Shown here piece by piece: positions 1 to 64,000 of a stretch of 64,000 bases of DNA (position 1 is its first letter; each line of letters begins with the position of its first letter). The notes under the pieces are model-generated. The model saw only the letters and a list, made by a program, of their open reading frames with translations, searched no databases and was not told where the DNA came from. Source of the DNA: a virus; the IMG/VR virus record IMGVR_UViG_3300046532_004322, positions 17,329-81,328 of that record; one strand, written 5' to 3'. Position numbers and translations under genes: made by a program.

Positions 1-1138
1 CTTCATTTACTGAATTCCAAAACATATTGGCTGGTATAAAATCTCCATGAATTAAATGAGTTGTTGTTTCAATTTTTCTACCAACTTTTTCAAAATCTTT
101 TAAAAAGCTTTTTACTTCAAAATCTTTACTCCTGGATTTTGTCTTTTCCAATATAAAATCAAAAGATGAATAGTTGTATTCGTATTTAATCATTTGCATA
201 TAGACATTTTTGCATGCGCCTAATATTTTATTCCATAAGTCAATACTTCTATCAAAAAATAAATACAATTCTCTCACAGAAGGGCTATTTATTTTCTGCA
301 TTACGTAACTAGATTCTTCGCTATACATATCATAATCTAATAATTTTGGCGTTCTCGATTTTAATATAGTTGGGATATTTTGATACCAATTTATTTCATC
401 TATTATCTTCTGGTTCTGTCGGGATTTTTTTACAACAGTGTTGTCTATAAATTGAATTGAATTGAAATCCCTGCCTTTTTTAATACCTTTGTTTTTAAAA
501 TATTTCTCCACGCTGCCAAAATCTAGAACTTGTAAATTTTTAGTTTTAAACTCACATCCCATCAATGTTAGGGCTGATGAAATAGTGTATTCTCCATTAA
601 TTTTTATGTCTTGTAATATTTGTTCGTTAATAGCGGAAGATAATTCTTTAGAGCTTGTTAAAAAATATACGCCTGTTAAAGCTTTATTTGTATCTGGCTG
701 TTCCTCGGGTTTTTCTAAAAAAGCATTTTTGCGAGGGTCAAACATACACCATCTAGACCAGTCTTTAACTTTAGATGTTGACACCCAATTAAACTCTTCC
801 TCGCCTGGGCTATCATGCACTATCATGTCGCCTAGCATTATCATTACAGATGTATCATCTTGTTTTTCTAATGCTGATTGAATAGAAATCGATAAACCTT
901 GATTATTTTTAGGAGCTATAATATTAACTGGTAGATTATAATCTTTTGCAACCTCTGAAATTTTTTCTTTTTGATGATTTGCGACAACATATATTTGTTC
1001 GCAACCCTGATCAATTAACCACTTTACATTGTATGCTAGCAAAGGCTTTTCTTGATAAGGTAATATGCATTTAGGGTATGCTTTGCCTAATTCAAAAAAT
1101 CTACTTCCAAGTCCTGCACAAGGCATTATACCTATCAT
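1..1138 (-). CDS. Sugar nucleotidyltransferase fused to an APH/choline-kinase-like domain (3' end outside window)
   Basis: The leftward frame starts at ATG 1138 and is open to the window edge, so the C-terminus is missing. The N-terminus reads MIGIMPCAGLGSRFFELGKA, the nucleotide-binding loop of NTP-transferase enzymes that activate sugars or choline. Further on come EKPLLAYNVKWLI and a LGDM segment that supplies the metal-binding Asp. The C-terminal part ends near the edge with THLIHGDFIPANMFW, which fits the HGDxxxxN catalytic loop of aminoglycoside phosphotransferase and choline/ethanolamine kinase folds. A nucleotidyltransferase plus kinase in one chain fits activation of a surface-glycan substituent. 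Its start overlaps the stop of the HAD gene as ATGA, so translation is probably coupled. The substrate is unknown. Confidence 0.75.
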   Translation of the reverse strand, partial: MIGIMPCAGLGSRFFELGKAYPKCILPYQEKPLLAYNVKWLIDQGCEQIYVVANHQKEKISEVAKDYNLPVNIIAPKNNQGLSISIQSALEKQDDTSVMIMLGDMIVHDSPGEEEFNWVSTSKVKDWSRWCMFDPRKNAFLEKPEEQPDTNKALTGVYFLTSSKELSSAINEQILQDIKINGEYTISSALTLMGCEFKTKNLQVLDFGSVEKYFKNKGIKKGRDFNSIQFIDNTVVKKSRQNQKIIDEINWYQNIPTILKSRTPKLLDYDMYSEESSYVMQKINSPSVRELYLFFDRSIDLWNKILGACKNVYMQMIKYEYNYSSFDFILEKTKSRSKDFEVKSFLKDFEKVGRKIETTTHLIHGDFIPANMFWNSVNE

Positions 1139-1527
1139 TCAACACCCCCTGTTATCGTATTGAAATTCTTAACAAACATTTCAGGCGTCATAGCTTTATC
1201 ATCTACGTACACCGCTGCCCATGTTTTACCTAGTATTAACTCATCATACGGTATTTGGTGTTTTTTGAGAGAGTGTTTTATTTCCTTCTCTACTTCCTTA
1301 GCCACATCCTCAATATTGTTATTACTCCTACCCATACCTCTAGCTGTATGTAGAACCACTCTCCAACCAAGCTGTTTTAGATTTTTTATCTTCTCGACAA
1401 CTGATTCAATTGGTTTGCTATTTGCATAATCTCTATCTTTTGTAGTTAATACAGTTTCGTCTATATCAAAAACGATTGTTTTGTCTGCACTGATATTATT
1501 TTTAATATTGACAGCCTCCAGGATCAA
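1135..1527 (-). CDS. HAD-superfamily phosphatase, capsule-biosynthesis type
   Basis: A 130-residue protein with the HAD nucleophile motif FDIDET (Asp21 and Asp23). Motif II sits in LHTARGMG near residue 60, and the closing acidic motif is YVDDKA near residue 107. Small HAD proteins of this shape are common in polysaccharide and nucleotide-sugar operons, where they dephosphorylate sugar intermediates; the substrate cannot be read from sequence. Position supports that role: it lies between a cupin and a sugar nucleotidyltransferase, overlapping the cupin by 26 bp and the nucleotidyltransferase by 4 bp. It is compact, with little room for a cap domain. Confidence 0.75.
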   Translation of the reverse strand: MILEAVNIKNNISADKTIVFDIDETVLTTKDRDYANSKPIESVVEKIKNLKQLGWRVVLHTARGMGRSNNNIEDVAKEVEKEIKHSLKKHQIPYDELILGKTWAAVYVDDKAMTPEMFVKNFNTITGGVE

Positions 1528-1924
1528 TTTTATTAAGTTGTCTATTAATTTTTTTCCAGAAGGATTCAGATTTTTTCCATCTTAATGTTATAACTAAGCT
1601 ATTTTCCAGGAACTCAAATTCATGAGGAGCATCTGGGCTCCAGTATATGTAATCCCCCTCTTCTTTCATAAAAAAATCTTCTTTACCGAAATTCATCCTT
1701 ATCTTACCATACACTATTATGGCAAGGGTTATGTCTTTTTTATTTAAAACTTTCTTAGGCTTGCGTAAAAGACCTTTTTTTTCTTTTTGAAACTTTAATT
1801 CAAAGTCTTTGGAGTTAAAGTTATTGTCCTCGACGAAAGATCCTATGATCCAGTCTTTGTATTGGTTTTTATGAGTAGAAAAGAAATGACCAGTTTTAAT
1901 TTTAGGGACAAGGGGGGTATTCAC
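1502..1924 (-). CDS. Cupin-like small protein
   Basis: The body has a KTGHFF segment, DWIIGSFV, an ITLAIIVYGKIRMNF strand and SPDAPHEFEFLE, the pattern of a single-domain cupin with a late His/Glu pair. Such proteins in sugar operons are often epimerases or isomerases, but I cannot assign a reaction. An ATG at 1987 would overlap the fibre gene by 86 bp across its conserved Cys-rich end. GTG at 1924 (VNTPLVPKIKTG) keeps the whole fold and cuts the overlap to 23 bp, so I prefer it. The 3' end overlaps the HAD gene. Confidence 0.5.
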   Translation of the reverse strand: MNTPLVPKIKTGHFFSTHKNQYKDWIIGSFVEDNNFNSKDFELKFQKEKKGLLRKPKKVLNKKDITLAIIVYGKIRMNFGKEDFFMKEEGDYIYWSPDAPHEFEFLENSLVITLRWKKSESFWKKINRQLNKIDPGGCQY

Positions 1925-3202
1925 AGTTATTGTTCGGGTCTCTTGATATAAATGATCCGTCAGGACATTGAAGTACGGCTGGGTCACAACCAGAGGCTGC
2001 CTCGGCAGTCTCTGTAGGGGTTAGGCTAGGAGTAACGGTCTCTGTGGGGGTTAGGCTAGGAGTAGCGGTCTCTGTGGGGGTTAGGCTAGGAGTAACGGTC
2101 TCTGTAGGGGTCGAGGATGGGGGTGAGGCCGATGCAGGGCCACCGTTTTCATAATGCCAGTCTTGGATAAGATTAACGGAATAAAGTTGTGAGTTTATAC
2201 ATGGATCATCAGTACAAAGAATTGACATTGATACATCCAAGGGGTAAATTTGCTCACTGGTAAAGCCCATTATCCATCCTATATAATCGTCTCTGTCATA
2301 AGTTAAGTCGTCATTGCAGTCAAAATAAAAAGTATCTCTATTGTCAAAGGAAGAGTTCGATAATAATTCAACATTAGTTACTTCTCCGCTGGCAGATTCC
2401 ACGACCTCAGAGAAGCTAACTGAGGCTATTGTATCGTCATCCACGAGGCGAAGAACAATTTGCGTGGGAGGGCCATTTTTGAACTTTATGGCAATGGGAC
2501 CATCTTTAATATCAAAAGACGACCAATCGCTTAAAGATAAATTATTGGAGTCGCCAACGGCACCTTCAGAAACAAAGCTATAATCAATAGTCTCGGTTTC
2601 GGCATTAAAGAAAACGGTAAAAGAACCAACTCCGTCTAGAATGAAAGTCCCACCAGGATTTACGCCGCTTAGAGCTTGGGATATTTCCGTTAATTGAGTA
2701 ATTGGGCTATTAGAGAAAAAGCCCGTAGGTAAAAGAGGGAGGGTTAGATCATTTAAAAGTTTTTTTTTATATCACTGCACTTGACATACTTGATGCCAAA
2801 ATCACAGCTTTCATATAATACTCCATACTTTTTTAAATGAGGTCTGTATATCGGGGTGTGACTTTCGTTAATTGTGAAGTCACCTTTTCCAGTAAGCTTT
2901 ACTCTCGTATAAGCAAAATTATATATTTCTTTATAATGAAACGTTTCAGAAAGAGAAGCTTGGACGTCAGCATAAAAAATCGTTATCCAGTTAGCGCCCA
3001 CAGAAGGGTCGCCGTTGGTTACTTGAACGGAAACGGAGCAGCTTAATGGAGATGTATCACTAACTATGAAGTGATACGAATGAGTATTATACAAATGTAT
3101 TGGTATATACTCGGTATAATTAACCCCTGAAGAACTAGCTTCAAGAATTGATTGGGAAAAAATTTCTGCTCCCCGCGACTGAGTTATTTCAGAATAAGAC
3201 AT
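1902..3202 (-). CDS. Tail fibre or adhesin-like protein made by a predicted -1 frameshift
   Basis: Two leftward frames appear to encode one protein. The first (3202 to 2753, 149 aa) ends shortly after a run of nine A. There its codons read AAA AAA AAC, a perfect A_AAA_AAC slippery heptamer at about 2759-2765. The -1 frame is open from there to 1902 and has no ATG, GTG or TTG until a GTG at 2444, so it has no good start of its own. Slippage gives about 433 residues. The C-terminal part has three 10-residue Thr/Pro repeats (TPTETVTPSL type), then a Cys-rich end with CPDGSFISRDP and CEYPPCP. It lies between sugar genes, so a receptor-binding or decorated surface protein is plausible. A one-base error in the A9 run is the main alternative. 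Confidence 0.6.
2011..2100 (-). repeat. Three 30-bp tandem repeats encoding TVTPSLTPTE units
   Basis: Units at 2011-2040, 2041-2070 and 2071-2100 differ by only a few bases. They sit in frame in the Thr/Pro stalk of the fibre-like gene, so unit gain or loss would change stalk length without breaking the frame. Confidence 0.85.
2759..2765 (-). promoter_or_regulatory. Candidate -1 ribosomal frameshift site A_AAA_AAC
   Basis: Read leftward, the zero frame is ATA AAA AAA AAC TTT TAA. The last heptamer before the stop matches the classic X_XXY_YYZ slippery site in the correct register. A weak downstream stem (GGGCT ... AGCCC) lies about 35-55 nt further on. I see no strong pseudoknot. Confidence 0.5.
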
Positions 3203-3230
3203 TAAGTGTAATTATGCTTTACGAACATAA

Positions 3231-3253
3231 GTTACACATCTTTACACTAAAAA
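3231..3253 (-). promoter_or_regulatory. GTGTA-type candidate late promoter
   Basis: Read leftward this is TTTTTAGTGTAAAGATGTGTAAC, two GTGTAA boxes about 30-50 nt upstream of ATG 3202. The motif recurs upstream of several other leftward genes. Confidence 0.35.
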
Positions 3254-3259
3254 TCTTAA

Positions 3260-4201
3260 TTATTTTCTAGAGTCAGCCTCAAGCTTGTTTTTTAAATACC
3301 ATTCAATAGTTAACTTCAGGCCAACTTCAAAAGAGACTGGCTTGAAATCTGGGAATTTTCTCCTCATTCTTTCTACATCGAGAACTTTCCTGGGGACGCC
3401 ATTGGGCTTTGACGAGTCCCAAGTTAAGGCTCCTTCGTATTTTATATATTTTGAAACAAGTTCAGCAAGCTCAAGTATGGTGGTTCCTTGACCAGTGCCA
3501 ATATTTATTGGTTCTAAATCATGCTCTAGCTCAACAGATCTAACTATGGCTTCAGCCGCATCTTTCACATATAAAAATTCCCTAATTGGGCTTCCGTCCC
3601 CCCAGTTGATTGTAAATGGGCTACCCTTTTCCTTCTCATCGGAAAATCTTTTTATTAAGGCAGCAACGACATGAGATCGATATTCGGTAAAAACGTCGTT
3701 TTCTCCATATAGATTAGTTAAACAAAGATGGTTTCCTTCGATGCCATATTGTTTATGGTAAGACTGTTGGGCAATTAACTGTATCTTTTTTGAGGAACCA
3801 TATCCAATAACGGATTCATGCATGGGGCCGCTCCAGAAGTCTTCTTCCTTCATGAAGCCTGCGACATCTCCAGGGTATGCACAGGCAGAACCAACTGAAA
3901 CTATTTTTTTTACGGAATTATGAGCCGCAGCTTCAAAAAGATTGGTTGTCATTAATGTATTTCTATTAAAAAGATTAGCTGGCTCTTCCGTATTAATCTT
4001 TAATCCTCCATAGTAAGCCGCAGAATGAATTATAACCGAAGGCCTGTATTTCTCTAGATATTTGTAGGTAGAGAAATAATCGTATAGATTACATTCGGAG
4101 CTAGACGGGGATATTATTGTCTCATATTTTTCCGAACACTTGGAAACTATTTGTCGCCCAAGAAACCCAGATCCCCCCGTTATCATTATTTTATCATACA
4201 T
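3260..4201 (-). CDS. fcl: GDP-L-fucose synthase
   Basis: An NADPH-dependent epimerase-reductase that turns GDP-4-keto-6-deoxy-D-mannose into GDP-L-fucose. The 313-residue length matches the family. Visible hallmarks are the Rossmann loop GGSGFLG at residues 9-15, VSVGSACAYPG, the catalytic YGSSK, LCLTNLYGENDVF followed by SHVVAALIKRF, WGDGSPIREFLYV and DSSKPNGVPRKVLD. Together these separate it from generic epimerases. Its direct substrate is the product of the Gmd gene two genes upstream. It overlaps the intervening epimerase by 8 bp, so the three are probably one transcript. Confidence 0.9.
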   Translation of the reverse strand: MYDKIMITGGSGFLGRQIVSKCSEKYETIISPSSSECNLYDYFSTYKYLEKYRPSVIIHSAAYYGGLKINTEEPANLFNRNTLMTTNLFEAAAHNSVKKIVSVGSACAYPGDVAGFMKEEDFWSGPMHESVIGYGSSKKIQLIAQQSYHKQYGIEGNHLCLTNLYGENDVFTEYRSHVVAALIKRFSDEKEKGSPFTINWGDGSPIREFLYVKDAAEAIVRSVELEHDLEPINIGTGQGTTILELAELVSKYIKYEGALTWDSSKPNGVPRKVLDVERMRRKFPDFKPVSFEVGLKLTIEWYLKNKLEADSRK

Positions 4202-5126
4202 TTTTATATTTACTCCTATTATCTAAGGCTGGAGAGGCATCAATTAATTCTTTAATACCCTGCTCGACGGTTTTTGAAATTGAAAATCCTGCATCATTGA
4301 TTTTTTTATAAGAAACCTCATAGTTTCTCTTGTCCTCGTCTTCGCCTATCTCTGCAAAGTGAAGATAGTAATCAACTTTATCTTTTATCATTAAAGCTAT
4401 CTCTTCTTTATTGTAATTATTGAAATCCCCGCCAACGTTAAATGTGTTATTTTTCATTGAGTCGTAATTTTCAATAGCATATACAATACTCTTTGCCATA
4501 TCGTCCACATGAATAAAAGTCCTCTTGAATGTTTTTTCAAACATGACGAGAAGCTTATTGTTTATAGCTTGATAAACAAAGTCATTAATCAATAAGTCAA
4601 GCCTCATTCTGGGGGATAGACCAAATGCAGTTGCAAATCGATAAGCAACCGCACCATTTTCATTTAAAAATATTTCTTCAGCTTCTGTTTTAGTTTTTCC
4701 ATATAAGCTGATTGGGTTAAGCGGAGTCTCCTCCGTACAAATTTCGTTTTCTATAATTCCATAATTAGATCCAGTCGAGGCATAAACAGTACCTTGATCT
4801 TTCGATAGCAATGAAGATATAAGTCTAGACGAATCCACGTTCACGGATTTAGCAAGATCAGGATTTTTCCTACAAGCAGGGAATCCTACTATTGCTGCTA
4901 AATGAATTACGAATTCAAAATTATGAACGAGGGGTTCCATAAAAGCCTTGTCCCTGGCGTCGCCTTTTATGAATTTAAATTTAGAATTTTTAAAATGATG
5001 TATTAATGTGTGACCATTATCATACATTAAGTTATCTACGACACAAACCTTATACCCTTTATCGAGAAGTTGTGGAACTAAAACGGAGCCTACATATCCA
5101 GCGCCCCCTGTAACCAATATCTTCAT
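4194..5126 (-). CDS. NAD-dependent nucleotide-sugar epimerase/dehydratase
   Basis: A 310-residue extended short-chain dehydrogenase. The NAD loop GGAGYVG is at residues 7-13, HLAAIVG follows near 75, a SNYG segment replaces the usual SSxxVYG, YGKTK supplies the YxxxK pair, and RTFIHVDDMA and NVGG are present. It resembles UDP- or GDP-hexose 4-epimerases, but the substrate is uncertain. It sits between Gmd and Fcl, overlapping them by 4 and 8 bp, so it may make a second GDP-sugar branch or another donor for the glycosyltransferase. Confidence 0.8.
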   Translation of the reverse strand: MKILVTGGAGYVGSVLVPQLLDKGYKVCVVDNLMYDNGHTLIHHFKNSKFKFIKGDARDKAFMEPLVHNFEFVIHLAAIVGFPACRKNPDLAKSVNVDSSRLISSLLSKDQGTVYASTGSNYGIIENEICTEETPLNPISLYGKTKTEAEEIFLNENGAVAYRFATAFGLSPRMRLDLLINDFVYQAINNKLLVMFEKTFKRTFIHVDDMAKSIVYAIENYDSMKNNTFNVGGDFNNYNKEEIALMIKDKVDYYLHFAEIGEDEDKRNYEVSYKKINDAGFSISKTVEQGIKELIDASPALDNRSKYKNV

Positions 5127-6148
5127 AATAAATTGTAATCGTGATTATACATTTTTTCTACCAAGCCCATAAAAGAACATTTTGGATTCCAGCCTAATTC
5201 ACTAATTGCTAATGCAGGGTTTCCTTGTAATAAATTTACTTCTGCTGGTCTATAATATTCAGGATTGACTTTTACTAAAACATTATCTCTGTCGTCAGTA
5301 AATTTCTCATCAACATCCTTTCCATGAGAAGAAACTGTTATTCCTGCAACCTGAAAACATGTAGTTATAAAATCCCTAACAGTATTGACTTCTCCACTTG
5401 ATAAGACATACTCTTGGGGATGCTCTTGGTTAAGCATAAGCCAAATGCCTTCGATGAAATCTTCAGCATCACTCCAGTCTCTCTCTGCATTCATATTTCC
5501 AACTTCAAGTGGGATTATTTCAGTGCCATTCTCTATTGATTTTTTAATTTTCGCAATTGTTGATGTTATTTTTCTAGTAACAAATTCATAACCTCTCCTT
5601 GTACCTTCGTGATTAAACAGGAAGCCTTGAATTGCATAAATTCCATAAGACTCCCTGTATACCTTAACTAGGTGCCTTGCTGATGCTTTTGATGCACCGT
5701 AAGGGCTTCTTGGTCTAAGAGGATGCTTTTCATCTTGAGGTGAATAAATAACATCACCAAATTCTTCAGAAGACCCTGCATTATAAAATCTACATTTAGG
5801 ATGATGCGTTCTAATGGATTCAAGTATATCTAAAACTGAAGTAGAATTAACTTCGAAAGTTTGCTTTGGAAAGTCCCAACTAGAACCAACAAAACTTTGG
5901 GCGGCGAAATTAATAAAATAATCTGGTTTGTATTTTAAGATGGATTGTTCTATGCTATGAGAATCAGATAGGTCAATATTTACAAGTTTAAAACGATTGC
6001 TATTAATATGATTAATGTTAACATGATTTGTAACACTAAGTCTTCTTACCCCTCCATAAATTTTATAATCAGTATTATTGAGAAGATAGTCTACCATGAA
6101 ACTTCCATCTTGGCCTGAAATTCCAGTCGTTATTATAGTTTTATTCAT
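5123..6148 (-). CDS. gmd: GDP-mannose 4,6-dehydratase
   Basis: The first committed step to GDP-fucose and related 6-deoxy sugars: GDP-mannose to GDP-4-keto-6-deoxymannose. The 341-residue length is normal. Diagnostic segments are TGISGQDGSF at the N-terminus (the Gmd form of the NADP loop), NFAAQSFVGSSWDFP, the catalytic GSSEEFGD and SPYGASK, the FNHEGTRRGYEFVTRKI block, and ERDWSDAEDFIEGIWLML. These are very close to bacterial Gmd. It overlaps the epimerase gene by 4 bp. GDP-mannose itself must come from the host, because no mannose pathway genes are in the window. Confidence 0.93.
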   Translation of the reverse strand: MNKTIITTGISGQDGSFMVDYLLNNTDYKIYGGVRRLSVTNHVNINHINSNRFKLVNIDLSDSHSIEQSILKYKPDYFINFAAQSFVGSSWDFPKQTFEVNSTSVLDILESIRTHHPKCRFYNAGSSEEFGDVIYSPQDEKHPLRPRSPYGASKASARHLVKVYRESYGIYAIQGFLFNHEGTRRGYEFVTRKITSTIAKIKKSIENGTEIIPLEVGNMNAERDWSDAEDFIEGIWLMLNQEHPQEYVLSSGEVNTVRDFITTCFQVAGITVSSHGKDVDEKFTDDRDNVLVKVNPEYYRPAEVNLLQGNPALAISELGWNPKCSFMGLVEKMYNHDYNLL

Positions 6149-6180
6149 ACATAAGCATGTTAAAGATTAAATTGGAAAAA

Positions 6181-6900
6181 TCAACAAATAGAAGCTTTAA
6201 AATAATTATCTTTTATTTTTTCTAGTTTCCATTTTTTTTTAACATCAGATTTAAGCCAAGGATCTCTTTTGCAAAACAGCCTATTTGATTCTATTTTATG
6301 AGATAAAGCTTTGTTAATGTTTTTATATTCAACGTTTCCGAATTCTTGTTGGTTTACTATTCTTTCTAGGTCTTCGTTTGGTATATGATAAATATCTTTA
6401 GGCTTTATATATTTCCGCTTAACTCCTGAATTACTCATGCGATTATAAAGATCGTCATCATCAAATCCGTAGGATACTATTCTTTCGTTGTATCCATTTA
6501 TGTTATCAAAGGCTTGTCGAAAAAAATATACCTGACCGTTAAGGTGGTTTTCATTTTCGTTTCTTGCGAGCTTCCAAGACCCTCTAAAGAAACTATTTGA
6601 ACTAAGCCGATAAAGATCTAAGAAATTGGAAGGAAGGATTATGTCGGAATCAAGCTTTAGAACCTTGTCGAAAGTGGTTTGTGAAACGGCAAGATTGTAA
6701 GCCCATGACAATACCCACCTGAACATTTTGTCAACTCTAATGAGCTTAATTCTAGAATCATTCAAAAGCTCAATATTTTTAATTAAGGGCTTTTGAGAAG
6801 ACCAATCGACAATTATTATTTCATCTATGTTTTCGACTTTTAACCAATATCTTAAGGAGGATAGTAAATTTCTGTTTCTATCCATGCAACAGCATGCAAT
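6181..6900 (-). CDS. Glycosyltransferase, GT-A (family 2 or galactosyltransferase type)
   Basis: About 240 residues. The first strand is IACCCMDRNRN, followed by IDEIIIVDWSS, then the metal-binding DSD in VLKLDSDIILP, and NGYNERIVSYGFDDDDLYNRM, the acceptor-side motif of galactosyltransferase-like GT-A enzymes. The start is unclear. A strong Shine-Dalgarno-like AAGGAAGGG at 6907-6915 lies 6 nt before an in-frame ATT (6898-6900), giving MACCCMDRN. In-frame GTG 6930 and ATG 6957 would start inside the reductase gene, and ATG 6885 would remove the first beta strand. It probably uses the sugar nucleotide made by its neighbours. Confidence 0.78.
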   Translation of the reverse strand: MACCCMDRNRNLLSSLRYWLKVENIDEIIIVDWSSQKPLIKNIELLNDSRIKLIRVDKMFRWVLSWAYNLAVSQTTFDKVLKLDSDIILPSNFLDLYRLSSNSFFRGSWKLARNENENHLNGQVYFFRQAFDNINGYNERIVSYGFDDDDLYNRMSNSGVKRKYIKPKDIYHIPNEDLERIVNQQEFGNVEYKNINKALSHKIESNRLFCKRDPWLKSDVKKKWKLEKIKDNYFKASIC

Positions 6901-6913
6901 TGACGTCCCTTCC

Positions 6914-9352
6914 TTACTGGCAGCTTTCACAAGAATCGCCGCTTTTAGAAGCTTCAATACTGCAAGTTTTTACTTCTTCGGTATCTGATTTTTCAATTTT
7001 AGTTGCAGCCCTATTTCTTAAATAGTAGGTGGTTTTCAACCCATGATCCCAGCAGCTCATGTAAATATCATTTAAATACTTTAAGGATGTTCCTTTGTTA
7101 TAAAGATTAAAGCTAATAGATTGATCGATCCATTTCTGCCTAATGGAATTACATTCAATAAGTTTAAACATGTCTCTATCGAAAGCGGTTTTATATTTTT
7201 CTTTTAAGTCTTCGGGCAGATTTCCATTGAGAAGGGATAGATCTCCGTCCACGCTTTTTATCATGGCGGGCATTTCAGGAGTCCAGAGATCCCTGTCTTT
7301 CATGTCTTTTATAAAGTGCTCATTAGTTATATAGAAATTGCCGCTCTTGTTTTCATAAACAAACAGAACAGAAAAGTTAGGCTCAATGCTTTGCTCTACT
7401 CCATTGATGTAGCCAATAGTAGCGGTAGGGGCAATAGCCATAACGTTCGAGTTTCTCATTCCAAATTCACCAACATGAATTCTTACTTTTTCCCATTCTT
7501 TAAGGGTTTGTCCATGGCCAGTCAAAGGCTTCCCCGTGACAGAAGATTCGGGTGCTTTCCGCTTACCTTTATAAACCATTAGGTTGTTATAAGAGTCTAT
7601 AGGGAATACCCCTTCACTCCATAATGAACCATTATAAGTCTCGTAAGAACCTCTTTCCTGAGCCAACAAAGAACTGGCGTAAATTGCGTGGCAAGAATAA
7701 AATTCAAAAATCTTATCGTTAAAAGCTAATGCTTTATCGCTATCGATCTGAATGTTTAGTTTATGAAGGATATCGTGAAAGGCCATTACCCCTAATCCTA
7801 TAGGCCTATTTCTTAAGTTCGACTTTTCAGCCTCCTTTGTTGGGTAGAAATTTAAATCTATAACATTATCCAGCATTCTAATTGCGGTATAAATGGTATT
7901 TTTAAATTTTTCATAATCTATATCGTCTCCAGATTCATTTAAATGATTTAAGAGGTTTATGGATCCAAGATTACAAACAGCCGTCTCACCTATTTCCGTT
8001 TTTTCTCCTTGTGAGTATTTTGAAGCTTTTGTATGTAGGGTAATTTCAGTGCAAAGATTAGAGCTGTGAACTATTCCCTCATGTTGGTTTGTGTATCGAA
8101 TATTACAAGGGTCTTTAAATGTATTCCAGGGGTGAGACGTTTCAAAAAGAACCTTGAGCATTTTTTTCCAAAGTTCTTTGGCGGGCATTTTTTTCCAATT
8201 GGGTACATGACCGTTTTCGGCTAAATCAATTAAGGCATTGTATCTTTGGTCAAACTCCTCGCCGAAGCAATCATGAAGGTCTGTCTCTGCTGGATTAAAG
8301 AAATACCAATCTTTTTCATCCTTAACTCTCCTCATGAATTCATCGGGAATCCATGAGGCGGTGTTCATGTCGTGACATCGTAATCTGTCGTCTCCAGTAT
8401 TCCTTCTTAAATTAAGAAAGCTTTCGTAATCTAAGTGCCAAGGCTCTAGATAAGCGCACCCAGCGCCAGGTCTTTTACCTCCTTGGTTGACGGCAATTAA
8501 TAAATCATTATATATTTTAAGCCAAGGAACAAGTCCACTAGATATACCATTAGTGCCTTTTATGTATGAACCCGTAGACCTAAAGGGGGTAACGTCTAGA
8601 CCTAACCCTCCTGCGAATTTTGATTTTCTAGCTTCTTGCCAAGCTCCGTCAAAGATCCCGTCGATACTGTCATCGAAAGTATTTAAATAGCAAGAGCTTA
8701 ATTGAGAATGGGTAGTTCCGCTATTGAATAGAGTTGGAGTAGATGGAGTATAATGAAGCCGACTCATTATATCGTAAAATTCAATAGCCTTTTCCTCTTT
8801 GTCCTTTTCGTTTTTAGCCAAACCCATTGCAACCCTCATCCAAAAGCATTGAGGAGCCTCCATTACGTTGCCTTCGTGTTTTATAAAGTATCTGTCAGAT
8901 AATATTTGTATTCCGAGATACTTGAATAACTTATCATTTCTTATTCTTAAACTCTCGGAAAGTTTAGTTAAGTCATAATCAAGAAGATCTTTATTTAAAA
9001 AATCCAACTTAACCATCTTCTTTATGTTTTGGATGAAGCTCTTTCTATACTGGAGATCAAAGGCATCAGAATCCACCCCTTCGTTGAATACCTCTTTGTA
9101 TAAACAATTCAGCAACATTCTTGCAGCAGCATAAGAATAATTCGGTTCCTTAGATATCTTTTCTCTTGAAGATAGTATTAGAGCTTGATCTATTTCGGAT
9201 GTCGTAATTTTATTGAACAATTGTAGCTGGGCATCCAAGACCACTTCACTGGCAGAAACATTTTCGATCCCCTCGCATGCCCTTTCTGCACAAAAATTAA
9301 TCTTATCAACCTTAAACTCCTCTAATCTTCCGTTTCTCTTCTTAACTTGCAT
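6914..9352 (-). CDS. nrdA: Class I ribonucleoside-diphosphate reductase, large subunit
   Basis: An 812-residue protein that reduces ribonucleotides to deoxyribonucleotides for phage DNA synthesis. The N-terminal 90 residues form an ATP-cone (KKRNGRLEEFKVDKI). Active-site elements are QLSSCYL, NLCTEITLHT with the Asn, Cys and Glu of the catalytic centre, VCNLGSINL, and APTATIGYINGVEQSIEPNFS. The C-terminus ends SGDSCESCQ, the CxxC pair that is re-reduced by thioredoxin or glutaredoxin. No small subunit is in this window, so it must lie elsewhere or come from the host. A sigma-70-like promoter lies immediately upstream. Confidence 0.97.
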   Translation of the reverse strand: MQVKKRNGRLEEFKVDKINFCAERACEGIENVSASEVVLDAQLQLFNKITTSEIDQALILSSREKISKEPNYSYAAARMLLNCLYKEVFNEGVDSDAFDLQYRKSFIQNIKKMVKLDFLNKDLLDYDLTKLSESLRIRNDKLFKYLGIQILSDRYFIKHEGNVMEAPQCFWMRVAMGLAKNEKDKEEKAIEFYDIMSRLHYTPSTPTLFNSGTTHSQLSSCYLNTFDDSIDGIFDGAWQEARKSKFAGGLGLDVTPFRSTGSYIKGTNGISSGLVPWLKIYNDLLIAVNQGGKRPGAGCAYLEPWHLDYESFLNLRRNTGDDRLRCHDMNTASWIPDEFMRRVKDEKDWYFFNPAETDLHDCFGEEFDQRYNALIDLAENGHVPNWKKMPAKELWKKMLKVLFETSHPWNTFKDPCNIRYTNQHEGIVHSSNLCTEITLHTKASKYSQGEKTEIGETAVCNLGSINLLNHLNESGDDIDYEKFKNTIYTAIRMLDNVIDLNFYPTKEAEKSNLRNRPIGLGVMAFHDILHKLNIQIDSDKALAFNDKIFEFYSCHAIYASSLLAQERGSYETYNGSLWSEGVFPIDSYNNLMVYKGKRKAPESSVTGKPLTGHGQTLKEWEKVRIHVGEFGMRNSNVMAIAPTATIGYINGVEQSIEPNFSVLFVYENKSGNFYITNEHFIKDMKDRDLWTPEMPAMIKSVDGDLSLLNGNLPEDLKEKYKTAFDRDMFKLIECNSIRQKWIDQSISFNLYNKGTSLKYLNDIYMSCWDHGLKTTYYLRNRAATKIEKSDTEEVKTCSIEASKSGDSCESCQ

Positions 9353-9377
9353 TTTTTTATTATTAGGGTACGCTTTA

Positions 9378-9406
9378 TATCATACAGTATTTTACTATTT
9401 AAATCA
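9378..9406 (-). promoter_or_regulatory. Sigma-70-like promoter for nrdA
   Basis: On the minus strand: TTGATT (9406-9401), 17 bp, TATGAT (9383-9378), about 25 nt before ATG 9352. Confidence 0.6.
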
Positions 9407-9445
9407 AGGACTAATTTCAAAAAAGTTATTCACATAAAAAACTAC

Positions 9446-9473
9446 TTGACATTTTTTTCTTTTTAGATATAAT
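9446..9473 (+). promoter_or_regulatory. Sigma-70 promoter
   Basis: TTGACA at 9446-9451, a 16-bp spacer and TATAAT at 9468-9473. It would give a leader of about 130 nt, through a TATATA-rich stretch, into the 97-aa gene. Confidence 0.6.
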
Positions 9474-9572
9474 ATCACTATTGATATATTAATATATATA
9501 TATTACTATTGATATATTATATATAATAATCTATATAGTTATATATATAATTTTAAAAAAACAAAAATTGAC

Positions 9573-9601
9573 TTGACCTTTTGGGAATTATTTGATATAA
9601 T
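9573..9601 (+). promoter_or_regulatory. Sigma-70 promoter giving a near-leaderless transcript
   Basis: TTGACC at 9573-9578, 17 bp, TATAAT at 9596-9601. The ATG at 9613 is only 11 nt past the -10 box, so the 5' leader would be about 5 nt. The region 9474-9560 is almost pure A/T. Confidence 0.65.
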
Positions 9602-9612
9602 GCCCAAATATT

Positions 9613-9906
9613 ATGATTAAATTAAGAGAAAGCGATATAAAACAAACTTATTTTATAACCTCTGCAGACTGGGAATCTGTGGTTGAGTCTACATCGTTCG
9701 ATAACGCAGTATCTTCATCCCTCGAAGAAGCCTTTAATATCATTGGTGAAGATTTAAACCTATCTACTGCTATTATAGTAGTAGATATGACTAACTTCTG
9801 TTTGAATTTTAATGAAACTCACACAAAGGTGTTTTCGACTCCAGAAGTTTTAGCTAATATCGGTAAGCATAACCTAGCAAAGACATTTAAAAATATGAAT
9901 CAATGA
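9613..9906 (+). CDS. Hypothetical protein, first gene of the rightward nucleotide-metabolism block
   Basis: A 97-residue protein I do not recognise. It starts MIKLRESDIKQTYF, has an acidic middle (SSLEEAFNIIGEDLNL) and a hydrophobic strand TAIIVVDMTNF. There is no signal peptide or membrane segment. It has no clear ribosome-binding site, in line with the near-leaderless promoter just upstream. Its stop overlaps the dNMP kinase start by 4 bp (ATGA), so the two are translationally coupled. Confidence 0.7.
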   Translation: MIKLRESDIKQTYFITSADWESVVESTSFDNAVSSSLEEAFNIIGEDLNLSTAIIVVDMTNFCLNFNETHTKVFSTPEVLANIGKHNLAKTFKNMNQ

Positions 9907-10463
9907 TAATTGGAGTCTCAGGAGTAGCTAGATCAGGAAAGGATACTTTTTACAATCTACTTTGTAAATGTATGGAAGCTGACGGAATGTATTTCAAGAG
10001 GTTTGCTTTTGCTGACAAACTAAAGGCAGATATAAGACTCCTTCTTAAAAATAATTTTAACATAGATATATATAACTGCTCAGACGAAGATAAAGAAAAA
10101 GTCAGACCCTTAATGGTAACCTACGGAAAACTAGCTAGAGAAATAGACGAACAGTATTGGATTAATAAGCTTATGCCTCAAATATTATCATATAAAGATC
10201 CACGGACCCCCGTCATAACCGACGTAAGATACGAAAACGAACAATTGTATCTTAAAAAACGTTTTGATAATTGCATAAATATCTATATATCAAGAGTAAA
10301 TTTTAATCCAGCTAACGAAGAAGAAGCCTTGAACGATCCGAAGTTAAAAGAAAATGCCGACTATACATTACACTGGGGCACTTTCAATAGATCGGAAGAC
10401 GAAGGAATCCCTCAAGTTCAAAAATTTATAAATGAAAGAATTAAGCGACGAACAATTAATTAA
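9903..10463 (+). CDS. Deoxynucleoside monophosphate kinase
   Basis: A 186-residue P-loop kinase related to phage dNMP kinases (T4 gp1 type), which phosphorylate dNMPs to dNDPs. The Walker A loop is GVARSGKD at residues 7-14. FAFADKLKADIR forms the substrate-binding region, LMVTYGKLAREID follows, and VITDVRYENE is the strand and loop typical of the family. Together with the ribonucleotide reductase it would feed dNTP pools for replication. It overlaps the next gene by 32 bp. Confidence 0.88.
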   Translation: MIIGVSGVARSGKDTFYNLLCKCMEADGMYFKRFAFADKLKADIRLLLKNNFNIDIYNCSDEDKEKVRPLMVTYGKLAREIDEQYWINKLMPQILSYKDPRTPVITDVRYENEQLYLKKRFDNCINIYISRVNFNPANEEEALNDPKLKENADYTLHWGTFNRSEDEGIPQVQKFINERIKRRTIN

Positions 10464-11037
10464 CAACATAAAGAAGGGGAATAAAGACAGCGAAGATCTG
10501 TCGGAATCTTTTCTGGAAATTTGTCACAGGCATAAAAATTTGTTTTATCAAACTATATATAAATATACCTGCGGAAGAAAGAAAATAGTTAGAGACGACT
10601 TTTTGAAAGATATATATATTATATTCTACAAATCTATTATGGATTTCAATGAAGCTAAAAATTCTAAATTTAGTACTTACTTGGCGAATAGAACTAAATG
10701 GATGTGCATAAACGATTATCACAAAAACAAAAAAGAAGATTACTTGATAAATATAGAGGACTCCACACTACAACTAGAAGATAAAAGAGATAAGACTTTC
10801 GATCTATCAGACGTTAATGCCGTCTTATCTAAGATAAAAAAAGAAAAAGATAAAAGGCTTTTTAGGATATTCAATTTAAGATACTGCAAGGGCGAGGGTA
10901 ATAAATTAATGCCCTGGAGACAGGTATGTAAAAATTCAAAGATAAATTTAAGTGTTCAAGGATGTATAAACGTCCACAATAATTATATTAACAAAATAAA
11001 AGTGAAAGGAAAGCGAAATGGCTTTTTACCTAAATAA
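10432..11037 (+). CDS. Sigma-70-family RNA polymerase sigma-like factor
   Basis: A 201-residue protein. Residues about 60-105 resemble sigma region 2: DDFLKDIYIIFYKSIMDFNEAKNS followed by KFSTYLANRTKWMCINDYHK, where the FSTYL block matches the core-binding and -10-recognition helices. A charged linker (EDYLINIED ... LEDKRDKTFDL) leads to a C-terminal helical part that could be a degenerate region 4. It may redirect host polymerase to phage promoters. It overlaps the kinase and SSB genes. The family call is fairly safe; the promoter it reads is unknown. Confidence 0.7.
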   Translation: MKELSDEQLINNIKKGNKDSEDLSESFLEICHRHKNLFYQTIYKYTCGRKKIVRDDFLKDIYIIFYKSIMDFNEAKNSKFSTYLANRTKWMCINDYHKNKKEDYLINIEDSTLQLEDKRDKTFDLSDVNAVLSKIKKEKDKRLFRIFNLRYCKGEGNKLMPWRQVCKNSKINLSVQGCINVHNNYINKIKVKGKRNGFLPK

Positions 11038-11536
11038 ATATGACGTAGTCGGAAATCTCGTTGCCGACCCAGAGTTAAAAAACATCGGAAAAGATAAAAA
11101 GGTTTGCAAGTTCAGAATTGCTGTAAACAATCCTCATAACGAAGAAGCCCTATTCTTCTATGTTGATGTATGGGGTAGAGAGGGGGAAAAGTGTGGAATG
11201 CTTAAGAAGGGAGCTTTAGTATTTATTACAAACGCTTCCGTAATCCCAAAGCAATACGAAAAAACAACTCCTTCTGGAGACGTAGTTAAAATGTCTACTT
11301 TTACTATAAACGTAGATGGTTATTGCGGAAAGGTACAATTTGGCCCTAAGTCCGAATCCGAATCCGAATCCGAATCTGAGCCTTCGTCAAAACCAAAATA
11401 TAAAAAGCCCAACCCTCCCGCTAATAAAAAAGAGTCCAAAAAGGAACCTGTTGAAGATCCTGAACCTTCTGAAGATTCTTCCAATGCCGATTCGCCAGGA
11501 GAGATTTCTTCTTTTGAGGAGGAATTTGAGTTCTAA
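11018..11536 (+). CDS. ssb: Single-stranded DNA-binding protein
   Basis: A 172-residue protein with an OB-fold N-terminal domain of about 105 residues: KYDVVGNLVADPELK, VCKFRIAVNN, ALFFYVDVWGREGEKC and LKKGALVFITNASVIP match bacterial SSB strands. A disordered Ser/Glu- and Pro/Lys-rich linker follows, then a strongly acidic tail ending SSFEEEFEF. That resembles the acidic SSB tip that recruits replication and repair proteins, although the usual DDDIPF is absent. A six-base microsatellite (TCCGAA at 11351-11374) encodes the SESESE run. Confidence 0.9.
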   Translation: MAFYLNKYDVVGNLVADPELKNIGKDKKVCKFRIAVNNPHNEEALFFYVDVWGREGEKCGMLKKGALVFITNASVIPKQYEKTTPSGDVVKMSTFTINVDGYCGKVQFGPKSESESESESEPSSKPKYKKPNPPANKKESKKEPVEDPEPSEDSSNADSPGEISSFEEEFEF

Positions 11537-12834
11537 AGAAAGTGCGCTCCAGAATTTTTTTGAGGATTTGGGTTTTTAGGAATACTTTCGTCAATCTTAT
11601 TAACTAAAGGTTCTTCAAGGTTTTTAGTAGGCTGTTCTTTAGCTATTATTATCTTTGGGGTTCTTAAAGCCATCTTTGCCTTTTTTTTAGAAGATCTATC
11701 TCTAGTATTAAGAGAAAAAAGATCCTTAACTCTACCTAAAAGCATTCCATAAGAAGACTCTCCTTCTGACCCATCCCTTATCTTTAGGTATGTTATTTGA
11801 GCCGCCACTATAAGAAGTATAGCTAAAGGATCGAATACAACCATAAGTACCAACACCAAGAACCTTACCGCTTGCCCTGAATCTATATCTTTTCCAGAAA
11901 AATCCTTAACCAAACCTACGAGATACTTTAGCGGCCCGATCTCTGCCTCCAGTGACCTTACAGATTCTCCATACTTATTCTTTTCTATTTGCATGGATTG
12001 AACAAGATCCATAGACTTTCTTATTTTTTGATCATACTCGTCTATCTTTCCTAGGTTGGCATTGCTTGAACTAGAATCTCTATTTCTATAATCCTCTATT
12101 ATTTTACTAGACTTTTCAAATTCCTTATTAAATTCGTTCCTGAAGGTCTCTATATTAGAATTATATATTTCAATATTTTTTGATATAAACATCCTTTCTT
12201 CCTTTTGATAGCTTACAAGTTCCTCTATCTTTTTCTTTTTGTTTGAAAATAGTCCACCCGAAGAAGCCTTTAAGTCACTTAATTCTTTATCTAGATTCTT
12301 CTTTATATTACTTAAACCACCAATCCTATTGGTTTCTATTTCTATATCTTCCCTTAACTTTTTTGTTAACCCTTCTATTTTAGATTGTTCTCTTTCTATT
12401 TCCTTATCAGATCTATTTTCAGAAGTGTCAGAATTATTCTTAAAATCTTTTATATTATTTTCGTATTTTTGAATCAAGCCTTTTTCTTTTTCGATCTTGG
12501 TTTCTAGATTTTCCATCAACGCGACTTCATTGCTTGCAGAGTTTTGATGCTCAAGATGAGACTTACTTAAAAATCCGAAAATACCCAAACTCGTTATACC
12601 CATTAGTACTAGGACCGCAAAGCAAAAATAGCCTTTTATCAAGAGAGACGTTTTTTTCCAGTTTCTATGGAGCCATAAAACGGTTATTATCTTCCCTATC
12701 TCAAGTACTATGCCCATTATGATTATGGAAGTTTTTGACCCAGGAAATATGCTAGCCAAGCCTAATATGCTAAAATATGCACCAACAAGAGATATAGCTA
12801 ATGCAGATATTAATGTAGTTATAAAAGAAAACAT
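11533..12834 (-). CDS. Multi-pass membrane protein with a long coiled coil
   Basis: A 433-residue protein. Three to four hydrophobic helices lie in the first 95 residues (ITTLISALAISLVGAYFSI, SIIIMGIVLEIGKIITVLWL, GYFCFAVLVLMGITSLGIF). About 210 residues of Lys/Glu-rich coiled coil follow, then a C-terminal helical pair (AVRFLVLVLMVVFDPLAILLIVAAQITYL) and a charged tail. The function is unknown; organising host membrane or affecting lysis or exclusion are possibilities. It is the only leftward gene among rightward ones. Its stop overlaps the SSB stop by a few bases, with no visible terminator. Confidence 0.75.
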   Translation of the reverse strand: MFSFITTLISALAISLVGAYFSILGLASIFPGSKTSIIIMGIVLEIGKIITVLWLHRNWKKTSLLIKGYFCFAVLVLMGITSLGIFGFLSKSHLEHQNSASNEVALMENLETKIEKEKGLIQKYENNIKDFKNNSDTSENRSDKEIEREQSKIEGLTKKLREDIEIETNRIGGLSNIKKNLDKELSDLKASSGGLFSNKKKKIEELVSYQKEERMFISKNIEIYNSNIETFRNEFNKEFEKSSKIIEDYRNRDSSSSNANLGKIDEYDQKIRKSMDLVQSMQIEKNKYGESVRSLEAEIGPLKYLVGLVKDFSGKDIDSGQAVRFLVLVLMVVFDPLAILLIVAAQITYLKIRDGSEGESSYGMLLGRVKDLFSLNTRDRSSKKKAKMALRTPKIIIAKEQPTKNLEEPLVNKIDESIPKNPNPQKNSGAHFL

Positions 12835-12841
12835 ACAGTAG

Positions 12842-12854
12842 TTTACACATAAAA
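12842..12854 (-). promoter_or_regulatory. GTGTA-type candidate late promoter
   Basis: Read leftward: TTTTATGTGTAAA, ending about 8 nt before ATG 12834 of the membrane coiled-coil gene. It places this gene with the late class although it lies among early-looking genes. Confidence 0.4.
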
Positions 12855-12866
12855 CCTTCTTTTTGG

Positions 12867-12894
12867 TTGATTTTATATTATTTTATTTTATAAT
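12867..12894 (+). promoter_or_regulatory. Sigma-70-like leaderless promoter
   Basis: TTGATT at 12867-12872, 16 bp, TATAAT at 12889-12894. ATG 12900 begins 5 nt past the -10 box, at the expected transcription start. Confidence 0.6.
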
Positions 12895-12899
12895 AAGAT

Positions 12900-13289
12900 A
12901 TGCCAACCTACGTTTACAAGCATCCCAATGAAGAAAGGTATATTGAGGTAATTCAGTCAATGAACGACGAACACACACATTTTGACGAAGATGACGTTGA
13001 GTGGAAAAGGGTTTTCGTAAATCCTCAACTCAATGTCGAGTCCAATATTGATCCTTTTAGTAATGTAGATTTTATAGAAAAAACTGGAAAAATGAAAGGA
13101 AGCTATGGAGATGTAATGGATTTATCCAAAGAGCTTTCGGAAAAAAGAAAAGAAGCTAATGGAGGAATAGATCCCGTAAAAAAATCTTATTATGAAAAAT
13201 ATTCTAAAGAAAGAAAAGGAGCCAAGCACCCACAACAAACAAAAGACGAGGGGTACGAAAGTAAGAACGTTAAAATAACATATGACTAA
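12900..13289 (+). CDS. FmdB-like small protein without the zinc ribbon
   Basis: A 129-residue protein beginning MPTYVYKHPNEERYIEVIQS. The first strand resembles FmdB-type putative regulators (MPTYxY then a Cys4 zinc ribbon), but no cysteines are present, so the metal site is lost. A segment VEWKRVFVNPQLNV follows, then a charged Lys-rich tail. Function unknown. It is the first gene of a small operon, and its stop overlaps the next start by 1 bp (TAATG). The predicted transcript is leaderless. Confidence 0.65.
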   Translation: MPTYVYKHPNEERYIEVIQSMNDEHTHFDEDDVEWKRVFVNPQLNVESNIDPFSNVDFIEKTGKMKGSYGDVMDLSKELSEKRKEANGGIDPVKKSYYEKYSKERKGAKHPQQTKDEGYESKNVKITYD

Positions 13290-13822
13290 TGAGTATATCA
13301 ATATATAAACCAACCGCCAAGAATACAGGATGCGCATTTAGCTTCAGATATGGAGTTCAAAAAGATGGAGAGCCCTGTCTTTTCTTAAACGCAATACATC
13401 AATACAGCTGGAACAAAGATTCTAAAACTGGATCTTTTTCTGCAAATTCTGGAGATCCAGCTAAGAATTTAAAAATAAAATTTAATGAATTCGAGTGTGG
13501 TTCAATATTAAGTTCATTTAAGAGGCGTTACGAATATAATACCTTCCATACTTACGAGGAAAATAAAACAACAATAAAAATATCTCCTTGGGATAAAGAA
13601 ATAAAAATTTCTTTCCTAAATCACTCTACAAAAAAAATAGAAGAAAAGAAGCAAAAGATTCCCGCCTTTGGTATATCCGTAACCAGAAACGGGTCTGATA
13701 ACTTCAAGATATCTCTAGAGCCTGGAGAGGTAGAGGTTATCTCTGAATTTATAAGGTCTATTTTATCGAGAATAACTGAATTCAGAATTTCAAATCAGAT
13801 AGAAAATATAAAAAACTCTTGA
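13289..13822 (+). CDS. Hypothetical protein, possible nucleic-acid-binding fold
   Basis: A 177-residue soluble protein. It starts SISIYKPTAKNTGCAFSFRY and alternates predicted strands (EPCLFLNAIHQYSW, IKFNEFECGSIL, TTIKISPWDKEIKISFL, FGISVTRNGSDNFKISL) with a final helix EVISEFIRSILSRI. The repeated strand layout with a closing helix resembles small single-strand-binding regulator folds, but I cannot place it in a family. Position between an FmdB-like gene and a Rad52-like gene fits a role in DNA metabolism. Confidence 0.6.
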   Translation: MSISIYKPTAKNTGCAFSFRYGVQKDGEPCLFLNAIHQYSWNKDSKTGSFSANSGDPAKNLKIKFNEFECGSILSSFKRRYEYNTFHTYEENKTTIKISPWDKEIKISFLNHSTKKIEEKKQKIPAFGISVTRNGSDNFKISLEPGEVEVISEFIRSILSRITEFRISNQIENIKNS

Positions 13823-13847
13823 CATATTGAATCGCATATGGTATTAT
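13819..13847 (+). promoter_or_regulatory. Consensus sigma-70 promoter, leaderless
   Basis: TTGACA at 13819-13824, 17 bp, TATTAT at 13842-13847. ATG 13855 lies 7 nt after the -10 box. The -35 box overlaps the end of the preceding gene. Confidence 0.7.
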
Positions 13848-13854
13848 ATTGACT

Positions 13855-14703
13855 ATGCCAAAAGGAAGACCTAAAAAAGAAGTCACTCCCGATGCCGAAA
13901 AGTTGACATCGATAATGGAAGAAGTAAATATGGAAGAAGTAACATCCACAGATAATAGTTTTGGTCCGTCACTCTTCAAAAGAGACGAACACGGCCTACT
14001 TGAGAACGCTAAATACACCTTTAATGAAGACGGCTCTATAAACTGGAGGTCTATGGTTAAGGAAGAACATTTATTCCCTAATAAAGCATGGTTTGAAAGG
14101 TTTAAAAAACCTATTCCAAAAACAATAGATGGACTAAAAGACCATCAACTGTTAATTAAGCTTTCAGGAATTAAGGAGCTAGCTAGACTAAGGGGTTTTG
14201 ACTCCGTATCTTATGAAGTGTCAAAATGTGAACTAAACCACGTCGCTGCAAAATGTTCGGTATCCTTCATTCCTAACTACGAGACGGGAGGGAGATCTAT
14301 ATTCTACGAAGACATGGCAAACGCTACAACCAATAATTGTAGTAGTTTTGCAGTTAAATTTCTAGAGACAATAGCCTGTAATAGATCCTTTGTGAGAGCA
14401 GTCAGAAACTTTCTCAATATCCATATCGTAGGACTAGACGAAATGGATACCTCCGATTCAAACTCCATTAATCAAGCACAAGGCTCCAGCCAATCATCTC
14501 TATCCATACAGTCCAGCCTTGAGAAGAACGCAAAAGACCTACTTGACTGCGTTGACTTTGATGACTTCCTCACTTATTTAAAGGAGCTAAAAGACTCCAA
14601 TTCTTATATATGTAAAGAAGTAGAATCTTGGTCTAGCTTTTCAGATATTCCATCTAAAGAAGCTAGGGTTTTATTAAAATTAATCAAAGAGACGTACTCT
14701 TAA
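13855..14703 (+). CDS. Rad52/Sak-like single-strand annealing protein (candidate)
   Basis: A 282-residue protein from ATG 13855; a TTG two codons upstream falls inside the predicted start region and is unlikely. The N-terminus is MPKGRPKKE. The core has SYEVSKCELNHVAAKCSVSFIP, a GGRSIFYEDMANATTNNCSS segment, and FLETIACNRSFVRAVRNFLNI then IVGLDEM. That order matches the strand plus Ala/Arg-rich helix plan of Rad52-fold annealing proteins, in which the last helix reads roughly A-x-x-RA-x-x-RA-x-x-xxG. A helical C-terminal domain follows a Ser/Gln linker. It would promote phage recombination with SSB nearby. The fold is inferred from pattern only. Confidence 0.4.
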   Translation: MPKGRPKKEVTPDAEKLTSIMEEVNMEEVTSTDNSFGPSLFKRDEHGLLENAKYTFNEDGSINWRSMVKEEHLFPNKAWFERFKKPIPKTIDGLKDHQLLIKLSGIKELARLRGFDSVSYEVSKCELNHVAAKCSVSFIPNYETGGRSIFYEDMANATTNNCSSFAVKFLETIACNRSFVRAVRNFLNIHIVGLDEMDTSDSNSINQAQGSSQSSLSIQSSLEKNAKDLLDCVDFDDFLTYLKELKDSNSYICKEVESWSSFSDIPSKEARVLLKLIKETYS

Positions 14704-15050
14704 TTATTTATTCTTTTTAATACTGGGTGTATTAAGACAGGATAAGATAAAAAAGAAATTGGTATTATATAAATAGGTGCCTGAAAAAAATAGTAAAATG
14801 CGAAAGAAACTATTGCACCAACCCAATGACTTAAGCATATTGAGCAAGACAATAATTCTCCAAGAATTCCCCAATTAAACCCAACGTAATCGTCAAAATC
14901 CATTGGGGTATAAACTTCAGCTTTTCTCCTTCTTAAGAAAAGCCAGGCCTTTAGCATTTTAACTTTTAAAGTTGTTGCTTGCCAAGAAAGCATACAATTT
15001 AGGGATATTAAATATCCCCATAAATAAAATTCAATTATTTCCGAGGTCAC
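14700..15050 (-). CDS. Small membrane protein with CSICLSHW motif (DUF1360-like)
   Basis: A 116-residue protein. The N-terminal helix is IIEFYLWGYLISLNCMLSW, a basic loop FLRRRKAE follows, then GELLSCSICLSHWVGAIVSFAFYYFF and a last hydrophobic helix YIIPISFLSYPVLI. The SCSICLSHW block resembles the CxxC-LSHW signature of DUF1360 membrane proteins, whose function is unknown. Its stop overlaps the convergent annealing-protein stop. Confidence 0.6.
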   Translation of the reverse strand: MTSEIIEFYLWGYLISLNCMLSWQATTLKVKMLKAWLFLRRRKAEVYTPMDFDDYVGFNWGILGELLSCSICLSHWVGAIVSFAFYYFFQAPIYIIPISFLSYPVLIHPVLKRINN

Positions 15051-15488
15051 TTAAAGCTTTCCAAATGGAGCTCTTGTAATGTCTTGAACTTCATTTTCTT
15101 GCTTTTCCTCTTGACTTACCCCAGGCTCCACTACCTCTTTGTTTCCTCCAGGGTTTGGAGGTATTAATTCTGGACTAACATAGCCAGGAGGTTGCTGACG
15201 CTGGCTTGCATTTGAGTTTTGTGGTGGATTGGGCTGTTGCCTTACGGGAGGCTTTGCTGCACTTGGGGGTGGAGCCTTTGGATCTATCTCTGAATTTAAT
15301 ATACCCATTATCCTTTGCGTGTATTTAGCTCTGCATGCATTCCTAATGCACTGAGTACACCCAGGTTGAACTAATTCTTTTTTATACGCATCCCTTAAGG
15401 GTACAAAGTTTTCCCGATATTCAGATTCCAATAGTTCAGAACTGTCATCTAAGAAGTTATTTAATATTTTAAACTTATCTTGTTCCAT
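15051..15488 (-). CDS. Hypothetical protein with Cys cluster and Pro/Gln-rich linker
   Basis: A 145-residue protein from ATG 15488. A longer frame reaches 15650 but would run into the preceding gene, so the internal ATG is preferred. The N-terminal helical part ends with GCTQCIRNACRAKYTQRIM, a small Cys cluster. After that comes a low-complexity PPPSAAKPPVRQQPNPP tract and an acidic end. It is the last gene of the virion block, next to the membrane protein, so it may be a minor virion or lysis-accessory protein. No family recognised. Confidence 0.65.
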   Translation of the reverse strand: MEQDKFKILNNFLDDSSELLESEYRENFVPLRDAYKKELVQPGCTQCIRNACRAKYTQRIMGILNSEIDPKAPPPSAAKPPVRQQPNPPQNSNASQRQQPPGYVSPELIPPNPGGNKEVVEPGVSQEEKQENEVQDITRAPFGKL

Positions 15489-15538
15489 ATATATTATATT
15501 AATAAAAAATAATAAAAAATCAAGTTCTTTTTGAAAAA

Positions 15539-17422
15539 TTAAAAGTTTTCTTTTTTTATTGTTATCACTCCACCTATTTTTGATTGATGGATCGTAGGCT
15601 TTGATTGCCATCCTAATGGATTTTGAGCGTCCTCTTTGTCTTCGTTCCAAGTTATGAAATACCCAGGTCCACTTTCATTACCCGCTGTTTGTAAAGAATC
15701 TAGAAAATATATATATCTTCCTGAAGCACAAGACTTTATTGGAGACCATGTATATTCAAAATTATCATACCCCACGCTAGGATTGGTTCTGAAAAAATTT
15801 GGAATGGTTGAGGCTGATATCCACCCCGAGCAACTCGTTCCCTTCTTGTTCGTTAATCCTGTAAAAGTTTTTTTATCAAATCCATCCTCTTTAATCGTCA
15901 TGCCTAACCCTTTCCAGCATGCCACATGAACCTTTTGGTTTTCAAATCTTCTAACGTCCGAAACAAAACACTCTGTATTATCAGCTGTTATATTTAAGTC
16001 GTTTATCAAACTTAAGTTAAATGACATCATGCCATACGTATTACGCACAGATGAATACACCCAGCTTAAAAACCCCCCCAACAAACCTAAGTCTCCACAA
16101 TTATGTATTGATTTTGGTATTCCAGGCTTATCTGGAATAATTTCCGTTATGTTTAAATCATTATTAAACGTACAACTCTCTTCATTTCCATCCCCAAAAT
16201 CATGTACCCCAGAAAAATGAGACCCAGTAGGTGCATTTTTCGAATACCTTGTTCCAGTTGTCAGGTATATTTTTTCACCATCTGCAGTGATTGACTTTAT
16301 GGGCTGTTTATACTCAGTCGATCCGTTTGCAATAAAGTTATGACTATTATGGACATGAACATAATCCCTTTTCCCATGCTCTTGCGGATTCTCTGTATCA
16401 TCTATTATTGGCCTTGAGGCTATATACCTTAATGCACCCCCTTCGTATTCCATGTCTTGACTAGTAGACTCTTTACTATAAGTTCTTCCCATTGCTATAT
16501 AAATAGAATAATCCCCCGATCCATCTATATCACCATCCATCAAGTAAATGTCATTTATTCCAAAATCCCTTCCTCCAGTCACTCCAGCCAGGGCCGTCTT
16601 AAAAACAAGCGAGTTAGGGCTAGTAGGAAGAATAGGCACCCCTCCCTCTAACGTTTCGAATTCATCTATTCTTAAAACTTCAACACCTAAAGGATCTATA
16701 TCGTCTGGATAATTATTGTAATTTTGATCGAACTGATGCCATAATCCTTCATTAGCTGGTTTAGCGTATCCAGTTGTTCCAATAAATAGAAACTCTTTAT
16801 GTCTTACTACTTTATTGAAAATCGTGCTCTTTGGATTATTTGGGTCAAGATCTACAGCATCACGAACCCTACTTGAGTTTCCCGTTTCAGTATCTACATA
16901 ATATAATCCACCTTGCCCTACCGCTACATATATTTTTCTTGATTTTTTTGAACTACACAACGAATACGCTCCATGAAATGGGGATAGTTCATATCCATAC
17001 AAACTACCTTTATTCCCGCCTATTACCAAACCTCCAGCAAGAGACTCATCTGAGCTTCTTGAAGCCAGTCCTAATTCTGTCTGTATTGTTCTTTCCAGAA
17101 CCAAGGTTCCATTTTCATTTTTAAATACCTGGACTCCAAGATCTCCGCTTGCTACATAAACATACCTCCCTCCCTTTTCTGACATTATGTCATACCCAAA
17201 TATTCCTACGTTTTCATCTTCATTCATATTGAACCCGTCTGAATGAAACTTTGAGTTATATGGCCCATCGGGATGAGAGTCATCTAGCGGAAAATCTATT
17301 TCTGGATTTTGCTTTCTATTGTCCCCAATATTTAATATATCCCAATTAAGTGAACATGATCCAGTATATCCCAGTATTCTATATTCACCTACCCCCTGAT
17401 CACAGCAATTACCGAAGCCCAT
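15539..17422 (-). CDS. Virion protein with beta-propeller-like repeats
   Basis: A 627-residue protein of repeated short blades with the pattern 'YVYVASGDLGVQVF', 'KIYVAVGQGGLYYVDTETG', 'FLFIGTTGYAKP' and 'KIYLTTGTRYSK', in the style of LVIVD or kelch-like propellers. The start MGFGNCCDQG and several later Cys are notable. It is the last large gene of the tail block, 3 bp after a 133-aa gene. Its position distal to the tail tip proteins suggests a receptor-binding or enzymatic tip protein. There is no signal peptide. Confidence 0.65.
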   Translation of the reverse strand: MGFGNCCDQGVGEYRILGYTGSCSLNWDILNIGDNRKQNPEIDFPLDDSHPDGPYNSKFHSDGFNMNEDENVGIFGYDIMSEKGGRYVYVASGDLGVQVFKNENGTLVLERTIQTELGLASRSSDESLAGGLVIGGNKGSLYGYELSPFHGAYSLCSSKKSRKIYVAVGQGGLYYVDTETGNSSRVRDAVDLDPNNPKSTIFNKVVRHKEFLFIGTTGYAKPANEGLWHQFDQNYNNYPDDIDPLGVEVLRIDEFETLEGGVPILPTSPNSLVFKTALAGVTGGRDFGINDIYLMDGDIDGSGDYSIYIAMGRTYSKESTSQDMEYEGGALRYIASRPIIDDTENPQEHGKRDYVHVHNSHNFIANGSTEYKQPIKSITADGEKIYLTTGTRYSKNAPTGSHFSGVHDFGDGNEESCTFNNDLNITEIIPDKPGIPKSIHNCGDLGLLGGFLSWVYSSVRNTYGMMSFNLSLINDLNITADNTECFVSDVRRFENQKVHVACWKGLGMTIKEDGFDKKTFTGLTNKKGTSCSGWISASTIPNFFRTNPSVGYDNFEYTWSPIKSCASGRYIYFLDSLQTAGNESGPGYFITWNEDKEDAQNPLGWQSKPTIHQSKIGGVITIKKENF

Positions 17423-17425
17423 TTG

Positions 17426-17827
17426 TTAATCTACATCATAAGGTTCGCTGGCAAAAACCAATATCTTTTGCTTATTGCCATCGGCATCACAATAATCAAG
17501 CTCTCTAAGCTTCATGGTTATTATTTCGCCTTCGTTTCTTTGCGGGTCTTGATCCGTAAATTCTTCGGTTTTATCATCATCAATTTCATTAAATACTTTT
17601 CCAGTATCGATTTCAAGCATTATGTTTAACCCCTCGCTGGAATTGTCCTTGGAATCATCGGTACAAATTTTAATGAACTGCATCTTTTTTTCTACGTAAG
17701 GCTCTCCGAGCTCTTTCCCAGAACTGGCTTTCCCCGTTCCTATCTCATAGCCCACTCTGGGCTCATCTTCGCCAGTAACTTCTGATTTGTGGTGGCGAAC
17801 TAATGGTGTTGGATGAATTCTTTTCAT
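17426..17827 (-). CDS. Hypothetical tail-region protein
   Basis: A 133-residue acidic protein starting MKRIHPTPLVRHHKSEVTGEDEPRVGYEIGTG. Strand-rich ends (KKMQFIKICTDD, NIMLEIDTGKVF, QKILVFASEPYDVD) suggest a small beta domain. It lies between the hub candidate and the propeller protein with gaps of a few bases, so it is probably co-translated as a small tail-tip component. No family recognised. Confidence 0.65.
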   Translation of the reverse strand: MKRIHPTPLVRHHKSEVTGEDEPRVGYEIGTGKASSGKELGEPYVEKKMQFIKICTDDSKDNSSEGLNIMLEIDTGKVFNEIDDDKTEEFTDQDPQRNEGEIITMKLRELDYCDADGNKQKILVFASEPYDVD

Positions 17828-17831
17828 TTTT

Positions 17832-20465
17832 TTACATTATAAGGTTCATTCGGCTTGCTCTTGCAGCACTAATTCCCAGGTAATCTGGTAACATAACTTT
17901 TTGAGAAAACGCATAACTTGCAGTTAAGGTTCCACCGCTAACGTTTATACTCATTGATTCTAAATATTTTTTTGTGTTTATCCAGTCATTATGCGAGAAG
18001 TCTATCAGTTCTCCAACTAGAGTAAATTCTATCCTGTCCAAACTTTCAACACATGCTGGACCCTGATTTAAGAATAGATTGTATGCATTTAGATTAATCT
18101 TTCCATCCGTTCCATAATATCTATTATAATGGTTTGATCCATCCTTAAACTCTGTAGTTAATTCTGCTGAAAAGGTTTTTAAATTTCTATTTGGATGAAT
18201 ACATCCAGCATTCCCCTCCAGTGAATTATGCCTTAATACCTTTTGTACATGAACTGGGTTTGACTCACTCCCACTTACGGGAAGCTGTCCTGGTACCCAA
18301 AGGGGTTGACCCTGCCATCCCTGACCAACGTTTTCTATTTGTCTATATGTCGGGGAGGTCCTAGTTCCCGATCCATAATATCTTAATGTATCATTTATCT
18401 CACTCCCGCCATGACTAATAGTGTCACGGCCTGCGTTTTCAAAAATAGTTTGTCCGAATTCACGTAAATCATTTAAAATATTAAAAACTATCGGAGTTCC
18501 TCCATATAAAGGAATAACTAAAATATCATCACTATAATCTTCTCCAGGAAGATGTGGAAATGAATAATTTGAATAAAAGGACTTTTCTTCTGTATATGCA
18601 GAGATTATTTCCGAAGCTTCTTCTTGGTAATATACGGGCTTTACTCCTTTGTCCGTTAATATAATTCCTTGCAACCCTTCAGATTCATCAGGAAACTGGC
18701 TAGGAAGTATTGGTAGCGACGCCTTTCCCCCAATTGCACTCCCAGACCCAAAGAAGAAATCCTTAACCGTCATATCATCATACCCAGTAGCTTCAAAATT
18801 ACTAAAAAATGAAAATGGAGAATCCTTAATTTTTGTCGTTACCGAAACAAATGACACTTCGCTCCCTTCATCCGTATACCAACTTTTTGACCCGCAAGGA
18901 TCATACGAAGTTCCTAGAGTTTCAAAAGAAAACGTATCCATAAAGTCATTAACGGTATATCCATATACATCTCCATTTTGAGTTATTGCTTTGTATCCCC
19001 ACTTCGATTTTATTTGCCACCTTTCTTCGTTTCCTAGAAAAAACTCCATAACTGCAGGATTAACTCTTTCTCCTTCGGGAGATTCAGTATTTAAATAGCA
19101 ATTCTTCCACGGCCCTGGAGAATTTATTTCTTCTGGGTCCTTACCCCAGGAATTAACCCATTCAACTAAGTCTCCTGCGTTTTCAAAAACCTCATAGCGA
19201 TCTACATTAATCTCTCCTTCTTCGTCCTTAAACTCTGAAAACTTATTAAGCAATGCGAGTTTTCTGTCTTCATTCACGACCCTTGAGGTTCCAGAATCTC
19301 CGTTATATGCTCCAAATGCAAGTTCATATTCTTGAGCTAATCCAGCTTCGTGCATTTTTTCAACAGCGAAAGCCTGAGCTTGCCCTGGAGTAGAACTTGG
19401 TAATTTATGACTATATTTATCGCTATTAATTTTTTGCGACCATCCAGTTATTACATCTTGAAGCTCAAATATCGCATCGGTTTCATCCGCATCAGATTCC
19501 CTGAAGTTTATTTCCATCGTATGTGCATTCCCTCCGCTTTTTGAATCTGGTTCGGAATTTGGATTAGTACCATTGGACCACTTTCTAATAAACGCCCCAG
19601 AACTATATCCAGACAAATAATCTTTTTCCAAAGATGAGCTTATTGCGCTATCTGGAACAACTACTCCAGCACTTTGCAAAACTTCTTTTTTTCCAAAATC
19701 GCTCCCTAGCGAATGAATATAAAAACCTCCAAGAAACGGATTCGCAACAAAAATTTTTGAAAACCTTGATAATATTGAATTCATTACATCAAAAAATGAA
19801 CCTGTATCAGAATATAACCCCGATACCCCCTGTAGTTCTTGAACGGGCAAAGGTAATGGACTTACTGAGAACAGCTTTCCAGCGGGATAAAGGATTTGTC
19901 CGTGCTCTAAAGTTGGGTCTGGTACATTTCCTATCATCCCCCCCATATCTCCATTTTCCTTGTTTTTCCAGTGGTTCGGGTTTGAGGCTAAATTACCTGC
20001 TGAATTTATATAATGACTTCCGTCTTTAACTCTGTTATAATATGAAAGAAGCCTATTTCTTGAGAATAATAAATCTTGTGGTATCCCAATCCCTTCTGGA
20101 TCAGGAAGCCCCCTTACTGAATAATATTCATCCCCAATCATTACATCCCCACCAATTCTTCCAGAAAGTCCCACCATAAAACTTGCAGCCGTTATTGATG
20201 CGTGGTCCTGTAATGAGTATGAAGTAATCACTCCAGACTCTGATCTAGAAGACTTTGCTTTTACAACCTTAAATTCTTCTTCGAGAAAGGGTAAGACATC
20301 TCCAAAATTGTTTTTTAAACTAAATATATCTCCATCCAAGTCGGGCTCGTCCTTAGCTCCTAATACTTGAACCTCAACGGATGTATTATTAAACGATCCA
20401 GAATTAAATGATACCGATGAAAAATTCTTACAGAATTCGTCTATGTTTTTTATTAAACAGCTCAT
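17832..20465 (-). CDS. Large tail-tip or hub protein (candidate)
   Basis: An 877-residue protein. The N-terminus SCLIKNIDEFCKNFSSV leads into SGVITSYSLQDHASITAASFMVGLSGRIGG, a strand-rich region like the hub ring domains of siphovirus tail tips. A middle segment FFDVMNSILSRFSKIFVANPF is compatible with hub proteins that carry a small helical module. The C-terminal part is rich in Gly, Ser and Asn. It is three genes downstream of the tape measure, where hub and distal-tail proteins are usual. The exact role is not provable here. Confidence 0.6.
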   Translation of the reverse strand: MSCLIKNIDEFCKNFSSVSFNSGSFNNTSVEVQVLGAKDEPDLDGDIFSLKNNFGDVLPFLEEEFKVVKAKSSRSESGVITSYSLQDHASITAASFMVGLSGRIGGDVMIGDEYYSVRGLPDPEGIGIPQDLLFSRNRLLSYYNRVKDGSHYINSAGNLASNPNHWKNKENGDMGGMIGNVPDPTLEHGQILYPAGKLFSVSPLPLPVQELQGVSGLYSDTGSFFDVMNSILSRFSKIFVANPFLGGFYIHSLGSDFGKKEVLQSAGVVVPDSAISSSLEKDYLSGYSSGAFIRKWSNGTNPNSEPDSKSGGNAHTMEINFRESDADETDAIFELQDVITGWSQKINSDKYSHKLPSSTPGQAQAFAVEKMHEAGLAQEYELAFGAYNGDSGTSRVVNEDRKLALLNKFSEFKDEEGEINVDRYEVFENAGDLVEWVNSWGKDPEEINSPGPWKNCYLNTESPEGERVNPAVMEFFLGNEERWQIKSKWGYKAITQNGDVYGYTVNDFMDTFSFETLGTSYDPCGSKSWYTDEGSEVSFVSVTTKIKDSPFSFFSNFEATGYDDMTVKDFFFGSGSAIGGKASLPILPSQFPDESEGLQGIILTDKGVKPVYYQEEASEIISAYTEEKSFYSNYSFPHLPGEDYSDDILVIPLYGGTPIVFNILNDLREFGQTIFENAGRDTISHGGSEINDTLRYYGSGTRTSPTYRQIENVGQGWQGQPLWVPGQLPVSGSESNPVHVQKVLRHNSLEGNAGCIHPNRNLKTFSAELTTEFKDGSNHYNRYYGTDGKINLNAYNLFLNQGPACVESLDRIEFTLVGELIDFSHNDWINTKKYLESMSINVSGGTLTASYAFSQKVMLPDYLGISAARASRMNLIM

Positions 20466-22141
20466 TATACTATTTCATTAAAATATTGCTTTTCAAAACT
20501 TATTGAAATCATATTTCTTTCCTCTACTTTTGATATCTCATCTCTAGTTATTAATCCTTTATCCTTAATTACACCCATTAATGAACACTCAAGCTCTTCG
20601 GTTAGCTCGTTGATCGTGTTTCTAATTTTTAATTCCGCAATTACTGCATGATTTGTATTGTCATAAGTTCCAGAACAAGATATGGATATTAATCCTTTTT
20701 TGAATCCAGACCTAGATATGATAAACTTATCCATTCCTCCTCCAGCGTTATGTTTCAAGTTATAGCTTGGAGAAGGAAATGATACTGAAGAGGTGTGTTC
20801 AAAACTAGAAAACCCATCTGGTCTATCAGAAGTTTCGAATAAATAATTATAATGTATCTCCCCTCCCTTTCTGTTTTCGGTTACAGAATAAGATGACGGA
20901 GTGTCCTTTAGTTCGGAACTTGGAATTCTTTCCTCACAAGTCCCAGGGGTAGGAGTCGGAACAGGCTGTGATTGATAATATGATCCCAGCTCTGCTTTTG
21001 CATTTGAGAAAATATTAGATTTTATATTATTATAAAATTCATTTTCCACAAGGTTAAATCTTTTTGATATAGGGCCTCTTGAGGAAACTACCCCTGACAC
21101 CGAAACGCTCATTTTATCAGAAGAGTTTTCTATTGAATAATCAACTTTATTTGATACCCCGCAAGAATTAAAATTAAAATCATTATCAAATGCTATGTTG
21201 AAATTTATTCTTCCCCCCGCAGGGTCCTCAACTATGTTTTCTGTAATGGGAAAATTAACAAGGCTTTCTCCAGATTTACTTTCGGCTTCAGATAAAAATC
21301 CAAAATTCTTATATCTGCTCCTGACTTTTTCAAAATCTTCTTCTATTCCATACTCTATAGATCCAGCAATTTCAACTAAAGTAAATTTCCCAAAACTATT
21401 ACTCGTATTTACTGCGTATCTCATTACTCCAGAATCACTCGACCCCTGTGTTGCATCAGCTATGTATACCTCTTCTATGGAGTATGAGCTTTTTACCCTA
21501 TTAATCGACTCGCTTCTTTGAGTTAAGTATATCTTAAGTGATGGGCTCCCTTCTGGTAATAAAACATTTTCCTTCCCAGACCTACTTTCTACGAAATCTA
21601 TTGCATTTTGAAGAGCTGAAGAAATCGAAGATGTATTACTTCCAGATAGATTTCCATCCTGCAAGTTTATCCCTTCTGCTGATATGGATCTTTTTATTGT
21701 ATATTGTTCGCTTCCGTTTTTTAATGTTGATGTTTCATTAGAAGGATTTATTATTCCATAAAATTCATTATGAAGCTTCTCGTCAATACATTCTAACTCT
21801 ATGGAGTAATTTACCTGACCGACATATCTGGAATCGCTAAAGGATATACTTTTTACTTTTGCGAAATCTTTATTAAATATCTCAGTTCCAGATTCCTCTA
21901 TTACAAGGCTCTTGTAGTCCTCGCTGAAGGCGTCTATGATTGAAGTCCTTCTAGCTGTTAAAACCTCAAAATCATCACAATTCTCTTCGTCGTTATATAT
22001 TTGTCCAGATAAAACAATTGACTCACTAACTCCTTTTCTACTCCCCTCGAAAATAACGCTAGAACTCCTAGATACAAAAGGGGTGGGCATTCCATTTATC
22101 TTGAACGGATCAGATCCATTATATTTTACTAATACAGACAT
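20465..22141 (-). CDS. Tail-tip structural protein A
   Basis: A 558-residue Ser-rich beta protein beginning MSVLVKYNGSDPFKINGMPTPFV. A Thr/Pro linker (QPVPTPTPGTC) lies near residue 400, and the end IKDKGLITRDEISKVEERNMISISFEKQYF resembles a domain also seen near the end of the next upstream gene (SISSVGFAGKSISLILEKTKEKLEEKGLM). The two probably share an origin. It overlaps the hub gene by 1 bp. Its place between tape measure and hub suggests a distal-tail or ring protein. Confidence 0.6.
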   Translation of the reverse strand: MSVLVKYNGSDPFKINGMPTPFVSRSSSVIFEGSRKGVSESIVLSGQIYNDEENCDDFEVLTARRTSIIDAFSEDYKSLVIEESGTEIFNKDFAKVKSISFSDSRYVGQVNYSIELECIDEKLHNEFYGIINPSNETSTLKNGSEQYTIKRSISAEGINLQDGNLSGSNTSSISSALQNAIDFVESRSGKENVLLPEGSPSLKIYLTQRSESINRVKSSYSIEEVYIADATQGSSDSGVMRYAVNTSNSFGKFTLVEIAGSIEYGIEEDFEKVRSRYKNFGFLSEAESKSGESLVNFPITENIVEDPAGGRINFNIAFDNDFNFNSCGVSNKVDYSIENSSDKMSVSVSGVVSSRGPISKRFNLVENEFYNNIKSNIFSNAKAELGSYYQSQPVPTPTPGTCEERIPSSELKDTPSSYSVTENRKGGEIHYNYLFETSDRPDGFSSFEHTSSVSFPSPSYNLKHNAGGGMDKFIISRSGFKKGLISISCSGTYDNTNHAVIAELKIRNTINELTEELECSLMGVIKDKGLITRDEISKVEERNMISISFEKQYFNEIV

Positions 22142-22142
22142 A

Positions 22143-24536
22143 TTAAACAGGCGTTAAAGTTGAGGTCACGGACGGAGAGGTTGTTGGGGTAACTGTTATT
22201 GTAGGAGTAATATAAAACTCCCTTTCTAGAGGAGTAGGAGTCTGCGGTATCGGAGTATACGGAATACCACTATCAAAATCATAATTTGGTGTTGGTGTTG
22301 GAAAGTAAGTAAACTGAGAATCAATACTTGATAAATGCAATCCAAAACCAGGGGTTACCGTTGGTCTAGGAGCATTCTCACATTCCGATAGGTCTAAAAC
22401 CGCCCTATTGTATTTCAATGAATTACTTGAATTAGAAAAAGAAAAACTTTCTTCCGTTAAAAAGACCTCAGTTCCTGAAGGTACTGAAACAAGGGCTGAA
22501 TTTACACCATGCATTAACCCTTTTTCTTCTAATTTTTCTTTTGTTTTTTCTAGTATTAAAGATATACTCTTTCCTGCGAACCCTACGGATGATATTGATA
22601 TTTTTCTCTCCACAGGGACCACCAAGTCTCCCAGTAATTGAGCGACATTAATACATCCTATTTTAAAGTCATTAAATTTTTGCAATACCTTGGATTCAGA
22701 AACTTCAATCTCAAAAGATTTTATTATTCCGTTGGACATCTCCTCTTGACCATCTTCATTTGAATATACATAAGAATAATTTATTGCCCCCGCATGCATA
22801 CTTAAGTTTATTGATTTTTCTTTTTGGTAAAATGTTGTCTTCGTATTTGGATCAAGAGCTATAACATTAAATTTTACATCATTTATATTCGATACGATAT
22901 TTGGCTCTATATCATTTGTGAATGCATTTTTTGCGTTTAAATATCTTTGGCTTATTACATCTCCACCACCCGTTATGTTTCCCTCTTGTGATATTGTAAA
23001 ATTTCCACCAGAATGAGATATTTGATACTTTTCTTCATGAAAATAATTTTCACTTTCTTGTTTGGGATGGTCGGAAAATGCAAAACTTATCTCCGCAGAG
23101 CAATCGAAAGAATTTCTAACTATTCTTTTCGATATCGGATTAATTGATAAGGATGCCGTGGATATAGGGGTTTTTTCAACACCCTCACAACCATATTCAA
23201 AACTAGAGGAATAAGATGAATACTTCTCAGCACATCTTGACCTCGTCCCACCTAATAAATTTTCTATTACCTTATCTAAATTAGAATCACTTTTATTCTG
23301 AAGTATTTTTACGAAACAAGATTCTTCAATCGTTATTTCTCCGCTAACATCCATGTTCAATGATGTATTTCTTTTTACCGAATGATCTTTATCCATTCCT
23401 GGCGTAGGAGTAATAAAAGATCCTTCCATCTTATTTATTAGCCTTGCATAAGATATTGATCTTGTCCTTTGGTAACTAAGGTTGGACTCATTGAAGTTTT
23501 CTTCTGTTTCTTGGTTTTCCCAATTTGAAGAGTATTGATATATTCCAGAATGATCTCCTGCCATTAATCCATATACAGGATTGCTATTCATAAATAATGT
23601 TGAAATAGTCCTACTTCTTTCGATTGACGTATCTGATTTCTTAAAGAGTTTTATGTTCTTATAAAACGCATTTTTCCCAGCAGGAGAAAATAATTTGATA
23701 GTTATACTTGATGATGAAGTGGTAAACTCTATCTTGTGATGACCTCTTCTTGAGAAATCTTTTTGAACTTCTGACCCAGAGCCCAAATCTATAACCGCTT
23801 TTGACTCGGTTTTGATCGATGGAGATTCATCTATACCCAGGAAATCAAAAGATAATATATAATCTTCACCTACATCCAAAGAGCTTTTTGATAGGTTTGA
23901 ATTTTCCCATTGAGCGGAACCGTCCGCCTGCACCTTTAATGAAGCTTTTGCCCTATTTCCTAAGTTTGCTAATTTATTGTTTTGCTTCTGACCATTAGCC
24001 CACTGCGCAATATCTTTGGAAATTATACTTTTTGATTCCAAAAACAAACAAGATACGGAGTGATTTATTGACATCTGAGAATTATTGTCTTCCGAAAAAT
24101 TCATCGATTCATCAAAAGAAGAAAGATATCTCAAGTCCTCCTTTCTGACCAAAGATTGCTTCGATTCGTCAAACTCCAAATCATTACCACCTCCTGAAAA
24201 TTCTATATCAGATAGGTTTTTTTCTTCGTATATCGTTAAGCTTATTTTATATTCAGCAGTCCTTATGAATTCTCCATCTACTGAAAAGCTTTCTATAAAT
24301 CCTTCACCAAGGTTTATCCCATTAATAATAACATCTTGATGATCATGCGAAGCGGACTCTAAGAATTCCTCGGAAGCTTCGATATTGCCTTTTACTCCGT
24401 TTGAATTATTTAAATCAAGAAGAAGCCCAGTAACTCCAACTACCTTCTTGTTTTTAAACGTTAATCCATTTTCGCCAAACTTCTGATTCTCTTGACTATA
24501 AGATAATAACGTTGCATCTGAAAAATCTAAAGCCAT
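22143..24536 (-). CDS. Tail-tip structural protein B with Thr/Pro-rich C-terminus
   Basis: A 797-residue Ser/Asn-rich protein starting MALDFSDATLLSYSQENQKFG. The N-terminal half has distal-tail-like strands (ILDLNNS-type segment, VIINGINLGEGFIESFSVDG). The C-terminal end is a low-complexity run of the TPTITVTPTTSPSVTSTLTP kind. It is the first gene after the tape measure, where a distal tail protein is expected. It has no Cys cluster or enzymatic motif. Confidence 0.6.
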   Translation of the reverse strand: MALDFSDATLLSYSQENQKFGENGLTFKNKKVVGVTGLLLDLNNSNGVKGNIEASEEFLESASHDHQDVIINGINLGEGFIESFSVDGEFIRTAEYKISLTIYEEKNLSDIEFSGGGNDLEFDESKQSLVRKEDLRYLSSFDESMNFSEDNNSQMSINHSVSCLFLESKSIISKDIAQWANGQKQNNKLANLGNRAKASLKVQADGSAQWENSNLSKSSLDVGEDYILSFDFLGIDESPSIKTESKAVIDLGSGSEVQKDFSRRGHHKIEFTTSSSSITIKLFSPAGKNAFYKNIKLFKKSDTSIERSRTISTLFMNSNPVYGLMAGDHSGIYQYSSNWENQETEENFNESNLSYQRTRSISYARLINKMEGSFITPTPGMDKDHSVKRNTSLNMDVSGEITIEESCFVKILQNKSDSNLDKVIENLLGGTRSRCAEKYSSYSSSFEYGCEGVEKTPISTASLSINPISKRIVRNSFDCSAEISFAFSDHPKQESENYFHEEKYQISHSGGNFTISQEGNITGGGDVISQRYLNAKNAFTNDIEPNIVSNINDVKFNVIALDPNTKTTFYQKEKSINLSMHAGAINYSYVYSNEDGQEEMSNGIIKSFEIEVSESKVLQKFNDFKIGCINVAQLLGDLVVPVERKISISSVGFAGKSISLILEKTKEKLEEKGLMHGVNSALVSVPSGTEVFLTEESFSFSNSSNSLKYNRAVLDLSECENAPRPTVTPGFGLHLSSIDSQFTYFPTPTPNYDFDSGIPYTPIPQTPTPLEREFYITPTITVTPTTSPSVTSTLTPV

Positions 24537-24574
24537 AATATATTATTATAATAAAAACATTCAAAAAATAAAGC

Positions 24575-27500
24575 TTAATTTATTTGATCAGGCCTTATAT
24601 TAAGCCTTCCTTCAAGCGCCCTAGCCATAACTTCACTTATAATTGGATCGAGGAGCATATTTTTTAATTGATCGAACATTACTGGACCTAAAGCCTGAGA
24701 GAACATTTCGGTATTGAAATCCAATGTAACATTTCCAGTTATTCCATGGTTAAAAATTACAGACTCCAATTCGTTCTTCATTGCCTTAGGTAATTCATTT
24801 ATTGATTCAGAGACCTTATTGACCCCTTCTGTTGCCGCTTGATCTATTTGATTTACCTTTCCATCTTTTCCTACTTCATGAATAGTATGGTCCGCCCCAG
24901 GAGTGGACGCAATATACGGGCTCGGCGGCATGACATTTTCTTGAGTATCGTGAATAAACGGACCGCCCTGAACTGGACTCCGAAGAGACCCGCCCCACGA
25001 TGTTGCTCTTCGAGAGCCTGAATTTGAAACAGGGGAGAACGTCGGCATCGTGGGGGCGGTGACGGAGGGTTGATTGATTGCCTGGGTTCCTTTGTCGAAC
25101 CAAGCCTTCCAGCTCTCCTTCATTTTCTCGATCTCAAGTACAAACCCCTTCTCATCTTTTGCCCACTGGGGTATATTTAATTGCCCGTAACCACTGACGT
25201 CAACATCCGCTTGTTTTAAGAAATCGCGCTGTTCGGGCTTTAACATCTGCGTAACTCCATCGTTATCCCCCGCTTTTCTAACCATTTTGTCTTGTAATAT
25301 CGAATCGATTTGAACATTCTCGATATTGTCATAACTTTTTAATAAAGCTTCGATATTGTCTTTCAAAATTCCAAAGTTGTCTTGTTGGGAAGCTTGTCGT
25401 TGCCCGTAACCAGGTGCAAGGTGGGGCGAGTCGGTGCCAAGAACGGGGGGCATATCCCCTATGCCCATATTTTCGAATTTAGTTGCCTCTATGGGCCAAA
25501 GACCAGCCGAAGGGGCATTACCTTTATTCTTTAGTTTCGTAAAATGAGGCAGACTTGCCACCCGATTTTGTTGCTCTCTGATTATTTTTGTAGCCAATTT
25601 TATCGTATCATTCTTTGGTGTCAATGTCGAAAGCCAACGCGGGTCCTCTCCCTTGTCTGCAAGGTTCTGCGTCCGCCAGTTCGGCTTTGATTTTAGGAGT
25701 TCTAGTTTTCTTGCTAAATTTGAAACTAAATCATTGGTGAGTATGTCACCGTTAGCGTCCTTCGCCTCTTCACTCAATGCAGCCAGAAAATGCAGGTTTT
25801 TTGTTTGCGCAGGTAGTTTCTCTAGATCCGTCCCTGCTTTATTAAGCGGGTCGTCACTCCCTGCAAACTGACTTATTGGACCTGCTTTAGGATCGCCCAA
25901 GTGCCATTTTGTCACTTGCTTGCGATTACGCTTCCAATAGGGGTCCCTTACCTCCTGAAACCCCGTTTGCCCGCTTTTCCCTCTTACACCTGAAACCTTA
26001 ACTGGGGCAAAAACTGTCGGTGTCTCGCGTTTTTTCTTAGCCTCAGCCGCACTAGCAGCTCTATCGCCTGCAGAGTCGGTCTTCTCGCCCAAATCTTGTT
26101 TTACCGAATCTCCTAACATGGAACTTATTGAATTCGCTATTCCAGTAGCTATTCCACTTTGAGAAGTCGTGCTTATATTTATCCCGCTATTACTAGCTAA
26201 TTTGAAAAGACTTTCAGTATTATCGGCAATACTAAGAGTGGATGCTAGCATTTTTCCATTATCAGACAAAGAATCAGAAAGTTCGCCTCCATATCCAATA
26301 TTATTAAACTGACTCTTCTGCATCTGATCTACCGAGTCTATATTGGCAAACGCAACTTTTTTTCTTTTTTCGAGAAAGTCGATAAGCGGATCTCCATCAG
26401 GTCCGATGTCCTTATCCATCTTTTCTATATTTCTATTAATCTTAGCTTTTCTCTGATCCAGTCCAGTCCTCCCAGTCAATCCCGATAAATTTATTCCTAA
26501 CGATTCCTCAAGAAAAGCTTGAGATTGCGAATTAATTGCTTCGTTCTCTTTTTCCGAAACGGTCCTACCTAATCCTTTAACAAATTTAGATCTTTCTCCC
26601 TTGCGATTCAATCCCCCAGTTCTTATCGCATCGTTTAACTTCGTCGTATCATTAGTGCCTAAAATAGAACTTCCCATTTTGTTGATAAATTTGGCATCCA
26701 ATTCCAGCATTTTATTTCTATTTTCTGATTTTAATTGATTTAATTGGGCGGAAAATACTGCACCGTTTCTCAGTTCTATATTTCTCATGTCAGTCTGTAT
26801 CCTGTTGGAATATTCATTACTACTATTAAGAGTTTCAAGAAATCCCTTTATTTCTACTAGTGTAACGTTACCATCTGCATTTTGCTTCATGAAATCAGTG
26901 AATTTATTTGTAAATTCTTCGCGCTCAGGACGCTCTTTCTTTTCGTTTTCTTTTTTCTCTCTTTCTAAAAATGTCCCTTCATCCTTCTCTGCACTCAATC
27001 CTTTATCCTTAAGTATTTGATTCATGTCAATTAATGAATTTGGATCGGCGCCCTTAAGTAATCTTTCCATCATTGAGCTTCTGAGTTCTTGATTATTTGA
27101 ATCTCTAGCTATAATATTTTGAAGAGTATTTGATCTTGATACCTTTTCTCTTTCAGTTATAGCACCAACAGAGGATAATATATTATTTTTTCCTGAAAAA
27201 TCCCGTTCTATGGTATCCCTATTTATCGACCTTACTCGTTCAACGGTTTCCCTATTTTTATTAAAATCTTCAATAGCAAAATTTAACAACCTGACTTCTT
27301 TAATTAAAGATTTTAACTCATCTTCAATATTCTTTACTTTTGTCGCGTTTTTAGAGTTTGAATCAGCGTTGCTATCCAAGCTTTCTATTAATTTTTCCTG
27401 AGTTTGTATTTGTTCCTTCATCATTAACAAATTCTCTTTGGAAAGATTGTTTTCTGAAGGATCTATTATCCCCTCAACTATTTTATCAGCGGCAGCACTC

Positions 27501-30500
27501 TGCCCTCCATCTCTCAAAGCCTTTATGAAACTACTATTATTAAGTTTGTCTTTAGCATTCTTCTCCTCAAGATCACTTAAGTGGCCTTTCATAATACTGG
27601 CATTTTCCAAATCATCTTTGTCTCCATATAGCAACTTATTTTGATCGACACCTTTTCCGAATCTATTTCCTCGAATAGATCCCCTTAATATATCAAGCCT
27701 AGCTTCCTCCAAATTGCCAAAATCTTTCTGCATACTTGTCAAGGTCTCTCTTGCCGACTCTACTGCCGCCTGATCTTGAAAATCCTTACTAAACTCATCA
27801 AATGTTTGATCAAAACTTCCACCAGTTCGTGCTGCTAATACTTTCTTCCTATCAAATTCTTCTTGAGTTATCTCAGCTACGCTTTTTGTATTGGCTTGTT
27901 TGAAATTTGCTTTTAATTTCGAAGCAAAGTCTTTTGATTCCGATTCGTCCCATCTTGCACTGTCTAATTTTGCAGTCATGCCTCCCGCCCCAAACCAACT
28001 CGTCGGATCCATCCCCTCAGTCACTCCCGCCCCACTTCTCCATTGTGAAACCGCCGAAGATAAGCCAGCCGAGGGAAGAAATAGACCATAATCCACAAGC
28101 ATCTCCCCTGCGGACGACATTACACTTTTTTCCCTTTCTATTCCCGCCGATACGGCAGTTCCTATTTCCAGTGCATTCTTAGCGTTCTTGGCATTATTTT
28201 CAGCATCTTTAAGTACTCCTGATAAAGCCTCTATTTGATCCGAGAAGCTCATTGTTCCATTGGTTATACTATTTAATTTGTCAATTACGGAAGGATCAAC
28301 AATTGAAGCTATTGATTCACTCATGAGCTTTTGACCTTCTTTTATTTTTGTAATATCTCCAGATTTAAATGCATCATTTAATCCTTGCACTCCTTCCCTG
28401 TATTTAATCATGGCTTGGAGGTCTTTTAATTTTTCGTCTAATTTATCTTTTCCTTTTGAAAGGTCTTCCCCTATATCAGATAAAGCTTTGTTGTCTTTCC
28501 AATTCATCGCCGAATCCGCAGCTCCGTATGCCGCGCCACCAAGAGCACCAAAAGCCATTCCTGGCGTCCCAAGCATTGCTCCAAATCCAGCGCCCATCAG
28601 AGCACTTGAACCCATATTCTTAACAGCTCCTCCGAGACTCCCTCTGCCTTTCGCTGTTTGTCCAGCGTCAATTTGTTGTGAAATCATAGGCCCCATAAAC
28701 ATAGCTGCCATAGTCATTTGCGACATGCTCGCGTCCGTTTTCGCTTTTTGTTTCTCCCATTTGTCCCTTCTTTTTGCGAATTTATTTTTCGATTCGGAAT
28801 ATTTTTTACCGCGACTCGCTGGTATCGTCCGACCACCTGGCAGCTTACGACTTGGTCTATAGTTAGGGTTAATATTCCTTGTGGGTTGCGAGCCAGGCCT
28901 TAAGCCTTTAAGGAAACCCATTCCAAACCTAAAATTAGGAACAAAACCTTCACTCATACCATGAGCTTTAGGATCTATTCCCATTGCCATTGATCTATTT
29001 ATTCCCTGACCCAAACCAAACCTTTCATCCACCCTATTTGTTATCGCAAAACCTCCAGGATTAAGCCTATGATCTACAAGCTTCGGACTTCTTTCCATCC
29101 TTATCGCGCTAGAAGGAATACCCCTTTTCCTTAGGGCGGACTTTTCTCTATTATATGCATTTTCCAATGGATTTGAAAAGCTTGGAATATATCCTCCAGA
29201 GAAAAACCCTTGAAAGATATCGTCCATTTTATCTAAATGGAGTTTCTCGGAAATTTTTTGTAGTTTTTGCGATTTATCTACAGCCCAAACGAAACCAGCT
29301 TCGTCCACTCGCCTATTTGCCGCCTTACGCTTCCTAGTGCCACTTAAAAAACCATCTTTATTAAATCTTCTAAACTTTCTTCCTGGACGGGCAAAATTCG
29401 GAACAAAACCTCCAGCTGCTCCACCTTTTAATTTTGACGCATGACGGAGTATTTTAAGCTTTTGTTGCGTATTGCCTATGTTATCCATTGATCTTGCCAT
29501 ATAATCATTTTGATCTTGAAATTTTTTGGGATTGTTCCTGAGTATTAATGCTTGATCTTGTAATAATTTTGCAATTTCTTTTTCTCCTATCTCACCCCTT
29601 CTAATACCATCTATGTAGGATTGTGTAAGATTGTTTTTTCCAGGATGAGGACTTCCCGCTCCAGGATGGCGATTCCCTCCCCCTCTGGCAAAGTTGGGAA
29701 TAAAACCACCAGCTCTACCTCGACGGGGAGTACTTGATTTTTTTTTATGCCCATATGGGTTAGCTTTTATTTCAGCAGCTCTCTTAAGAGCTTTCATCGC
29801 ATCATCTATAAAACTACTGGTGTAAGGAGTAACGCCTCCTCGCTTCTGCCTTCCTATTCCTCGCCTGCGTTCTTTCTTAGCTTTTTCAAGAATCTCGGCT
29901 TCAGATAAATCTGGAAATTTCGCTCGCAAATCTTTTAAAGCATCAACTCCTGCTTTATGCCCTGAATCTACAGGCATTGGTCGATCCGAGCGTCTATAAA
30001 TATGACTTTTATCACTAAGACCTTTCTCCCTAAGACCTTTCGTGATTTCCGCGTCAGACATTCTTGGGTTTACCGCCTTTTTTATCTCAAACGCCCTTTT
30101 AAAATCTCTTGATTCCTGATTGTTTTCAAATTTTCGTTCGTTAGAGTAAACCATAACTCCGCTCCCTGTTTGAAAAATTTTATCTTGATATTTATGCCTT
30201 TCAGGCTGTCCATAATAATTCTTGCCCTTCCCTTTATCAAAAACAGTATCCCATTCTTTCATCCCCTTGTTGAATTTTACCCTTTGCTCAGCTTTTTTCT
30301 TGTCGCGAACAAACTTCTTTTGTCTCTTTAAATATTTTTTGTGGGTTTTTTTGACTCTCTTTTGAAATTCCGCATTTCGTTTACTTATATGCTTACTCAT
30401 GAAATACGCCATAATAGCAGCAGGAGGAAGACTCATAGCTGCCCCACCAAGTATTCCTCCAGCTGTAGATAAAGCACTTCCTCCAGCGACCATTTTCAAA

Positions 30501-33500
30501 AAAGCACCGAATCCTAATTTTGACCCAACAGCTCCTCCTACTCCGACCCCTGTTCCAACCCCTGTTCCAACTCCAACCCCTGTTCCAACCCCTGTTCCAA
30601 CTCCTACCCCTGTTCCAACCCCTGTTCCAACTCCTACCCCTGTCCCAATTAATGAAGCTAAATACTTCCCGCCCAAAACCCCTCCTCCAAATAATCCCGC
30701 TCCAATACCTGTAAGGGCTAATCCTTTTCCTTTCCCTTTCATCATTGACTTCATAAACGCAGCTCCACTTGACCCCCATTCACCTGCGTGACTGCCAGCC
30801 ATACGCAAGTTCTGCATCCCGCTTGATCCAGCTTCACCCGCCATCTGACCCATAAATCCCAGACCTTTCATCCCAAGCTTGCCAGTATCTTCAGCTCTTC
30901 TCATTCCCCAATTGAGACTCCTTGATCCTAAGTCTCCCATTCTATTCCAAATTGTTTTTTTCGACCCCTGCCTAAGCTTGCTTTTCCTTACCTCCTTCAT
31001 CCTTCTCTTTTGCAACTCGTTCATAGCTTTTTCGCTACCACCAGAACTCTTGTCGCCTTTAGTATCATAGCCTGGTATGATTTTTCCAAATATACTTTTG
31101 GCATTCAAATTTGAAAAACTACCAATTCCCTTAATTTTATCAGATAACCAGCTATTAAATTTATCCTTAATCCCAACCTTTCCCTTATTCTTTTCACGAT
31201 AACCCGATAATTGATCCTTCGTATTCATGAAAGCCAATTGTAACTGAGTTATTAATCCTGGTTTTCCAGGTTTTCTTCTAGAATCCCCTTCTGATTTGCG
31301 ACCAAAAAGATTACTATCTATTTCAAATGGCGGAGTTAGCTTAAACATATTTTTTAAACTTTCCCATTTCTCCTTTCGCCTTTTCGACCTATCTCTCCCC
31401 CTTCTTTTCCTTTTGAGTCTTGCAGCCTCAAGATTCCTTCCTTTATTCCTTTTGTGTCGAGCCTTTTCCTCCAAACGTTCTTCTTCAATCATTGTAGACA
31501 TCTTGGATGTTGAGGTATCGTATATTTGATCTGCACCATAAGCGTCAAATATATATCTAGCTTGATTAGCTCCCGCCTTAATACCCCTCATTACTCCGCC
31601 CCCAACCGTTTTTCCTCCATGATAAATATCAGAAAGAACATTTGCACCTCCAGAAATTAACTTTCCAGCAGAGTCCATAAATACGTGTTTTCCAGCCTTG
31701 GCTCTTCCTGCGATTTTCTTATTATCTTTTTCTTTCTTCGCTAAATGATCCCTACGTTTGATATCTTCTGGGTTTAAAGGAGACTGGTATTTGTAATTTG
31801 CCTTGTTTAACCGCCTTAGTTCAGCAAGTTCCTTATTCGCTCTGTTTGCTATATTTTTTTGGTGCTGAATCCTTTCTTTTTTCTTTTCTTGAGATGTTTT
31901 TCTTTCTTCTGGAGTCATCGAATGCCAGTTATACAATCTAGCCAGCTTTCCACCCCTCGTTTCTTTTCCATCTTTCCCTCCATACCCCATAATCTTGAAA
32001 AATCTTTCTCCCAATGATAGTTTTCCCCTTTGAGCCTCATTGGCTAAGGTCGTCGCATCTTGAGCGCCCCTCTTCCCACTGAAAGCTCTCGCATTTGGCC
32101 CTTGAGCGACATGGCTCACCATCAAGCCTTTCACTAATTCATCTATGCCTATATTTTGCGCCCCAGTTATTCCGCCTTTTAGTAAATTATCAAACCCGCT
32201 TCTCGTAATTTGCGGAATTCCGTGTTTTAAATCCTTTTTTCCCCAATTTATAAAATCAAATAATCCAGCAGGCGTTCTTGTTTTGAAATCAGCATTATTC
32301 GAATTCCCAGAACCAATAAGTCTCTTGGACATTCCTAATACCTCATTTTTCATAGCCATTTTTTGAGGATCTATAAAAACGTTCCCAAAAAGACCCCTGA
32401 TCTTTCCAGATAGTCCTTCATTATATAAGGAAATGGATTTTATTCTATCGTTTAGTCGATCCAGCATTTTTCCCTGCAAGTCTTTATTGTTTGAAATTCC
32501 TAGCTGAATATGCTTATTGTTTGAAGGATTAGGTATTGCATTTCGCATTCCTGGCGAGCCAGGGGCATTTTCTACTGGACCCAAAAATCTTACCGATCCC
32601 TTTTTATTATCTATGTCCACTTGAATATCTTTACTTCTCAAGTCATTAATAAATCCCTCCGTCCCTTTTCCTCCACGAAGAATTTCTTTTTCTAATAAAT
32701 CATCAATAAATCCATACCCGCTCGCTTGCGTTCCCCCGCTTGTTTTTCCGCCTGCAAAATTTGGTATATATCCTGACGCACCATTATAATTATATCTGGC
32801 GTCTTCTTTATATGCGGACGCCCAAGGGTCGATTTTTGAAGAATTTGATGAAACCTTAGACTCTAAAGAAGCGACTCTTGACTCCAGGCTTGATACCCTT
32901 GCGGTATTCCCCGCCGATGAAACCACTCCAACCCGTCCTGCGAACCCAGCTGTTTTAATATTTGAATCTAAATTAATTGGCGATTTAGTTCTGGAATTTA
33001 AGCGTGGATTATAATACCAATTATCCCCCGCTCTTTGATAAACTGGTTGTGCTATTCCACCCACTACCCTAGTTGTTCTTGCCCCTCTTTGCTCTTGAAC
33101 CTTCATGCTTTGAGCTTTCCTATAAGCCCTTGTACCCTTTCCTCCACTCTTCCGTGTCGGACCCTTTCCTTTCCGCCTCCAATGCATCGCACCTTTTGCA
33201 AAATTAGGAACGAACCCGTCGTCCATATTTGGAATAAATCCTTCGCTCATGTTTGCAATAGCTTTATCCGTATGACCTAATTGCTTAAGTCTTGATGTTG
33301 CGGAAGTCCACCCATGCAGCGAACCCATTCCTGCTCTTGTTCGTTTAAAGCCAGCTTTAATATGCCCTTTTTCTAGTTCGGCTCGATCTTCCGCCCCCGA
33401 TTCTATCCGTTTGTTTGCGTTATGTACAAGATTACTCTTGCCCTTCTCTCCAGTTTTATTATATAGAGTGAATATTTTTTTCACCATACTAGCTCTTGAA

Positions 33501-36500
33501 TCCTTATTGTCCGATATTTTTGCATCTGCAAATGTAGTATTATATCCGAACAAATCTCGCAGGCTTTTTCCTGGGGCTTGAACTATATCAAATGTTGCAC
33601 TATTCGTCGTGAAGGCAGTATTTTTTGAAATAGATTTTAATCCACTTTCAAAAACATGCCCACTTAACACTCCGATATGCTGATCAATATCTTTAGATAA
33701 GCTTGCGTGTGGCGAAGGAAGGGGTTGCTTTGGTCCAAGTTTTGGGCCGATTAATTTTTTAGCCGTTCTTCCCACCATAGCATTGAACACACGCCTGGAA
33801 TCCGTTTTTATTTTGTCTTGTACAGTCGGCCCATCTTGAGGTCTTTTTATTCCTTCTACGTTAAATTTTACTCTCCTTTCCCTACCTCCTTTTTTTCTTG
33901 GACCAGCCCAATTAACCTGCCTTCTGTAACCTTCCTGAGGAACAAGCATTGTTGCTAAATTTCTTGCATCTAAAGTTTCGAATGTAGAATTTCTAGCTTT
34001 CATCTTGCTCTTGTCCTTAGATTCTAGGTTTGTCAGCTCGGAAGCAGTCCTACGTTTTCCTTGAGAATCAAATTCTCCGTATACCGATGCTCTTCCTGCG
34101 CTCGTTTTACTTGCGCCTCCTCTATATTCGTTTAATAGTCTTAGCGACTGTTCGTCCAACATGGATTCGGTTACCTTAACCCCCCCATCCCGAGTTTTGC
34201 CATGCGAAATGAATGAGTTTTCGTCTTTAAATTGGCTCCAAATGTTACCATTTGCCTTTTTTCCAGAATCTATAAGCGGCCCACCAGCCTCCGTTCTATA
34301 CTTAACATTTAATCCTCCAGCAGCATTTATAACATCTCTAGTTAATTTCGTATCTTTAGCTGTTATTAAATCTATACCAGTCTTAAATAAACTTGTTGCT
34401 CCCAAATCTATTTTCTCAGACATTCCATTGCTATGATTTACTTTCGGATTTGATAAATATAAATTAGCGGCTTTTTTCAGAACTCCCAATGTATTTTGTT
34501 TTCTTTTCCCCTTTACTTCAAAATGTCTTCCTCCAGCCAATAAATCAAAATATTTATTTCCTTTCAATAGGTTGACTGATTCTTTTCCTTTCAACCCAAA
34601 TTCTCCCCTACTCCTCTTTAAATGTCTTCTAGCTTCGCTTTCCGCCCATAACCCCTTTATTCCACCCACTGCATTTTGAAACTGTCCCTCTTGCCAATGA
34701 ATATCTTTTGTACTTTTTGGATCAACCCATTTTTTAGTTAAAGAATCAATGGAAGTCAAGGCTCCTTTCCCGTTTCCAGAACTCAAAAGGGACCCGTATA
34801 TTCCATTGGTCATAAGCTTTTTTCTTACGCCAGTTATGTTTTTATACTTTGGATTTATTATATATTTTTCTTTCCCAGCATTTTTCCCTATTCCGATTTC
34901 TTTTTCAAATATAGAATTAACTCCTAAATTAGGAGGCCCGTCTCTCCACTTTGGATGCCCGTCTTTCCATCTTGATTTCGCATTTTTCCCTGCCAAAATA
35001 CGATGAGCTTTGCTTCCCATTTCTGCAGAAGTTTTTGAGAGCTTTGTAACTCTTAGATTTCCAGAAAATACATCACTACTATCAGAAAATTTTGAAATTG
35101 GACTGGCTCCCCCCAGTCTCCACCCTAACTCGGAAGATTTTGCAGACATCTTCATCAATCCTTTTGAGAAATTCGGAACAAATCCTTCGGAAGCAGTGAT
35201 TCTCCTTGCTCCCCTTGGCATTCCGTATCTTTTAATCATTGATCTATTAAATATTGCCGTTCCTCCAGACCCCCTAAAATTAGGAACCTTCCATTCTCCA
35301 GTATGAGCAACTACACTTCGCCTTTTCCCTCCACCCATCGCATGATTTCTCAACACTACAGGCCTATCTCCTCTTCTTGCACCACCTACATTATTTCTTA
35401 TTGATCTTTGTTCTCTATTTACCGAAGGGAGAAATCCTGACGCCATGCCCAAAGTTTTGCGACCTCGTCTTTTGTTCCAAGGCCTGCCCGCTGGCACAAA
35501 GCCCGCCTCGGAAGCTCCTACACCCCTTAGGGAAGTCCCAGCGGCTATTCTTTTGACCAAAGCTTCCTGCTTCATTCTTTCAACAGTCTCTTGCTTTATT
35601 AATTTTAATATAATTTTTTGTTGCTTCGCGGTATTCCCAGAAGCAGCCATTATCTTTTGGTAAACTCCGCTATTTGATGCAAGGATAGAACCAATGGACG
35701 CTTGAAGGCTTTTTTGTCTTTTGGATTCTGAATTCATCCCAATAAGGTCTGAAAAAGCTTCTCTTGCGAACTTTGCTACAAGTACAAATATCTTAAGAAA
35801 AGCCGCTGTAATAATTGCAAATCCTGGACCAGCCAAGAATTTACCAAATCCCTTTACGATATTTTTTGCAAAATCGCTACCCGTATTTTCATCCAAAGCT
35901 TTATTTAACCACTCAGCTAATTTTCCAACCACTTTTAAAATCGACTTAAAGCTATCACTTACCGCAAGCTCTCCAAGCCTTGCCGCCAATTCTTTAGCAC
36001 TTAAAGATGTTTGGGTAAATATAGCACTTAGGGTCTTATTAAGTTCCTCGTTTCTTTTTATAGCTTCGTCAGTTGTTCCGTTTGCCGTTTTTAATGCTTT
36101 GTCGTAAATTGAATAACCATCTCCCAAGTCTTGAATCAAAGCTTGAAGATTTTGAATTTGAAATACCCCAGCTATTTGTTCGGAAGTAAATGCTTTTTGT
36201 GAATCCGATAGCGTTTTGTATACTTTTGCATAATCTTTAAGTATTGCAATACCAGATCTAAAATTACCATTCAAGTCTTTTGTAGAGACTCCAATTTCTT
36301 CAAGAGCTTCCCTGACCCTACTTCTTTTTATCCTTGTAAATATACTCTTGAATCCATTTCCTATTACGGAACCACCTCTAGCGGTTCTTTGTTGAACTGC
36401 AGTTACAATTGAAGCGAGTTCATTAAATGAAACCCCAGAAGATTGAGCAACTGCACCAGCTCTAGAGATAGCTTCTGCCAAATCTTTTGACGAAACCGCA

Positions 36501-37108
36501 AAAGCTGCATCTACATTAGCCATCCTGTTTACAATTTGCTCGTGAGTTATCCCTTCCTTATTAAAAGAGTTAATTGCAGCGGTTAAGGTTTCTGTGGACT
36601 TTACAGCACTTAATCCAGAAAGTCTTGATAGAATTAATGCAGAATTAACCCTGTCAAGAGTTTCTTGCGCTCCCAAACCTTGCCTAGCTAATTCAACGGC
36701 TGATTCGGATACGGTCTCAAAACTTGTTGCGGTATTTTTCGCTACACCAAACAAGCCTTGACCAAATTTCATCATTTCCCTGTTTGTCGCTTCCATCACG
36801 ACCTGAATATCCTTCAGTGCCTTTTCCACCTCTGCAGCGGATCTAACCATAGTTGCAAAGGCATTTGATATTCCATTAATTATTCCTACCGCAGCTCCAA
36901 ACGCAAATACACGAGCCGCAGAAGCATCCATTGATTTCTGAAATTCACTTGCAGCATTCGTTATTTTTCCAAGGGGCTGAACAAATCCTCTTGTGTTCAG
37001 CTTCGGAGACATTTGCATCCGATTAACCACTCTTTGTGCAGACACGGCTTGGCCGACAATACTGCCATGGAAACCCACTGCTGCGGTTGGAATATTTACT
37101 ACACTCAT
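24575..37108 (-). CDS. Giant tape measure protein with embedded nuclease-like domains
   Basis: A 4,177-residue protein. Residues about 70-400 form a standard phage tail tape measure domain (AAEVEKALKDIQVVMEATNREM, SFETVSESAVELARQGL, AINSFNKEG, IGNGFKSIFTRIKRS), followed by hydrophobic helices. The rest is a string of Lys/Arg-rich and globular segments separated by G(F/Y)(V/I)PNF motifs near residues 642, 1298, 1308, 1446, 2467, 2567, 2637 (variant) and 2719. Two segments look like PD-(D/E)XK nucleases: about 800-870 (GLWAESEARRHL, YFDLLAGG, HFEVKGK) and about 1135-1205 (GHVFESGL, ATFDIV, FADAKIS). A Gly/Val repeat and hydrophobic helices near 2150-2250 may insert in the host membrane. If fully extended it would imply a tail of several hundred nanometres. 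Confidence 0.93.
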   Translation of the reverse strand: MSVVNIPTAAVGFHGSIVGQAVSAQRVVNRMQMSPKLNTRGFVQPLGKITNAASEFQKSMDASAARVFAFGAAVGIINGISNAFATMVRSAAEVEKALKDIQVVMEATNREMMKFGQGLFGVAKNTATSFETVSESAVELARQGLGAQETLDRVNSALILSRLSGLSAVKSTETLTAAINSFNKEGITHEQIVNRMANVDAAFAVSSKDLAEAISRAGAVAQSSGVSFNELASIVTAVQQRTARGGSVIGNGFKSIFTRIKRSRVREALEEIGVSTKDLNGNFRSGIAILKDYAKVYKTLSDSQKAFTSEQIAGVFQIQNLQALIQDLGDGYSIYDKALKTANGTTDEAIKRNEELNKTLSAIFTQTSLSAKELAARLGELAVSDSFKSILKVVGKLAEWLNKALDENTGSDFAKNIVKGFGKFLAGPGFAIITAAFLKIFVLVAKFAREAFSDLIGMNSESKRQKSLQASIGSILASNSGVYQKIMAASGNTAKQQKIILKLIKQETVERMKQEALVKRIAAGTSLRGVGASEAGFVPAGRPWNKRRGRKTLGMASGFLPSVNREQRSIRNNVGGARRGDRPVVLRNHAMGGGKRRSVVAHTGEWKVPNFRGSGGTAIFNRSMIKRYGMPRGARRITASEGFVPNFSKGLMKMSAKSSELGWRLGGASPISKFSDSSDVFSGNLRVTKLSKTSAEMGSKAHRILAGKNAKSRWKDGHPKWRDGPPNLGVNSIFEKEIGIGKNAGKEKYIINPKYKNITGVRKKLMTNGIYGSLLSSGNGKGALTSIDSLTKKWVDPKSTKDIHWQEGQFQNAVGGIKGLWAESEARRHLKRSRGEFGLKGKESVNLLKGNKYFDLLAGGRHFEVKGKRKQNTLGVLKKAANLYLSNPKVNHSNGMSEKIDLGATSLFKTGIDLITAKDTKLTRDVINAAGGLNVKYRTEAGGPLIDSGKKANGNIWSQFKDENSFISHGKTRDGGVKVTESMLDEQSLRLLNEYRGGASKTSAGRASVYGEFDSQGKRRTASELTNLESKDKSKMKARNSTFETLDARNLATMLVPQEGYRRQVNWAGPRKKGGRERRVKFNVEGIKRPQDGPTVQDKIKTDSRRVFNAMVGRTAKKLIGPKLGPKQPLPSPHASLSKDIDQHIGVLSGHVFESGLKSISKNTAFTTNSATFDIVQAPGKSLRDLFGYNTTFADAKISDNKDSRASMVKKIFTLYNKTGEKGKSNLVHNANKRIESGAEDRAELEKGHIKAGFKRTRAGMGSLHGWTSATSRLKQLGHTDKAIANMSEGFIPNMDDGFVPNFAKGAMHWRRKGKGPTRKSGGKGTRAYRKAQSMKVQEQRGARTTRVVGGIAQPVYQRAGDNWYYNPRLNSRTKSPINLDSNIKTAGFAGRVGVVSSAGNTARVSSLESRVASLESKVSSNSSKIDPWASAYKEDARYNYNGASGYIPNFAGGKTSGGTQASGYGFIDDLLEKEILRGGKGTEGFINDLRSKDIQVDIDNKKGSVRFLGPVENAPGSPGMRNAIPNPSNNKHIQLGISNNKDLQGKMLDRLNDRIKSISLYNEGLSGKIRGLFGNVFIDPQKMAMKNEVLGMSKRLIGSGNSNNADFKTRTPAGLFDFINWGKKDLKHGIPQITRSGFDNLLKGGITGAQNIGIDELVKGLMVSHVAQGPNARAFSGKRGAQDATTLANEAQRGKLSLGERFFKIMGYGGKDGKETRGGKLARLYNWHSMTPEERKTSQEKKKERIQHQKNIANRANKELAELRRLNKANYKYQSPLNPEDIKRRDHLAKKEKDNKKIAGRAKAGKHVFMDSAGKLISGGANVLSDIYHGGKTVGGGVMRGIKAGANQARYIFDAYGADQIYDTSTSKMSTMIEEERLEEKARHKRNKGRNLEAARLKRKRRGRDRSKRRKEKWESLKNMFKLTPPFEIDSNLFGRKSEGDSRRKPGKPGLITQLQLAFMNTKDQLSGYREKNKGKVGIKDKFNSWLSDKIKGIGSFSNLNAKSIFGKIIPGYDTKGDKSSGGSEKAMNELQKRRMKEVRKSKLRQGSKKTIWNRMGDLGSRSLNWGMRRAEDTGKLGMKGLGFMGQMAGEAGSSGMQNLRMAGSHAGEWGSSGAAFMKSMMKGKGKGLALTGIGAGLFGGGVLGGKYLASLIGTGVGVGTGVGTGVGVGTGVGTGVGVGTGVGTGVGVGGAVGSKLGFGAFLKMVAGGSALSTAGGILGGAAMSLPPAAIMAYFMSKHISKRNAEFQKRVKKTHKKYLKRQKKFVRDKKKAEQRVKFNKGMKEWDTVFDKGKGKNYYGQPERHKYQDKIFQTGSGVMVYSNERKFENNQESRDFKRAFEIKKAVNPRMSDAEITKGLREKGLSDKSHIYRRSDRPMPVDSGHKAGVDALKDLRAKFPDLSEAEILEKAKKERRRGIGRQKRGGVTPYTSSFIDDAMKALKRAAEIKANPYGHKKKSSTPRRGRAGGFIPNFARGGGNRHPGAGSPHPGKNNLTQSYIDGIRRGEIGEKEIAKLLQDQALILRNNPKKFQDQNDYMARSMDNIGNTQQKLKILRHASKLKGGAAGGFVPNFARPGRKFRRFNKDGFLSGTRKRKAANRRVDEAGFVWAVDKSQKLQKISEKLHLDKMDDIFQGFFSGGYIPSFSNPLENAYNREKSALRKRGIPSSAIRMERSPKLVDHRLNPGGFAITNRVDERFGLGQGINRSMAMGIDPKAHGMSEGFVPNFRFGMGFLKGLRPGSQPTRNINPNYRPSRKLPGGRTIPASRGKKYSESKNKFAKRRDKWEKQKAKTDASMSQMTMAAMFMGPMISQQIDAGQTAKGRGSLGGAVKNMGSSALMGAGFGAMLGTPGMAFGALGGAAYGAADSAMNWKDNKALSDIGEDLSKGKDKLDEKLKDLQAMIKYREGVQGLNDAFKSGDITKIKEGQKLMSESIASIVDPSVIDKLNSITNGTMSFSDQIEALSGVLKDAENNAKNAKNALEIGTAVSAGIEREKSVMSSAGEMLVDYGLFLPSAGLSSAVSQWRSGAGVTEGMDPTSWFGAGGMTAKLDSARWDESESKDFASKLKANFKQANTKSVAEITQEEFDRKKVLAARTGGSFDQTFDEFSKDFQDQAAVESARETLTSMQKDFGNLEEARLDILRGSIRGNRFGKGVDQNKLLYGDKDDLENASIMKGHLSDLEEKNAKDKLNNSSFIKALRDGGQSAAADKIVEGIIDPSENNLSKENLLMMKEQIQTQEKLIESLDSNADSNSKNATKVKNIEDELKSLIKEVRLLNFAIEDFNKNRETVERVRSINRDTIERDFSGKNNILSSVGAITEREKVSRSNTLQNIIARDSNNQELRSSMMERLLKGADPNSLIDMNQILKDKGLSAEKDEGTFLEREKKENEKKERPEREEFTNKFTDFMKQNADGNVTLVEIKGFLETLNSSNEYSNRIQTDMRNIELRNGAVFSAQLNQLKSENRNKMLELDAKFINKMGSSILGTNDTTKLNDAIRTGGLNRKGERSKFVKGLGRTVSEKENEAINSQSQAFLEESLGINLSGLTGRTGLDQRKAKINRNIEKMDKDIGPDGDPLIDFLEKRKKVAFANIDSVDQMQKSQFNNIGYGGELSDSLSDNGKMLASTLSIADNTESLFKLASNSGINISTTSQSGIATGIANSISSMLGDSVKQDLGEKTDSAGDRAASAAEAKKKRETPTVFAPVKVSGVRGKSGQTGFQEVRDPYWKRNRKQVTKWHLGDPKAGPISQFAGSDDPLNKAGTDLEKLPAQTKNLHFLAALSEEAKDANGDILTNDLVSNLARKLELLKSKPNWRTQNLADKGEDPRWLSTLTPKNDTIKLATKIIREQQNRVASLPHFTKLKNKGNAPSAGLWPIEATKFENMGIGDMPPVLGTDSPHLAPGYGQRQASQQDNFGILKDNIEALLKSYDNIENVQIDSILQDKMVRKAGDNDGVTQMLKPEQRDFLKQADVDVSGYGQLNIPQWAKDEKGFVLEIEKMKESWKAWFDKGTQAINQPSVTAPTMPTFSPVSNSGSRRATSWGGSLRSPVQGGPFIHDTQENVMPPSPYIASTPGADHTIHEVGKDGKVNQIDQAATEGVNKVSESINELPKAMKNELESVIFNHGITGNVTLDFNTEMFSQALGPVMFDQLKNMLLDPIISEVMARALEGRLNIRPDQIN
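30541..30650 (-). repeat. 30-bp tandem repeats encoding a GVGTGVGTGV decapeptide
   Basis: Units at 30541-30570, 30571-30600 and 30601-30630, with a partial fourth, are almost identical. They sit inside the tape measure, next to predicted hydrophobic helices. Confidence 0.85.
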
Positions 37109-37131
37109 ACTTACCTTTTACCTTTTAAGGT

Positions 37132-37147
37132 AATACACTTATTTTTC
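37132..37147 (-). promoter_or_regulatory. GTGTA-type candidate late promoter
   Basis: Read leftward: GAAAAATAAGTGTATT, about 24-39 nt before ATG 37108 of the tape measure. Between them is AAGGTAAAAGGTA, a doubled ribosome-binding-like leader also found before 39346 and, in similar form, before 39008. Confidence 0.4.
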
Positions 37148-38140
37148 GTGAATTCGAATAAAATCATCCATATCAAGAGAACCGTCCTTTCCTTCTTCTG
37201 TGGCAACATCGTGTAAATCTTTCGTCCCAGAAACATCCAGGCCAGCCTCAACCATGTCTTCTTTCGAGGCTCCCATATAACTATATCCGCTCGAAGCATT
37301 TAATCTTTCCTTGGAATCTTGTACTCTTTTGGATTTCTTATCGGAATCTTGCATGAAGTCCATTATCTCCTTTGCGTTGTCCCTAATTTTTTCAGGTATT
37401 TCCTTATTTTTGAAAACATTTAAAAACATTTTCGCATAATTCAATACGTTTATCTGGTAATAACTTAATTCAAAATGATTTCTATTGAAAAACTTCGAGA
37501 CATTGGATCCAAATAAATTCAATATAGAAGTAAAAAATGGCTCTATTGATATTTGTCTTACATTATCTGTTGAAAATTCGAGTAATGCTTCATTATATAT
37601 ATTGTATAACGTAGCTAACTCAGACCTGTCCAGCTCTTCAAATTCTTCATCTGTGAAAAATCTTTCCGTTAACTTTTCATCCTTAAAGAAACAACGAGAT
37701 ATAAAGCTTTCATTTGATTTTTTTCCTGCATATTCTTCTGCAGTATTCCTTATTAAATGTCCTCTTTTTTCCTCACTTATCCTTATTCCTTTTTCCAGCT
37801 TCTCTATGCTTTTTTCCATAGATTTTCTTTGAGCTTTTATTATAAGATTCGAGACTGTTTTTTTTAAGTTTTTTATCTCTTCTCTTTTCTTTGAGGATTC
37901 TTCTTCTTCTTCTTTTGTCCATGTTTTTTCCTTGTCTAAAAAATCAAGTAATTCCTTTTCGGTCATTACCCCCATCTTCTTTGCCTTATTGAGATACCTG
38001 TCATGCATATCCCTTAAGAATCCCATATCATTAAGATCCGTATGCTTAATGAAAACAGGGGTTCCCGAGAATTCAGTTCTCGAAAACCCCTGCATTAACT
38101 TAAGAAAAATATTTTCTAAATTTTTATTGTCATTTTGCAT
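37139..38140 (-). CDS. Tail assembly chaperone candidate (second)
   Basis: A 333-residue, highly charged helical protein starting MQNDNKNLENIFLKLMQGF, with long Lys/Glu helices (EEEESSKKREEIKNLKKTV, MEKSIEKLEKGIRISEEK) and no enzymatic motif. It sits directly before the tape measure, where tail assembly chaperones lie in most siphophages. Its ATG lies inside the upstream gene with an 11-bp overlap. The downstream frame is +1 relative to the upstream one, so a frameshift product cannot be excluded, but I see no clear slippery site. Confidence 0.55.
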   Translation of the reverse strand: MQNDNKNLENIFLKLMQGFSRTEFSGTPVFIKHTDLNDMGFLRDMHDRYLNKAKKMGVMTEKELLDFLDKEKTWTKEEEEESSKKREEIKNLKKTVSNLIIKAQRKSMEKSIEKLEKGIRISEEKRGHLIRNTAEEYAGKKSNESFISRCFFKDEKLTERFFTDEEFEELDRSELATLYNIYNEALLEFSTDNVRQISIEPFFTSILNLFGSNVSKFFNRNHFELSYYQINVLNYAKMFLNVFKNKEIPEKIRDNAKEIMDFMQDSDKKSKRVQDSKERLNASSGYSYMGASKEDMVEAGLDVSGTKDLHDVATEEGKDGSLDMDDFIRIHEK

Positions 38141-39008
38141 CGACTAACTCTTCTTCGCTAGCCTCTTCATCTTCGGAATCTTCTTCATCCTCAAGGTCTT
38201 CTTCCTCTTGAGTCTTTTCCATTTCTTTCATAAGCTCTTCCAGGCCTTCTTTTTCTTGAGATCCGCTTATATACCAAATCGTTAATATTGAAGATATTTT
38301 ATCTATTGATCTTGAGTAAATTTCATCATCAATTTCTTCAAGATCTACATACTTTTCATACCTTTCTTCGAAACTCGTTCCTTCAAACATCGGCTCGATG
38401 GGGGCCTTTTCGTCCTCCCCTTCGGAGAAATAACTTAAATGCAAGACATACCACATTATGGTTCTGTTCCTAGCCTTTACATCTGCAGTATGATCAAACA
38501 ATGAATTTTGCAACATTTCATACTCAGTTAATTCCTTTCTTATTTCAGCCATTTCTCTTGTAGCTTGTTCCAGTTTCTCTTGCTGTCTTTCCGATAACTT
38601 TCCTTTGTTATCTCCAAAGACCGAAAACTCTTGAACCTCAAGTTGTTTTTGATGCATTCTGAAAACCAAGTCGGAATAAAGCTTCTGTTCTTTTTCCGTC
38701 CACACTCCACCGTTTGATCCATATTGCTTTGCGAGCATGGCTTTAGTCAGGAGCCCCATCTTAATATACTTATTAAGCTCCAAGCTGTAGAACATGTCTC
38801 CGTCCTCTAGCTGGCTCCTGGTGGGCTTTTTAATGCATATGTTGAAGGGGACCTCCTTTTTGGTGTTAACGGTCTCCTTGGTCACTACCGTATCCATCTT
38901 TCCAGTCTCCTTGTTCTTACGCTTCTTTTTCTTTTCTATCGTTTCCTCAACATCTCTCTCGATGTTCACTTGAAACGAATACAATACCTTTTTTTCATCA
39001 ATGTCCAT
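38130..39008 (-). CDS. Tail assembly chaperone candidate (first)
   Basis: A 292-residue protein. The N-terminus YSFQVNIERDVEETIEKKKKRKN has a Lys-rich loop, then NICIKKPTRSQLEDGDMFYSLELNKYIKMGLLTKAML, a segment of the type seen in virion assembly proteins of large phages. The C-terminal 45 residues are almost purely acidic (EEEDLEDEEDSEDEE). It sits between the tail tube and tape measure genes. A leader with AAGGTATAAGGTATT precedes ATG 39008. Confidence 0.55.
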   Translation of the reverse strand: MDIDEKKVLYSFQVNIERDVEETIEKKKKRKNKETGKMDTVVTKETVNTKKEVPFNICIKKPTRSQLEDGDMFYSLELNKYIKMGLLTKAMLAKQYGSNGGVWTEKEQKLYSDLVFRMHQKQLEVQEFSVFGDNKGKLSERQQEKLEQATREMAEIRKELTEYEMLQNSLFDHTADVKARNRTIMWYVLHLSYFSEGEDEKAPIEPMFEGTSFEERYEKYVDLEEIDDEIYSRSIDKISSILTIWYISGSQEKEGLEELMKEMEKTQEEEDLEDEEDSEDEEASEEELVDAK

Positions 39009-39061
39009 AATACCTTATACCTTGGTTATAGTTAATACAATATATATTATAAATTAAAAAA

Positions 39062-39346
39062 TCATTTTTTAAAGTTAATATCAAAATTTTCCATACAAGC
39101 AAACAATTCCCTCCTTAGATCGTTTCCAGAATCCAAGATCTTTTTCCTTATATGATTGAGTTGAGCCTCGTCCAAATACTCAGCTTGATTTAACAACTTT
39201 TCTTCTTCAGGAATAGCTTCCTTGAGCTTCTTGAATTGCGTCTTATGTTCTTCGCTTAAATCTTCTATTGTTCCCAAGAACGATTTATACAAATTAGTTA
39301 TTCCACGGAGTACTTGAAACTCCAATAGTTCTCTTTCTGATTTCAT
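39062..39346 (-). CDS. Small helical protein of the tail assembly block
   Basis: A 94-residue protein predicted to be all-helical (ELLEFQVLRGITNLYKSFL, EEHKTQFKKLKEAIPEEEKLL, LDEAQLNHIRKKILDSGND). It begins after the tail-tube terminator, with a GTGTA motif and an AAGGTAAAAGGTA leader. Its place suggests a chaperone or regulator for tail assembly. No family recognised. Confidence 0.6.
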   Translation of the reverse strand: MKSERELLEFQVLRGITNLYKSFLGTIEDLSEEHKTQFKKLKEAIPEEEKLLNQAEYLDEAQLNHIRKKILDSGNDLRRELFACMENFDINFKK

Positions 39347-39371
39347 AATTTACCTTTTACCTTATGTGTAA

Positions 39372-39383
39372 ATACACAAAAAA
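39372..39383 (-). promoter_or_regulatory. GTGTA-type candidate late promoter, within a small palindrome
   Basis: Read leftward: TTTTTTGTGTAT. It partly overlaps the palindrome TGTGTA-AA-TACACA at 39365-39378, and directly follows the tail-tube terminator, so this is where transcription restarts for the chaperone and tape genes. Confidence 0.45.
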
Positions 39384-39411
39384 CCCTCGAATGGGAAATC
39401 CGAGGGTTTTT
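39381..39411 (-). terminator. Rho-independent terminator after the tail tube gene
   Basis: A 9-bp stem AAACCCTCG/CGAGGGTTT with an 11-nt loop; leftward transcripts end in a U run. The stem is also good enough to act in the other direction. Confidence 0.85.
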
Positions 39412-39434
39412 GTTACTAATAGTAATTCTTTAAA

Positions 39435-40700
39435 TTACGGGGTCAATGTTGGAGTTTCAGTAAACTGAGGAGTATTATCCTGCGATGTGAACAAGAATAT
39501 TCCATTATCCGAATCGTTAGCTCCGCCAACTTGAGCGGAGAAGGTAAGATCAACAGTCTTGTTATCTCCAATGGAAGCACTAAATGCTTCGGTATCGAGG
39601 ATAGCATTACGCATGACATAAGTCATGAGATTATTGCTTCCGCAACGATCCTTCATGATCAATGCGATATCACGCTTTTCTTCAGCTCCACAAATAAGAC
39701 CGTCAAGAGATCCTTCGTCAAAATCAGTCATCAATGCCGAAGCACTGAGCGTCATTGTAACTGGGAAATCAATCTTCCGAGCGAATGGGAAGTGATTCCC
39801 AAGTCTTGTCATCGGAGTTCTTCCAATTGGAACTTCCAAGGATACATTCTGAATGTGAACAGCAGTTTTTGAGCCCGTCCCGAAACCAGATCCAGGAAGG
39901 ACTGCTCCACCAACTTGTAAATCTCCAGCGCTTGTTGCATTACTGAAAAATCCAGTAGCATCAAAATCAATCGTAATGTCTCCAGGGCGGATAGCAAAGA
40001 TTTCACTACCACTTTCTGTATTTCCTGTAGTTCCTGTGTTTGAAATAACGCTAGAAAAATTAACTTTATTACTGAGCTTTGATCCACTCGTCGAACTAAC
40101 ATCAATTGCTGGATTATCCATATTGCCAGAAAGATCATTCTTAAAAAGCATATTCGAAGCTTCTACGGAAACACTTGCCGAAGCTAATTCTCCAACCGCA
40201 GCACTTATTGAATAACTCGTAAGAAATCCGTTACCAATTGCAATACATCCATGATTAGCAGTATTAACTCCAGTCGTATCATGCAAGTCGTCACCTTCTT
40301 TTGTCGTTACGACGTAAAAATTCAATTCATCTGCATTTGCTCCATGAACATTTTGAATATTTGTACTATCAAGAAGGCTCTTAGCTAATGGATCTGCAGT
40401 GGCAACTGGAAAAATCGTATCTGCATTTACATCAAGCCCAAGATTCTGCTCTTGGATACCTGTTGTGAGCAAGTACGAAAAATCAAGACTTACTGTGGGG
40501 GGCTCAGTTACTTCTCTCGAAAGAGCGGCAAGCTGACCAAACTCGTTAATATCAGTACGGGCTACTTCTAAATTGTAGCTCATGTCCTGAACGCGATTTA
40601 TTTCTTTAATGTTCGCACTTGTAATATTGCCCCCAGCATTGGGGTCGATCTTACTTGCGAACAAATTCTCACTCTGGTAAATAACTCTATCTCTTGGCAT
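39435..40700 (-). CDS. Major tail tube protein (candidate)
   Basis: A 421-residue beta-rich protein. It starts MPRDRVIYQSENLFASKID and has SLDFSYLLTTG, GFLTSYSISAAVGELASASVSVEASN and a late SASALMTDFDEGSL. Two repeated strand blocks are typical of tube proteins with an added domain, which would explain a length above the family norm. The C-terminus ends QFTETPTLTP. It is isolated by a strong terminator right after its stop, consistent with a very abundant protein, and sits between connector and chaperone genes. I see no sheath gene nearby. Confidence 0.7.
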   Translation of the reverse strand: MPRDRVIYQSENLFASKIDPNAGGNITSANIKEINRVQDMSYNLEVARTDINEFGQLAALSREVTEPPTVSLDFSYLLTTGIQEQNLGLDVNADTIFPVATADPLAKSLLDSTNIQNVHGANADELNFYVVTTKEGDDLHDTTGVNTANHGCIAIGNGFLTSYSISAAVGELASASVSVEASNMLFKNDLSGNMDNPAIDVSSTSGSKLSNKVNFSSVISNTGTTGNTESGSEIFAIRPGDITIDFDATGFFSNATSAGDLQVGGAVLPGSGFGTGSKTAVHIQNVSLEVPIGRTPMTRLGNHFPFARKIDFPVTMTLSASALMTDFDEGSLDGLICGAEEKRDIALIMKDRCGSNNLMTYVMRNAILDTEAFSASIGDNKTVDLTFSAQVGGANDSDNGIFLFTSQDNTPQFTETPTLTP

Positions 40701-40759
40701 AATTTTAAATGGTTTGTGTGTTATTACTAATTACAGTAAAAAGTTTAGAATGGGAACTT

Positions 40760-41632
40760 TTATCTTTTAAAATTTTCCCTAGGAGTTCTGGGCATTGAAA
40801 CGGTAAAGTCAATGAACCCTATTTTATAATCTTTTGATGATGTGATTCTTTCTCTGGCTCTGTCTGTAATTTTAGAACAATTAGCGCTTTCTATAAAACA
40901 ATTCTGAGAAGAACCAGAAGACAAATCGCTGTATTTATAAGGGTGAGATTTTATATGATTAAACTCTCCAAATGGAAAATCATTGAAGTTTATCATGGAA
41001 AAACAACTCCTTGCAGAGTCTCTAAATAATGAAAGCGCTCCATCCAATGTATAATTTGAGTCCGCTATTACCACCCCTCTTATATTACATATCGTATTAT
41101 CCATTCCTCCAAAAGCAAATGGTTCATTATTTGAATTAGCTAATGTCAGAAATACCGCAGGTACGGTATATATCTTATCTGTAAATCCTCCGTTTTGTTG
41201 TAAAAATGTTTGATTTAAAGGGGATATTGTAAAATCACTATTTAAAATTACATTCTCTTCAGTCTCATCAGTTATATATACATTAACCGTTTTATATGCA
41301 AAATCTCCAGTTATGGTCAATCCCGTTCCAGAATATACGGAAGTATCCAATAAGACCCTTCCATTATTATAATCTATGTATATATTATTTTTATCAGCAA
41401 CTTGAACGCCATCTATAGTAACGAAATCATTTACTGTATTTTTGTCAGAAGACCAAACGAATTGTCTATAGGGGCTATAGTAAGCCATATAATTAGACGG
41501 CAAATCTGGAGAGTCAACATGTTGAAAGGTATGAGTGATGGAAGGCATTACAGCTTCTCCGAAATAATTTAACCTATCGTCAAACCACAAGTAAAAACTT
41601 GATAAAAGCTCATGATCAAATCCTACTTTCAT
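40760..41632 (-). CDS. Neck or tail terminator candidate
   Basis: A 290-residue protein starting MKVGFDHELLSSFYLWFDDRLNYFGEAV. Many aromatic residues and strand segments (NNIYIDYNNGRVLLDTSV, LTITGDFAYKTVNVYITDE) are visible, and it ends KIGFIDFTVSMPRTPRENFKR. Its order, after the connector genes and before the tail tube, is the usual place for tail completion or terminator proteins. It overlaps the next upstream gene by 4 bp. Confidence 0.5.
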   Translation of the reverse strand: MKVGFDHELLSSFYLWFDDRLNYFGEAVMPSITHTFQHVDSPDLPSNYMAYYSPYRQFVWSSDKNTVNDFVTIDGVQVADKNNIYIDYNNGRVLLDTSVYSGTGLTITGDFAYKTVNVYITDETEENVILNSDFTISPLNQTFLQQNGGFTDKIYTVPAVFLTLANSNNEPFAFGGMDNTICNIRGVVIADSNYTLDGALSLFRDSARSCFSMINFNDFPFGEFNHIKSHPYKYSDLSSGSSQNCFIESANCSKITDRARERITSSKDYKIGFIDFTVSMPRTPRENFKR

Positions 41633-42249
41633 CTTCTTCTCGAAATATAAGATCTTAAATCATTTAATATTTGACTTAAGTATTTTGTGTTTCTAAATCC
41701 CCCAGACCATGGTCCGTTTTTAACCTGGAAAGCTCTGCCCGACCTACTCTTATCCGAAGCGTGTCTTTCTGGCAAGGCTAAATATTTCCCTAATCCAGAT
41801 ATTCCTTTTTCTATCCCTTCCACCCAGCTCCTTCCAGAATTCCAAGGCATGGGAGTAGCTTCGAATATTTCTTCCTTAGATGGCAGTTCCACTGCGAAGT
41901 TCATTATCATCGTTCTTTGGCTCCCAGGCAAAGATCTTATCCTTAGCATCTTTTTTAATATTTTCCTGATAGGCCAAATTGGATCCGTCCCCACTTCAAA
42001 ACCTATAAAGCTATATAGATCTCCATACCCTCCTAGCGTACCACTTATATTGTCTGCGTCAAGGATCCCCCCTTGGGTAGAATCTATCTCTCTTGTTATT
42101 AAATGGTTTTCAAATTCATCAAGCATTCTATCTTGAGCTTCATCAACCATCGTTCTAACTTCCTTCATGGCTTCCTTTCTCACTATTGGCAATACTTTGA
42201 CACTGGCGATTTTCCGCAAAGCTTTGGAATTTATTATAGGCCTCTTCAT
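41629..42249 (-). CDS. Head-tail joining or tail completion protein (candidate)
   Basis: A 206-residue protein with an amphipathic N-terminus (VLPIVRKEAMKEVRTMVDEAQDRMLDEF), a GGYGDLYSFIGFEVGTDPIWPI turn, and a Gly/Arg-rich C-terminus (FQVKNGPWSGGFRNTKYL). The shape resembles HK97 gp10-type tail completion proteins. It overlaps its neighbours by 1 and 4 bp, so the connector genes are tightly coupled. Confidence 0.5.
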   Translation of the reverse strand: MKRPIINSKALRKIASVKVLPIVRKEAMKEVRTMVDEAQDRMLDEFENHLITREIDSTQGGILDADNISGTLGGYGDLYSFIGFEVGTDPIWPIRKILKKMLRIRSLPGSQRTMIMNFAVELPSKEEIFEATPMPWNSGRSWVEGIEKGISGLGKYLALPERHASDKSRSGRAFQVKNGPWSGGFRNTKYLSQILNDLRSYISRRR

Positions 42250-42686
42250 TAACCTCTTCTTTTTAAGAAAATTTGATAATATTTTACGGAGAACATTCCA
42301 GCTTTTGCTGGATCTGATATTACGTCAAATAATTCACCATCTATTTCTACGTCTTTTGATTGAGTTAATATATTATAACCAGTTTCATCAATTTTTATCC
42401 TTACGGAATCTTTAGGAACTGATATTCCAGTCCCAGCGTTATATTCGTCTTCTTTATATGTAGAAATAAAATAAGATATTCTAGCCTTAACCTTGACCCC
42501 TTCAACTTCTTTTTCGTTTCCTTGTTGGTTCGCCACTCTTGAGTATAGCGCATTATATGTAGAGTTTGTAGCTACGAATGTTTTTTTAAGGGCTTTATAT
42601 ATAGTTATTTCTCTAGCAAAAGTATCATGCAAGTCATCAAATACAGAATCTATATTAGCCTTATCTGATGGTGGTATCAAATCCAT
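42249..42686 (-). CDS. Head closure-like connector
   Basis: A 145-residue beta-rich protein: ITIYKALKKTFV, VKARISYFISTYKED, DSVRIKIDETGYNIL and KDVEIDGELFDVISDPAKAG. The strand order and the closing sentence 'DGxLFxVxSDP' are like head closure or stopper proteins that follow the adaptor. Position between adaptor and tail completion candidates supports this. Confidence 0.55.
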   Translation of the reverse strand: MDLIPPSDKANIDSVFDDLHDTFAREITIYKALKKTFVATNSTYNALYSRVANQQGNEKEVEGVKVKARISYFISTYKEDEYNAGTGISVPKDSVRIKIDETGYNILTQSKDVEIDGELFDVISDPAKAGMFSVKYYQIFLKRRG

Positions 42687-42697
42687 CTTTTAATCAC

Positions 42698-43288
42698 TTA
42701 AGTTGGGGTTGTAGTTGGCGTTGTCGGAGGACAGCTTTCAGGACCACTAAAACAACCCGATGATTCTGGAGCATCAGCTCCCGCTACTTGCCTCGGAGAA
42801 GATTTATACATATTATAACTATGAACGAGATTCTTTAGTTTCGCTTCAGCCCCATCAGAAAAAGACTTGTAGGCCTGGGACATTTGAACTTTCTGTTGAG
42901 GAGAAGCTGTTTGAGAAACTCTTTTTATTGAAGAGTCTCCCTCCCTAAGCTCTGTCCAGTCAGACATTGTAGTAGTCTGATTTGGAGTGCTAGGAGTGAT
43001 TATTATAGAACTTGCTGATTTTAATATAGATTGAGCTTGTCTTTTATAATAATACTTTAAGTATAGTTGTATAAATATAGCTTCCTCTTCCTTTTGAAGT
43101 ACTGGGCATATATCGTTTTTATAATCAACTCTATAGGATTGATTAATTAATATATTGAGATGACCTATATTAGTTTCCAGCCAAGCTGCTATTTGAGCTT
43201 TTCGATTTTGTATATACGCTGGAGTTCCTATTTCGTCGTAAAATTCGCTATCGAAAATTTTCTCAGCAATGACGTCTGTATATCCCAT
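42698..43288 (-). CDS. Head-tail adaptor-like protein with Thr/Pro-rich tail
   Basis: A 196-residue helical protein: DVIAEKIFDSEFYDEIG, NRKAQIAAWLETNIGHLNI, EEEAIFIQLYLKYYYKRQAQSIL. It then has SDWTELREGDSSIKRV, a segment typical of gp6-like adaptors next to the portal, and a C-terminal CFSGPESCPPTTPTTTPT. It follows the capsid genes directly, 9 bp from the next connector. The Thr/Pro end is like other virion proteins here. Confidence 0.6.
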   Translation of the reverse strand: MGYTDVIAEKIFDSEFYDEIGTPAYIQNRKAQIAAWLETNIGHLNILINQSYRVDYKNDICPVLQKEEEAIFIQLYLKYYYKRQAQSILKSASSIIITPSTPNQTTTMSDWTELREGDSSIKRVSQTASPQQKVQMSQAYKSFSDGAEAKLKNLVHSYNMYKSSPRQVAGADAPESSGCFSGPESCPPTTPTTTPT

Positions 43289-43660
43289 TTACTCAAAGTT
43301 AAAAAGTTTCTTTTGTTCTTCGGTTAAAGATTCTTTCTCAATTATTGGTTTTGTTTGTTGGACTACATTACCCTTTCCGAAGAAAAACTTTTTCCTGAAC
43401 TCCTTTTTTAGTTTGTTTTTAAGAGTAGTTCTATTTCCAGAGGGAAAAACTCCTATCTCTACCGCTAGAGACTGAAGTTCGGGCAGAAGCATGTCTCCCA
43501 TATTCTTAATAAAATCGTCCTCAATGGTTGTCTTAAATGGATTATAACCAGCTGAAGGATTTAATATTTGTTCCAAATCTTGGATCCTGGTTTCTCCTTC
43601 TGCTAGAGCTCCGTCGGTATACGACATTATTTTTTTATTTTTTTTGGTTTTATTTTGCAT
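43289..43660 (-). CDS. Small head-region protein with SAP-like helix pair
   Basis: A 123-residue protein. ATG 43660 has a good AAAGGA site; an internal ATG at 43627 gives MSYTDGALAEGE. The middle LLPELQSLAVEIGVFPSGNRTTLKNKLKKEF resembles a SAP-type helix-turn-helix used for nucleic-acid or protein binding. It is the first gene after the capsid-gene terminator, just before the adaptor. The role is probably in head completion. Confidence 0.6.
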   Translation of the reverse strand: MQNKTKKNKKIMSYTDGALAEGETRIQDLEQILNPSAGYNPFKTTIEDDFIKNMGDMLLPELQSLAVEIGVFPSGNRTTLKNKLKKEFRKKFFFGKGNVVQQTKPIIEKESLTEEQKKLFNFE

Positions 43661-43679
43661 GGTTAGTCCTTTTCTATGG

Positions 43680-43697
43680 ATTACACTTTTATTATAA
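43680..43697 (-). promoter_or_regulatory. Candidate promoter: GTGTAAT motif next to TATAAT
   Basis: Read leftward: CTTATAATAAAAGTGTAAT, 20-37 nt before ATG 43660 and directly after the capsid-gene terminator. TATAAT lies at 43696-43691. Confidence 0.45.
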
Positions 43698-43706
43698 GCC
43701 TGGGAA

Positions 43707-43737
43707 TAAAAAAATCCACCCGTAGGTGGATTTTTTT
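43707..43737 (-). terminator. Bidirectional terminator after the major capsid gene
   Basis: Stem TCCACC/GGTGGA with a CGTA loop, flanked by A7-8 and T7 runs, starting about 26 nt past the capsid stop. Confidence 0.9.
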
Positions 43738-43762
43738 AAACTCTTAGTATGTCTATTAAGTA

Positions 43763-44920
43763 TTAGACAACAATCCCAGTCAACGCTCTCTTGTCGAGAA
43801 CCATGCGACCTTCTTCGATAGAACCGTAGTAACCTATCTTCTGTTGTCGAACAGAATATTGGTCATCAGCAATAAGCCTAAGATCAGCGCCCGTATCAGA
43901 ATCGACTGCGACAGCCCTAATAAGAGCTTCCTTAGTGCGATCAATACCAACGATAACTTCGTCTCCACCAGTAGCGTTTCCGCCCCAGGTGTTTCCAGCT
44001 CCGTGACCAACGTCACCCTTCTTGCCAGTTGTTCCACCTATAAGTGCGTCATAGACACCGTTGAAGCGCTGACCACTACCAAGCTCATTGATTTCGGTAA
44101 TGCTGATTCCGTAAATTTCGGAAACACCAGCGTTTCGGTAAACTTCATTCCTGAACTCATCTGTTCCAGCAATTCCGTTCTCAGAACCGTTACCTGCAGT
44201 ACCTCCAACTGAAGGGGAACCCTTCGAGTTGAGGGGATTGTAAGCCATTGCGCGAATTTCACCCATAATTTCAGGGGAAACGAGCAAATCGGTTACTCCG
44301 CGAGAACCAGTAACAGGAGTGCCACCATTCCAGGCCGTATTAAGGCGCTTGGCGCGAGTAATAAGCTTATTGACATCGTCAATAAGGAATTGATCGGCAG
44401 TAGCAGACTTAATCACGTGAGAAAGACTATTAGTATCAGCATTAGCAAGAACTCCCAGAAGAAGATTTGCAGATGTATGCTCTTGTTTAAGCATTAACTC
44501 TTGTGCAATCCTCGAGAAGGTTTTACTAATTACGTCAAGCCTCGAACGAGCAGCGTAGCGACGTTCAAACTCTACAGCAGTTTCCATCCTGTAAGTTGTG
44601 AACTTCAGTTCGCTGTGAGTCGGGATTATAGTATTGGAAGGAAGCCCACCAGGAACTGATTGGCTATAAACTTCCAAGTAATCGGAATCGGTAATATCGT
44701 GATACAAATCCAACGGAATGGAAGGATTGTCGTCGTCGTTAAACTGAAAGCTTTGGAACATGTTTCCAAGAGAAGGAGCATTGTTCATGACCTCTGAAAG
44801 GACAGGGCCAATAAATTCAGCAGCAGCAGCTTGAGCTTCGTAGGCAACATTCCTGTTCTTGGAAGCCATTGCCTTAATAAGCTCTACTTGTTCGTCTGTA
44901 CGTTTTAATGTAATATTCAT
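43763..44920 (-). CDS. Major capsid protein, HK97 fold
   Basis: A 385-residue protein. The N-terminus (TDEQVELIKAMASKNRNVAYEAQAAAAEFIGP) looks like a helical delta-type start. SELKFTTYRMETAVEFERRYAARSRLDVI forms the P-domain strand and spine helix region, LLVSPEIMGEIRAMAYNP is typical of the A-domain, and IYGISITEINELG leads to the C-terminal DEVIVGIDRTKEALIRAV. It is followed immediately by a strong terminator and preceded by an AAAGGA ribosome site, as expected for the most abundant virion protein. It sits next to scaffold and connector genes. Confidence 0.88.
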   Translation of the reverse strand: MNITLKRTDEQVELIKAMASKNRNVAYEAQAAAAEFIGPVLSEVMNNAPSLGNMFQSFQFNDDDNPSIPLDLYHDITDSDYLEVYSQSVPGGLPSNTIIPTHSELKFTTYRMETAVEFERRYAARSRLDVISKTFSRIAQELMLKQEHTSANLLLGVLANADTNSLSHVIKSATADQFLIDDVNKLITRAKRLNTAWNGGTPVTGSRGVTDLLVSPEIMGEIRAMAYNPLNSKGSPSVGGTAGNGSENGIAGTDEFRNEVYRNAGVSEIYGISITEINELGSGQRFNGVYDALIGGTTGKKGDVGHGAGNTWGGNATGGDEVIVGIDRTKEALIRAVAVDSDTGADLRLIADDQYSVRQQKIGYYGSIEEGRMVLDKRALTGIVV

Positions 44921-44943
44921 TTTTTTATAATTCCTTTCTGGTA

Positions 44944-45630
44944 TTAGAGTGCTCGTCCGCCAGCGCTATTGAACATCGAAAAGAAAACGTTGGGGTTAGC
45001 AGCGCCATCTCTCGTTCCAGAAGCGAGGATTAATCCGCAACTAGGACTTCCGCTTGCGGGGGTACCGCCAGCAAGATTTCCGTTTGCATTCGGCCTAAGC
45101 TCGTCACCAGGTCCATCCGAAGATCCGTCAAGTCCAGAATCGCTAGAAAAGGTAAAGAAACCTCTAGTTGCGATAGGAACTGTTTCACCAGGAATCAAAC
45201 ATTGCAACTCATCCTTCTTCACACTATAGTAAAGAAGCTTTTCGCCGTTTTCATCGTAAGCAAGCGTAGGTCTCAAGGATATTCCAAGAATACTCGTGTC
45301 ACTTGCTCCAGCTACTTCTACAGACATTGGAGCTTCAGGATAAATTGATCCCCACTGAGGAGAATACCCTTGATCGCCAGATCCGATAGCGCCTAAATAA
45401 GGAGCGTTATTTGTAGCGGTTCCGTGGAGCCCAGAAGGATCACTTCCTGTCCAATCATTACTGGTAGCAGGCTTTACAACTGTGCCGCTCCAAAACTCTT
45501 TATCCGTAAAGGCACCTGTTGCGGTTCCTCCAGGAACAAGCGAAGAAAGATTAGTTGATCCAAGCGCAAGCTTGAATAAATTAACTACGTCTTTTTCGTC
45601 GTACTGTCTAAATGGTAATAACTTATGCAT
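44944..45630 (-). CDS. Capsid-associated protein (decoration candidate)
   Basis: A 228-residue Gly/Ser/Thr-rich protein beginning MHKLLPFRQYDEKDVVNLFKLAL, with SVEVAGASDTSILGISLRP and an Asn/Gly-rich end. It lies between the scaffold/protease and the capsid gene, where decoration or stabilising proteins are often encoded. It is AT-rich upstream with no clear ribosome-binding site. No family match by eye. Confidence 0.6.
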   Translation of the reverse strand: MHKLLPFRQYDEKDVVNLFKLALGSTNLSSLVPGGTATGAFTDKEFWSGTVVKPATSNDWTGSDPSGLHGTATNNAPYLGAIGSGDQGYSPQWGSIYPEAPMSVEVAGASDTSILGISLRPTLAYDENGEKLLYYSVKKDELQCLIPGETVPIATRGFFTFSSDSGLDGSSDGPGDELRPNANGNLAGGTPASGSPSCGLILASGTRDGAANPNVFFSMFNSAGGRAL

Positions 45631-45645
45631 TTTTAATTTTGTTTG

Positions 45646-47244
45646 TTAAAGTTTAATTGTTAAATTTTCTTTGTCGAAAACTTTGGCGAACTTTTCCCTA
45701 AGGGAAGGTTCTTCGGTAGCAATATCACTGTTATTGTTAGCTACGGTTTCTTTTTCAGGCTCGACATTTTCGAGAACTTCTTCAATAGATTTTTCCTCGG
45801 CCTCTTCTGTTTCGTCGGAAGCTTCGGATATCTCAGACAATTCTCTTTTTTGAATTTCAGCTTCGAGGCGATCAGTAAAGACCTTCTCTTGCTCTTCAAT
45901 ATAAGTCTTATTTTTATGAGCCCACATTACTGAGACCTTAGACTTGTACTCTTCAAAATCAGAATCTTCGAGACTTATACTCTTAACTTCAGAAGCGAGT
46001 AACACTCGATCTTCTTTGGATAATTCGTATTCAGAATCTATTTGTTCCATTCTCGCATCAAAAGCCTCTTCAGACTTTCGAGCTTCAATTTCTTGTTTAA
46101 GGTCGCCGAGTTCAGATTGAGAAGATTCAAGTTGAGACTTGAGCTCTTCTACATCTTCTTGCATCTTCTTTTCAGTTTCTGCGAGTTTCACTCTTTCTTC
46201 CTCAATTGCAAGAAGCTCTTGCTCGTACTGTTCGCTCTTTGATTTAATTGCGTCACCAATTACGCGACCAACGTTAGCTACCACCTCTTGATTGAATCCA
46301 TGGTTAGGAATCTTCTCGTCGAGAATAGTTTTGAAATCTTCTAATAAATCTTGTTTGTCCATAGTTGAAATTTTGTTTATAGATTCTATTACATGTAATT
46401 CACCCTTTTGTGAAATATTTTTTTTATTTTTAATGAAATAATCTTTATTATCCACAGTTATTTTCTTTAATGTTGAGTACGTTTCGGTGGAATTTTCGCT
46501 ATCTTTTTTTTTCTGCCCATGCATGTACAAGCCTTTTACTTTTGCAGCTGGATTAGCCGTAAATCCAATGCCTAAGGGGTAAACCTCTCCGACAACCAAT
46601 CTATAAATAGGAGTGCCGTCTTTAAGTTTTCCGTCCCCGTCAAAAGCTTTTAAGTATTGGGATAATTCTTTTATGTGCTTTTCCTCTGAAATTATTTCCG
46701 CCTCATTCAAATTCTCGCTTCCAGCAGCAATTAAATAATCATTAAAACCCAATTCCCAGCTAGCAGAGATCTTCATATATTTATCCCCTTCGGGATTAAC
46801 TGAATCTTCTACGAGTTTTGCGAACTCTTTATTTGCAGAAGCATAAACTACAGCGCCCATTGACAAGTTAAAAGGATTTAAATTCCCTGAATCCAAATCC
46901 TTTATGATACTACTATCTTCTATAGAAGAAAACCCCGTAGAGACTATATGTCCAACCACTTTCTTTTTATCGTGCTCTATGTTGGTTGGCTTATGGATGA
47001 AATAATCCTTTATCGCCATTGCGGTGGACGTATCTATTCCGTCTCCGTTTCTATTGAATGTATTTATTAATGCCCCATTAAATGCGACTCCCAACAAATC
47101 TATATTTTTTTTAAAATCTATATCTTCAGGAATTAAACTTTTTAAGTTATCTAAAGAGGCTTTCGAACTTTCGTTGAAATTCTGAATTTGTCTCTCAGAA
47201 CTCGTTATAGGGTTATTAAATTTAGTGGTGTATTTAAATTTCAT
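45646..47244 (-). CDS. Prohead protease-scaffold fusion
   Basis: A 532-residue protein. Residues about 45-240 have GVAFNGALINTFNRNGDG, KPTNIEHDKKKVVGHIVSTGFSS and YPLGIGFTANPAAKVKG, matching prohead maturation proteases in which a His in the IEHD segment and a later Ser act in catalysis. The C-terminal half (about 300-510) is a Lys/Glu coiled coil (EEERVKLAETEKKMQEDVEEL, SQSELGDLKQEIEARK) typical of scaffold. A single chain with both roles is known in several phages. A Ser in the second half of the protease part is likely catalytic, but I cannot pin it down. Confidence 0.72.
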   Translation of the reverse strand: MKFKYTTKFNNPITSSERQIQNFNESSKASLDNLKSLIPEDIDFKKNIDLLGVAFNGALINTFNRNGDGIDTSTAMAIKDYFIHKPTNIEHDKKKVVGHIVSTGFSSIEDSSIIKDLDSGNLNPFNLSMGAVVYASANKEFAKLVEDSVNPEGDKYMKISASWELGFNDYLIAAGSENLNEAEIISEEKHIKELSQYLKAFDGDGKLKDGTPIYRLVVGEVYPLGIGFTANPAAKVKGLYMHGQKKKDSENSTETYSTLKKITVDNKDYFIKNKKNISQKGELHVIESINKISTMDKQDLLEDFKTILDEKIPNHGFNQEVVANVGRVIGDAIKSKSEQYEQELLAIEEERVKLAETEKKMQEDVEELKSQLESSQSELGDLKQEIEARKSEEAFDARMEQIDSEYELSKEDRVLLASEVKSISLEDSDFEEYKSKVSVMWAHKNKTYIEEQEKVFTDRLEAEIQKRELSEISEASDETEEAEEKSIEEVLENVEPEKETVANNNSDIATEEPSLREKFAKVFDKENLTIKL

Positions 47245-47260
47245 TTATTACTATATAAAG

Positions 47261-47272
47261 TATACACAAAAA
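47261..47272 (-). promoter_or_regulatory. GTGTA-type candidate late promoter
   Basis: Read leftward: TTTTTGTGTATA, ending about 17 nt before ATG 47244 of the protease/scaffold gene. Confidence 0.5.
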
Positions 47273-47297
47273 TATGAAACTTTATACGATAATAAAA

Positions 47298-49319
47298 TTA
47301 TTTTCCGCTATGATATAAAATAGCAGAAGGATAATCAGGCAACTCATGCTCTGAAGATATATCTAGAACTTCACTTAAATGAATTAATGACTCCATTTTC
47401 TCTGGAGACTCCATACAGGCATTCATTTCCGATTCCCAGTTTTCCTTTTCTTGAGATACTACAATCGATTCTATTAAATTGTCAACTATTTCATTTTGAG
47501 CTTTACTTAATCTTTTTGTAGAATATTTTTCTTTCACCTTCTTTATAGTGGAAGACCTTAATTTTTCTATTTCTCCGACGATCTCCTGTATCCCTTTTCT
47601 AGAATAAAGCGCAGAGGCCGTAGCTCCCGTTGGTCTTCCAGCTTCTTTTGGCGTTTTCTTGAGGGGGGCGGATTTTGCCTTATCAGCTGTCTTAGCTGAT
47701 TTTTCTATTTGTTTTTCTTTTAATTCTCTTTCTTCCTCGGCTCCAGGAGCTTCAACAGAAGGAATTCCCCCAACTAATGGATTATACAAACCATCCTCCC
47801 TCTCTTCTGCATACTTTTCCTGAGCTTCTTTTAATGAATCTGGATGAGGAAATAAACCAGTCCTTATAGCCTGTACTCCTTGCTCTGGAGATATTATCCC
47901 TATTTCAAGCAATCTAGTTATAACTCTTTGGAATTGGACTTCGTCCTTTATATCCACTTCTTGAAATCTAACCGTAGGATATTTCCTGAAGCCCAAAGCC
48001 TTACAAACCAGCTTAATTTGAGGCATTAAGAAATCATTAAGAAAAGCATTCCTAGCTTCTTTTAATCTTTCTAAGAAAATTTGAGCCTTAATTTGAGTAC
48101 TTGAATAGTTTTCTTTTCCAACTATAATGTTCTGCAAGCCCTCTCTTATGTCCTGATTTACTATTTCATATTTTTCTGGACCTAATATTTTATTAATGTC
48201 AGGAATGATGAAATCAGCTTTAGTAGTGTAATCGCTCACTAGAACTCTACCGATACTTTCATTTTGAAAAAGACACTGCATCGCAGTTAAACTATGAGGG
48301 TTTATTCCGCCTTTATCTGGCTCAGCTCCCATAGTTATTAAAAGAACCACATTTTCTATAGTTCTGCTTATGGCTTGATCAATCTTCTTTAGCTCTATTT
48401 TCCAATTGAGATCATCCAGCACAGGGTATCCAAAAGGTATTGCAAACGGCTCATAATCTTGTTTTTTATAAAATGAATAGATAAGTTTTTTAGGGTCAAG
48501 CTCTACTTCTAGGCCAGTTAAGTTAAACCCTCCTTTTTTTATTTTTTCTTTTGTTTCTTGAGGTAGAGCGTTAAAGACCTCTTCGTCTTCTTCTGTTTTT
48601 GGAGTCTTTAATCTTTCCAGCTCGTATTCTGAAAGTATTTTCTTATAAGCTCCATCATCAAATGACGTACTCCTTGTAGATACTATATCGTAAGGATTTA
48701 ATACAATATATTTAATAGGTATTTTTCCTGGATTTAAATATTCTCCACTACCATATATTTTATTCAAACTCTTAAAGTCGTCATTGTTAAACTTTCCGTC
48801 TAACCTATATAAGAATATATTTCCAGAACGATAATACTCTCTAAAGAATTGGTCTTTGAGCTTCCATAGATTTATCTTCTCAAACCATTTATACATAAAA
48901 CTTCTAGCATTTTCGCTACCCCCCTCTAGGTACATATCTGAATTTGAGAATTCAGCCATTACATCTATGGCATTTCTAAATATAGGTATATTGGCGTAAG
49001 CTTTTTGACAAAGCTCTATAGACTCTCTGCTATCTACACCCTCTGCGGTTACCTTGTAAGGCATACCTCCCGCAGCTATGTTTGCAAACTTATTTGCCTT
49101 AGCGGACGAATGACTACTATTTGACCTTCTTGAAGTTGAGGATTCACCCGACTCCCTAAGCCCCTCAAATGATCCCGAAGCTTTTATTTCATTTCCATAA
49201 TAACTTGTCCCACAAATTGTAGGTTCGTAACTTTCATTTGTAACTTTCAACTCTGAAGCTTTTGAAAATTTACTCCAATAAGCCGACTTTTTAACGTATT
49301 TTCTTTTGGAATCACTCAT
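47298..49319 (-). CDS. Portal protein
   Basis: A 673-residue protein. ANIPIFRNAIDVMAEFSNSDMYLEG, FMYKWFEKINLWKLKDQFFREYYRSGNIFLYRLDG and IKYIVLNPYDIVS are the wing and stem segments of portals. PDKGGINPHSLTAMQCLFQNE, TKADFIIPDINKILGPEKYEIVNQDI and QIKAQIFLERLKEARNAFLNDFLMPQI follow the usual order. It has a Lys/Ser-rich N-terminal arm and a long acidic C-terminus. It is located right after the terminase gene, as in most tailed phages. It would form the dodecamer through which DNA is packed. Confidence 0.88.
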   Translation of the reverse strand: MSDSKRKYVKKSAYWSKFSKASELKVTNESYEPTICGTSYYGNEIKASGSFEGLRESGESSTSRRSNSSHSSAKANKFANIAAGGMPYKVTAEGVDSRESIELCQKAYANIPIFRNAIDVMAEFSNSDMYLEGGSENARSFMYKWFEKINLWKLKDQFFREYYRSGNIFLYRLDGKFNNDDFKSLNKIYGSGEYLNPGKIPIKYIVLNPYDIVSTRSTSFDDGAYKKILSEYELERLKTPKTEEDEEVFNALPQETKEKIKKGGFNLTGLEVELDPKKLIYSFYKKQDYEPFAIPFGYPVLDDLNWKIELKKIDQAISRTIENVVLLITMGAEPDKGGINPHSLTAMQCLFQNESIGRVLVSDYTTKADFIIPDINKILGPEKYEIVNQDIREGLQNIIVGKENYSSTQIKAQIFLERLKEARNAFLNDFLMPQIKLVCKALGFRKYPTVRFQEVDIKDEVQFQRVITRLLEIGIISPEQGVQAIRTGLFPHPDSLKEAQEKYAEEREDGLYNPLVGGIPSVEAPGAEEERELKEKQIEKSAKTADKAKSAPLKKTPKEAGRPTGATASALYSRKGIQEIVGEIEKLRSSTIKKVKEKYSTKRLSKAQNEIVDNLIESIVVSQEKENWESEMNACMESPEKMESLIHLSEVLDISSEHELPDYPSAILYHSGK

Positions 49320-49329
49320 TAGCTATATG

Positions 49330-49342
49330 ATACACACAAAAG
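49330..49342 (-). promoter_or_regulatory. GTGTA-type candidate late promoter
   Basis: Read leftward: CTTTTGTGTGTAT, about 10-23 nt before ATG 49319 of the portal gene. Confidence 0.45.
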
Positions 49343-49369
49343 TTAACTTTTAAAGTTATTTTTTAACTT

Positions 49370-51232
49370 TTATTTTATAAACATAGGCACAAAACTGTTT
49401 ACAGTCTCAGATTTATAATTCTTTATGTCATTATGAATTTTAATCATCCAGCTACCCAATACCAAAGCGGAATAGCAATCTTTTCTAGCTTTACCAGGAC
49501 CAGTTGTTTTCTTTAAATTCAAAGGCAAGTCGAATGTTTGAATCCCTTGAGGAGAAGACTTAACCACTATAAGAGCGCACTGCCCTTTAGTATAATCCAT
49601 CATCTCATGTAAGTGTTCAACTAAGTCTATCATCCTTGAGCCATTCGTTTCGTTTTCGTCTCCATCATTAAAATTTAAAAACTTCAATGAAGATATCGGA
49701 ATCTTTTTGTTTCTTTGCTTTTGATAATCATCATCTATAGCTTGAGATGCAAACCATATCCTCTTGTGGTCAAAATTTCCCTGAAGCAACTCGTTAGCTC
49801 TTCTTATCCAGTCAGAGGTTGGCTTCCTTAAGCAGCAAGGTATTCCATCTTTCGAGAACTCTGTCTTTGCAAGCCTTAAGGACTTTTGATATTCTTCAGC
49901 ATTATCAAATTCCGTTTCTATTAAATTTATCTTTTTCTTTGAATTTTTATACAGAGAGCTTTCCTTGAAGGCGTTTAAGAATTGAACTCCTCCGTTATAA
50001 TCTCCAACCATTGCTACTATATCAAAATTATTAATTAAATAATTAAAATATTTCATATGATTCTTTAAGCTTTCTCCTGCCATAGCATATACATGAACCA
50101 AGGTTCCTTGTTGGTTTTTTTCGTTTAACTTGAATACCTGCATAGCGAAATCGTCAGAACCTTCGTTCTCTGCCCAGCTGGGGTCAAAAGACAATAGATA
50201 GTCACACCCTTCCTCCCCTTTAACCTCAACGCATGGACTGTTACCTTCTTCTACAGTACATCCTTGCATTTTTGATATCTTAAAGTATCCAGAACTATCA
50301 TCCGTAAAAACAGCTCCGAATTCTCGATCATACTGACTTTGACTCATGGTTGACTTTGCTTGGTCAATCAAATTTTGGTCAAACAGTTGCTTTGGCGCAC
50401 AATCATAAGAAAAGTGCATTATAGTTCTAGTAGCTTTATTAGAGCTCTTCTTCTCATTAATTAAACGCTCAAAGTTCTCATAGAGTTTATAAAGGTATTC
50501 AAATTTATAAGAAGCTGAAGAGAGCATTATTAGTTTATTGTTTGGCCAGACATACCTTTCTTCCTCCGTCATTTTTCCTTGACTTATTAGATTTGTTTCT
50601 AAATTATATAGATTATCTCTTTCTTTTGGATTCTGAACTACAGACAGAAAGGGAACTACGACCTCATTATAAATTCTTTCAGGCATAAGTAACATTTCGT
50701 CAATGATTATTCTATGAAACCTAAAGCCACGGAGCTTGGAACCATCACCCAACGGAAGAGCCCTTATTGAGCTTTCACCTATCTCCATAACCCATTCATC
50801 GTTAGCCTTAGAAATCTTCTTTATGCATTGCTGAAGATATCCAGCCTCAGGCTTGTTAGCAATATCTTCAATTTTTTTAAATATCATCTTCGCTTGTCTG
50901 AAGGATTTTGATAGAATACCAATCTGGACACCTTGATTCATCATGGCATCCATAAATGCAAATATTCCAGTAGTCCAAGATTTAGACATTCCTCGAGACC
51001 ATATCCCCAGGAAGTAATCGCTTTCAAACATAGACTTAATAGCCAAATGCTGAAAAGGGAAAAGGTCCACTCCCGCAATGAGATTAGTAGAGAATGTAAC
51101 GTTCTCCCTTAAAAATCTATACAATAGCAACTTAGCTTCTTTCTCGTCCAGGAATCCTTCCTTGGATTCCAGAAGCTTGTTGATGTCCACTTCTTTTCGG
51201 TTTCTTTTTTGAGTTCCTTCGTCCCAGGTCAT
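49370..51232 (-). CDS. terL: Terminase large subunit
   Basis: A 620-residue packaging motor. N-terminal ATPase: FPFQHLAIKSMFES, Walker A variant IWSRGMSKSWTTGIF (Ser replaces the Gly usually before the catalytic Lys), Walker B RIIIDEMLLMPERIY and motif III MLSSASYKFEYLYKL. C-terminal RNase H-fold nuclease: LLSFDPSWAENEGSDDFAMQVF, IVAMVGDYNGGVQFLNAF and a late Asp in NFNDGDENETNG. It starts 1 bp overlapping the ERCC4 nuclease gene and lies just upstream of portal. It cleaves genome concatemers and pumps DNA into the head. Confidence 0.95.
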   Translation of the reverse strand: MTWDEGTQKRNRKEVDINKLLESKEGFLDEKEAKLLLYRFLRENVTFSTNLIAGVDLFPFQHLAIKSMFESDYFLGIWSRGMSKSWTTGIFAFMDAMMNQGVQIGILSKSFRQAKMIFKKIEDIANKPEAGYLQQCIKKISKANDEWVMEIGESSIRALPLGDGSKLRGFRFHRIIIDEMLLMPERIYNEVVVPFLSVVQNPKERDNLYNLETNLISQGKMTEEERYVWPNNKLIMLSSASYKFEYLYKLYENFERLINEKKSSNKATRTIMHFSYDCAPKQLFDQNLIDQAKSTMSQSQYDREFGAVFTDDSSGYFKISKMQGCTVEEGNSPCVEVKGEEGCDYLLSFDPSWAENEGSDDFAMQVFKLNEKNQQGTLVHVYAMAGESLKNHMKYFNYLINNFDIVAMVGDYNGGVQFLNAFKESSLYKNSKKKINLIETEFDNAEEYQKSLRLAKTEFSKDGIPCCLRKPTSDWIRRANELLQGNFDHKRIWFASQAIDDDYQKQRNKKIPISSLKFLNFNDGDENETNGSRMIDLVEHLHEMMDYTKGQCALIVVKSSPQGIQTFDLPLNLKKTTGPGKARKDCYSALVLGSWMIKIHNDIKNYKSETVNSFVPMFIK

Positions 51233-52173
51233 TATAATTTTATCTTTCTATTGTCTATGTAATATTGAATGTCAGAATTCCATACCTCAGGGCCAGCCCT
51301 CAATAGTAATGGTATTAAAATCTTTGATCTATTTCTTCCTCCAGAGAATATAAATTGACATACCCTCGGAAACATATGCGTTATTTTTCTCATTTGATGC
51401 CATACGAATTTAAGGTTTGACTTGTGATATCCAAAGGAATTATTCCTTATTATCTTCTCGACGGATGTTTCTATAACTATGTATAAAAACGAATCGAAGC
51501 TAGAAGCTCTTTCGAGCTCCCTTATGAACCTATCGTACCCAACAGTCATGGTAGACTTAAAATCCACTTCGCTTTTTCTATCTACATAGGTTTTATTGTA
51601 ATTTTCTCCTGATGCAGTATAATCCCCAAAGTCCAATTTATGAGGCTTTCCATTTGGAAAGCTTAAAGGAGTTTGCTCTCTAGTGTCTATCATAATCTCC
51701 ATTTCTTTTAAATTTTTATCATACATAAAAAATTTCTTACTTATCGCTTTGTTATATATTGGTTCAACTTGAAGCCTACGACAGGCTTCATTATATGAGC
51801 CAAAATACCTTTTATATATGTTTATAGACGGAAAGTTATTCAATAGTAAGTCTAAATGATTAGGAGCGTATTTCAAATCCTTACTAACTATTCTATCCTT
51901 TAACATCTTTAATATTATATCTTTTACTTCTTCATCTTCAGTGATATCAACCCATTTGTCAATTTCATCAGAATTAAAAAAATAAGTGGAAAAATATTGA
52001 GATTTGTTTTTAAACGGTATAGGTTCCTTAGAGTAGAGATTAAACCTGGGGTAGTAAGTGACATAGTAATCAGCCAAAAGCACCCCGTGGGCCTTTATAT
52101 GGGCATGTAATGAGCGTTCTGATTTAAAAGATTGCTCGCAAACCTTGCATTGATACTCTAAACCTTTAGCCAT
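51232..52173 (-). CDS. ERCC4-type nuclease with N-terminal C2H2 zinc finger
   Basis: A 313-residue protein from ATG 52173 (MAKGLEY); a further ATG 27 nt upstream would lengthen the overlap. Residues 8-30 form a zinc finger (YQCKVCEQSF ... LHAHIKAHG). The C-terminal half has IDTREQTPLSFPNGK, KLDFGDYT and VDRKSEVDF, the DTREQxPL, LxxGDY and xRKxxxD motifs of XPF/ERCC4 nucleases that cut structured DNA. TerL overlap and neighbour order suggest a role in processing packaging or recombination intermediates. It may also be an unusual homing-type relic; family confidence is good, role not. Confidence 0.82.
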   Translation of the reverse strand: MAKGLEYQCKVCEQSFKSERSLHAHIKAHGVLLADYYVTYYPRFNLYSKEPIPFKNKSQYFSTYFFNSDEIDKWVDITEDEEVKDIILKMLKDRIVSKDLKYAPNHLDLLLNNFPSINIYKRYFGSYNEACRRLQVEPIYNKAISKKFFMYDKNLKEMEIMIDTREQTPLSFPNGKPHKLDFGDYTASGENYNKTYVDRKSEVDFKSTMTVGYDRFIRELERASSFDSFLYIVIETSVEKIIRNNSFGYHKSNLKFVWHQMRKITHMFPRVCQFIFSGGRNRSKILIPLLLRAGPEVWNSDIQYYIDNRKIKL

Positions 52174-52850
52174 ATCGATTGTTTTATATCCAATAAGCAA
52201 ATATACCCATCACTTTCCAATTGTTTTTTAACAAGAAAAGTTTGAGAGCCGCCAGGATAATCGTTTCCTTCTAGTAGCACCACAGAATGATTTGACATCT
52301 GATTTCTAAAAATTCCATATTCATCTAACATCTTTTTTTGAGAAGGATATATTATATGTTTATAATTTTCATTAATCTCTTTTATACTTATTGAATTTAA
52401 TATATTCCTACCTTCTAAATAGTTTATATCTTTTATACATACTTCTTTTATTAACTCTCTTATAGGGAAATGTATATCATTTAATATCAAAAGGTCTATT
52501 TTACCCTTGACTCGATTATGATCATAGCTCTGCAGGTCACCTATGGATATCCTTTCCCTACAGTCGCTGTAGTCTGAGAATATTTTCTTTGAAATTCTTA
52601 ATTCAACCCTCTCATTCTCAAGATCTTCTCTTTCGTGGAAGATAAAGTAATTGTACTCTTTATCGTTATAGATCAAATTTGCATATATATCAAATACATC
52701 AAAATCAGAATGCTCAGACAACCTCCTTTGACTGCCTGATTGAACTATATTAGTGCCGCCGAAACCTTCAAATAAGTTATTCGCCAAAGATATTCCGTAA
52801 TACCTTTGTCCTAAGTTCGAATAGTTCTTATCCAGTAAACTCAGCTTCAT
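52158..52850 (-). CDS. Hypothetical protein of the packaging block
   Basis: A 230-residue protein starting MKLSLLDKNYSNLGQRYYGISLANNLFEGFGGTN. It has a conserved-looking HSDFDVFDIYANLIYN segment and KGKIDLLILNDIHFPIRELIKEV. The last part, SHSVVLLEGNDYPGGSQTFLVKKQLE, looks like a strand and helix pair. It overlaps its neighbours by 16 and 4 bp, so it belongs to the same operon as the nuclease and the HTH protein. I recognise no family. Confidence 0.6.
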   Translation of the reverse strand: MKLSLLDKNYSNLGQRYYGISLANNLFEGFGGTNIVQSGSQRRLSEHSDFDVFDIYANLIYNDKEYNYFIFHEREDLENERVELRISKKIFSDYSDCRERISIGDLQSYDHNRVKGKIDLLILNDIHFPIRELIKEVCIKDINYLEGRNILNSISIKEINENYKHIIYPSQKKMLDEYGIFRNQMSNHSVVLLEGNDYPGGSQTFLVKKQLESDGYICLLDIKQSIWLKV

Positions 52851-53896
52851 ATAGAATCATTTTTAGAAATCCCCAGAACCCTAGCTTTCCATATGCCCAT
52901 ATCTTCTATTGCGTCAGCTTCCTCTCTAACAAGCAGTTTTTGCTTTTCAGCTATATTGAGCATTCTTTTCCTGTCTTCTTCGTTTTGAAAAAGTCTTACT
53001 AGCGACAAGATAGATGCGTTACTCTTATGCCTATCCTTGACTCTTTCCTTTCTATCTCCATTTAATCTTGCAATAAGAGTCTCTTGCCTTTTTTCACATT
53101 GATTGTATTCTTCACTTTTAGTTTTAAGCAATTCAGCTAGTCTGACAGTCATATCTCTCTGATCATCACACTCTTCAAACATCCGATTCAATTTATCTAT
53201 AGCTTTGCTTATATTTTTTAAATGTATATAATCCATGCATACATTTATATATAAATTTAACTCATCACTTGTTAAATCTGGTTTATCCCATACAGATCTT
53301 ATAAACTCAGCCTCAAAAAGCCTTCTATCCTCAGAACCGCTGTAAGTATTTATAACTTGAATAAACCTAGGAGCCCCTAAAAACTTTATACAGCTAGCTG
53401 CATTATCTATCTCTTCCCTAGTCATTTTCTGCTCATTTACATCCGCATGACAATATTCGTTTATTTTCTTTACCATCCTAGTCTGAGATCTAGGCGGGAA
53501 ATACTTTTCGTTTAAAGAATCTTCACTCTTCGAAACCAGACTCTCGTCTTGATTTTTTATAAAATCAGCAACTTCCAGAACTTCTTTACTTAAATTAGAA
53601 ACGTTTACCCCTGGGAAGAGAATTCTCGAAATCTCATAAGAGGTCATTCCCTCCTTAGCGTATTGAAGTATGAATTCTTGCTGTTCTTCATCGAACTCTA
53701 TGTCTTCACGCTTTTCTTTCTTGGTCGTACTAAATTCTATGTTTTGGTCAACTAAGAATTTCCTTACCGCTCGACCCTCTTTCGTTCTACCATCTAACTC
53801 CTCATCTTCAAAGGTCGCTCGAGTGAGCTCTATCAAATCGGTAATCTCGTCCTTATTACTTGTAATGAATTCTTTTTGTTCTTGTGTTAATTTCAT
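52847..53896 (-). CDS. Helical protein with HTH-like segment, small terminase candidate
   Basis: A 349-residue helical protein with MKLTQEQKEFITSNKDEIT at the start. The middle EEQQEFILQYAKEGMTSYEISRILFPGVNVSNLSKEVLEV resembles a DNA-binding helix-turn-helix, and long charged helices and a coiled coil follow. Its position a few genes upstream of TerL, in the same operon, makes a small terminase subunit a reasonable candidate, but length and lack of a classical signature leave doubt. It could instead regulate late genes. It overlaps the sigma-like gene by 4 bp. Confidence 0.5.
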   Translation of the reverse strand: MKLTQEQKEFITSNKDEITDLIELTRATFEDEELDGRTKEGRAVRKFLVDQNIEFSTTKKEKREDIEFDEEQQEFILQYAKEGMTSYEISRILFPGVNVSNLSKEVLEVADFIKNQDESLVSKSEDSLNEKYFPPRSQTRMVKKINEYCHADVNEQKMTREEIDNAASCIKFLGAPRFIQVINTYSGSEDRRLFEAEFIRSVWDKPDLTSDELNLYINVCMDYIHLKNISKAIDKLNRMFEECDDQRDMTVRLAELLKTKSEEYNQCEKRQETLIARLNGDRKERVKDRHKSNASILSLVRLFQNEEDRKRMLNIAEKQKLLVREEADAIEDMGIWKARVLGISKNDSI

Positions 53897-54627
53897 ATTA
53901 TATCTTCCTCTTTTAATAACTTTTGAGCTAATGCCTTAAATACTTTTTCAAAATTCTTTATTTGTTTATACCCCGCCCTTCTTCCTTTTTCGTTACTTTT
54001 ATAACCCATAATCTTCCCTACCTCAGAAATACTCTTATTATCAATGTATAACATTTTATATATGGTATATTGTTTTTCACTTAAATATACTTTCATTAAT
54101 TTATTCAATTTATCCTTAGATTTATCTATATCAAAATCTATCCCATTCTTTTCTGCTGAAAAATTTAATACGTCATCTATGTTAGCCGCCAGGTTAATAT
54201 CTTGTGAGTATTTCTTTGATTTACTCCATTTCTTAAATAACGGACAGTTGCAATCTTGTTTTTTTGAAGAAGTCCAAGAGCAAGCGTTTTCCATCTCTTC
54301 TTTACTTATGGCCCCAGAAGTGTTGAATGGGCATTGAACACAAGGTCTAATGAAATTGGTATAATGATTTCTTAGGACATTCTTTATCTGGTTAGATATT
54401 ATCCTATTCAACCAAGGCTCAAGAGGTCTTTTCTGATCCCATAAGTGCCATTTCTTATAGATATGGGCGCAAATTATTTGAGAAACATCATCCCAGCCTA
54501 TCCAGTTAATGGCTTTAAGAAACCATTTCCCTTTCCTTTTTCCTATGCTTCTTTGGATTATCTCAAACTTATCTTCAAACCTTATTTTCTTAGGTCTTCC
54601 TCGTTTTTTCTTCTGAGGTTCCGCCAT
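53893..54627 (-). CDS. Sigma-70-like factor with Cys-rich insert
   Basis: A 244-residue protein from ATG 54627 (MAEPQKKKRGRPKKI); an earlier ATG at 54696 overlaps the upstream gene heavily. The basic, AT-hook-like start is followed by a region-2-like segment (GWDDVSQIICAHIYKKWHLWD, WLNRIISNQIKNVLRNHY). An insert with CVQC ... CSWTSSKKQDCNC could bind zinc. Region 4 is LSEKQYTIYKMLYIDNKSISEVGKIMG, the helix-turn-helix that reads -35 boxes. It is a good candidate for the factor that reads late promoters. Confidence 0.78.
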   Translation of the reverse strand: MAEPQKKKRGRPKKIRFEDKFEIIQRSIGKRKGKWFLKAINWIGWDDVSQIICAHIYKKWHLWDQKRPLEPWLNRIISNQIKNVLRNHYTNFIRPCVQCPFNTSGAISKEEMENACSWTSSKKQDCNCPLFKKWSKSKKYSQDINLAANIDDVLNFSAEKNGIDFDIDKSKDKLNKLMKVYLSEKQYTIYKMLYIDNKSISEVGKIMGYKSNEKGRRAGYKQIKNFEKVFKALAQKLLKEEDII

Positions 54628-54913
54628 TATTTTCGTTTGGTAAGTTAAATAAGTCTTCGGCCTTGAATGTTTTATTTTCAAAAGGCGAAACGTCATATTG
54701 TAAGGAATCTATATGAGGTATGAAATCGACATCCGTTTCATCCTCAGAAAGTTTTTCGGCCCTTTTCGCTTCAGGAGCTTTTCTCGCCATAGTTTTTCTA
54801 CCTGAGGAGGAGGCCTCCTCACCAAAAGGTTTTCCACAACTTGAGCAAAACTTAGGAGCTATTCCTAAGAATTGTGTTTTTGAGCCACACGATTTACAAT
54901 ATTTAAATGCCAT
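54590..54913 (-). CDS. Zinc-ribbon protein
   Basis: A 107-residue protein. MAFKYCKSCGSKTQFLG ... FCSSCGKPFG gives two CxxC pairs, a zinc ribbon. A Ser/Arg/Lys stretch and an acidic C-terminus with DVDFIPHIDSLQYDVSPF follow. Small zinc ribbons next to sigma-like genes can act in transcription, but nothing more can be read. It overlaps the sigma gene by 38 bp. Confidence 0.65.
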   Translation of the reverse strand: MAFKYCKSCGSKTQFLGIAPKFCSSCGKPFGEEASSSGRKTMARKAPEAKRAEKLSEDETDVDFIPHIDSLQYDVSPFENKTFKAEDLFNLPNENNGGTSEEKTRKT

Positions 54914-55161
54914 TATTTTATAACTATTATTTTTTCGATTTTTACTCCTTTTTCCCCGTCATTCCCGTCAGATTTTAAAAGTCTTCTTGGTATTTTAGAA
55001 TCTTGAGTCTGTATAATGAAAATATTAGAATCTTTAATCGCTAATTTCCCCTTTAGGTCTTCTACGACATCATCTTGCTTCTTAAAGTACCATCTCCTGT
55101 GTAAAATAGCTACGACTAAAGTAGCAACAGAGCTTATTACAGCCGCAATTATAGCCTCCAA
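54913..55161 (-). CDS. Single-pass membrane protein
   Basis: An 82-residue protein with one N-terminal helix (MEAIIAAVISSVATLVVAIL) followed by basic residues HRRWYFKK and a soluble C-terminal part. This shape fits a holin, spanin or membrane adaptor, but no motif decides. It overlaps the zinc-ribbon gene by 1 bp. Confidence 0.6.
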   Translation of the reverse strand: MEAIIAAVISSVATLVVAILHRRWYFKKQDDVVEDLKGKLAIKDSNIFIIQTQDSKIPRRLLKSDGNDGEKGVKIEKIIVIK

Positions 55162-55220
55162 TTCAAACCTCCATTTAATTTAATTAATTTCATTATTACT
55201 ATAATAACAAAAAAAATAAA

Positions 55221-55409
55221 TTATTCAATTATTTTTTCAAGTTCTACCAAAGCGTCTCCCTCATAGAACTTTAGGTCATCATTGTATACAAATATCACGG
55301 CGAACATCTTATCGTGTCTATCGTACCCCGTTTCTTTATATATTTTAATTATTTTTCCGCATAAAAGCTTTCCGTCTTTCTCAAACTTTACGGATTGACC
55401 TTCTTCCAT
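55221..55409 (-). CDS. Small beta-type protein
   Basis: A 62-residue protein: QSVKFEKDGKLLCGKIIKIYKE, MFAVIFVYNDDLKFYEGDALVELEKI. The strand plan resembles a small KOW- or SH3-like barrel. It overlaps the end of the subtilisin gene by 22 bp. Function unknown. Confidence 0.6.
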   Translation of the reverse strand: MEEGQSVKFEKDGKLLCGKIIKIYKETGYDRHDKMFAVIFVYNDDLKFYEGDALVELEKIIE

Positions 55410-56686
55410 TTTTCCCTCATCTCATCATCAAATTTACCATCAAAATCTACATCCCCATTCTCATTAATATGTGGAACATAAATATTATTATCTTCCAGCT
55501 TGTTATTTAAATAGACTATAATCCCTAATAAAACTATTACCAAAATACTTATTCCTCCCCATAGATATAAATTTTTTCTTGACTCGTACTTTGGGGAATT
55601 TCTATCTGGATAAGGCTTCGGTATGTCTGGCTCAGGCTTAGGTCTAGGCTTTGGCTCTGGCTCTGGCTCTGGCTTTAATACGGGAGGTTTCTGCGGAGGT
55701 TTTGGCTTTTGGGGTATAGGTTTAGGATCGGGCTTCGGTTCAGGTTTCGGTTCAGGCTTCGGCTTCTGGATTTTTTCCTTTTCTAAAATTAAACTTTCTA
55801 CATCAATAGTTCCGTACCCCCATAAATTGTCTTTTCCAATTACGCCTCTATCTTTTGAATACTTTAATAAATGCTCTCTTATTCCTGCGACAGTTTTACA
55901 ATCATTTCTCATCCCTTCTTTTTGTTGCTTTTTGTGCTTTGAAAGCATTAGGCATATCACTCCAGTTATAAAAGGGCAGGCCATAGATGTCCCGCTTAAT
56001 TTCGCGTATCTATTATTTAGAAAAGTACTATATATTTGGACTCCTGGAGCAGCCCACTCGACTTGTTTTCCTCTTGATGAAAATTTTGCTATATCACCAG
56101 ATTGGGAAAATGCAGCCACGGCAATCGTTTCATCGTAAGCCGCAGGCCAGTTAACTCCGCCCTCACCAGTATTTCCCGCAGCACACACAACTGGGATATT
56201 CATTGAGCAAAGTTTTTTAATTCTAGATTCTATTTGTGAAGACGGTTTGTTTCCCCCTAAGCTCATAGACACGACGTCGGGTTTTATTTCTATCGCATAG
56301 TCTAAAGCTTGAGCTAAAGTCTGATAGCTACCACTGCCATTTTTATCCAAGGCTTTTACTGATATGCATTTAGTCTTAGGCGCAACGCCAACCATACCTT
56401 CTTCATTATTCTTCGCGCATATTATTCCCGCGCAATGAGTGTGGTGACCGTTTTGATCCATTATAGTTTCGCTCCGTATAAAGGTTTTTCCCTTTATTAC
56501 GTTATCACCTAAATCGGGGTGAGCGGGATGTCCAGTATCTATAATCATTGCAGTTATACCTTCGCCCTGCGTGACCTTCCATGTTTCGGGAACATTAAAT
56601 TGATTCAATCCCCAATCAATGACTTGAGCGAGAGCCCGTATTCTGGTATCTATTTTAAACTCAGGTAGATTTGTTGCTTCTCTCAT
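55388..56686 (-). CDS. Membrane-anchored subtilisin-like serine protease
   Basis: A 432-residue protein with a complete S8 catalytic set: Asp50 in AMIIDTGHPAHPDL, His81 in NGHHTHCAGI, the oxyanion Asn in CAAGNTGE and Ser in SGTSMACPFITG near residue 230. After the catalytic domain come about 70 residues of Pro/Lys/Glu repeats (KPEPKPEPKPDPKP type), then a single membrane helix LYLWGGISILVIVLLGIIVYL and a short acidic tail. I see no N-terminal signal peptide. It might cut host envelope or phage proteins at the membrane. It overlaps PhoH by 26 bp and lies upstream of the packaging operon. Confidence 0.88.
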   Translation of the reverse strand: MREATNLPEFKIDTRIRALAQVIDWGLNQFNVPETWKVTQGEGITAMIIDTGHPAHPDLGDNVIKGKTFIRSETIMDQNGHHTHCAGIICAKNNEEGMVGVAPKTKCISVKALDKNGSGSYQTLAQALDYAIEIKPDVVSMSLGGNKPSSQIESRIKKLCSMNIPVVCAAGNTGEGGVNWPAAYDETIAVAAFSQSGDIAKFSSRGKQVEWAAPGVQIYSTFLNNRYAKLSGTSMACPFITGVICLMLSKHKKQQKEGMRNDCKTVAGIREHLLKYSKDRGVIGKDNLWGYGTIDVESLILEKEKIQKPKPEPKPEPKPDPKPIPQKPKPPQKPPVLKPEPEPEPKPRPKPEPDIPKPYPDRNSPKYESRKNLYLWGGISILVIVLLGIIVYLNNKLEDNNIYVPHINENGDVDFDGKFDDEMREKWKKVNP

Positions 56687-57407
56687 TTAATTCTATTTTT
56701 TTAATAATATACTTTAATATTACACTCCTTTTGATATCTTTAAAGTCAAAAGTGAAATTATGTATTCCTTGCTTCTTACTAGCGTCATCATTAAATACCC
56801 CTTTTATCTTACTAAATCCGCTCCTTCCGTTGATGTCGCTCTGCATGGGATCTCCGCAAATAAACATTTTACTATTCTCTCCAATTCGGGTAATTAACGT
56901 AATTAATTCCTTCTCGCTGAAATTTTGACACTCGTCGGCAACTACTATCTGATTATTAATACTCGCTCCTCGTAGATAATTTATGGGCATCGCAGATACG
57001 ACTTTTTTATTAATCATGGCGCGCGCATCCGAGGCTTGTAATAATTCGAATAATTTATCCTCGAGAGGCATCATGAATGGACAAAACTTCTCGTCAACAC
57101 TTCCTGGTAGTGCTCCCATGCCTCTATCGGCGCTTTCTATTATGGTTCGCACATAACTAATGTTATATTCATTGTCTTGATTAAATAATTGGAGAGCTCC
57201 ATATATTGCCATGAAGGTCTTGCTCGTCCCTGCTGGACCACTCAGAAAAATAATCTTAGTGTCCTTGTCGAACATTATCTTCAGTAACTCTTTTTGCTTG
57301 TCGGAAAATTCTATCTTTTTAAGCTTAATTTTCGTTTTTTTAAACGAGCTTATTATATTTTCTATTTCCTCGGAATCCTCTATGTCGGGTTTTTTGCGCC
57401 TTGGCAT
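56661..57407 (-). CDS. phoH: PhoH-like P-loop ATPase
   Basis: A 248-residue ATPase. Walker A is GPAGTSKT at residues 57-64, Walker B is VVADECQN, and FICGDPMQSDI follows, the order of the PhoH family common in marine and other large phages. A role in RNA or phosphate metabolism has been suggested for the family; its actual phage role is unclear. It is the first gene of the long leftward block, divergent from the cassette array. The short Lys/Arg-rich N-terminus (MPRRKKPDIED) is usual. Confidence 0.9.
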   Translation of the reverse strand: MPRRKKPDIEDSEEIENIISSFKKTKIKLKKIEFSDKQKELLKIMFDKDTKIIFLSGPAGTSKTFMAIYGALQLFNQDNEYNISYVRTIIESADRGMGALPGSVDEKFCPFMMPLEDKLFELLQASDARAMINKKVVSAMPINYLRGASINNQIVVADECQNFSEKELITLITRIGENSKMFICGDPMQSDINGRSGFSKIKGVFNDDASKKQGIHNFTFDFKDIKRSVILKYIIKKIELNERSNKST

Positions 57408-57512
57408 ATTATTATATGCTATATGTTACAGCTATTTTTTGCAAAGTGCCGATTTTTTTTCAAAAAACTATATATTATAATAAAATAATGCTTCAGACTT
57501 TGAGTAAAACCA

Positions 57513-57568
57513 CCCCCCCTCCGCCAGCAAAGCAAGGCAACTCCAAAAAATTCAAAAAACGGGGGGGG
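57513..57568. other. C7 ... G8 flanked segment at the array border
   Basis: A run of seven C (57513-57519) and a run of eight G (57561-57568) flank 41 bp in the divergent space between PhoH and the array. They could pair as a large hairpin or mark an assembly or recombination border. No gene seen. Confidence 0.4.
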
Positions 57569-57574
57569 ATCGTG

Positions 57575-57588
57575 CAACTTTTTAGTTG
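57575..57588. other. Small hairpin CAACTTTTTAGTTG
   Basis: A five-bp stem with a T4 loop. The reverse-complement form CAACTAAAAAGTTG occurs at 58507-58520 and 59467-59480 region of the array. Confidence 0.5.
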
Positions 57589-57608
57589 AAATGAAAGTCG
57601 TTATCGGT

Positions 57609-57637
57609 TTGCGTTTGGGTCGAAGTTGTCGTACCTT
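57609..57637 (+). promoter_or_regulatory. Array promoter P1
   Basis: TTGCGT at 57609-57614, 17 bp, TACCTT at 57632-57637, as in the other array promoters. This is the one case where the ATG (57681) is not at the expected start: about 43 nt lie between. Confidence 0.6.
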
Positions 57638-57680
57638 GTTAATAGTTAATCATTCGTACCTATTCAAAAAAATCAAAATT

Positions 57681-57905
57681 ATGTCAAAAAAATTCGAAAA
57701 AGGAAAAATCAAATCCCTGAAGGTTGGAAGTCTTTACCATTCAACGACTAACAATAAGTGCGTTCGTTTGGTCGAGTTACATATCCAAGCAAGAATTTGC
57801 ATAATAAAGCATCATACTCAAGATCACTTGTTTCAATCGGAAGTCTTTTTCCAAGACTTGGAAGTTGCTACAGGTGAACAGGTTAAGAAATATTTTCAAA
57901 GGTAA
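57681..57905 (+). CDS. Small array protein, paralogue of 59616-59834
   Basis: A 74-residue protein from ATG 57681. A longer frame reaches back to 57591 through the promoter and is rejected. The core SLYHSTTNNKCVRLVELHIQARICIIKHHTQDHLF is about two-thirds identical to the gene at 59616, with the same KHH-x-QDHLFQ-EVFF segment and the ending YFQR. The repeated His and Cys residues could bind metal, but no family is known to me. It is followed 26 bp later by the next gene with an AAAGGA site. Confidence 0.75.
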   Translation: MSKKFEKGKIKSLKVGSLYHSTTNNKCVRLVELHIQARICIIKHHTQDHLFQSEVFFQDLEVATGEQVKKYFQR

Positions 57906-57931
57906 AACCAAAAAACAAAAGGAAAATTATA

Positions 57932-58174
57932 ATGGAAGACGAAAAAACGGAAGAAGAAAAGTCAACTTTTTACAGGCTTGACTTAACTCGGGATCAATGG
58001 GATAACTTAAAAGCTTCATTGTATCGTGCACAAACTATCGCAAAGGACAGGATGGAAAAATTGATCGAGGAAAAAGATCCTGCAAAGGAAACTATTCTTG
58101 ATCTTTTCGAAGATATGCAAAAAGCCCGTCAAGCTGTCGATCTTGCTTGGAATTATAACTACATTCTAAAGTGA
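57932..58174 (+). CDS. Small array protein, helical
   Basis: An 80-residue protein with a good AAAGGAAAA site. It has TFYRLDLTRDQWDNLKASLYRAQ and a long amphipathic helix DLFEDMQKARQAVDLAWNYNYIL. Function unknown. Its stop codon overlaps the GTG of a 16-codon ORF (GTGA). Confidence 0.7.
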   Translation: MEDEKTEEEKSTFYRLDLTRDQWDNLKASLYRAQTIAKDRMEKLIEEKDPAKETILDLFEDMQKARQAVDLAWNYNYILK

Positions 58175-58221
58175 TTTTCGTAATAATCTTTGCTGTTTTC
58201 GTTGCTTGGATAAATCAATAA
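58171..58221 (+). CDS. Micro-ORF 1, hydrophobic peptide of 16 residues
   Basis: GTG start overlapping the preceding stop. The product is MIFVIIFAVFVAWINQ, long enough for one short membrane span. It shares the [LF]V[AF][WY]xN ending with the micro-ORFs at 60191 and 62514, which argues for a real family. A ribosome-like site and a three-codon ORF (MSF) follow at 58222-58250, perhaps a relic of a deleted gene. Confidence 0.5.
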   Translation: MIFVIIFAVFVAWINQ

Positions 58222-58261
58222 AAGAAAGGGAAAACACAATGTCCTTTTAAACAAAAAAGTT

Positions 58262-58293
58262 GCCCGATCTTCGCAAGAGGATCGGGCTTTTTT
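58262..58293 (+). terminator. Array terminator T1
   Basis: Stem GCCCGATC-TTC / GAG-GATCGGGC closing a GCAA (GNRA) tetraloop at 58262-58287, then six T. Relative to T2-T5 the stem has paired changes (G-C for T-A), so the structure is kept by selection. Confidence 0.9.
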
Positions 58294-58541
58294 ATGCCCG
58301 AATCAGTCACAAGAGAATTGTGCAATAGATTGGCAGGATCGTGCTTGGAATAGTGCAACGATGTAACGCGATCAGTCAACTGTCATAAGTCACTGATGCC
58401 CAAGGGTTTAGGGACGGCGGCAGCCGCCCACGCTAAACCTTTGGGGGTCAACGACTTACGACACGCCATGTACGAGAGAATTGTGCAATACAAAAGTGTA
58501 ATCAGGCAACTAAAAAGTTGCACAATACGATTGCCCTGTGA
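58291..58541 (+). repeat. 251-bp array repeat, copy 1
   Basis: Nearly identical to 59261-59511 apart from the inverted 21-bp palindrome core and a handful of point changes. It contains palindrome R1 and the CAACTAAAAAGTTG hairpin. With 58542-58632, this fills the 411-bp non-coding gap; no further ORF is seen. Confidence 0.9.
58386..58458. repeat. 73-bp palindrome R1
   Basis: TAAGTC...GACTTA ends; 36-nt arms around a central A with most positions paired. Positions 7/67 and 8/66 are mismatched here and 8/66 in most other copies. The 21-bp centre (GGAC ... CACG) is the exact reverse complement of the one in R2. Confidence 0.92.
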
Positions 58542-58595
58542 TAGGATAGTGTAAGAAAACAGGCGAATGTTCTTGGCATATTTGGTCAAATATAA

Positions 58596-58625
58596 TTCGC
58601 TATTCGGCGGGGTTTGCCGTACCTT
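58596..58625 (+). promoter_or_regulatory. Array promoter P2, leaderless
   Basis: TTCGCT at 58596-58601, 18 bp, TACCTT at 58620-58625. ATG 58633 follows 7 nt later. Confidence 0.75.
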
Positions 58626-58632
58626 GTATTAT

Positions 58633-58878
58633 ATGAAATCGCTCTCTTCTCTCTTTTTGCATTCTCACGCCCGTAAAGGGTCTTTAGCTGAACAGCTTTT
58701 TTGGATGGCTCGGATTGATTTTCTTTTGGAAAATCCGAATTCTCCAATGATTCAAACAAGGCAAGATCTTTCGCCTGTTTGCGTTCTGCCTGAAATCGAA
58801 ACTTTGAAAAAGTCATGGCTTGAACAAACCAAACAAGGTGAGGTTAATCGCCTTAAGACTTCGCCTTTAGTACGATAA
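58633..58878 (+). CDS. Small array protein
   Basis: An 81-residue basic protein from ATG 58633; the in-frame extension to 58567 runs through the promoter and is rejected. It starts MKSLSSLFLHSHARKGSLAEQLFWMARI and has two helical segments. No family recognised. It shares its cassette with the acidic protein that follows 21 bp later. Confidence 0.7.
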   Translation: MKSLSSLFLHSHARKGSLAEQLFWMARIDFLLENPNSPMIQTRQDLSPVCVLPEIETLKKSWLEQTKQGEVNRLKTSPLVR

Positions 58879-58899
58879 CCAAATAAGGAGAAAAACAAT

Positions 58900-59163
58900 A
58901 TGAGCTACGAAATCGAAAAAAGAATAGACGAATTGCAAAAATTAACGCAAGACAGATGCGATCTCGAAAACGAAAAACCCGAAAACGAAGAGGAGGAATC
59001 CGAACGGCAGAATTCTCTTGATTGCAACGCCTACGAATCGGAAGAAGTGACTAAGGAAATCAAAAGCCTTTGCGCTTCCGCAGGTGAGCAAATCGAAAAT
59101 GCTGAAAATCTTTTAGGAATAACTGAAGGAAAAAGTCAATTTCCAATGTGGACAATCAAATGA
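58900..59163 (+). CDS. Small acidic array protein
   Basis: An 87-residue protein with a strong AAGGAG site. It is mostly Glu/Asp/Asn-rich helices (EIEKRIDELQKLTQDRCDLEN, EEVTKEIKSLCASAGEQI) with four Cys. The low pI may suggest a DNA-mimic or inhibitor, but that is only a guess. Its stop overlaps the next ATG (ATGA). Confidence 0.65.
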   Translation: MSYEIEKRIDELQKLTQDRCDLENEKPENEEEESERQNSLDCNAYESEEVTKEIKSLCASAGEQIENAENLLGITEGKSQFPMWTIK

Positions 59164-59225
59164 TTATCATCGAATTAAGTTGCATAATCGCACCGCCCGC
59201 CTTAATCGTTCTTTACCTACTCTGA
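59160..59225 (+). CDS. Micro-ORF 2, hydrophobic peptide of 21 residues
   Basis: ATG overlaps the preceding stop as ATGA. It starts MIIIELSCIIAPPALIVL and ends YLL, all hydrophobic except one Glu and a Pro pair. It directly precedes terminator T2 (about 7 nt). Confidence 0.5.
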   Translation: MIIIELSCIIAPPALIVLYLL

Positions 59226-59231
59226 AAAGTT

Positions 59232-59263
59232 GCCCTATCCTCGCAAGGGGATAGGGCTTCTTT
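59232..59263 (+). terminator. Array terminator T2
   Basis: Stem GCCCTATCC-TC/GG-GGATAGGGC with a GCAA loop at 59232-59257, then a T-rich run. Confidence 0.9.
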
Positions 59264-59511
59264 ATGCCCGAATCAGTCACAAGAGAATTGTGCAATAGAT
59301 TGGCAGGATCGTGCTTGGAATAGTGCAACGATGTAACGCGATCAGTCAACTGTCATAAGTCACTGATGCCCAAGGGTTTAGCGTGGGCGGCTGCCGCCGT
59401 CCCTAAACCTTTGGGGGTCAACGACTTACAACACGCCATGTACGAGAGAATTGTGCAATGCAAAAGTGTAATCAGGCAACTAAAAAGTTGCACAATACGA
59501 TTGCCCTGTGA
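59261..59511 (+). repeat. 251-bp array repeat, copy 2
   Basis: Second copy of 58291-58541. With 59512-59615 it fills the 390-bp non-coding stretch between cassettes. Contents: palindrome R2, CAACTAAAAAGTTG hairpin, then the P3 promoter region. Confidence 0.9.
59356..59428. repeat. 73-bp palindrome R2
   Basis: Same flanks as R1, but the centre reads CGTG ... GTCC, the exact reverse complement of R1's. Confidence 0.92.
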
Positions 59512-59578
59512 GAGCATTAGTCAACTTCCTAGTAATCGAATCGTGCAAGAAAATAGGTGAATATTTGGAGCGATTTAA

Positions 59579-59608
59579 TTCGCTATTTACCCCTTTTGCT
59601 CGTATCTT
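59579..59608 (+). promoter_or_regulatory. Array promoter P3, leaderless
   Basis: TTCGCT at 59579-59584, 18 bp, TATCTT at 59603-59608. ATG 59616 is 7 nt later. Confidence 0.75.
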
Positions 59609-59615
59609 GTATTAT

Positions 59616-59834
59616 ATGAAATTCGAATACGGAAATATCGACTCGCTGAAAGAGGGTACTTTGTACCATAGCAAGCAAAACAATAAAGTCGTGCGACTCG
59701 TAGAGTTGCACAAACAAGCAAGAATATGCATAATCAAGCACCATGCACAAGATCACTTGTTTCAACCCGAAGTCTTTTTTAAGGACTTAACCAAGGCAAC
59801 GAGCGATCAAGTCGAGGCTTACTTTCAAAGGTAA
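59616..59834 (+). CDS. Small array protein, paralogue of 57681-57905
   Basis: A 72-residue protein, MKFEYGNIDSLKEGTLYHSK then VVRLVELHKQARICIIKHHAQDHLFQPEVFFKDL, ending YFQR. It is clearly duplicated from, or the source of, the first array gene. The two copies sit in cassettes with different second genes, which shows that cassette contents are shuffled independently. Confidence 0.78.
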   Translation: MKFEYGNIDSLKEGTLYHSKQNNKVVRLVELHKQARICIIKHHAQDHLFQPEVFFKDLTKATSDQVEAYFQR

Positions 59835-59861
59835 GCTTTCAATCAAAACAAAAGGAAAATC

Positions 59862-60188
59862 ATGCGACAAGTAACGGAACATATCAAAAACGCCTTTTGT
59901 CAAGGCTTATCCTTGACAGTTGGAAACACTAAAACAGATGGTACAAGCGTCTTTCTTCACGGCAACGAGATTGTCAGGAGAGATCCAAGCGGGTTAGTCT
60001 TTGCTACGCTTGCGGGTTGGAACACTCGCACGACAATGGAAAGAGTCAACGGCATTACAGGAATGAATTTTCATCAAGTCGGGTTTGTTGCTTGTCTTGA
60101 TGACGAACCAATTTGCGAAGACGATTGGTTTGTGCAAACCCATGACGGAACGGCAACCGCCTTGCCTCCTCCTCCTTTGTCAATATAA
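59862..60188 (+). CDS. Small array protein
   Basis: A 108-residue protein with an AAAGGAAAA site: LSLTVGNTKTDGTSVFLHGNEIVRRDPSGLVFATLAGWNTRTTMERVNGI. This short beta-type layout with an acidic end (DDEPICEDDWFVQTHDG) and a Pro run is seen in small phage early proteins of unknown function. No family assigned. Confidence 0.7.
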   Translation: MRQVTEHIKNAFCQGLSLTVGNTKTDGTSVFLHGNEIVRRDPSGLVFATLAGWNTRTTMERVNGITGMNFHQVGFVACLDDEPICEDDWFVQTHDGTATALPPPPLSI

Positions 60189-60190
60189 TC

Positions 60191-60244
60191 ATGCTTTTAG
60201 CAATTGTACTTTACTCTTGTTTAGTTGCCTATTCGAATTGGTAA
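60191..60244 (+). CDS. Micro-ORF 3, hydrophobic peptide of 17 residues
   Basis: ATG two nt after the preceding stop; product MLLAIVLYSCLVAYSNW. The LVAYSNW end resembles FVAWINQ in micro-ORF 1 and LVFYVNQ in micro-ORF 4. Followed 17 nt later by terminator T3. Confidence 0.5.
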   Translation: MLLAIVLYSCLVAYSNW

Positions 60245-60261
60245 AAAAACCTTAGAAAGTT

Positions 60262-60292
60262 GCCCTATCCTCGCAAGGGGATAGGGCTTTTC
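60262..60292 (+). terminator. Array terminator T3
   Basis: Same 26-nt GCCCTATCC/GGATAGGGC stem with GCAA loop, then TTTTC. Confidence 0.9.
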
Positions 60293-60316
60293 TATGCCCC
60301 AATTAGTCACCTTTCA

Positions 60317-60389
60317 TAAGTTACTGATACCCAAGGGTTTAGCCTTGGCGGCTGCCGCCGTCCCTAAACCTTTGGGGAGCAACGACTTA
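60317..60389. repeat. 73-bp palindrome R3
   Basis: TAAGTT...GACTTA. The centre has the R2-type right part (GTCC) and a CCTT left part. Confidence 0.9.
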
Positions 60390-60431
60390 CAAGAAGTGAC
60401 CGATACCACTAAAAAGTTGCATCTTGGTGCT

Positions 60432-60447
60432 GATCCGCAAGCGGATC
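60432..60447. other. Conserved hairpin GATCCGCAAGCGGATC
   Basis: A short perfect stem upstream of promoter P4. Shorter versions occur at the matching places before P6 and P7 (CCGCAAGCGG). Confidence 0.55.
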
Positions 60448-60473
60448 GTGCAATAAGATAGTTGAATATTTAG

Positions 60474-60503
60474 TTCGCTATTTGGAGGGGCTTGTCGTAT
60501 CTT
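60474..60503 (+). promoter_or_regulatory. Array promoter P4, leaderless
   Basis: TTCGCT at 60474-60479, 18 bp, TATCTT at 60498-60503. ATG 60510 is 6 nt later. Confidence 0.75.
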
Positions 60504-60509
60504 GTACTT

Positions 60510-60734
60510 ATGATAAATGATGATTCCCTCGCCCGCACCGCTCACGCTCTCGGCATGACTGATGTCGAATTTACCGCACGGGAGGCGATTCTCGCACTTC
60601 CTCCCGTCTCGGATATTCCCCCGCCCCCGCCTATTCCCAAAGGCGTTCGTCCTCTTCCTCAAATTGAATCCACCCCCAAGGAACTCAGCGATTGGGTTAC
60701 TCAGGATCTTCTAGACGGGGCGTTCGACGACTAA
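60510..60734 (+). CDS. Small array protein with Pro-rich middle
   Basis: A 74-residue protein from ATG 60510: MINDDSLARTAHALGMTDVEFTAREAILALP, then a PPPPPIPKGVRPLP tract and an acidic end. The N-terminal helix pair could be a small protein-interaction domain. This cassette has no micro-ORF; terminator T4 begins 7 nt after the stop. Confidence 0.7.
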   Translation: MINDDSLARTAHALGMTDVEFTAREAILALPPVSDIPPPPPIPKGVRPLPQIESTPKELSDWVTQDLLDGAFDD

Positions 60735-60740
60735 AAAGTT

Positions 60741-60771
60741 GCCCTATCCTCGTAAGGGGATAGGGCTTTTC
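60741..60771 (+). terminator. Array terminator T4
   Basis: Same stem with a GTAA loop (still GNRA), then TTTTC. Confidence 0.9.
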
Positions 60772-60795
60772 TATGCCCCAATTAGTCACCTGTCA

Positions 60796-60868
60796 TAAGT
60801 CACTGATGCCCAAGAGTTTAGCGTGGGCGGCTGCCGCCAAAGGTAAACCTTTGGGGTGCAACGACTTA
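60796..60868. repeat. 73-bp palindrome R4
   Basis: TAAGTC...GACTTA with centre CGTG...AAAG. The remaining part of the 314-bp gap (60869-60980) is AT-rich with no ORF. Confidence 0.9.
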
Positions 60869-60980
60869 CGAAACATGACTGATACTACCATAATAATGAA
60901 CAATCCTTTAATATAATAAGTCAACTTTATAATATAATATATACATTAACCTATTTACCTATTTTATTGTATTATTCTAT

Positions 60981-61009
60981 TTGATAGAAAAGTATTATTT
61001 TGTTAAAAT
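60981..61009 (+). promoter_or_regulatory. Extra sigma-70-like promoter
   Basis: TTGATA, 17 bp, TAAAAT; just upstream of the array-type promoter P5, so this cassette may have tandem promoters. Confidence 0.45.
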
Positions 61010-61012
61010 AAA

Positions 61013-61042
61013 TTTGCTATTTATCGAAAAGTGGCTTACTCT
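61013..61042 (+). promoter_or_regulatory. Array promoter P5, leaderless
   Basis: TTTGCT at 61013-61018, 18 bp, TACTCT at 61037-61042. ATG 61049 is 6 nt later. Confidence 0.7.
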
Positions 61043-61048
61043 ATATAT

Positions 61049-61351
61049 ATGAAAGAGAAAAACACCGATTCACAAAGCTTTTCAATATTCGATCTGATCG
61101 AAAAGGGTCTTCATACTAATGAAGTTGCATATGAAGGAGCAAAAGTTTTAATGGATTTGCATGTGCAGTTAAATGCAATTAAAAATGTAGTAAAAAGCAA
61201 GAAAGACAAAAAGGGAGTTTATGCCAACGATCTTTCTGATGACCCTAATTCTATCTTGTGCGTAACCATAATTGATTGGATGGAACAAGAATTGAAAAAA
61301 ATCGAAAAGCATTACAATAAAACGCTTAATGTAAACCATTACGAAAGATAA
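61049..61351 (+). CDS. Small array protein
   Basis: A 100-residue protein from ATG 61049: SFSIFDLIEKGLHTNEVAYEGAKVLMDLHVQLNAIKNVVKSKKDKKG then a helical end (DWMEQELKKIEKHYNKTL). It looks all-helical. Function unknown. The next gene starts 4 bp after its stop, with only a weak AAGATAAG site. Confidence 0.7.
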   Translation: MKEKNTDSQSFSIFDLIEKGLHTNEVAYEGAKVLMDLHVQLNAIKNVVKSKKDKKGVYANDLSDDPNSILCVTIIDWMEQELKKIEKHYNKTLNVNHYER

Positions 61352-61355
61352 GAAA

Positions 61356-61592
61356 ATGAAAATCCAAAAATCCGAAAAAGACGAAAACACTTTAATCATA
61401 GCGGACGAGATCCTCGTCCGCTTGTGCGATGAAACCAATAAAATTCTTTCGGTAGAATTTCCTAAGAATTACTTGGAAAATCTAGAGGATGAAATCAAAT
61501 GGATGGTAATTGAATATCTTGACGCAAGATCCGAATGCTTGGCTTTCGGTAACAATGTTTGGACTGAAGCGAATCCTAAATGGGAATTCTAG
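61356..61592 (+). CDS. Small array protein
   Basis: A 78-residue protein: KDENTLIIADEILVRLCDETNKILSVEFPKNYLENLEDEIKWMVIEYLDAR, ending NPKWEF. Mixed strand and helix. The stop is followed at once by terminator T5, without a micro-ORF. Confidence 0.7.
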   Translation: MKIQKSEKDENTLIIADEILVRLCDETNKILSVEFPKNYLENLEDEIKWMVIEYLDARSECLAFGNNVWTEANPKWEF

Positions 61593-61598
61593 AAAGTT

Positions 61599-61629
61599 GC
61601 CCTATCCTCGCAAGGGGATAGGGCTTCTT
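61599..61629 (+). terminator. Array terminator T5
   Basis: Same 26-nt stem-loop with GCAA, then TTCTTT. The following sequence (61630-61722) resembles the left part of the 251-bp repeat. Confidence 0.9.
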
Positions 61630-61722
61630 TATGCCCGAATCGGTCACAATAGAATTGTGCAATAGATTGACGGGATCGTGTTCGTGATCGTACAATAGGG
61701 TAGTGCGATCAGTCAACCGTCA

Positions 61723-61795
61723 TAAGTTGCTGATAGCCAAAGGTTTAGCGTGAGCGGCTGCCGCCGAGGGTAAACCCTTGGGGAGCAACGACTTA
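61723..61795. repeat. 73-bp palindrome R5
   Basis: TAAGTTG...GACTTA. Its left arm reads CCAAAGGTTTA and its right arm TAAACCCTTGG, the opposite of the other copies (CCAAGGGTTTA / TAAACCTTTGG). The rest of the 327-bp gap, 61796-61883, has the conserved CCGCAAGCGG hairpin and no ORF. Confidence 0.9.
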
Positions 61796-61883
61796 CGAAA
61801 CATGATCAATACCACAGGAAAATTGCATCTCGGACGCTAATGCCCCGCAAGCGGATCGTGCAATAAAATAGTTGAATATTTAG

Positions 61884-61913
61884 TTCGCTATTTGGAGGGA
61901 CTTGTCGTACCTT
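61884..61913 (+). promoter_or_regulatory. Array promoter P6, leaderless
   Basis: TTCGCT at 61884-61889, 18 bp, TACCTT at 61908-61913. ATG 61920 is 6 nt later. Confidence 0.75.
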
Positions 61914-61919
61914 GTACAT

Positions 61920-62258
61920 ATGAAATTAACTATAGAGTTTGACGAGGTTACCGAATCTGAATTTTCCGCAAATATAGAATTTGCAGACGGGAGATCGTTT
62001 TGGGTAGAAGGTGAAAACGACACCGATGAAATGGAAAATCTTTATGGCGATCAAGTAGAGTCGATTTCTACTTTGGCTAGATTCGACTCGCTTAGCGATG
62101 TAAAGCCCTATGATCAAGACGGGGAAAGTTGCAACTCAATTTCTCTTTCTGAAATTGAAACAATTAAAAAGGCTCTAGATTCAGGACTTCGGGATTATGA
62201 AATTTCAGCACAAAAGTACAAGGTTGACTATTCTCCTAGATACTACGATTTAATATGA
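61920..62258 (+). CDS. Small array protein
   Basis: A 112-residue acidic protein from ATG 61920: MKLTIEFDEVTESEFSANIEFADGRSFWVEGENDTDEM, then a helix ETIKKALDSGLRDYEISAQ. Beta-then-helix layout; no family recognised. Stop and next start overlap as ATGA. Confidence 0.7.
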   Translation: MKLTIEFDEVTESEFSANIEFADGRSFWVEGENDTDEMENLYGDQVESISTLARFDSLSDVKPYDQDGESCNSISLSEIETIKKALDSGLRDYEISAQKYKVDYSPRYYDLI

Positions 62259-62377
62259 GGGTCAAAGTCAGAATCCCAATAAGTAAACAAGCTTGGAGCA
62301 AATCCATGCCACATAAGAGGAATAATAAAGTCCTTCCTCGCAAACAAAAACACAAGGAAAAAATATGTACATCCTAG
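62255..62377 (+). CDS. Very basic 40-residue peptide
   Basis: ATG overlaps the preceding stop. Thirteen of 40 residues are Lys or Arg and only one is acidic: MRVKVRIPISKQAWSKSMPH, then a KRNNKVLPRKQKHKEK run. It could bind nucleic acid. It is small, and support comes only from coupling and composition. Confidence 0.4.
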   Translation: MRVKVRIPISKQAWSKSMPHKRNNKVLPRKQKHKEKICTS

Positions 62378-62514
62378 AATCAATCCCGTTTCTTAATAAA
62401 ACAGGTTGGATTGCCGAGAGCATTCCAATGTTCAAGAGAGAAGCCGAGGCTTTGCTAAAGTCAAGACGAGCTTTCGAGGATCGCAAGTTTCGCTATAAAC
62501 TCACAAAAGTATAA
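62365..62514 (+). CDS. 49-residue array peptide
   Basis: ATG 62365 has an AAGGAAAAAAT site. The product is MYILESIPFLNKTGWIAESI followed by a basic helix (MFKREAEALLKSRRAFEDRKFRY). Its stop overlaps the next ATG (TAATG). Confidence 0.5.
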   Translation: MYILESIPFLNKTGWIAESIPMFKREAEALLKSRRAFEDRKFRYKLTKV

Positions 62515-62573
62515 TGGAAATTTTAACTATTCTCTTATTCTCAGCCTTAGTCTTTTATGTAAACCAATTGTGA
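62514..62573 (+). CDS. Micro-ORF 4, hydrophobic peptide of 19 residues
   Basis: Overlaps the preceding stop by 1 nt; product MEILTILLFSALVFYVNQL. Same ending type as micro-ORFs 1 and 3. There is no terminator stem here: palindrome R6 begins 17 nt later. Confidence 0.5.
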   Translation: MEILTILLFSALVFYVNQL

Positions 62574-62589
62574 AATAAGTCAACTTACA

Positions 62590-62662
62590 TAAGTTACTGA
62601 TAGCTAAGGGTTTAGCGCGGGCGGCAGCCGCCAAAGGTAAACCTTTGGTGGTTAAGGACTTA
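62590..62662. repeat. 73-bp palindrome R6
   Basis: TAAGTTA...GACTTA. Centre CGCGG...AAAG with A instead of T in the middle. It lies between convergent genes, and its end overlaps the stop of the leftward gene at 62660. Confidence 0.9.
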
Positions 62663-62968
62663 CAGAAGAGTAGCCTTCACAACCTTGGTGCATTGCCAAA
62701 CCCAATTGCCACCCTTGCCATTTAAGCCCTTGTAGTAACGCAAGCCCGCCTGCCAAGCATTCTTTCCGTACTGACGCACGACAAAGGAATGGTTCATAGT
62801 GCGGTTCTGTACAGTTAAGGCATATAGATTGCCAGTAGTATGAGCTTGCCAAAGCCTTTGCCTACCTCTCCATACAGGATCGAAAGGAATATTGCTCTTG
62901 CAATCAGCAGAGTCATGCAATCGCTTTTGTTGAGCAAACCAATCTAATTGTGCTTGTGTTAGGTTCAT
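62660..62968 (-). CDS. Small leftward array protein
   Basis: A 102-residue basic protein: MNLTQAQLDWFAQQKRLHDSADCKSN, FDPVWRGRQRLWQAHTTGNLYALTVQNRTMNHSFVVRQYGKNAWQAGLRYYKGLNG, ending VVKATLL. It looks like a small alpha/beta domain with many aromatic residues. Function unknown. It lies 4 bp after the 68-aa gene of the same orientation. Confidence 0.7.
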   Translation of the reverse strand: MNLTQAQLDWFAQQKRLHDSADCKSNIPFDPVWRGRQRLWQAHTTGNLYALTVQNRTMNHSFVVRQYGKNAWQAGLRYYKGLNGKGGNWVWQCTKVVKATLL

Positions 62969-62972
62969 CGTC

Positions 62973-63179
62973 TTAGAATTTTAGTGATTTTAGTGAGGTG
63001 TTCTTTTTGAGCCATCTCCTTAATGGATGGAATGCTTTTGCGGAGAAATGTGCGAGATACTGCTCGCCATTCTTTGCGAGTATCATTTGACCACTCGCAG
63101 TCGCCCGAATCTCTGCAATTTCGGGACATTTTTTCAGCTGTTTTAATACTTTTCGAGTTCCGCTTTCTGAATGTTTCAT
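62973..63179 (-). CDS. Small basic leftward array protein
   Basis: A 68-residue protein: HSESGTRKVLKQLKKCPEIAEIRATASGQMILAKNG, EQYLAHFSAKAFHPLRRWLKKNTSLK. Another frame overlaps here (62965-63204), but this one starts exactly 6 nt after an array-type promoter, so I prefer it. No family recognised. Confidence 0.65.
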   Translation of the reverse strand: MKHSESGTRKVLKQLKKCPEIAEIRATASGQMILAKNGEQYLAHFSAKAFHPLRRWLKKNTSLKSLKF

Positions 63180-63185
63180 ACTTAT

Positions 63186-63214
63186 AAAGTACCACGCTAA
63201 ACAAGGGAACGCAA
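63186..63214 (-). promoter_or_regulatory. Array promoter for the leftward pair, leaderless
   Basis: Read leftward: TTGCGT (63214-63209), 17 bp, TACTTT (63191-63186), 6 nt, ATG 63179. Confidence 0.7.
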
Positions 63215-63240
63215 GAAAAATCTTAGTGAAAATGCTTTCG

Positions 63241-63313
63241 TAAAGTGTTGATGACCAAGGCTTTAGCCTGGGCGGGTGCCGCCGAGTGTAAACCTTTGGG
63301 GAACAACGACTTA
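63241..63313. repeat. 73-bp palindrome R7
   Basis: TAAAGTG...GACTTA between divergent promoters. The outer arm TGTTG/CAACG pairs better than in other copies, while positions 4-5 do not. Confidence 0.88.
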
Positions 63314-63410
63314 CGAGAAGTGACTAATACCACAGAATAGTTGCATCTCAGAGCTAATGTCCCGCAAGCGGATAAGTCAATAAAATAGTTGAATATTTGG
63401 AGTTATTTTA

Positions 63411-63440
63411 TTTGCTCTTTACCTGTTTTTGTTCTATATT
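63411..63440 (+). promoter_or_regulatory. Array promoter P7, leaderless
   Basis: TTTGCT at 63411-63416, 18 bp, TATATT at 63435-63440. ATG 63447 is 6 nt later. Confidence 0.72.
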
Positions 63441-63446
63441 CTATTT

Positions 63447-63857
63447 ATGAAAGTTAATTATTCCTTATCCCTTGAGAGTATTGAAGAAATGAATGGTGGT
63501 ATGTTCGATGCAAATTGTATTGTTACCATCTCCGCAAGCAATGATGACGCACCCGAATCAATTACGGACTTGATGATCTACGCAAGCGTGGATTTCCTTG
63601 CTGATTGTGACGAGGGAGGTTTTTCCCTTCGTGCTGATGTTCGAGGGTTTCAAGTTTACGATTCCAACGAAAAGGAAATTTGCCCTGCCGATCACTTCGA
63701 CTCAATCGAAGATCGAGACATTGAAAATTTTCTCGAAAGTGACGGAAATTGGAACATCAACGAGGCTTGGAATTGGATGGACGATAGACTCCAAGGAATA
63801 GCTGAAAGCTCAAAGCTCGAGTCTCAACTCTCAAATCTCGAAAGTCGCCAAAAATAA
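63447..63857 (+). CDS. Small acidic array protein
   Basis: A 136-residue protein from ATG 63447: MKVNYSLSLESIEEMNGGMFDANCIVTISASND, a middle FSLRADVRGFQVYDSNEKEI and a helical acidic end. It looks like a small beta-rich domain with a C-terminal helix. No family recognised. Its stop lies within the start of palindrome R8, with no separate terminator. Confidence 0.7.
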   Translation: MKVNYSLSLESIEEMNGGMFDANCIVTISASNDDAPESITDLMIYASVDFLADCDEGGFSLRADVRGFQVYDSNEKEICPADHFDSIEDRDIENFLESDGNWNINEAWNWMDDRLQGIAESSKLESQLSNLESRQK

Positions 63858-63927
63858 AGTACTGATAGCCAAGGGTTTAGCCTAGGCGGCTGCCGCCGAG
63901 CGTAAACCTTTGGGGAACAACGACTTA
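63855..63927. repeat. 73-bp palindrome R8
   Basis: TAAAGTA...GACTTA, centre CCTAG...GAGC. Its first bases are the stop codon of the preceding gene. Confidence 0.9.
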
Positions 63928-63952
63928 CGCAACGCTATTCTGCCATGATGCA

Positions 63953-63985
63953 CAAAAAAAGCCCGCCTCGTGGCGAGCTAATTCT
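63953..63985. terminator. Bidirectional terminator at the right edge
   Basis: A7, stem GCCCGCC/GGCGAGC with a TCGT loop and one mismatch, then a T-containing run. It could end the array in either direction. Confidence 0.6.
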
Positions 63986-64000
63986 TTTAAAAAATTATTT

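What the first reader, a model, noticed from the sequence alone, without database searches (positions are those of the whole stretch)
57480..64000. A gene-cassette array built from palindromes, leaderless promoters and GNRA terminators
Seven rightward cassettes and one leftward cassette share the same modules: promoter, one to three small genes, sometimes a micro-ORF, usually a terminator, then a 73-bp palindrome. None of the small proteins is recognisable. One gene is present as two diverged copies in cassettes with different partners. T4-type phages have mobile promoter/stem-loop (PeSL) cassettes that shuffle early genes. This array is similar in plan but has a long palindrome and leaderless starts. 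It may be a phage device for acquiring and expressing early host-takeover or anti-defence genes.
Basis: partly seen in the sequence, partly recalled or inferred. Interest (0 to 1): 0.9.

Follow-up and report, generated by a model that had tools for sequence, protein, structure and literature searches.

The report
Shuffling phage gene-cassette array
Large uncultivated phages keep one small stretch of DNA where little genes sit between copies of a shared double-palindrome marker and are swapped, moved, flipped and replaced like cassettes, a gene-exchange arrangement that was not found in any sequenced phage isolate.

Summary
Eight copies of a 73-bp imperfect palindrome (0 expected in shuffles) separate seven rightward cassettes and one leftward cassette of small genes. 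Six rightward cassettes start leaderless at a TTYGCT-N18-TAYCTT promoter, and five end in a GNRA-loop terminator.

Relatives (69-79% PhoH identity) carry 7-9 such elements at the same place beside phoH, but with different, reordered and sometimes flipped cassettes, while the flanking structural genes stay collinear. One phage (L221) is a sequence-exact mosaic of two others, joined beside an element.

The element is much more widespread than the window. It is two 25-bp dyads (TAAGTCSTTG...CAASGACTTA) on either side of a GC-rich core. It forms one array per genome in over 70 IMG/VR contigs, including phages whose terminases are only 22-24% identical to the window's. It is absent from 50,697 phage records and nearly absent from 84,980 cellular genomes.

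It is not an integron: no attC boxes, no recombinase in 62 records, no hairpin covariation, no fixed crossover point. Best reading: a PeSL-like modular array shuffled by general recombination, whose conserved dyads probably bind an unknown phage protein. Anti-defence roles are untested.

The parts
58386..58458 (.). Element E1: two inverted dyad sites (TAAGTC..CCAAGGGTTTAG / CTAAACCTTTGG..AACGACTTA) around a GC core
   Evidence: ssDNA fold z -7.6
59356..59428 (.). Element E2
   Evidence: z -6.0
60317..60389 (.). Element E3
   Evidence: z -5.3
60796..60868 (.). Element E4
61723..61795 (.). Element E5
   Evidence: z -3.1
62590..62662 (.). Element E6
   Evidence: z -2.3
63241..63313 (.). Element E7
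   Evidence: z -2.8
63855..63927 (.). Element E8
57681..57905 (+). Cassette 0 gene, family F0 (first copy of the duplicated gene; homologues in 8 related arrays)
   Evidence: SH3-like barrel model without significant PDB match
57932..58174 (+). Cassette 0 second gene, 80 aa, unknown
58262..58293 (+). Terminator with GCAA tetraloop, end of cassette 0
   Evidence: z -6.1
58596..58635 (+). Cassette 1 promoter TTCGCT-N18-TACCTT, 7 nt to ATG at 58633 (leaderless)
   Evidence: sequence; consensus from the other cassettes
58633..58878 (+). Cassette 1 gene, 81 aa, unknown
58900..59163 (+). Cassette 1 gene, 87 aa, unknown
59160..59225 (+). Micro-ORF, 21 codons, before the terminator of cassette 1
   Evidence: sequence
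59232..59263 (+). Terminator with GCAA tetraloop, end of cassette 1
   Evidence: z -5.6
59579..59618 (+). Cassette 2 promoter TTCGCT-N18-TATCTT, 7 nt to ATG
59616..59834 (+). Cassette 2 gene, F0 second copy (75% aa identity to the first)
59862..60188 (+). Cassette 2 gene F11; PHROG_554 (unknown function), Kyano_Gp96 below cut-off
60191..60244 (+). Micro-ORF of cassette 2
   Evidence: sequence
60262..60293 (+). Terminator with GCAA tetraloop, end of cassette 2
   Evidence: z -5.0
60474..60512 (+). Cassette 3 promoter TTCGCT-N18-TATCTT, 6 nt to ATG
60510..60734 (+). Cassette 3 gene, 74 aa, unknown
60741..60772 (+). Terminator with GUAA tetraloop, end of cassette 3
   Evidence: z -4.9
61013..61051 (+). 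Cassette 4 promoter TTTGCT-N18-TACTCT, 6 nt to ATG
   Evidence: sequence
61049..61351 (+). Cassette 4 gene, 100 aa, unknown
61356..61592 (+). Cassette 4 gene, 78 aa, unknown
61599..61630 (+). Terminator with GCAA tetraloop, end of cassette 4
   Evidence: z -5.6
61884..61922 (+). Cassette 5 promoter TTCGCT-N18-TACCTT, 6 nt to ATG
61920..62258 (+). Cassette 5 gene F12, homologues in four related arrays in other slots
62365..62514 (+). Cassette 5 small ORF, 49 aa, followed by micro-ORF 62514-62573
62660..62968 (-). Leftward cassette 6 gene, 102 aa, unknown
62973..63179 (-). Leftward cassette 6 gene F1, in all related arrays that reach far enough, on either strand
   Evidence: alpha-beta3-alpha model, no informative PDB match
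63411..63449 (+). Cassette 7 promoter TTTGCT-N18-TATATT, 6 nt to ATG
63447..63857 (+). Cassette 7 gene, 136 aa, unknown
56661..57407 (-). phoH-like gene at the fixed left border of the array in the window lineage

Best explanation
This is a hyperplastic locus of a large, uncultivated group of tailed phages, built as an array of self-contained transcription units. Each unit is: element (two 25-bp dyad sites around a GC-rich core), AT-rich stretch, strong promoter, one to a few small genes or tRNA genes, and sometimes a terminator. Shown: cassettes are gained, lost, reordered and flipped between related phages with the elements as unit borders, while the flanking genes stay collinear. Shown: the element has kept its site sequence in phages whose terminases share only 22-24% identity, and it occurs in one place per genome. 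Inferred: the shuffling is done by general recombination (a phage UvsX/RecA-like protein is present) between the repeated element-promoter modules, with occasional short-homology joins beside them, rather than by an integrase. Because each unit brings its own promoter and is closed off, any cassette works in any slot, and the near-symmetric element lets it work in either orientation. Inferred: the dyad pair itself is kept because a phage-encoded dimeric protein binds it as double-stranded DNA, either to control the adjacent promoter or to provoke recombination. That protein was not identified.
For: Array at the same locus in relatives. Whole cassette 5 of L216 sits as cassette 8 in L222 at 87% identity between otherwise collinear cassettes, and four cassettes are permuted between L216 and L221. 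53 gene families are shared by two or more of 15 arrays, in changing slots, partners and strands. L220 and L221 are 98.1% identical over 18.9 kb but differ in cassettes. L221 equals L216 for 975 bp, then equals L220 from 74 bp before its first element. Flanking 10 kb is collinear in 13 of 15 pairwise comparisons, each exception having one out-of-order segment at its far end. One array per genome. Lineage-specific element lengths 67, 71-73, 75-76, 78 bp. Terminase identity 22-24% between lineages. Promoter 21-23 bp from the element in 27 of 31 window-lineage cases (30 of 73 elements against 1.8% of control positions), and 36% against 8% in the 78-bp lineages. Crossover positions spread evenly over the element. 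UvsX-like recombinase conserved.
Against: The strict sequence conservation of the dyad sites between very distant phages is more than general recombination needs, so some sequence-specific protein must be assumed and none was found. The element is near-absent from cellular genomes and isolate phages, so no experimental data exist. Many contigs are fragments. Early expression and UvsX dependence are untested. The element-to-promoter distance is fixed only within one lineage.
Confidence: 0.6

Rival explanations
1. Integron-like system: the element is the attachment site of an unrecognised site-specific recombinase (phage- or host-encoded) that excises and inserts cassettes.
For: Array of small genes in one locus; element built of two simple sites, each with two inverted arms separated by about 7 bp, like a tyrosine-recombinase core site; within-genome uniformity of element length; cassette movement.
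Against: No Phage_integrase match in 62 array-bearing records, among them several over 200 kb; no serine resolvase in 34; no telomere resolvase in 25. Canonical attC boxes in 1 of 464 elements against 0.3 expected. No covariation between the two halves. Crossovers not at a fixed point, and a recent junction lies 74 bp outside the element. Cassettes occur in both orientations.
Confidence: 0.15
2. Regulatory array: the dyad pair is primarily an operator or insulator for coordinated control of the adjacent promoters, and the cassette turnover is ordinary phage mosaicism in a non-essential region.
For: Element sits directly upstream of the promoter in distant lineages, at fixed spacing in the window lineage; dyad symmetry typical of dimeric repressors or activators; in co-oriented cassettes it lies between terminator and promoter, so it is not transcribed.
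Against: Distance to the promoter varies between lineages (31-50 bp) and between rightward and leftward cassettes; a single operator would be enough; it does not by itself explain why unit borders coincide with elements. It is compatible with, rather than opposed to, the main explanation.
Confidence: 0.2
3. Ordinary vertically inherited repeats without cassette exchange.
For: Some pairs (L220/L221) are mostly collinear.
Against: Permuted, flipped and replaced cassettes between relatives and a sequence-exact mosaic.
Confidence: 0.03

Closest known systems
PeSLs (promoter-early stem-loop cassettes) of T4-type phages (Arbiol et al. 2010; Comeau et al. 2014; cited in PMC4503421; originals not held, details from memory)
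   Same: Repeated promoter-containing intergenic modules at which non-essential genes are shuffled between related large phages; stem-loop terminators and strong early-type promoters.
   Different: Here the conserved part is a 67-85 bp pair of dyad sites, one dense array per genome, kept in sequence between phages with 22-24% identical terminases; leaderless starts in the window lineage; not found in isolate phages.
Integron cassette arrays and phage CALINs (PMC9892861)
   Same: Ordered small-gene cassettes separated by imperfect palindromes; no integrase nearby in phages.
   Different: No attC R boxes, no strand-folding constraint, both orientations, own promoter per cassette, crossovers not fixed.
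Hyperplastic and ORFanage regions of T4-like cyanophages (PMC4503421, PMC3037559)
   Same: Localised turnover of orphan genes in large phages.
   Different: No dense array of a shared element was described there; the authors of PMC4503421 considered PeSL-mediated acquisition unlikely for S-PM2.
Operator/stoperator repeats of mycobacteriophages (from memory)
   Same: Many copies of a protein-binding site in intergenic gaps.
   Different: Those are short single sites spread over the genome; here paired 25-bp dyads confined to one locus.

Membership tests
T4-type PeSL cassettes | Strong sigma70-like promoter in each repeated intergenic module | tested here: met
   TTGACA-type promoters after elements 36% v 8% control; window-lineage -35 at 21-23 bp; TTYGCT-N18-TAYCTT in the window
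T4-type PeSL cassettes | Stem-loop terminator as part of the module | tested here: inconclusive
   Five of eight window cassettes have terminators; presence in other lineages not scored
T4-type PeSL cassettes | Shuffling of genes between related phages with borders at the module | tested here: met
T4-type PeSL cassettes | Occurrence in a T4-type phage | tested here: inconclusive
   T4-type terminase N-domain, UvsX, rIIA, rIIB homologues, but three structural proteins of the window (673, 532, 385 aa) have no PHROG match
T4-type PeSL cassettes | Early expression and excised mini-circles | not testable with these tools
   needs RNA and infected cells
Integron / CALIN | attC with RYYYAAC and GTTRRRY end boxes | tested here: not met
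   1 of 464 elements, 0.3 expected by shuffling; 0 of 8 in the window
Integron / CALIN | Conserved complementarity of the two attC halves (folded strand) | tested here: not met
   No or negative pairing covariation except in the GC core; hairpin lost in distant lineages
Integron / CALIN | Integron integrase (not required for a CALIN) | tested here: not met
   PF00589 0 of 62 records
Integron / CALIN | Fixed crossover point in the site | tested here: not met
   crossover mass even over the thirds of the element, limited resolution
Serine-resolvase res-site system | Serine recombinase gene | tested here: not met
   PF00239 0 of 34 records
Telomere-resolvase palindromes | TelK/ResT-type enzyme | tested here: not met
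   PF16684 0 of 25 records
Xer pdif modules | Sites resembling host dif | not tested
   no dif comparison was run; host unknown

The most novel reading that the evidence does not exclude
A virus-specific, integron-like cassette system shared across distant large phages, in which an unrecognised phage-encoded enzyme acts on paired dyad sites to move small-gene cassettes.
Probability: 0.15. Interest if true: 0.95.

Novelty: new variant of a known kind. Interest (0 to 1): 0.8.

Why it matters
How large lytic phages swap their small host-takeover genes is poorly understood. Here is a locus with recognisable borders, found with a short DNA pattern in many environmental phage contigs, that marks where such genes are exchanged. 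It gives a simple way to harvest accessory phage genes (likely takeover or counter-defence candidates) and a defined DNA element whose binding protein can be fished for. It suggests that PeSL-type modular shuffling is not confined to classical T4 relatives, and that one DNA element can stay conserved while phages and their promoters diverge.

Tried and rejected
Integron/attC membership: attC box, covariation, integrase and crossover tests all failed. The first impression of helical spacing (42/53/62 bp) was dropped because the window lineage uses 48 bp.

The similarity of the 53-bp spacing to Tn3 res sites I-II (from memory) led to a serine-recombinase search: none. The telomere-resolvase idea: none found.

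A first three-way junction table suggested crossovers in the GC core. The EM fit with a larger background showed an even spread, so that claim was dropped.

The close T4-like label was softened after the terminase matched isolates only at about 25%. Host assignment was not settled: one subtilase of G009 has a planctomycete-like N-terminus (from memory), and the 15 genome hits are mostly chance or viral contigs. Structure models of F0 and F1 gave no informative match. No isolate phage carries the element. Literature searches found no description of it, but the two PeSL papers are not held.
Full report
WHAT IS THERE. The window lies at 17329-81328 of an 81,328-bp IMG/VR virus record. At its right end, directly after a phoH-like gene (56661-57407, minus strand), eight copies of a 73-bp imperfect palindrome occur at 58386-63927. 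The conserved right arm gives 8 matches and none in 100 shuffles; the two-site model gives 8 in the record, all in this array, and none in two shuffles. Six rightward cassettes begin with TTYGCT/TTTGCT-N18-TAYCTT-like promoters whose -10 lies 6-7 nt before the ATG, so the start should be leaderless. Five cassettes end in an 11-bp stem with a GNRA tetraloop and a T run. The duplicated gene is 75% identical between its copies. Of ten small proteins scanned, none has a known function; one matches PHROG_554.

THE ELEMENT IS TWO DYAD SITES. Aligning 220 pairs shows the element as two 25-bp dyads, TAAGTCSTTG...CAASGACTTA, with outer TTGACG/CGTCAA extensions and a GC-rich core. Pairs recur about every kilobase. 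72 loci hold two or more and 45 hold four or more. In every large genome examined they form one locus: G009 has 16 in 20 kb of 233 kb and none elsewhere. Element length is nearly uniform within a genome but differs between lineages: 67, 71-73, 75-76 and 78 bp, with a few 83-85 bp copies. In lineage G056 the sites are near-perfect palindromes TAACTCGTTGA-N3-TCAACGAGTTA, 31 of them, all at 97-108 kb.

NOT A FOLDED-STRAND SITE. In the window the element folds well as one strand (z -2.3 to -7.6), but two elements from distant lineages do not fold better than shuffles. Over 213 non-redundant 78-bp elements there is no positive covariation between the two halves, and at some arm positions it is negative; only the GC core covaries. 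So the pair of double-stranded dyads is what is conserved. In co-oriented window cassettes the element lies between a terminator and the next promoter and should not be transcribed.

THE PHAGES. Window and array-bearing relatives share a T4-type terminase N-domain, a UvsX-like recombinase, rIIA and rIIB homologues and other replication genes, but their terminase matches isolates only at about 25% and three structural proteins of the window have no PHROG match. Between the window lineage and the G009-type lineages the terminase is only 22-24% identical, yet the element is the same. No record among 50,697 isolate and deposited phages carries it.

CASSETTES MOVE. The phoH gene was used as a fixed anchor. 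Relatives with 69-79% PhoH identity, and a more distant group at 52-54%, have 7-11 elements directly beside phoH. Between L216 and L222 (86-87% identical), cassette 5 of one is cassette 8 of the other, from about 37 bp before its first element to 65 bp into its last, while neighbours are collinear. Between L216 and L221 four cassettes are permuted. Over 15 arrays, 53 gene families recur in different slots, with different partners and on either strand; for example F1 and F2 are plus in some phages and minus in others. The 10 kb on the other side of phoH is collinear in 13 of 15 pairwise comparisons; the two exceptions each have one out-of-order segment at the far end. L220 and L221 are 98.1% identical over 18.9 kb but differ in cassettes. 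L221 is identical to L216 for 975 bp, then identical to L220 from 74 bp upstream of its first element: a recent recombinant whose joint is at the end of the upstream gene, beside and not inside the element. Other recent segments begin within 0-10 bp of an element (L050/L061, L061/L162, L075/L162, L220/L222).

THE PROMOTER TRAVELS WITH THE ELEMENT. In the window lineage a TTTTCTTG -35 box starts 21-23 bp from the element in 27 of 31 cases (30 of 73 elements against 1.8% of control positions), almost always on one side only, and the element-to-ATG distance is then 61-62 bp. In the 78-bp lineages a TTGACA-type promoter follows the element in 36% against 8% of controls, at a median 41 bp. Cassettes there also carry tRNA-like sequences, GP88/DUF7227 proteins and DUF7249 proteins.

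MECHANISM. No Phage_integrase was found in 62 array-bearing records, no serine resolvase in 34 and no telomere resolvase in 25, with controls positive. Canonical attC boxes are absent. A maximum-likelihood fit of crossover positions to 95 junction pairs spreads evenly over the element (thirds 0.38/0.34/0.28 and 0.38/0.33/0.29). The 71-73-bp set was too small to judge. A UvsX-like recombinase is conserved in the array phages. I therefore favour general recombination between repeated element-promoter modules, helped by short-homology joins, as in PeSL shuffling. The unusual conservation of the dyads across distant phages suggests a phage-encoded dimeric binder, whether a regulator, or a nuclease that provokes recombination. 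One candidate to test is a conserved 137-aa protein with homing/HNH-endonuclease-type matches beside the helicase gene; no link to the element has been shown.

COMPARISON AND VERDICT. It works like PeSL cassettes and resembles integron arrays in looks, but it fails the defining integron tests. PeSL membership is met for promoter and shuffling, inconclusive for terminator and phage type, and untested for early expression and circles. The published PeSL papers could not be opened here, so that comparison rests on memory and on PMC4503421. I file it as a new variant of a known kind, with a 15% chance that it is a distinct recombinase-driven cassette system.

LIMITS. Many contigs are fragments. 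Hosts are unknown. Gene families rest on simple ORF calling. Functions of cassette genes and their timing are untested.

Noticed in passing
G009 record, 39620-41287 (minus strand), and window 55388-56686: Subtilisin-like proteases sit at the border of the array in two distant lineages; the G009 one has a planctomycete-style N-terminal motif (LEQLETRALLS), a possible host hint (from memory).
   Followed up: no
G050 record 112520-112933 (minus strand) and homologues in G008, G009, G011, G015, G056: A 137-aa stand-alone homing/HNH-endonuclease-type protein beside the replicative helicase is conserved in the array-bearing phages.
   Followed up: partly
G009 and G015 arrays (G015 30.7 and 33.4 kb; G009 25.4 kb): tRNA-like sequences, apparently including Tyr- and Arg-type, sit inside cassettes directly before an element; read by eye, not run through a tRNA finder.
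   Followed up: no
G008 124308-124485 and G015 27712-27889: The array in these two phages begins with two elements only about 25 bp apart, one of them degenerate, next to the conserved flank; possibly a border or entry site.
   Followed up: no
window 24575-37108 (minus strand): A 4,177-codon open reading frame, probably a giant structural protein.
   Followed up: no
G056 97612-97756 and 98559-98822: Single dyad sites in short tandem runs (about 60 bp apart, and several within 250 bp) in place of regular pairs.
   Followed up: no
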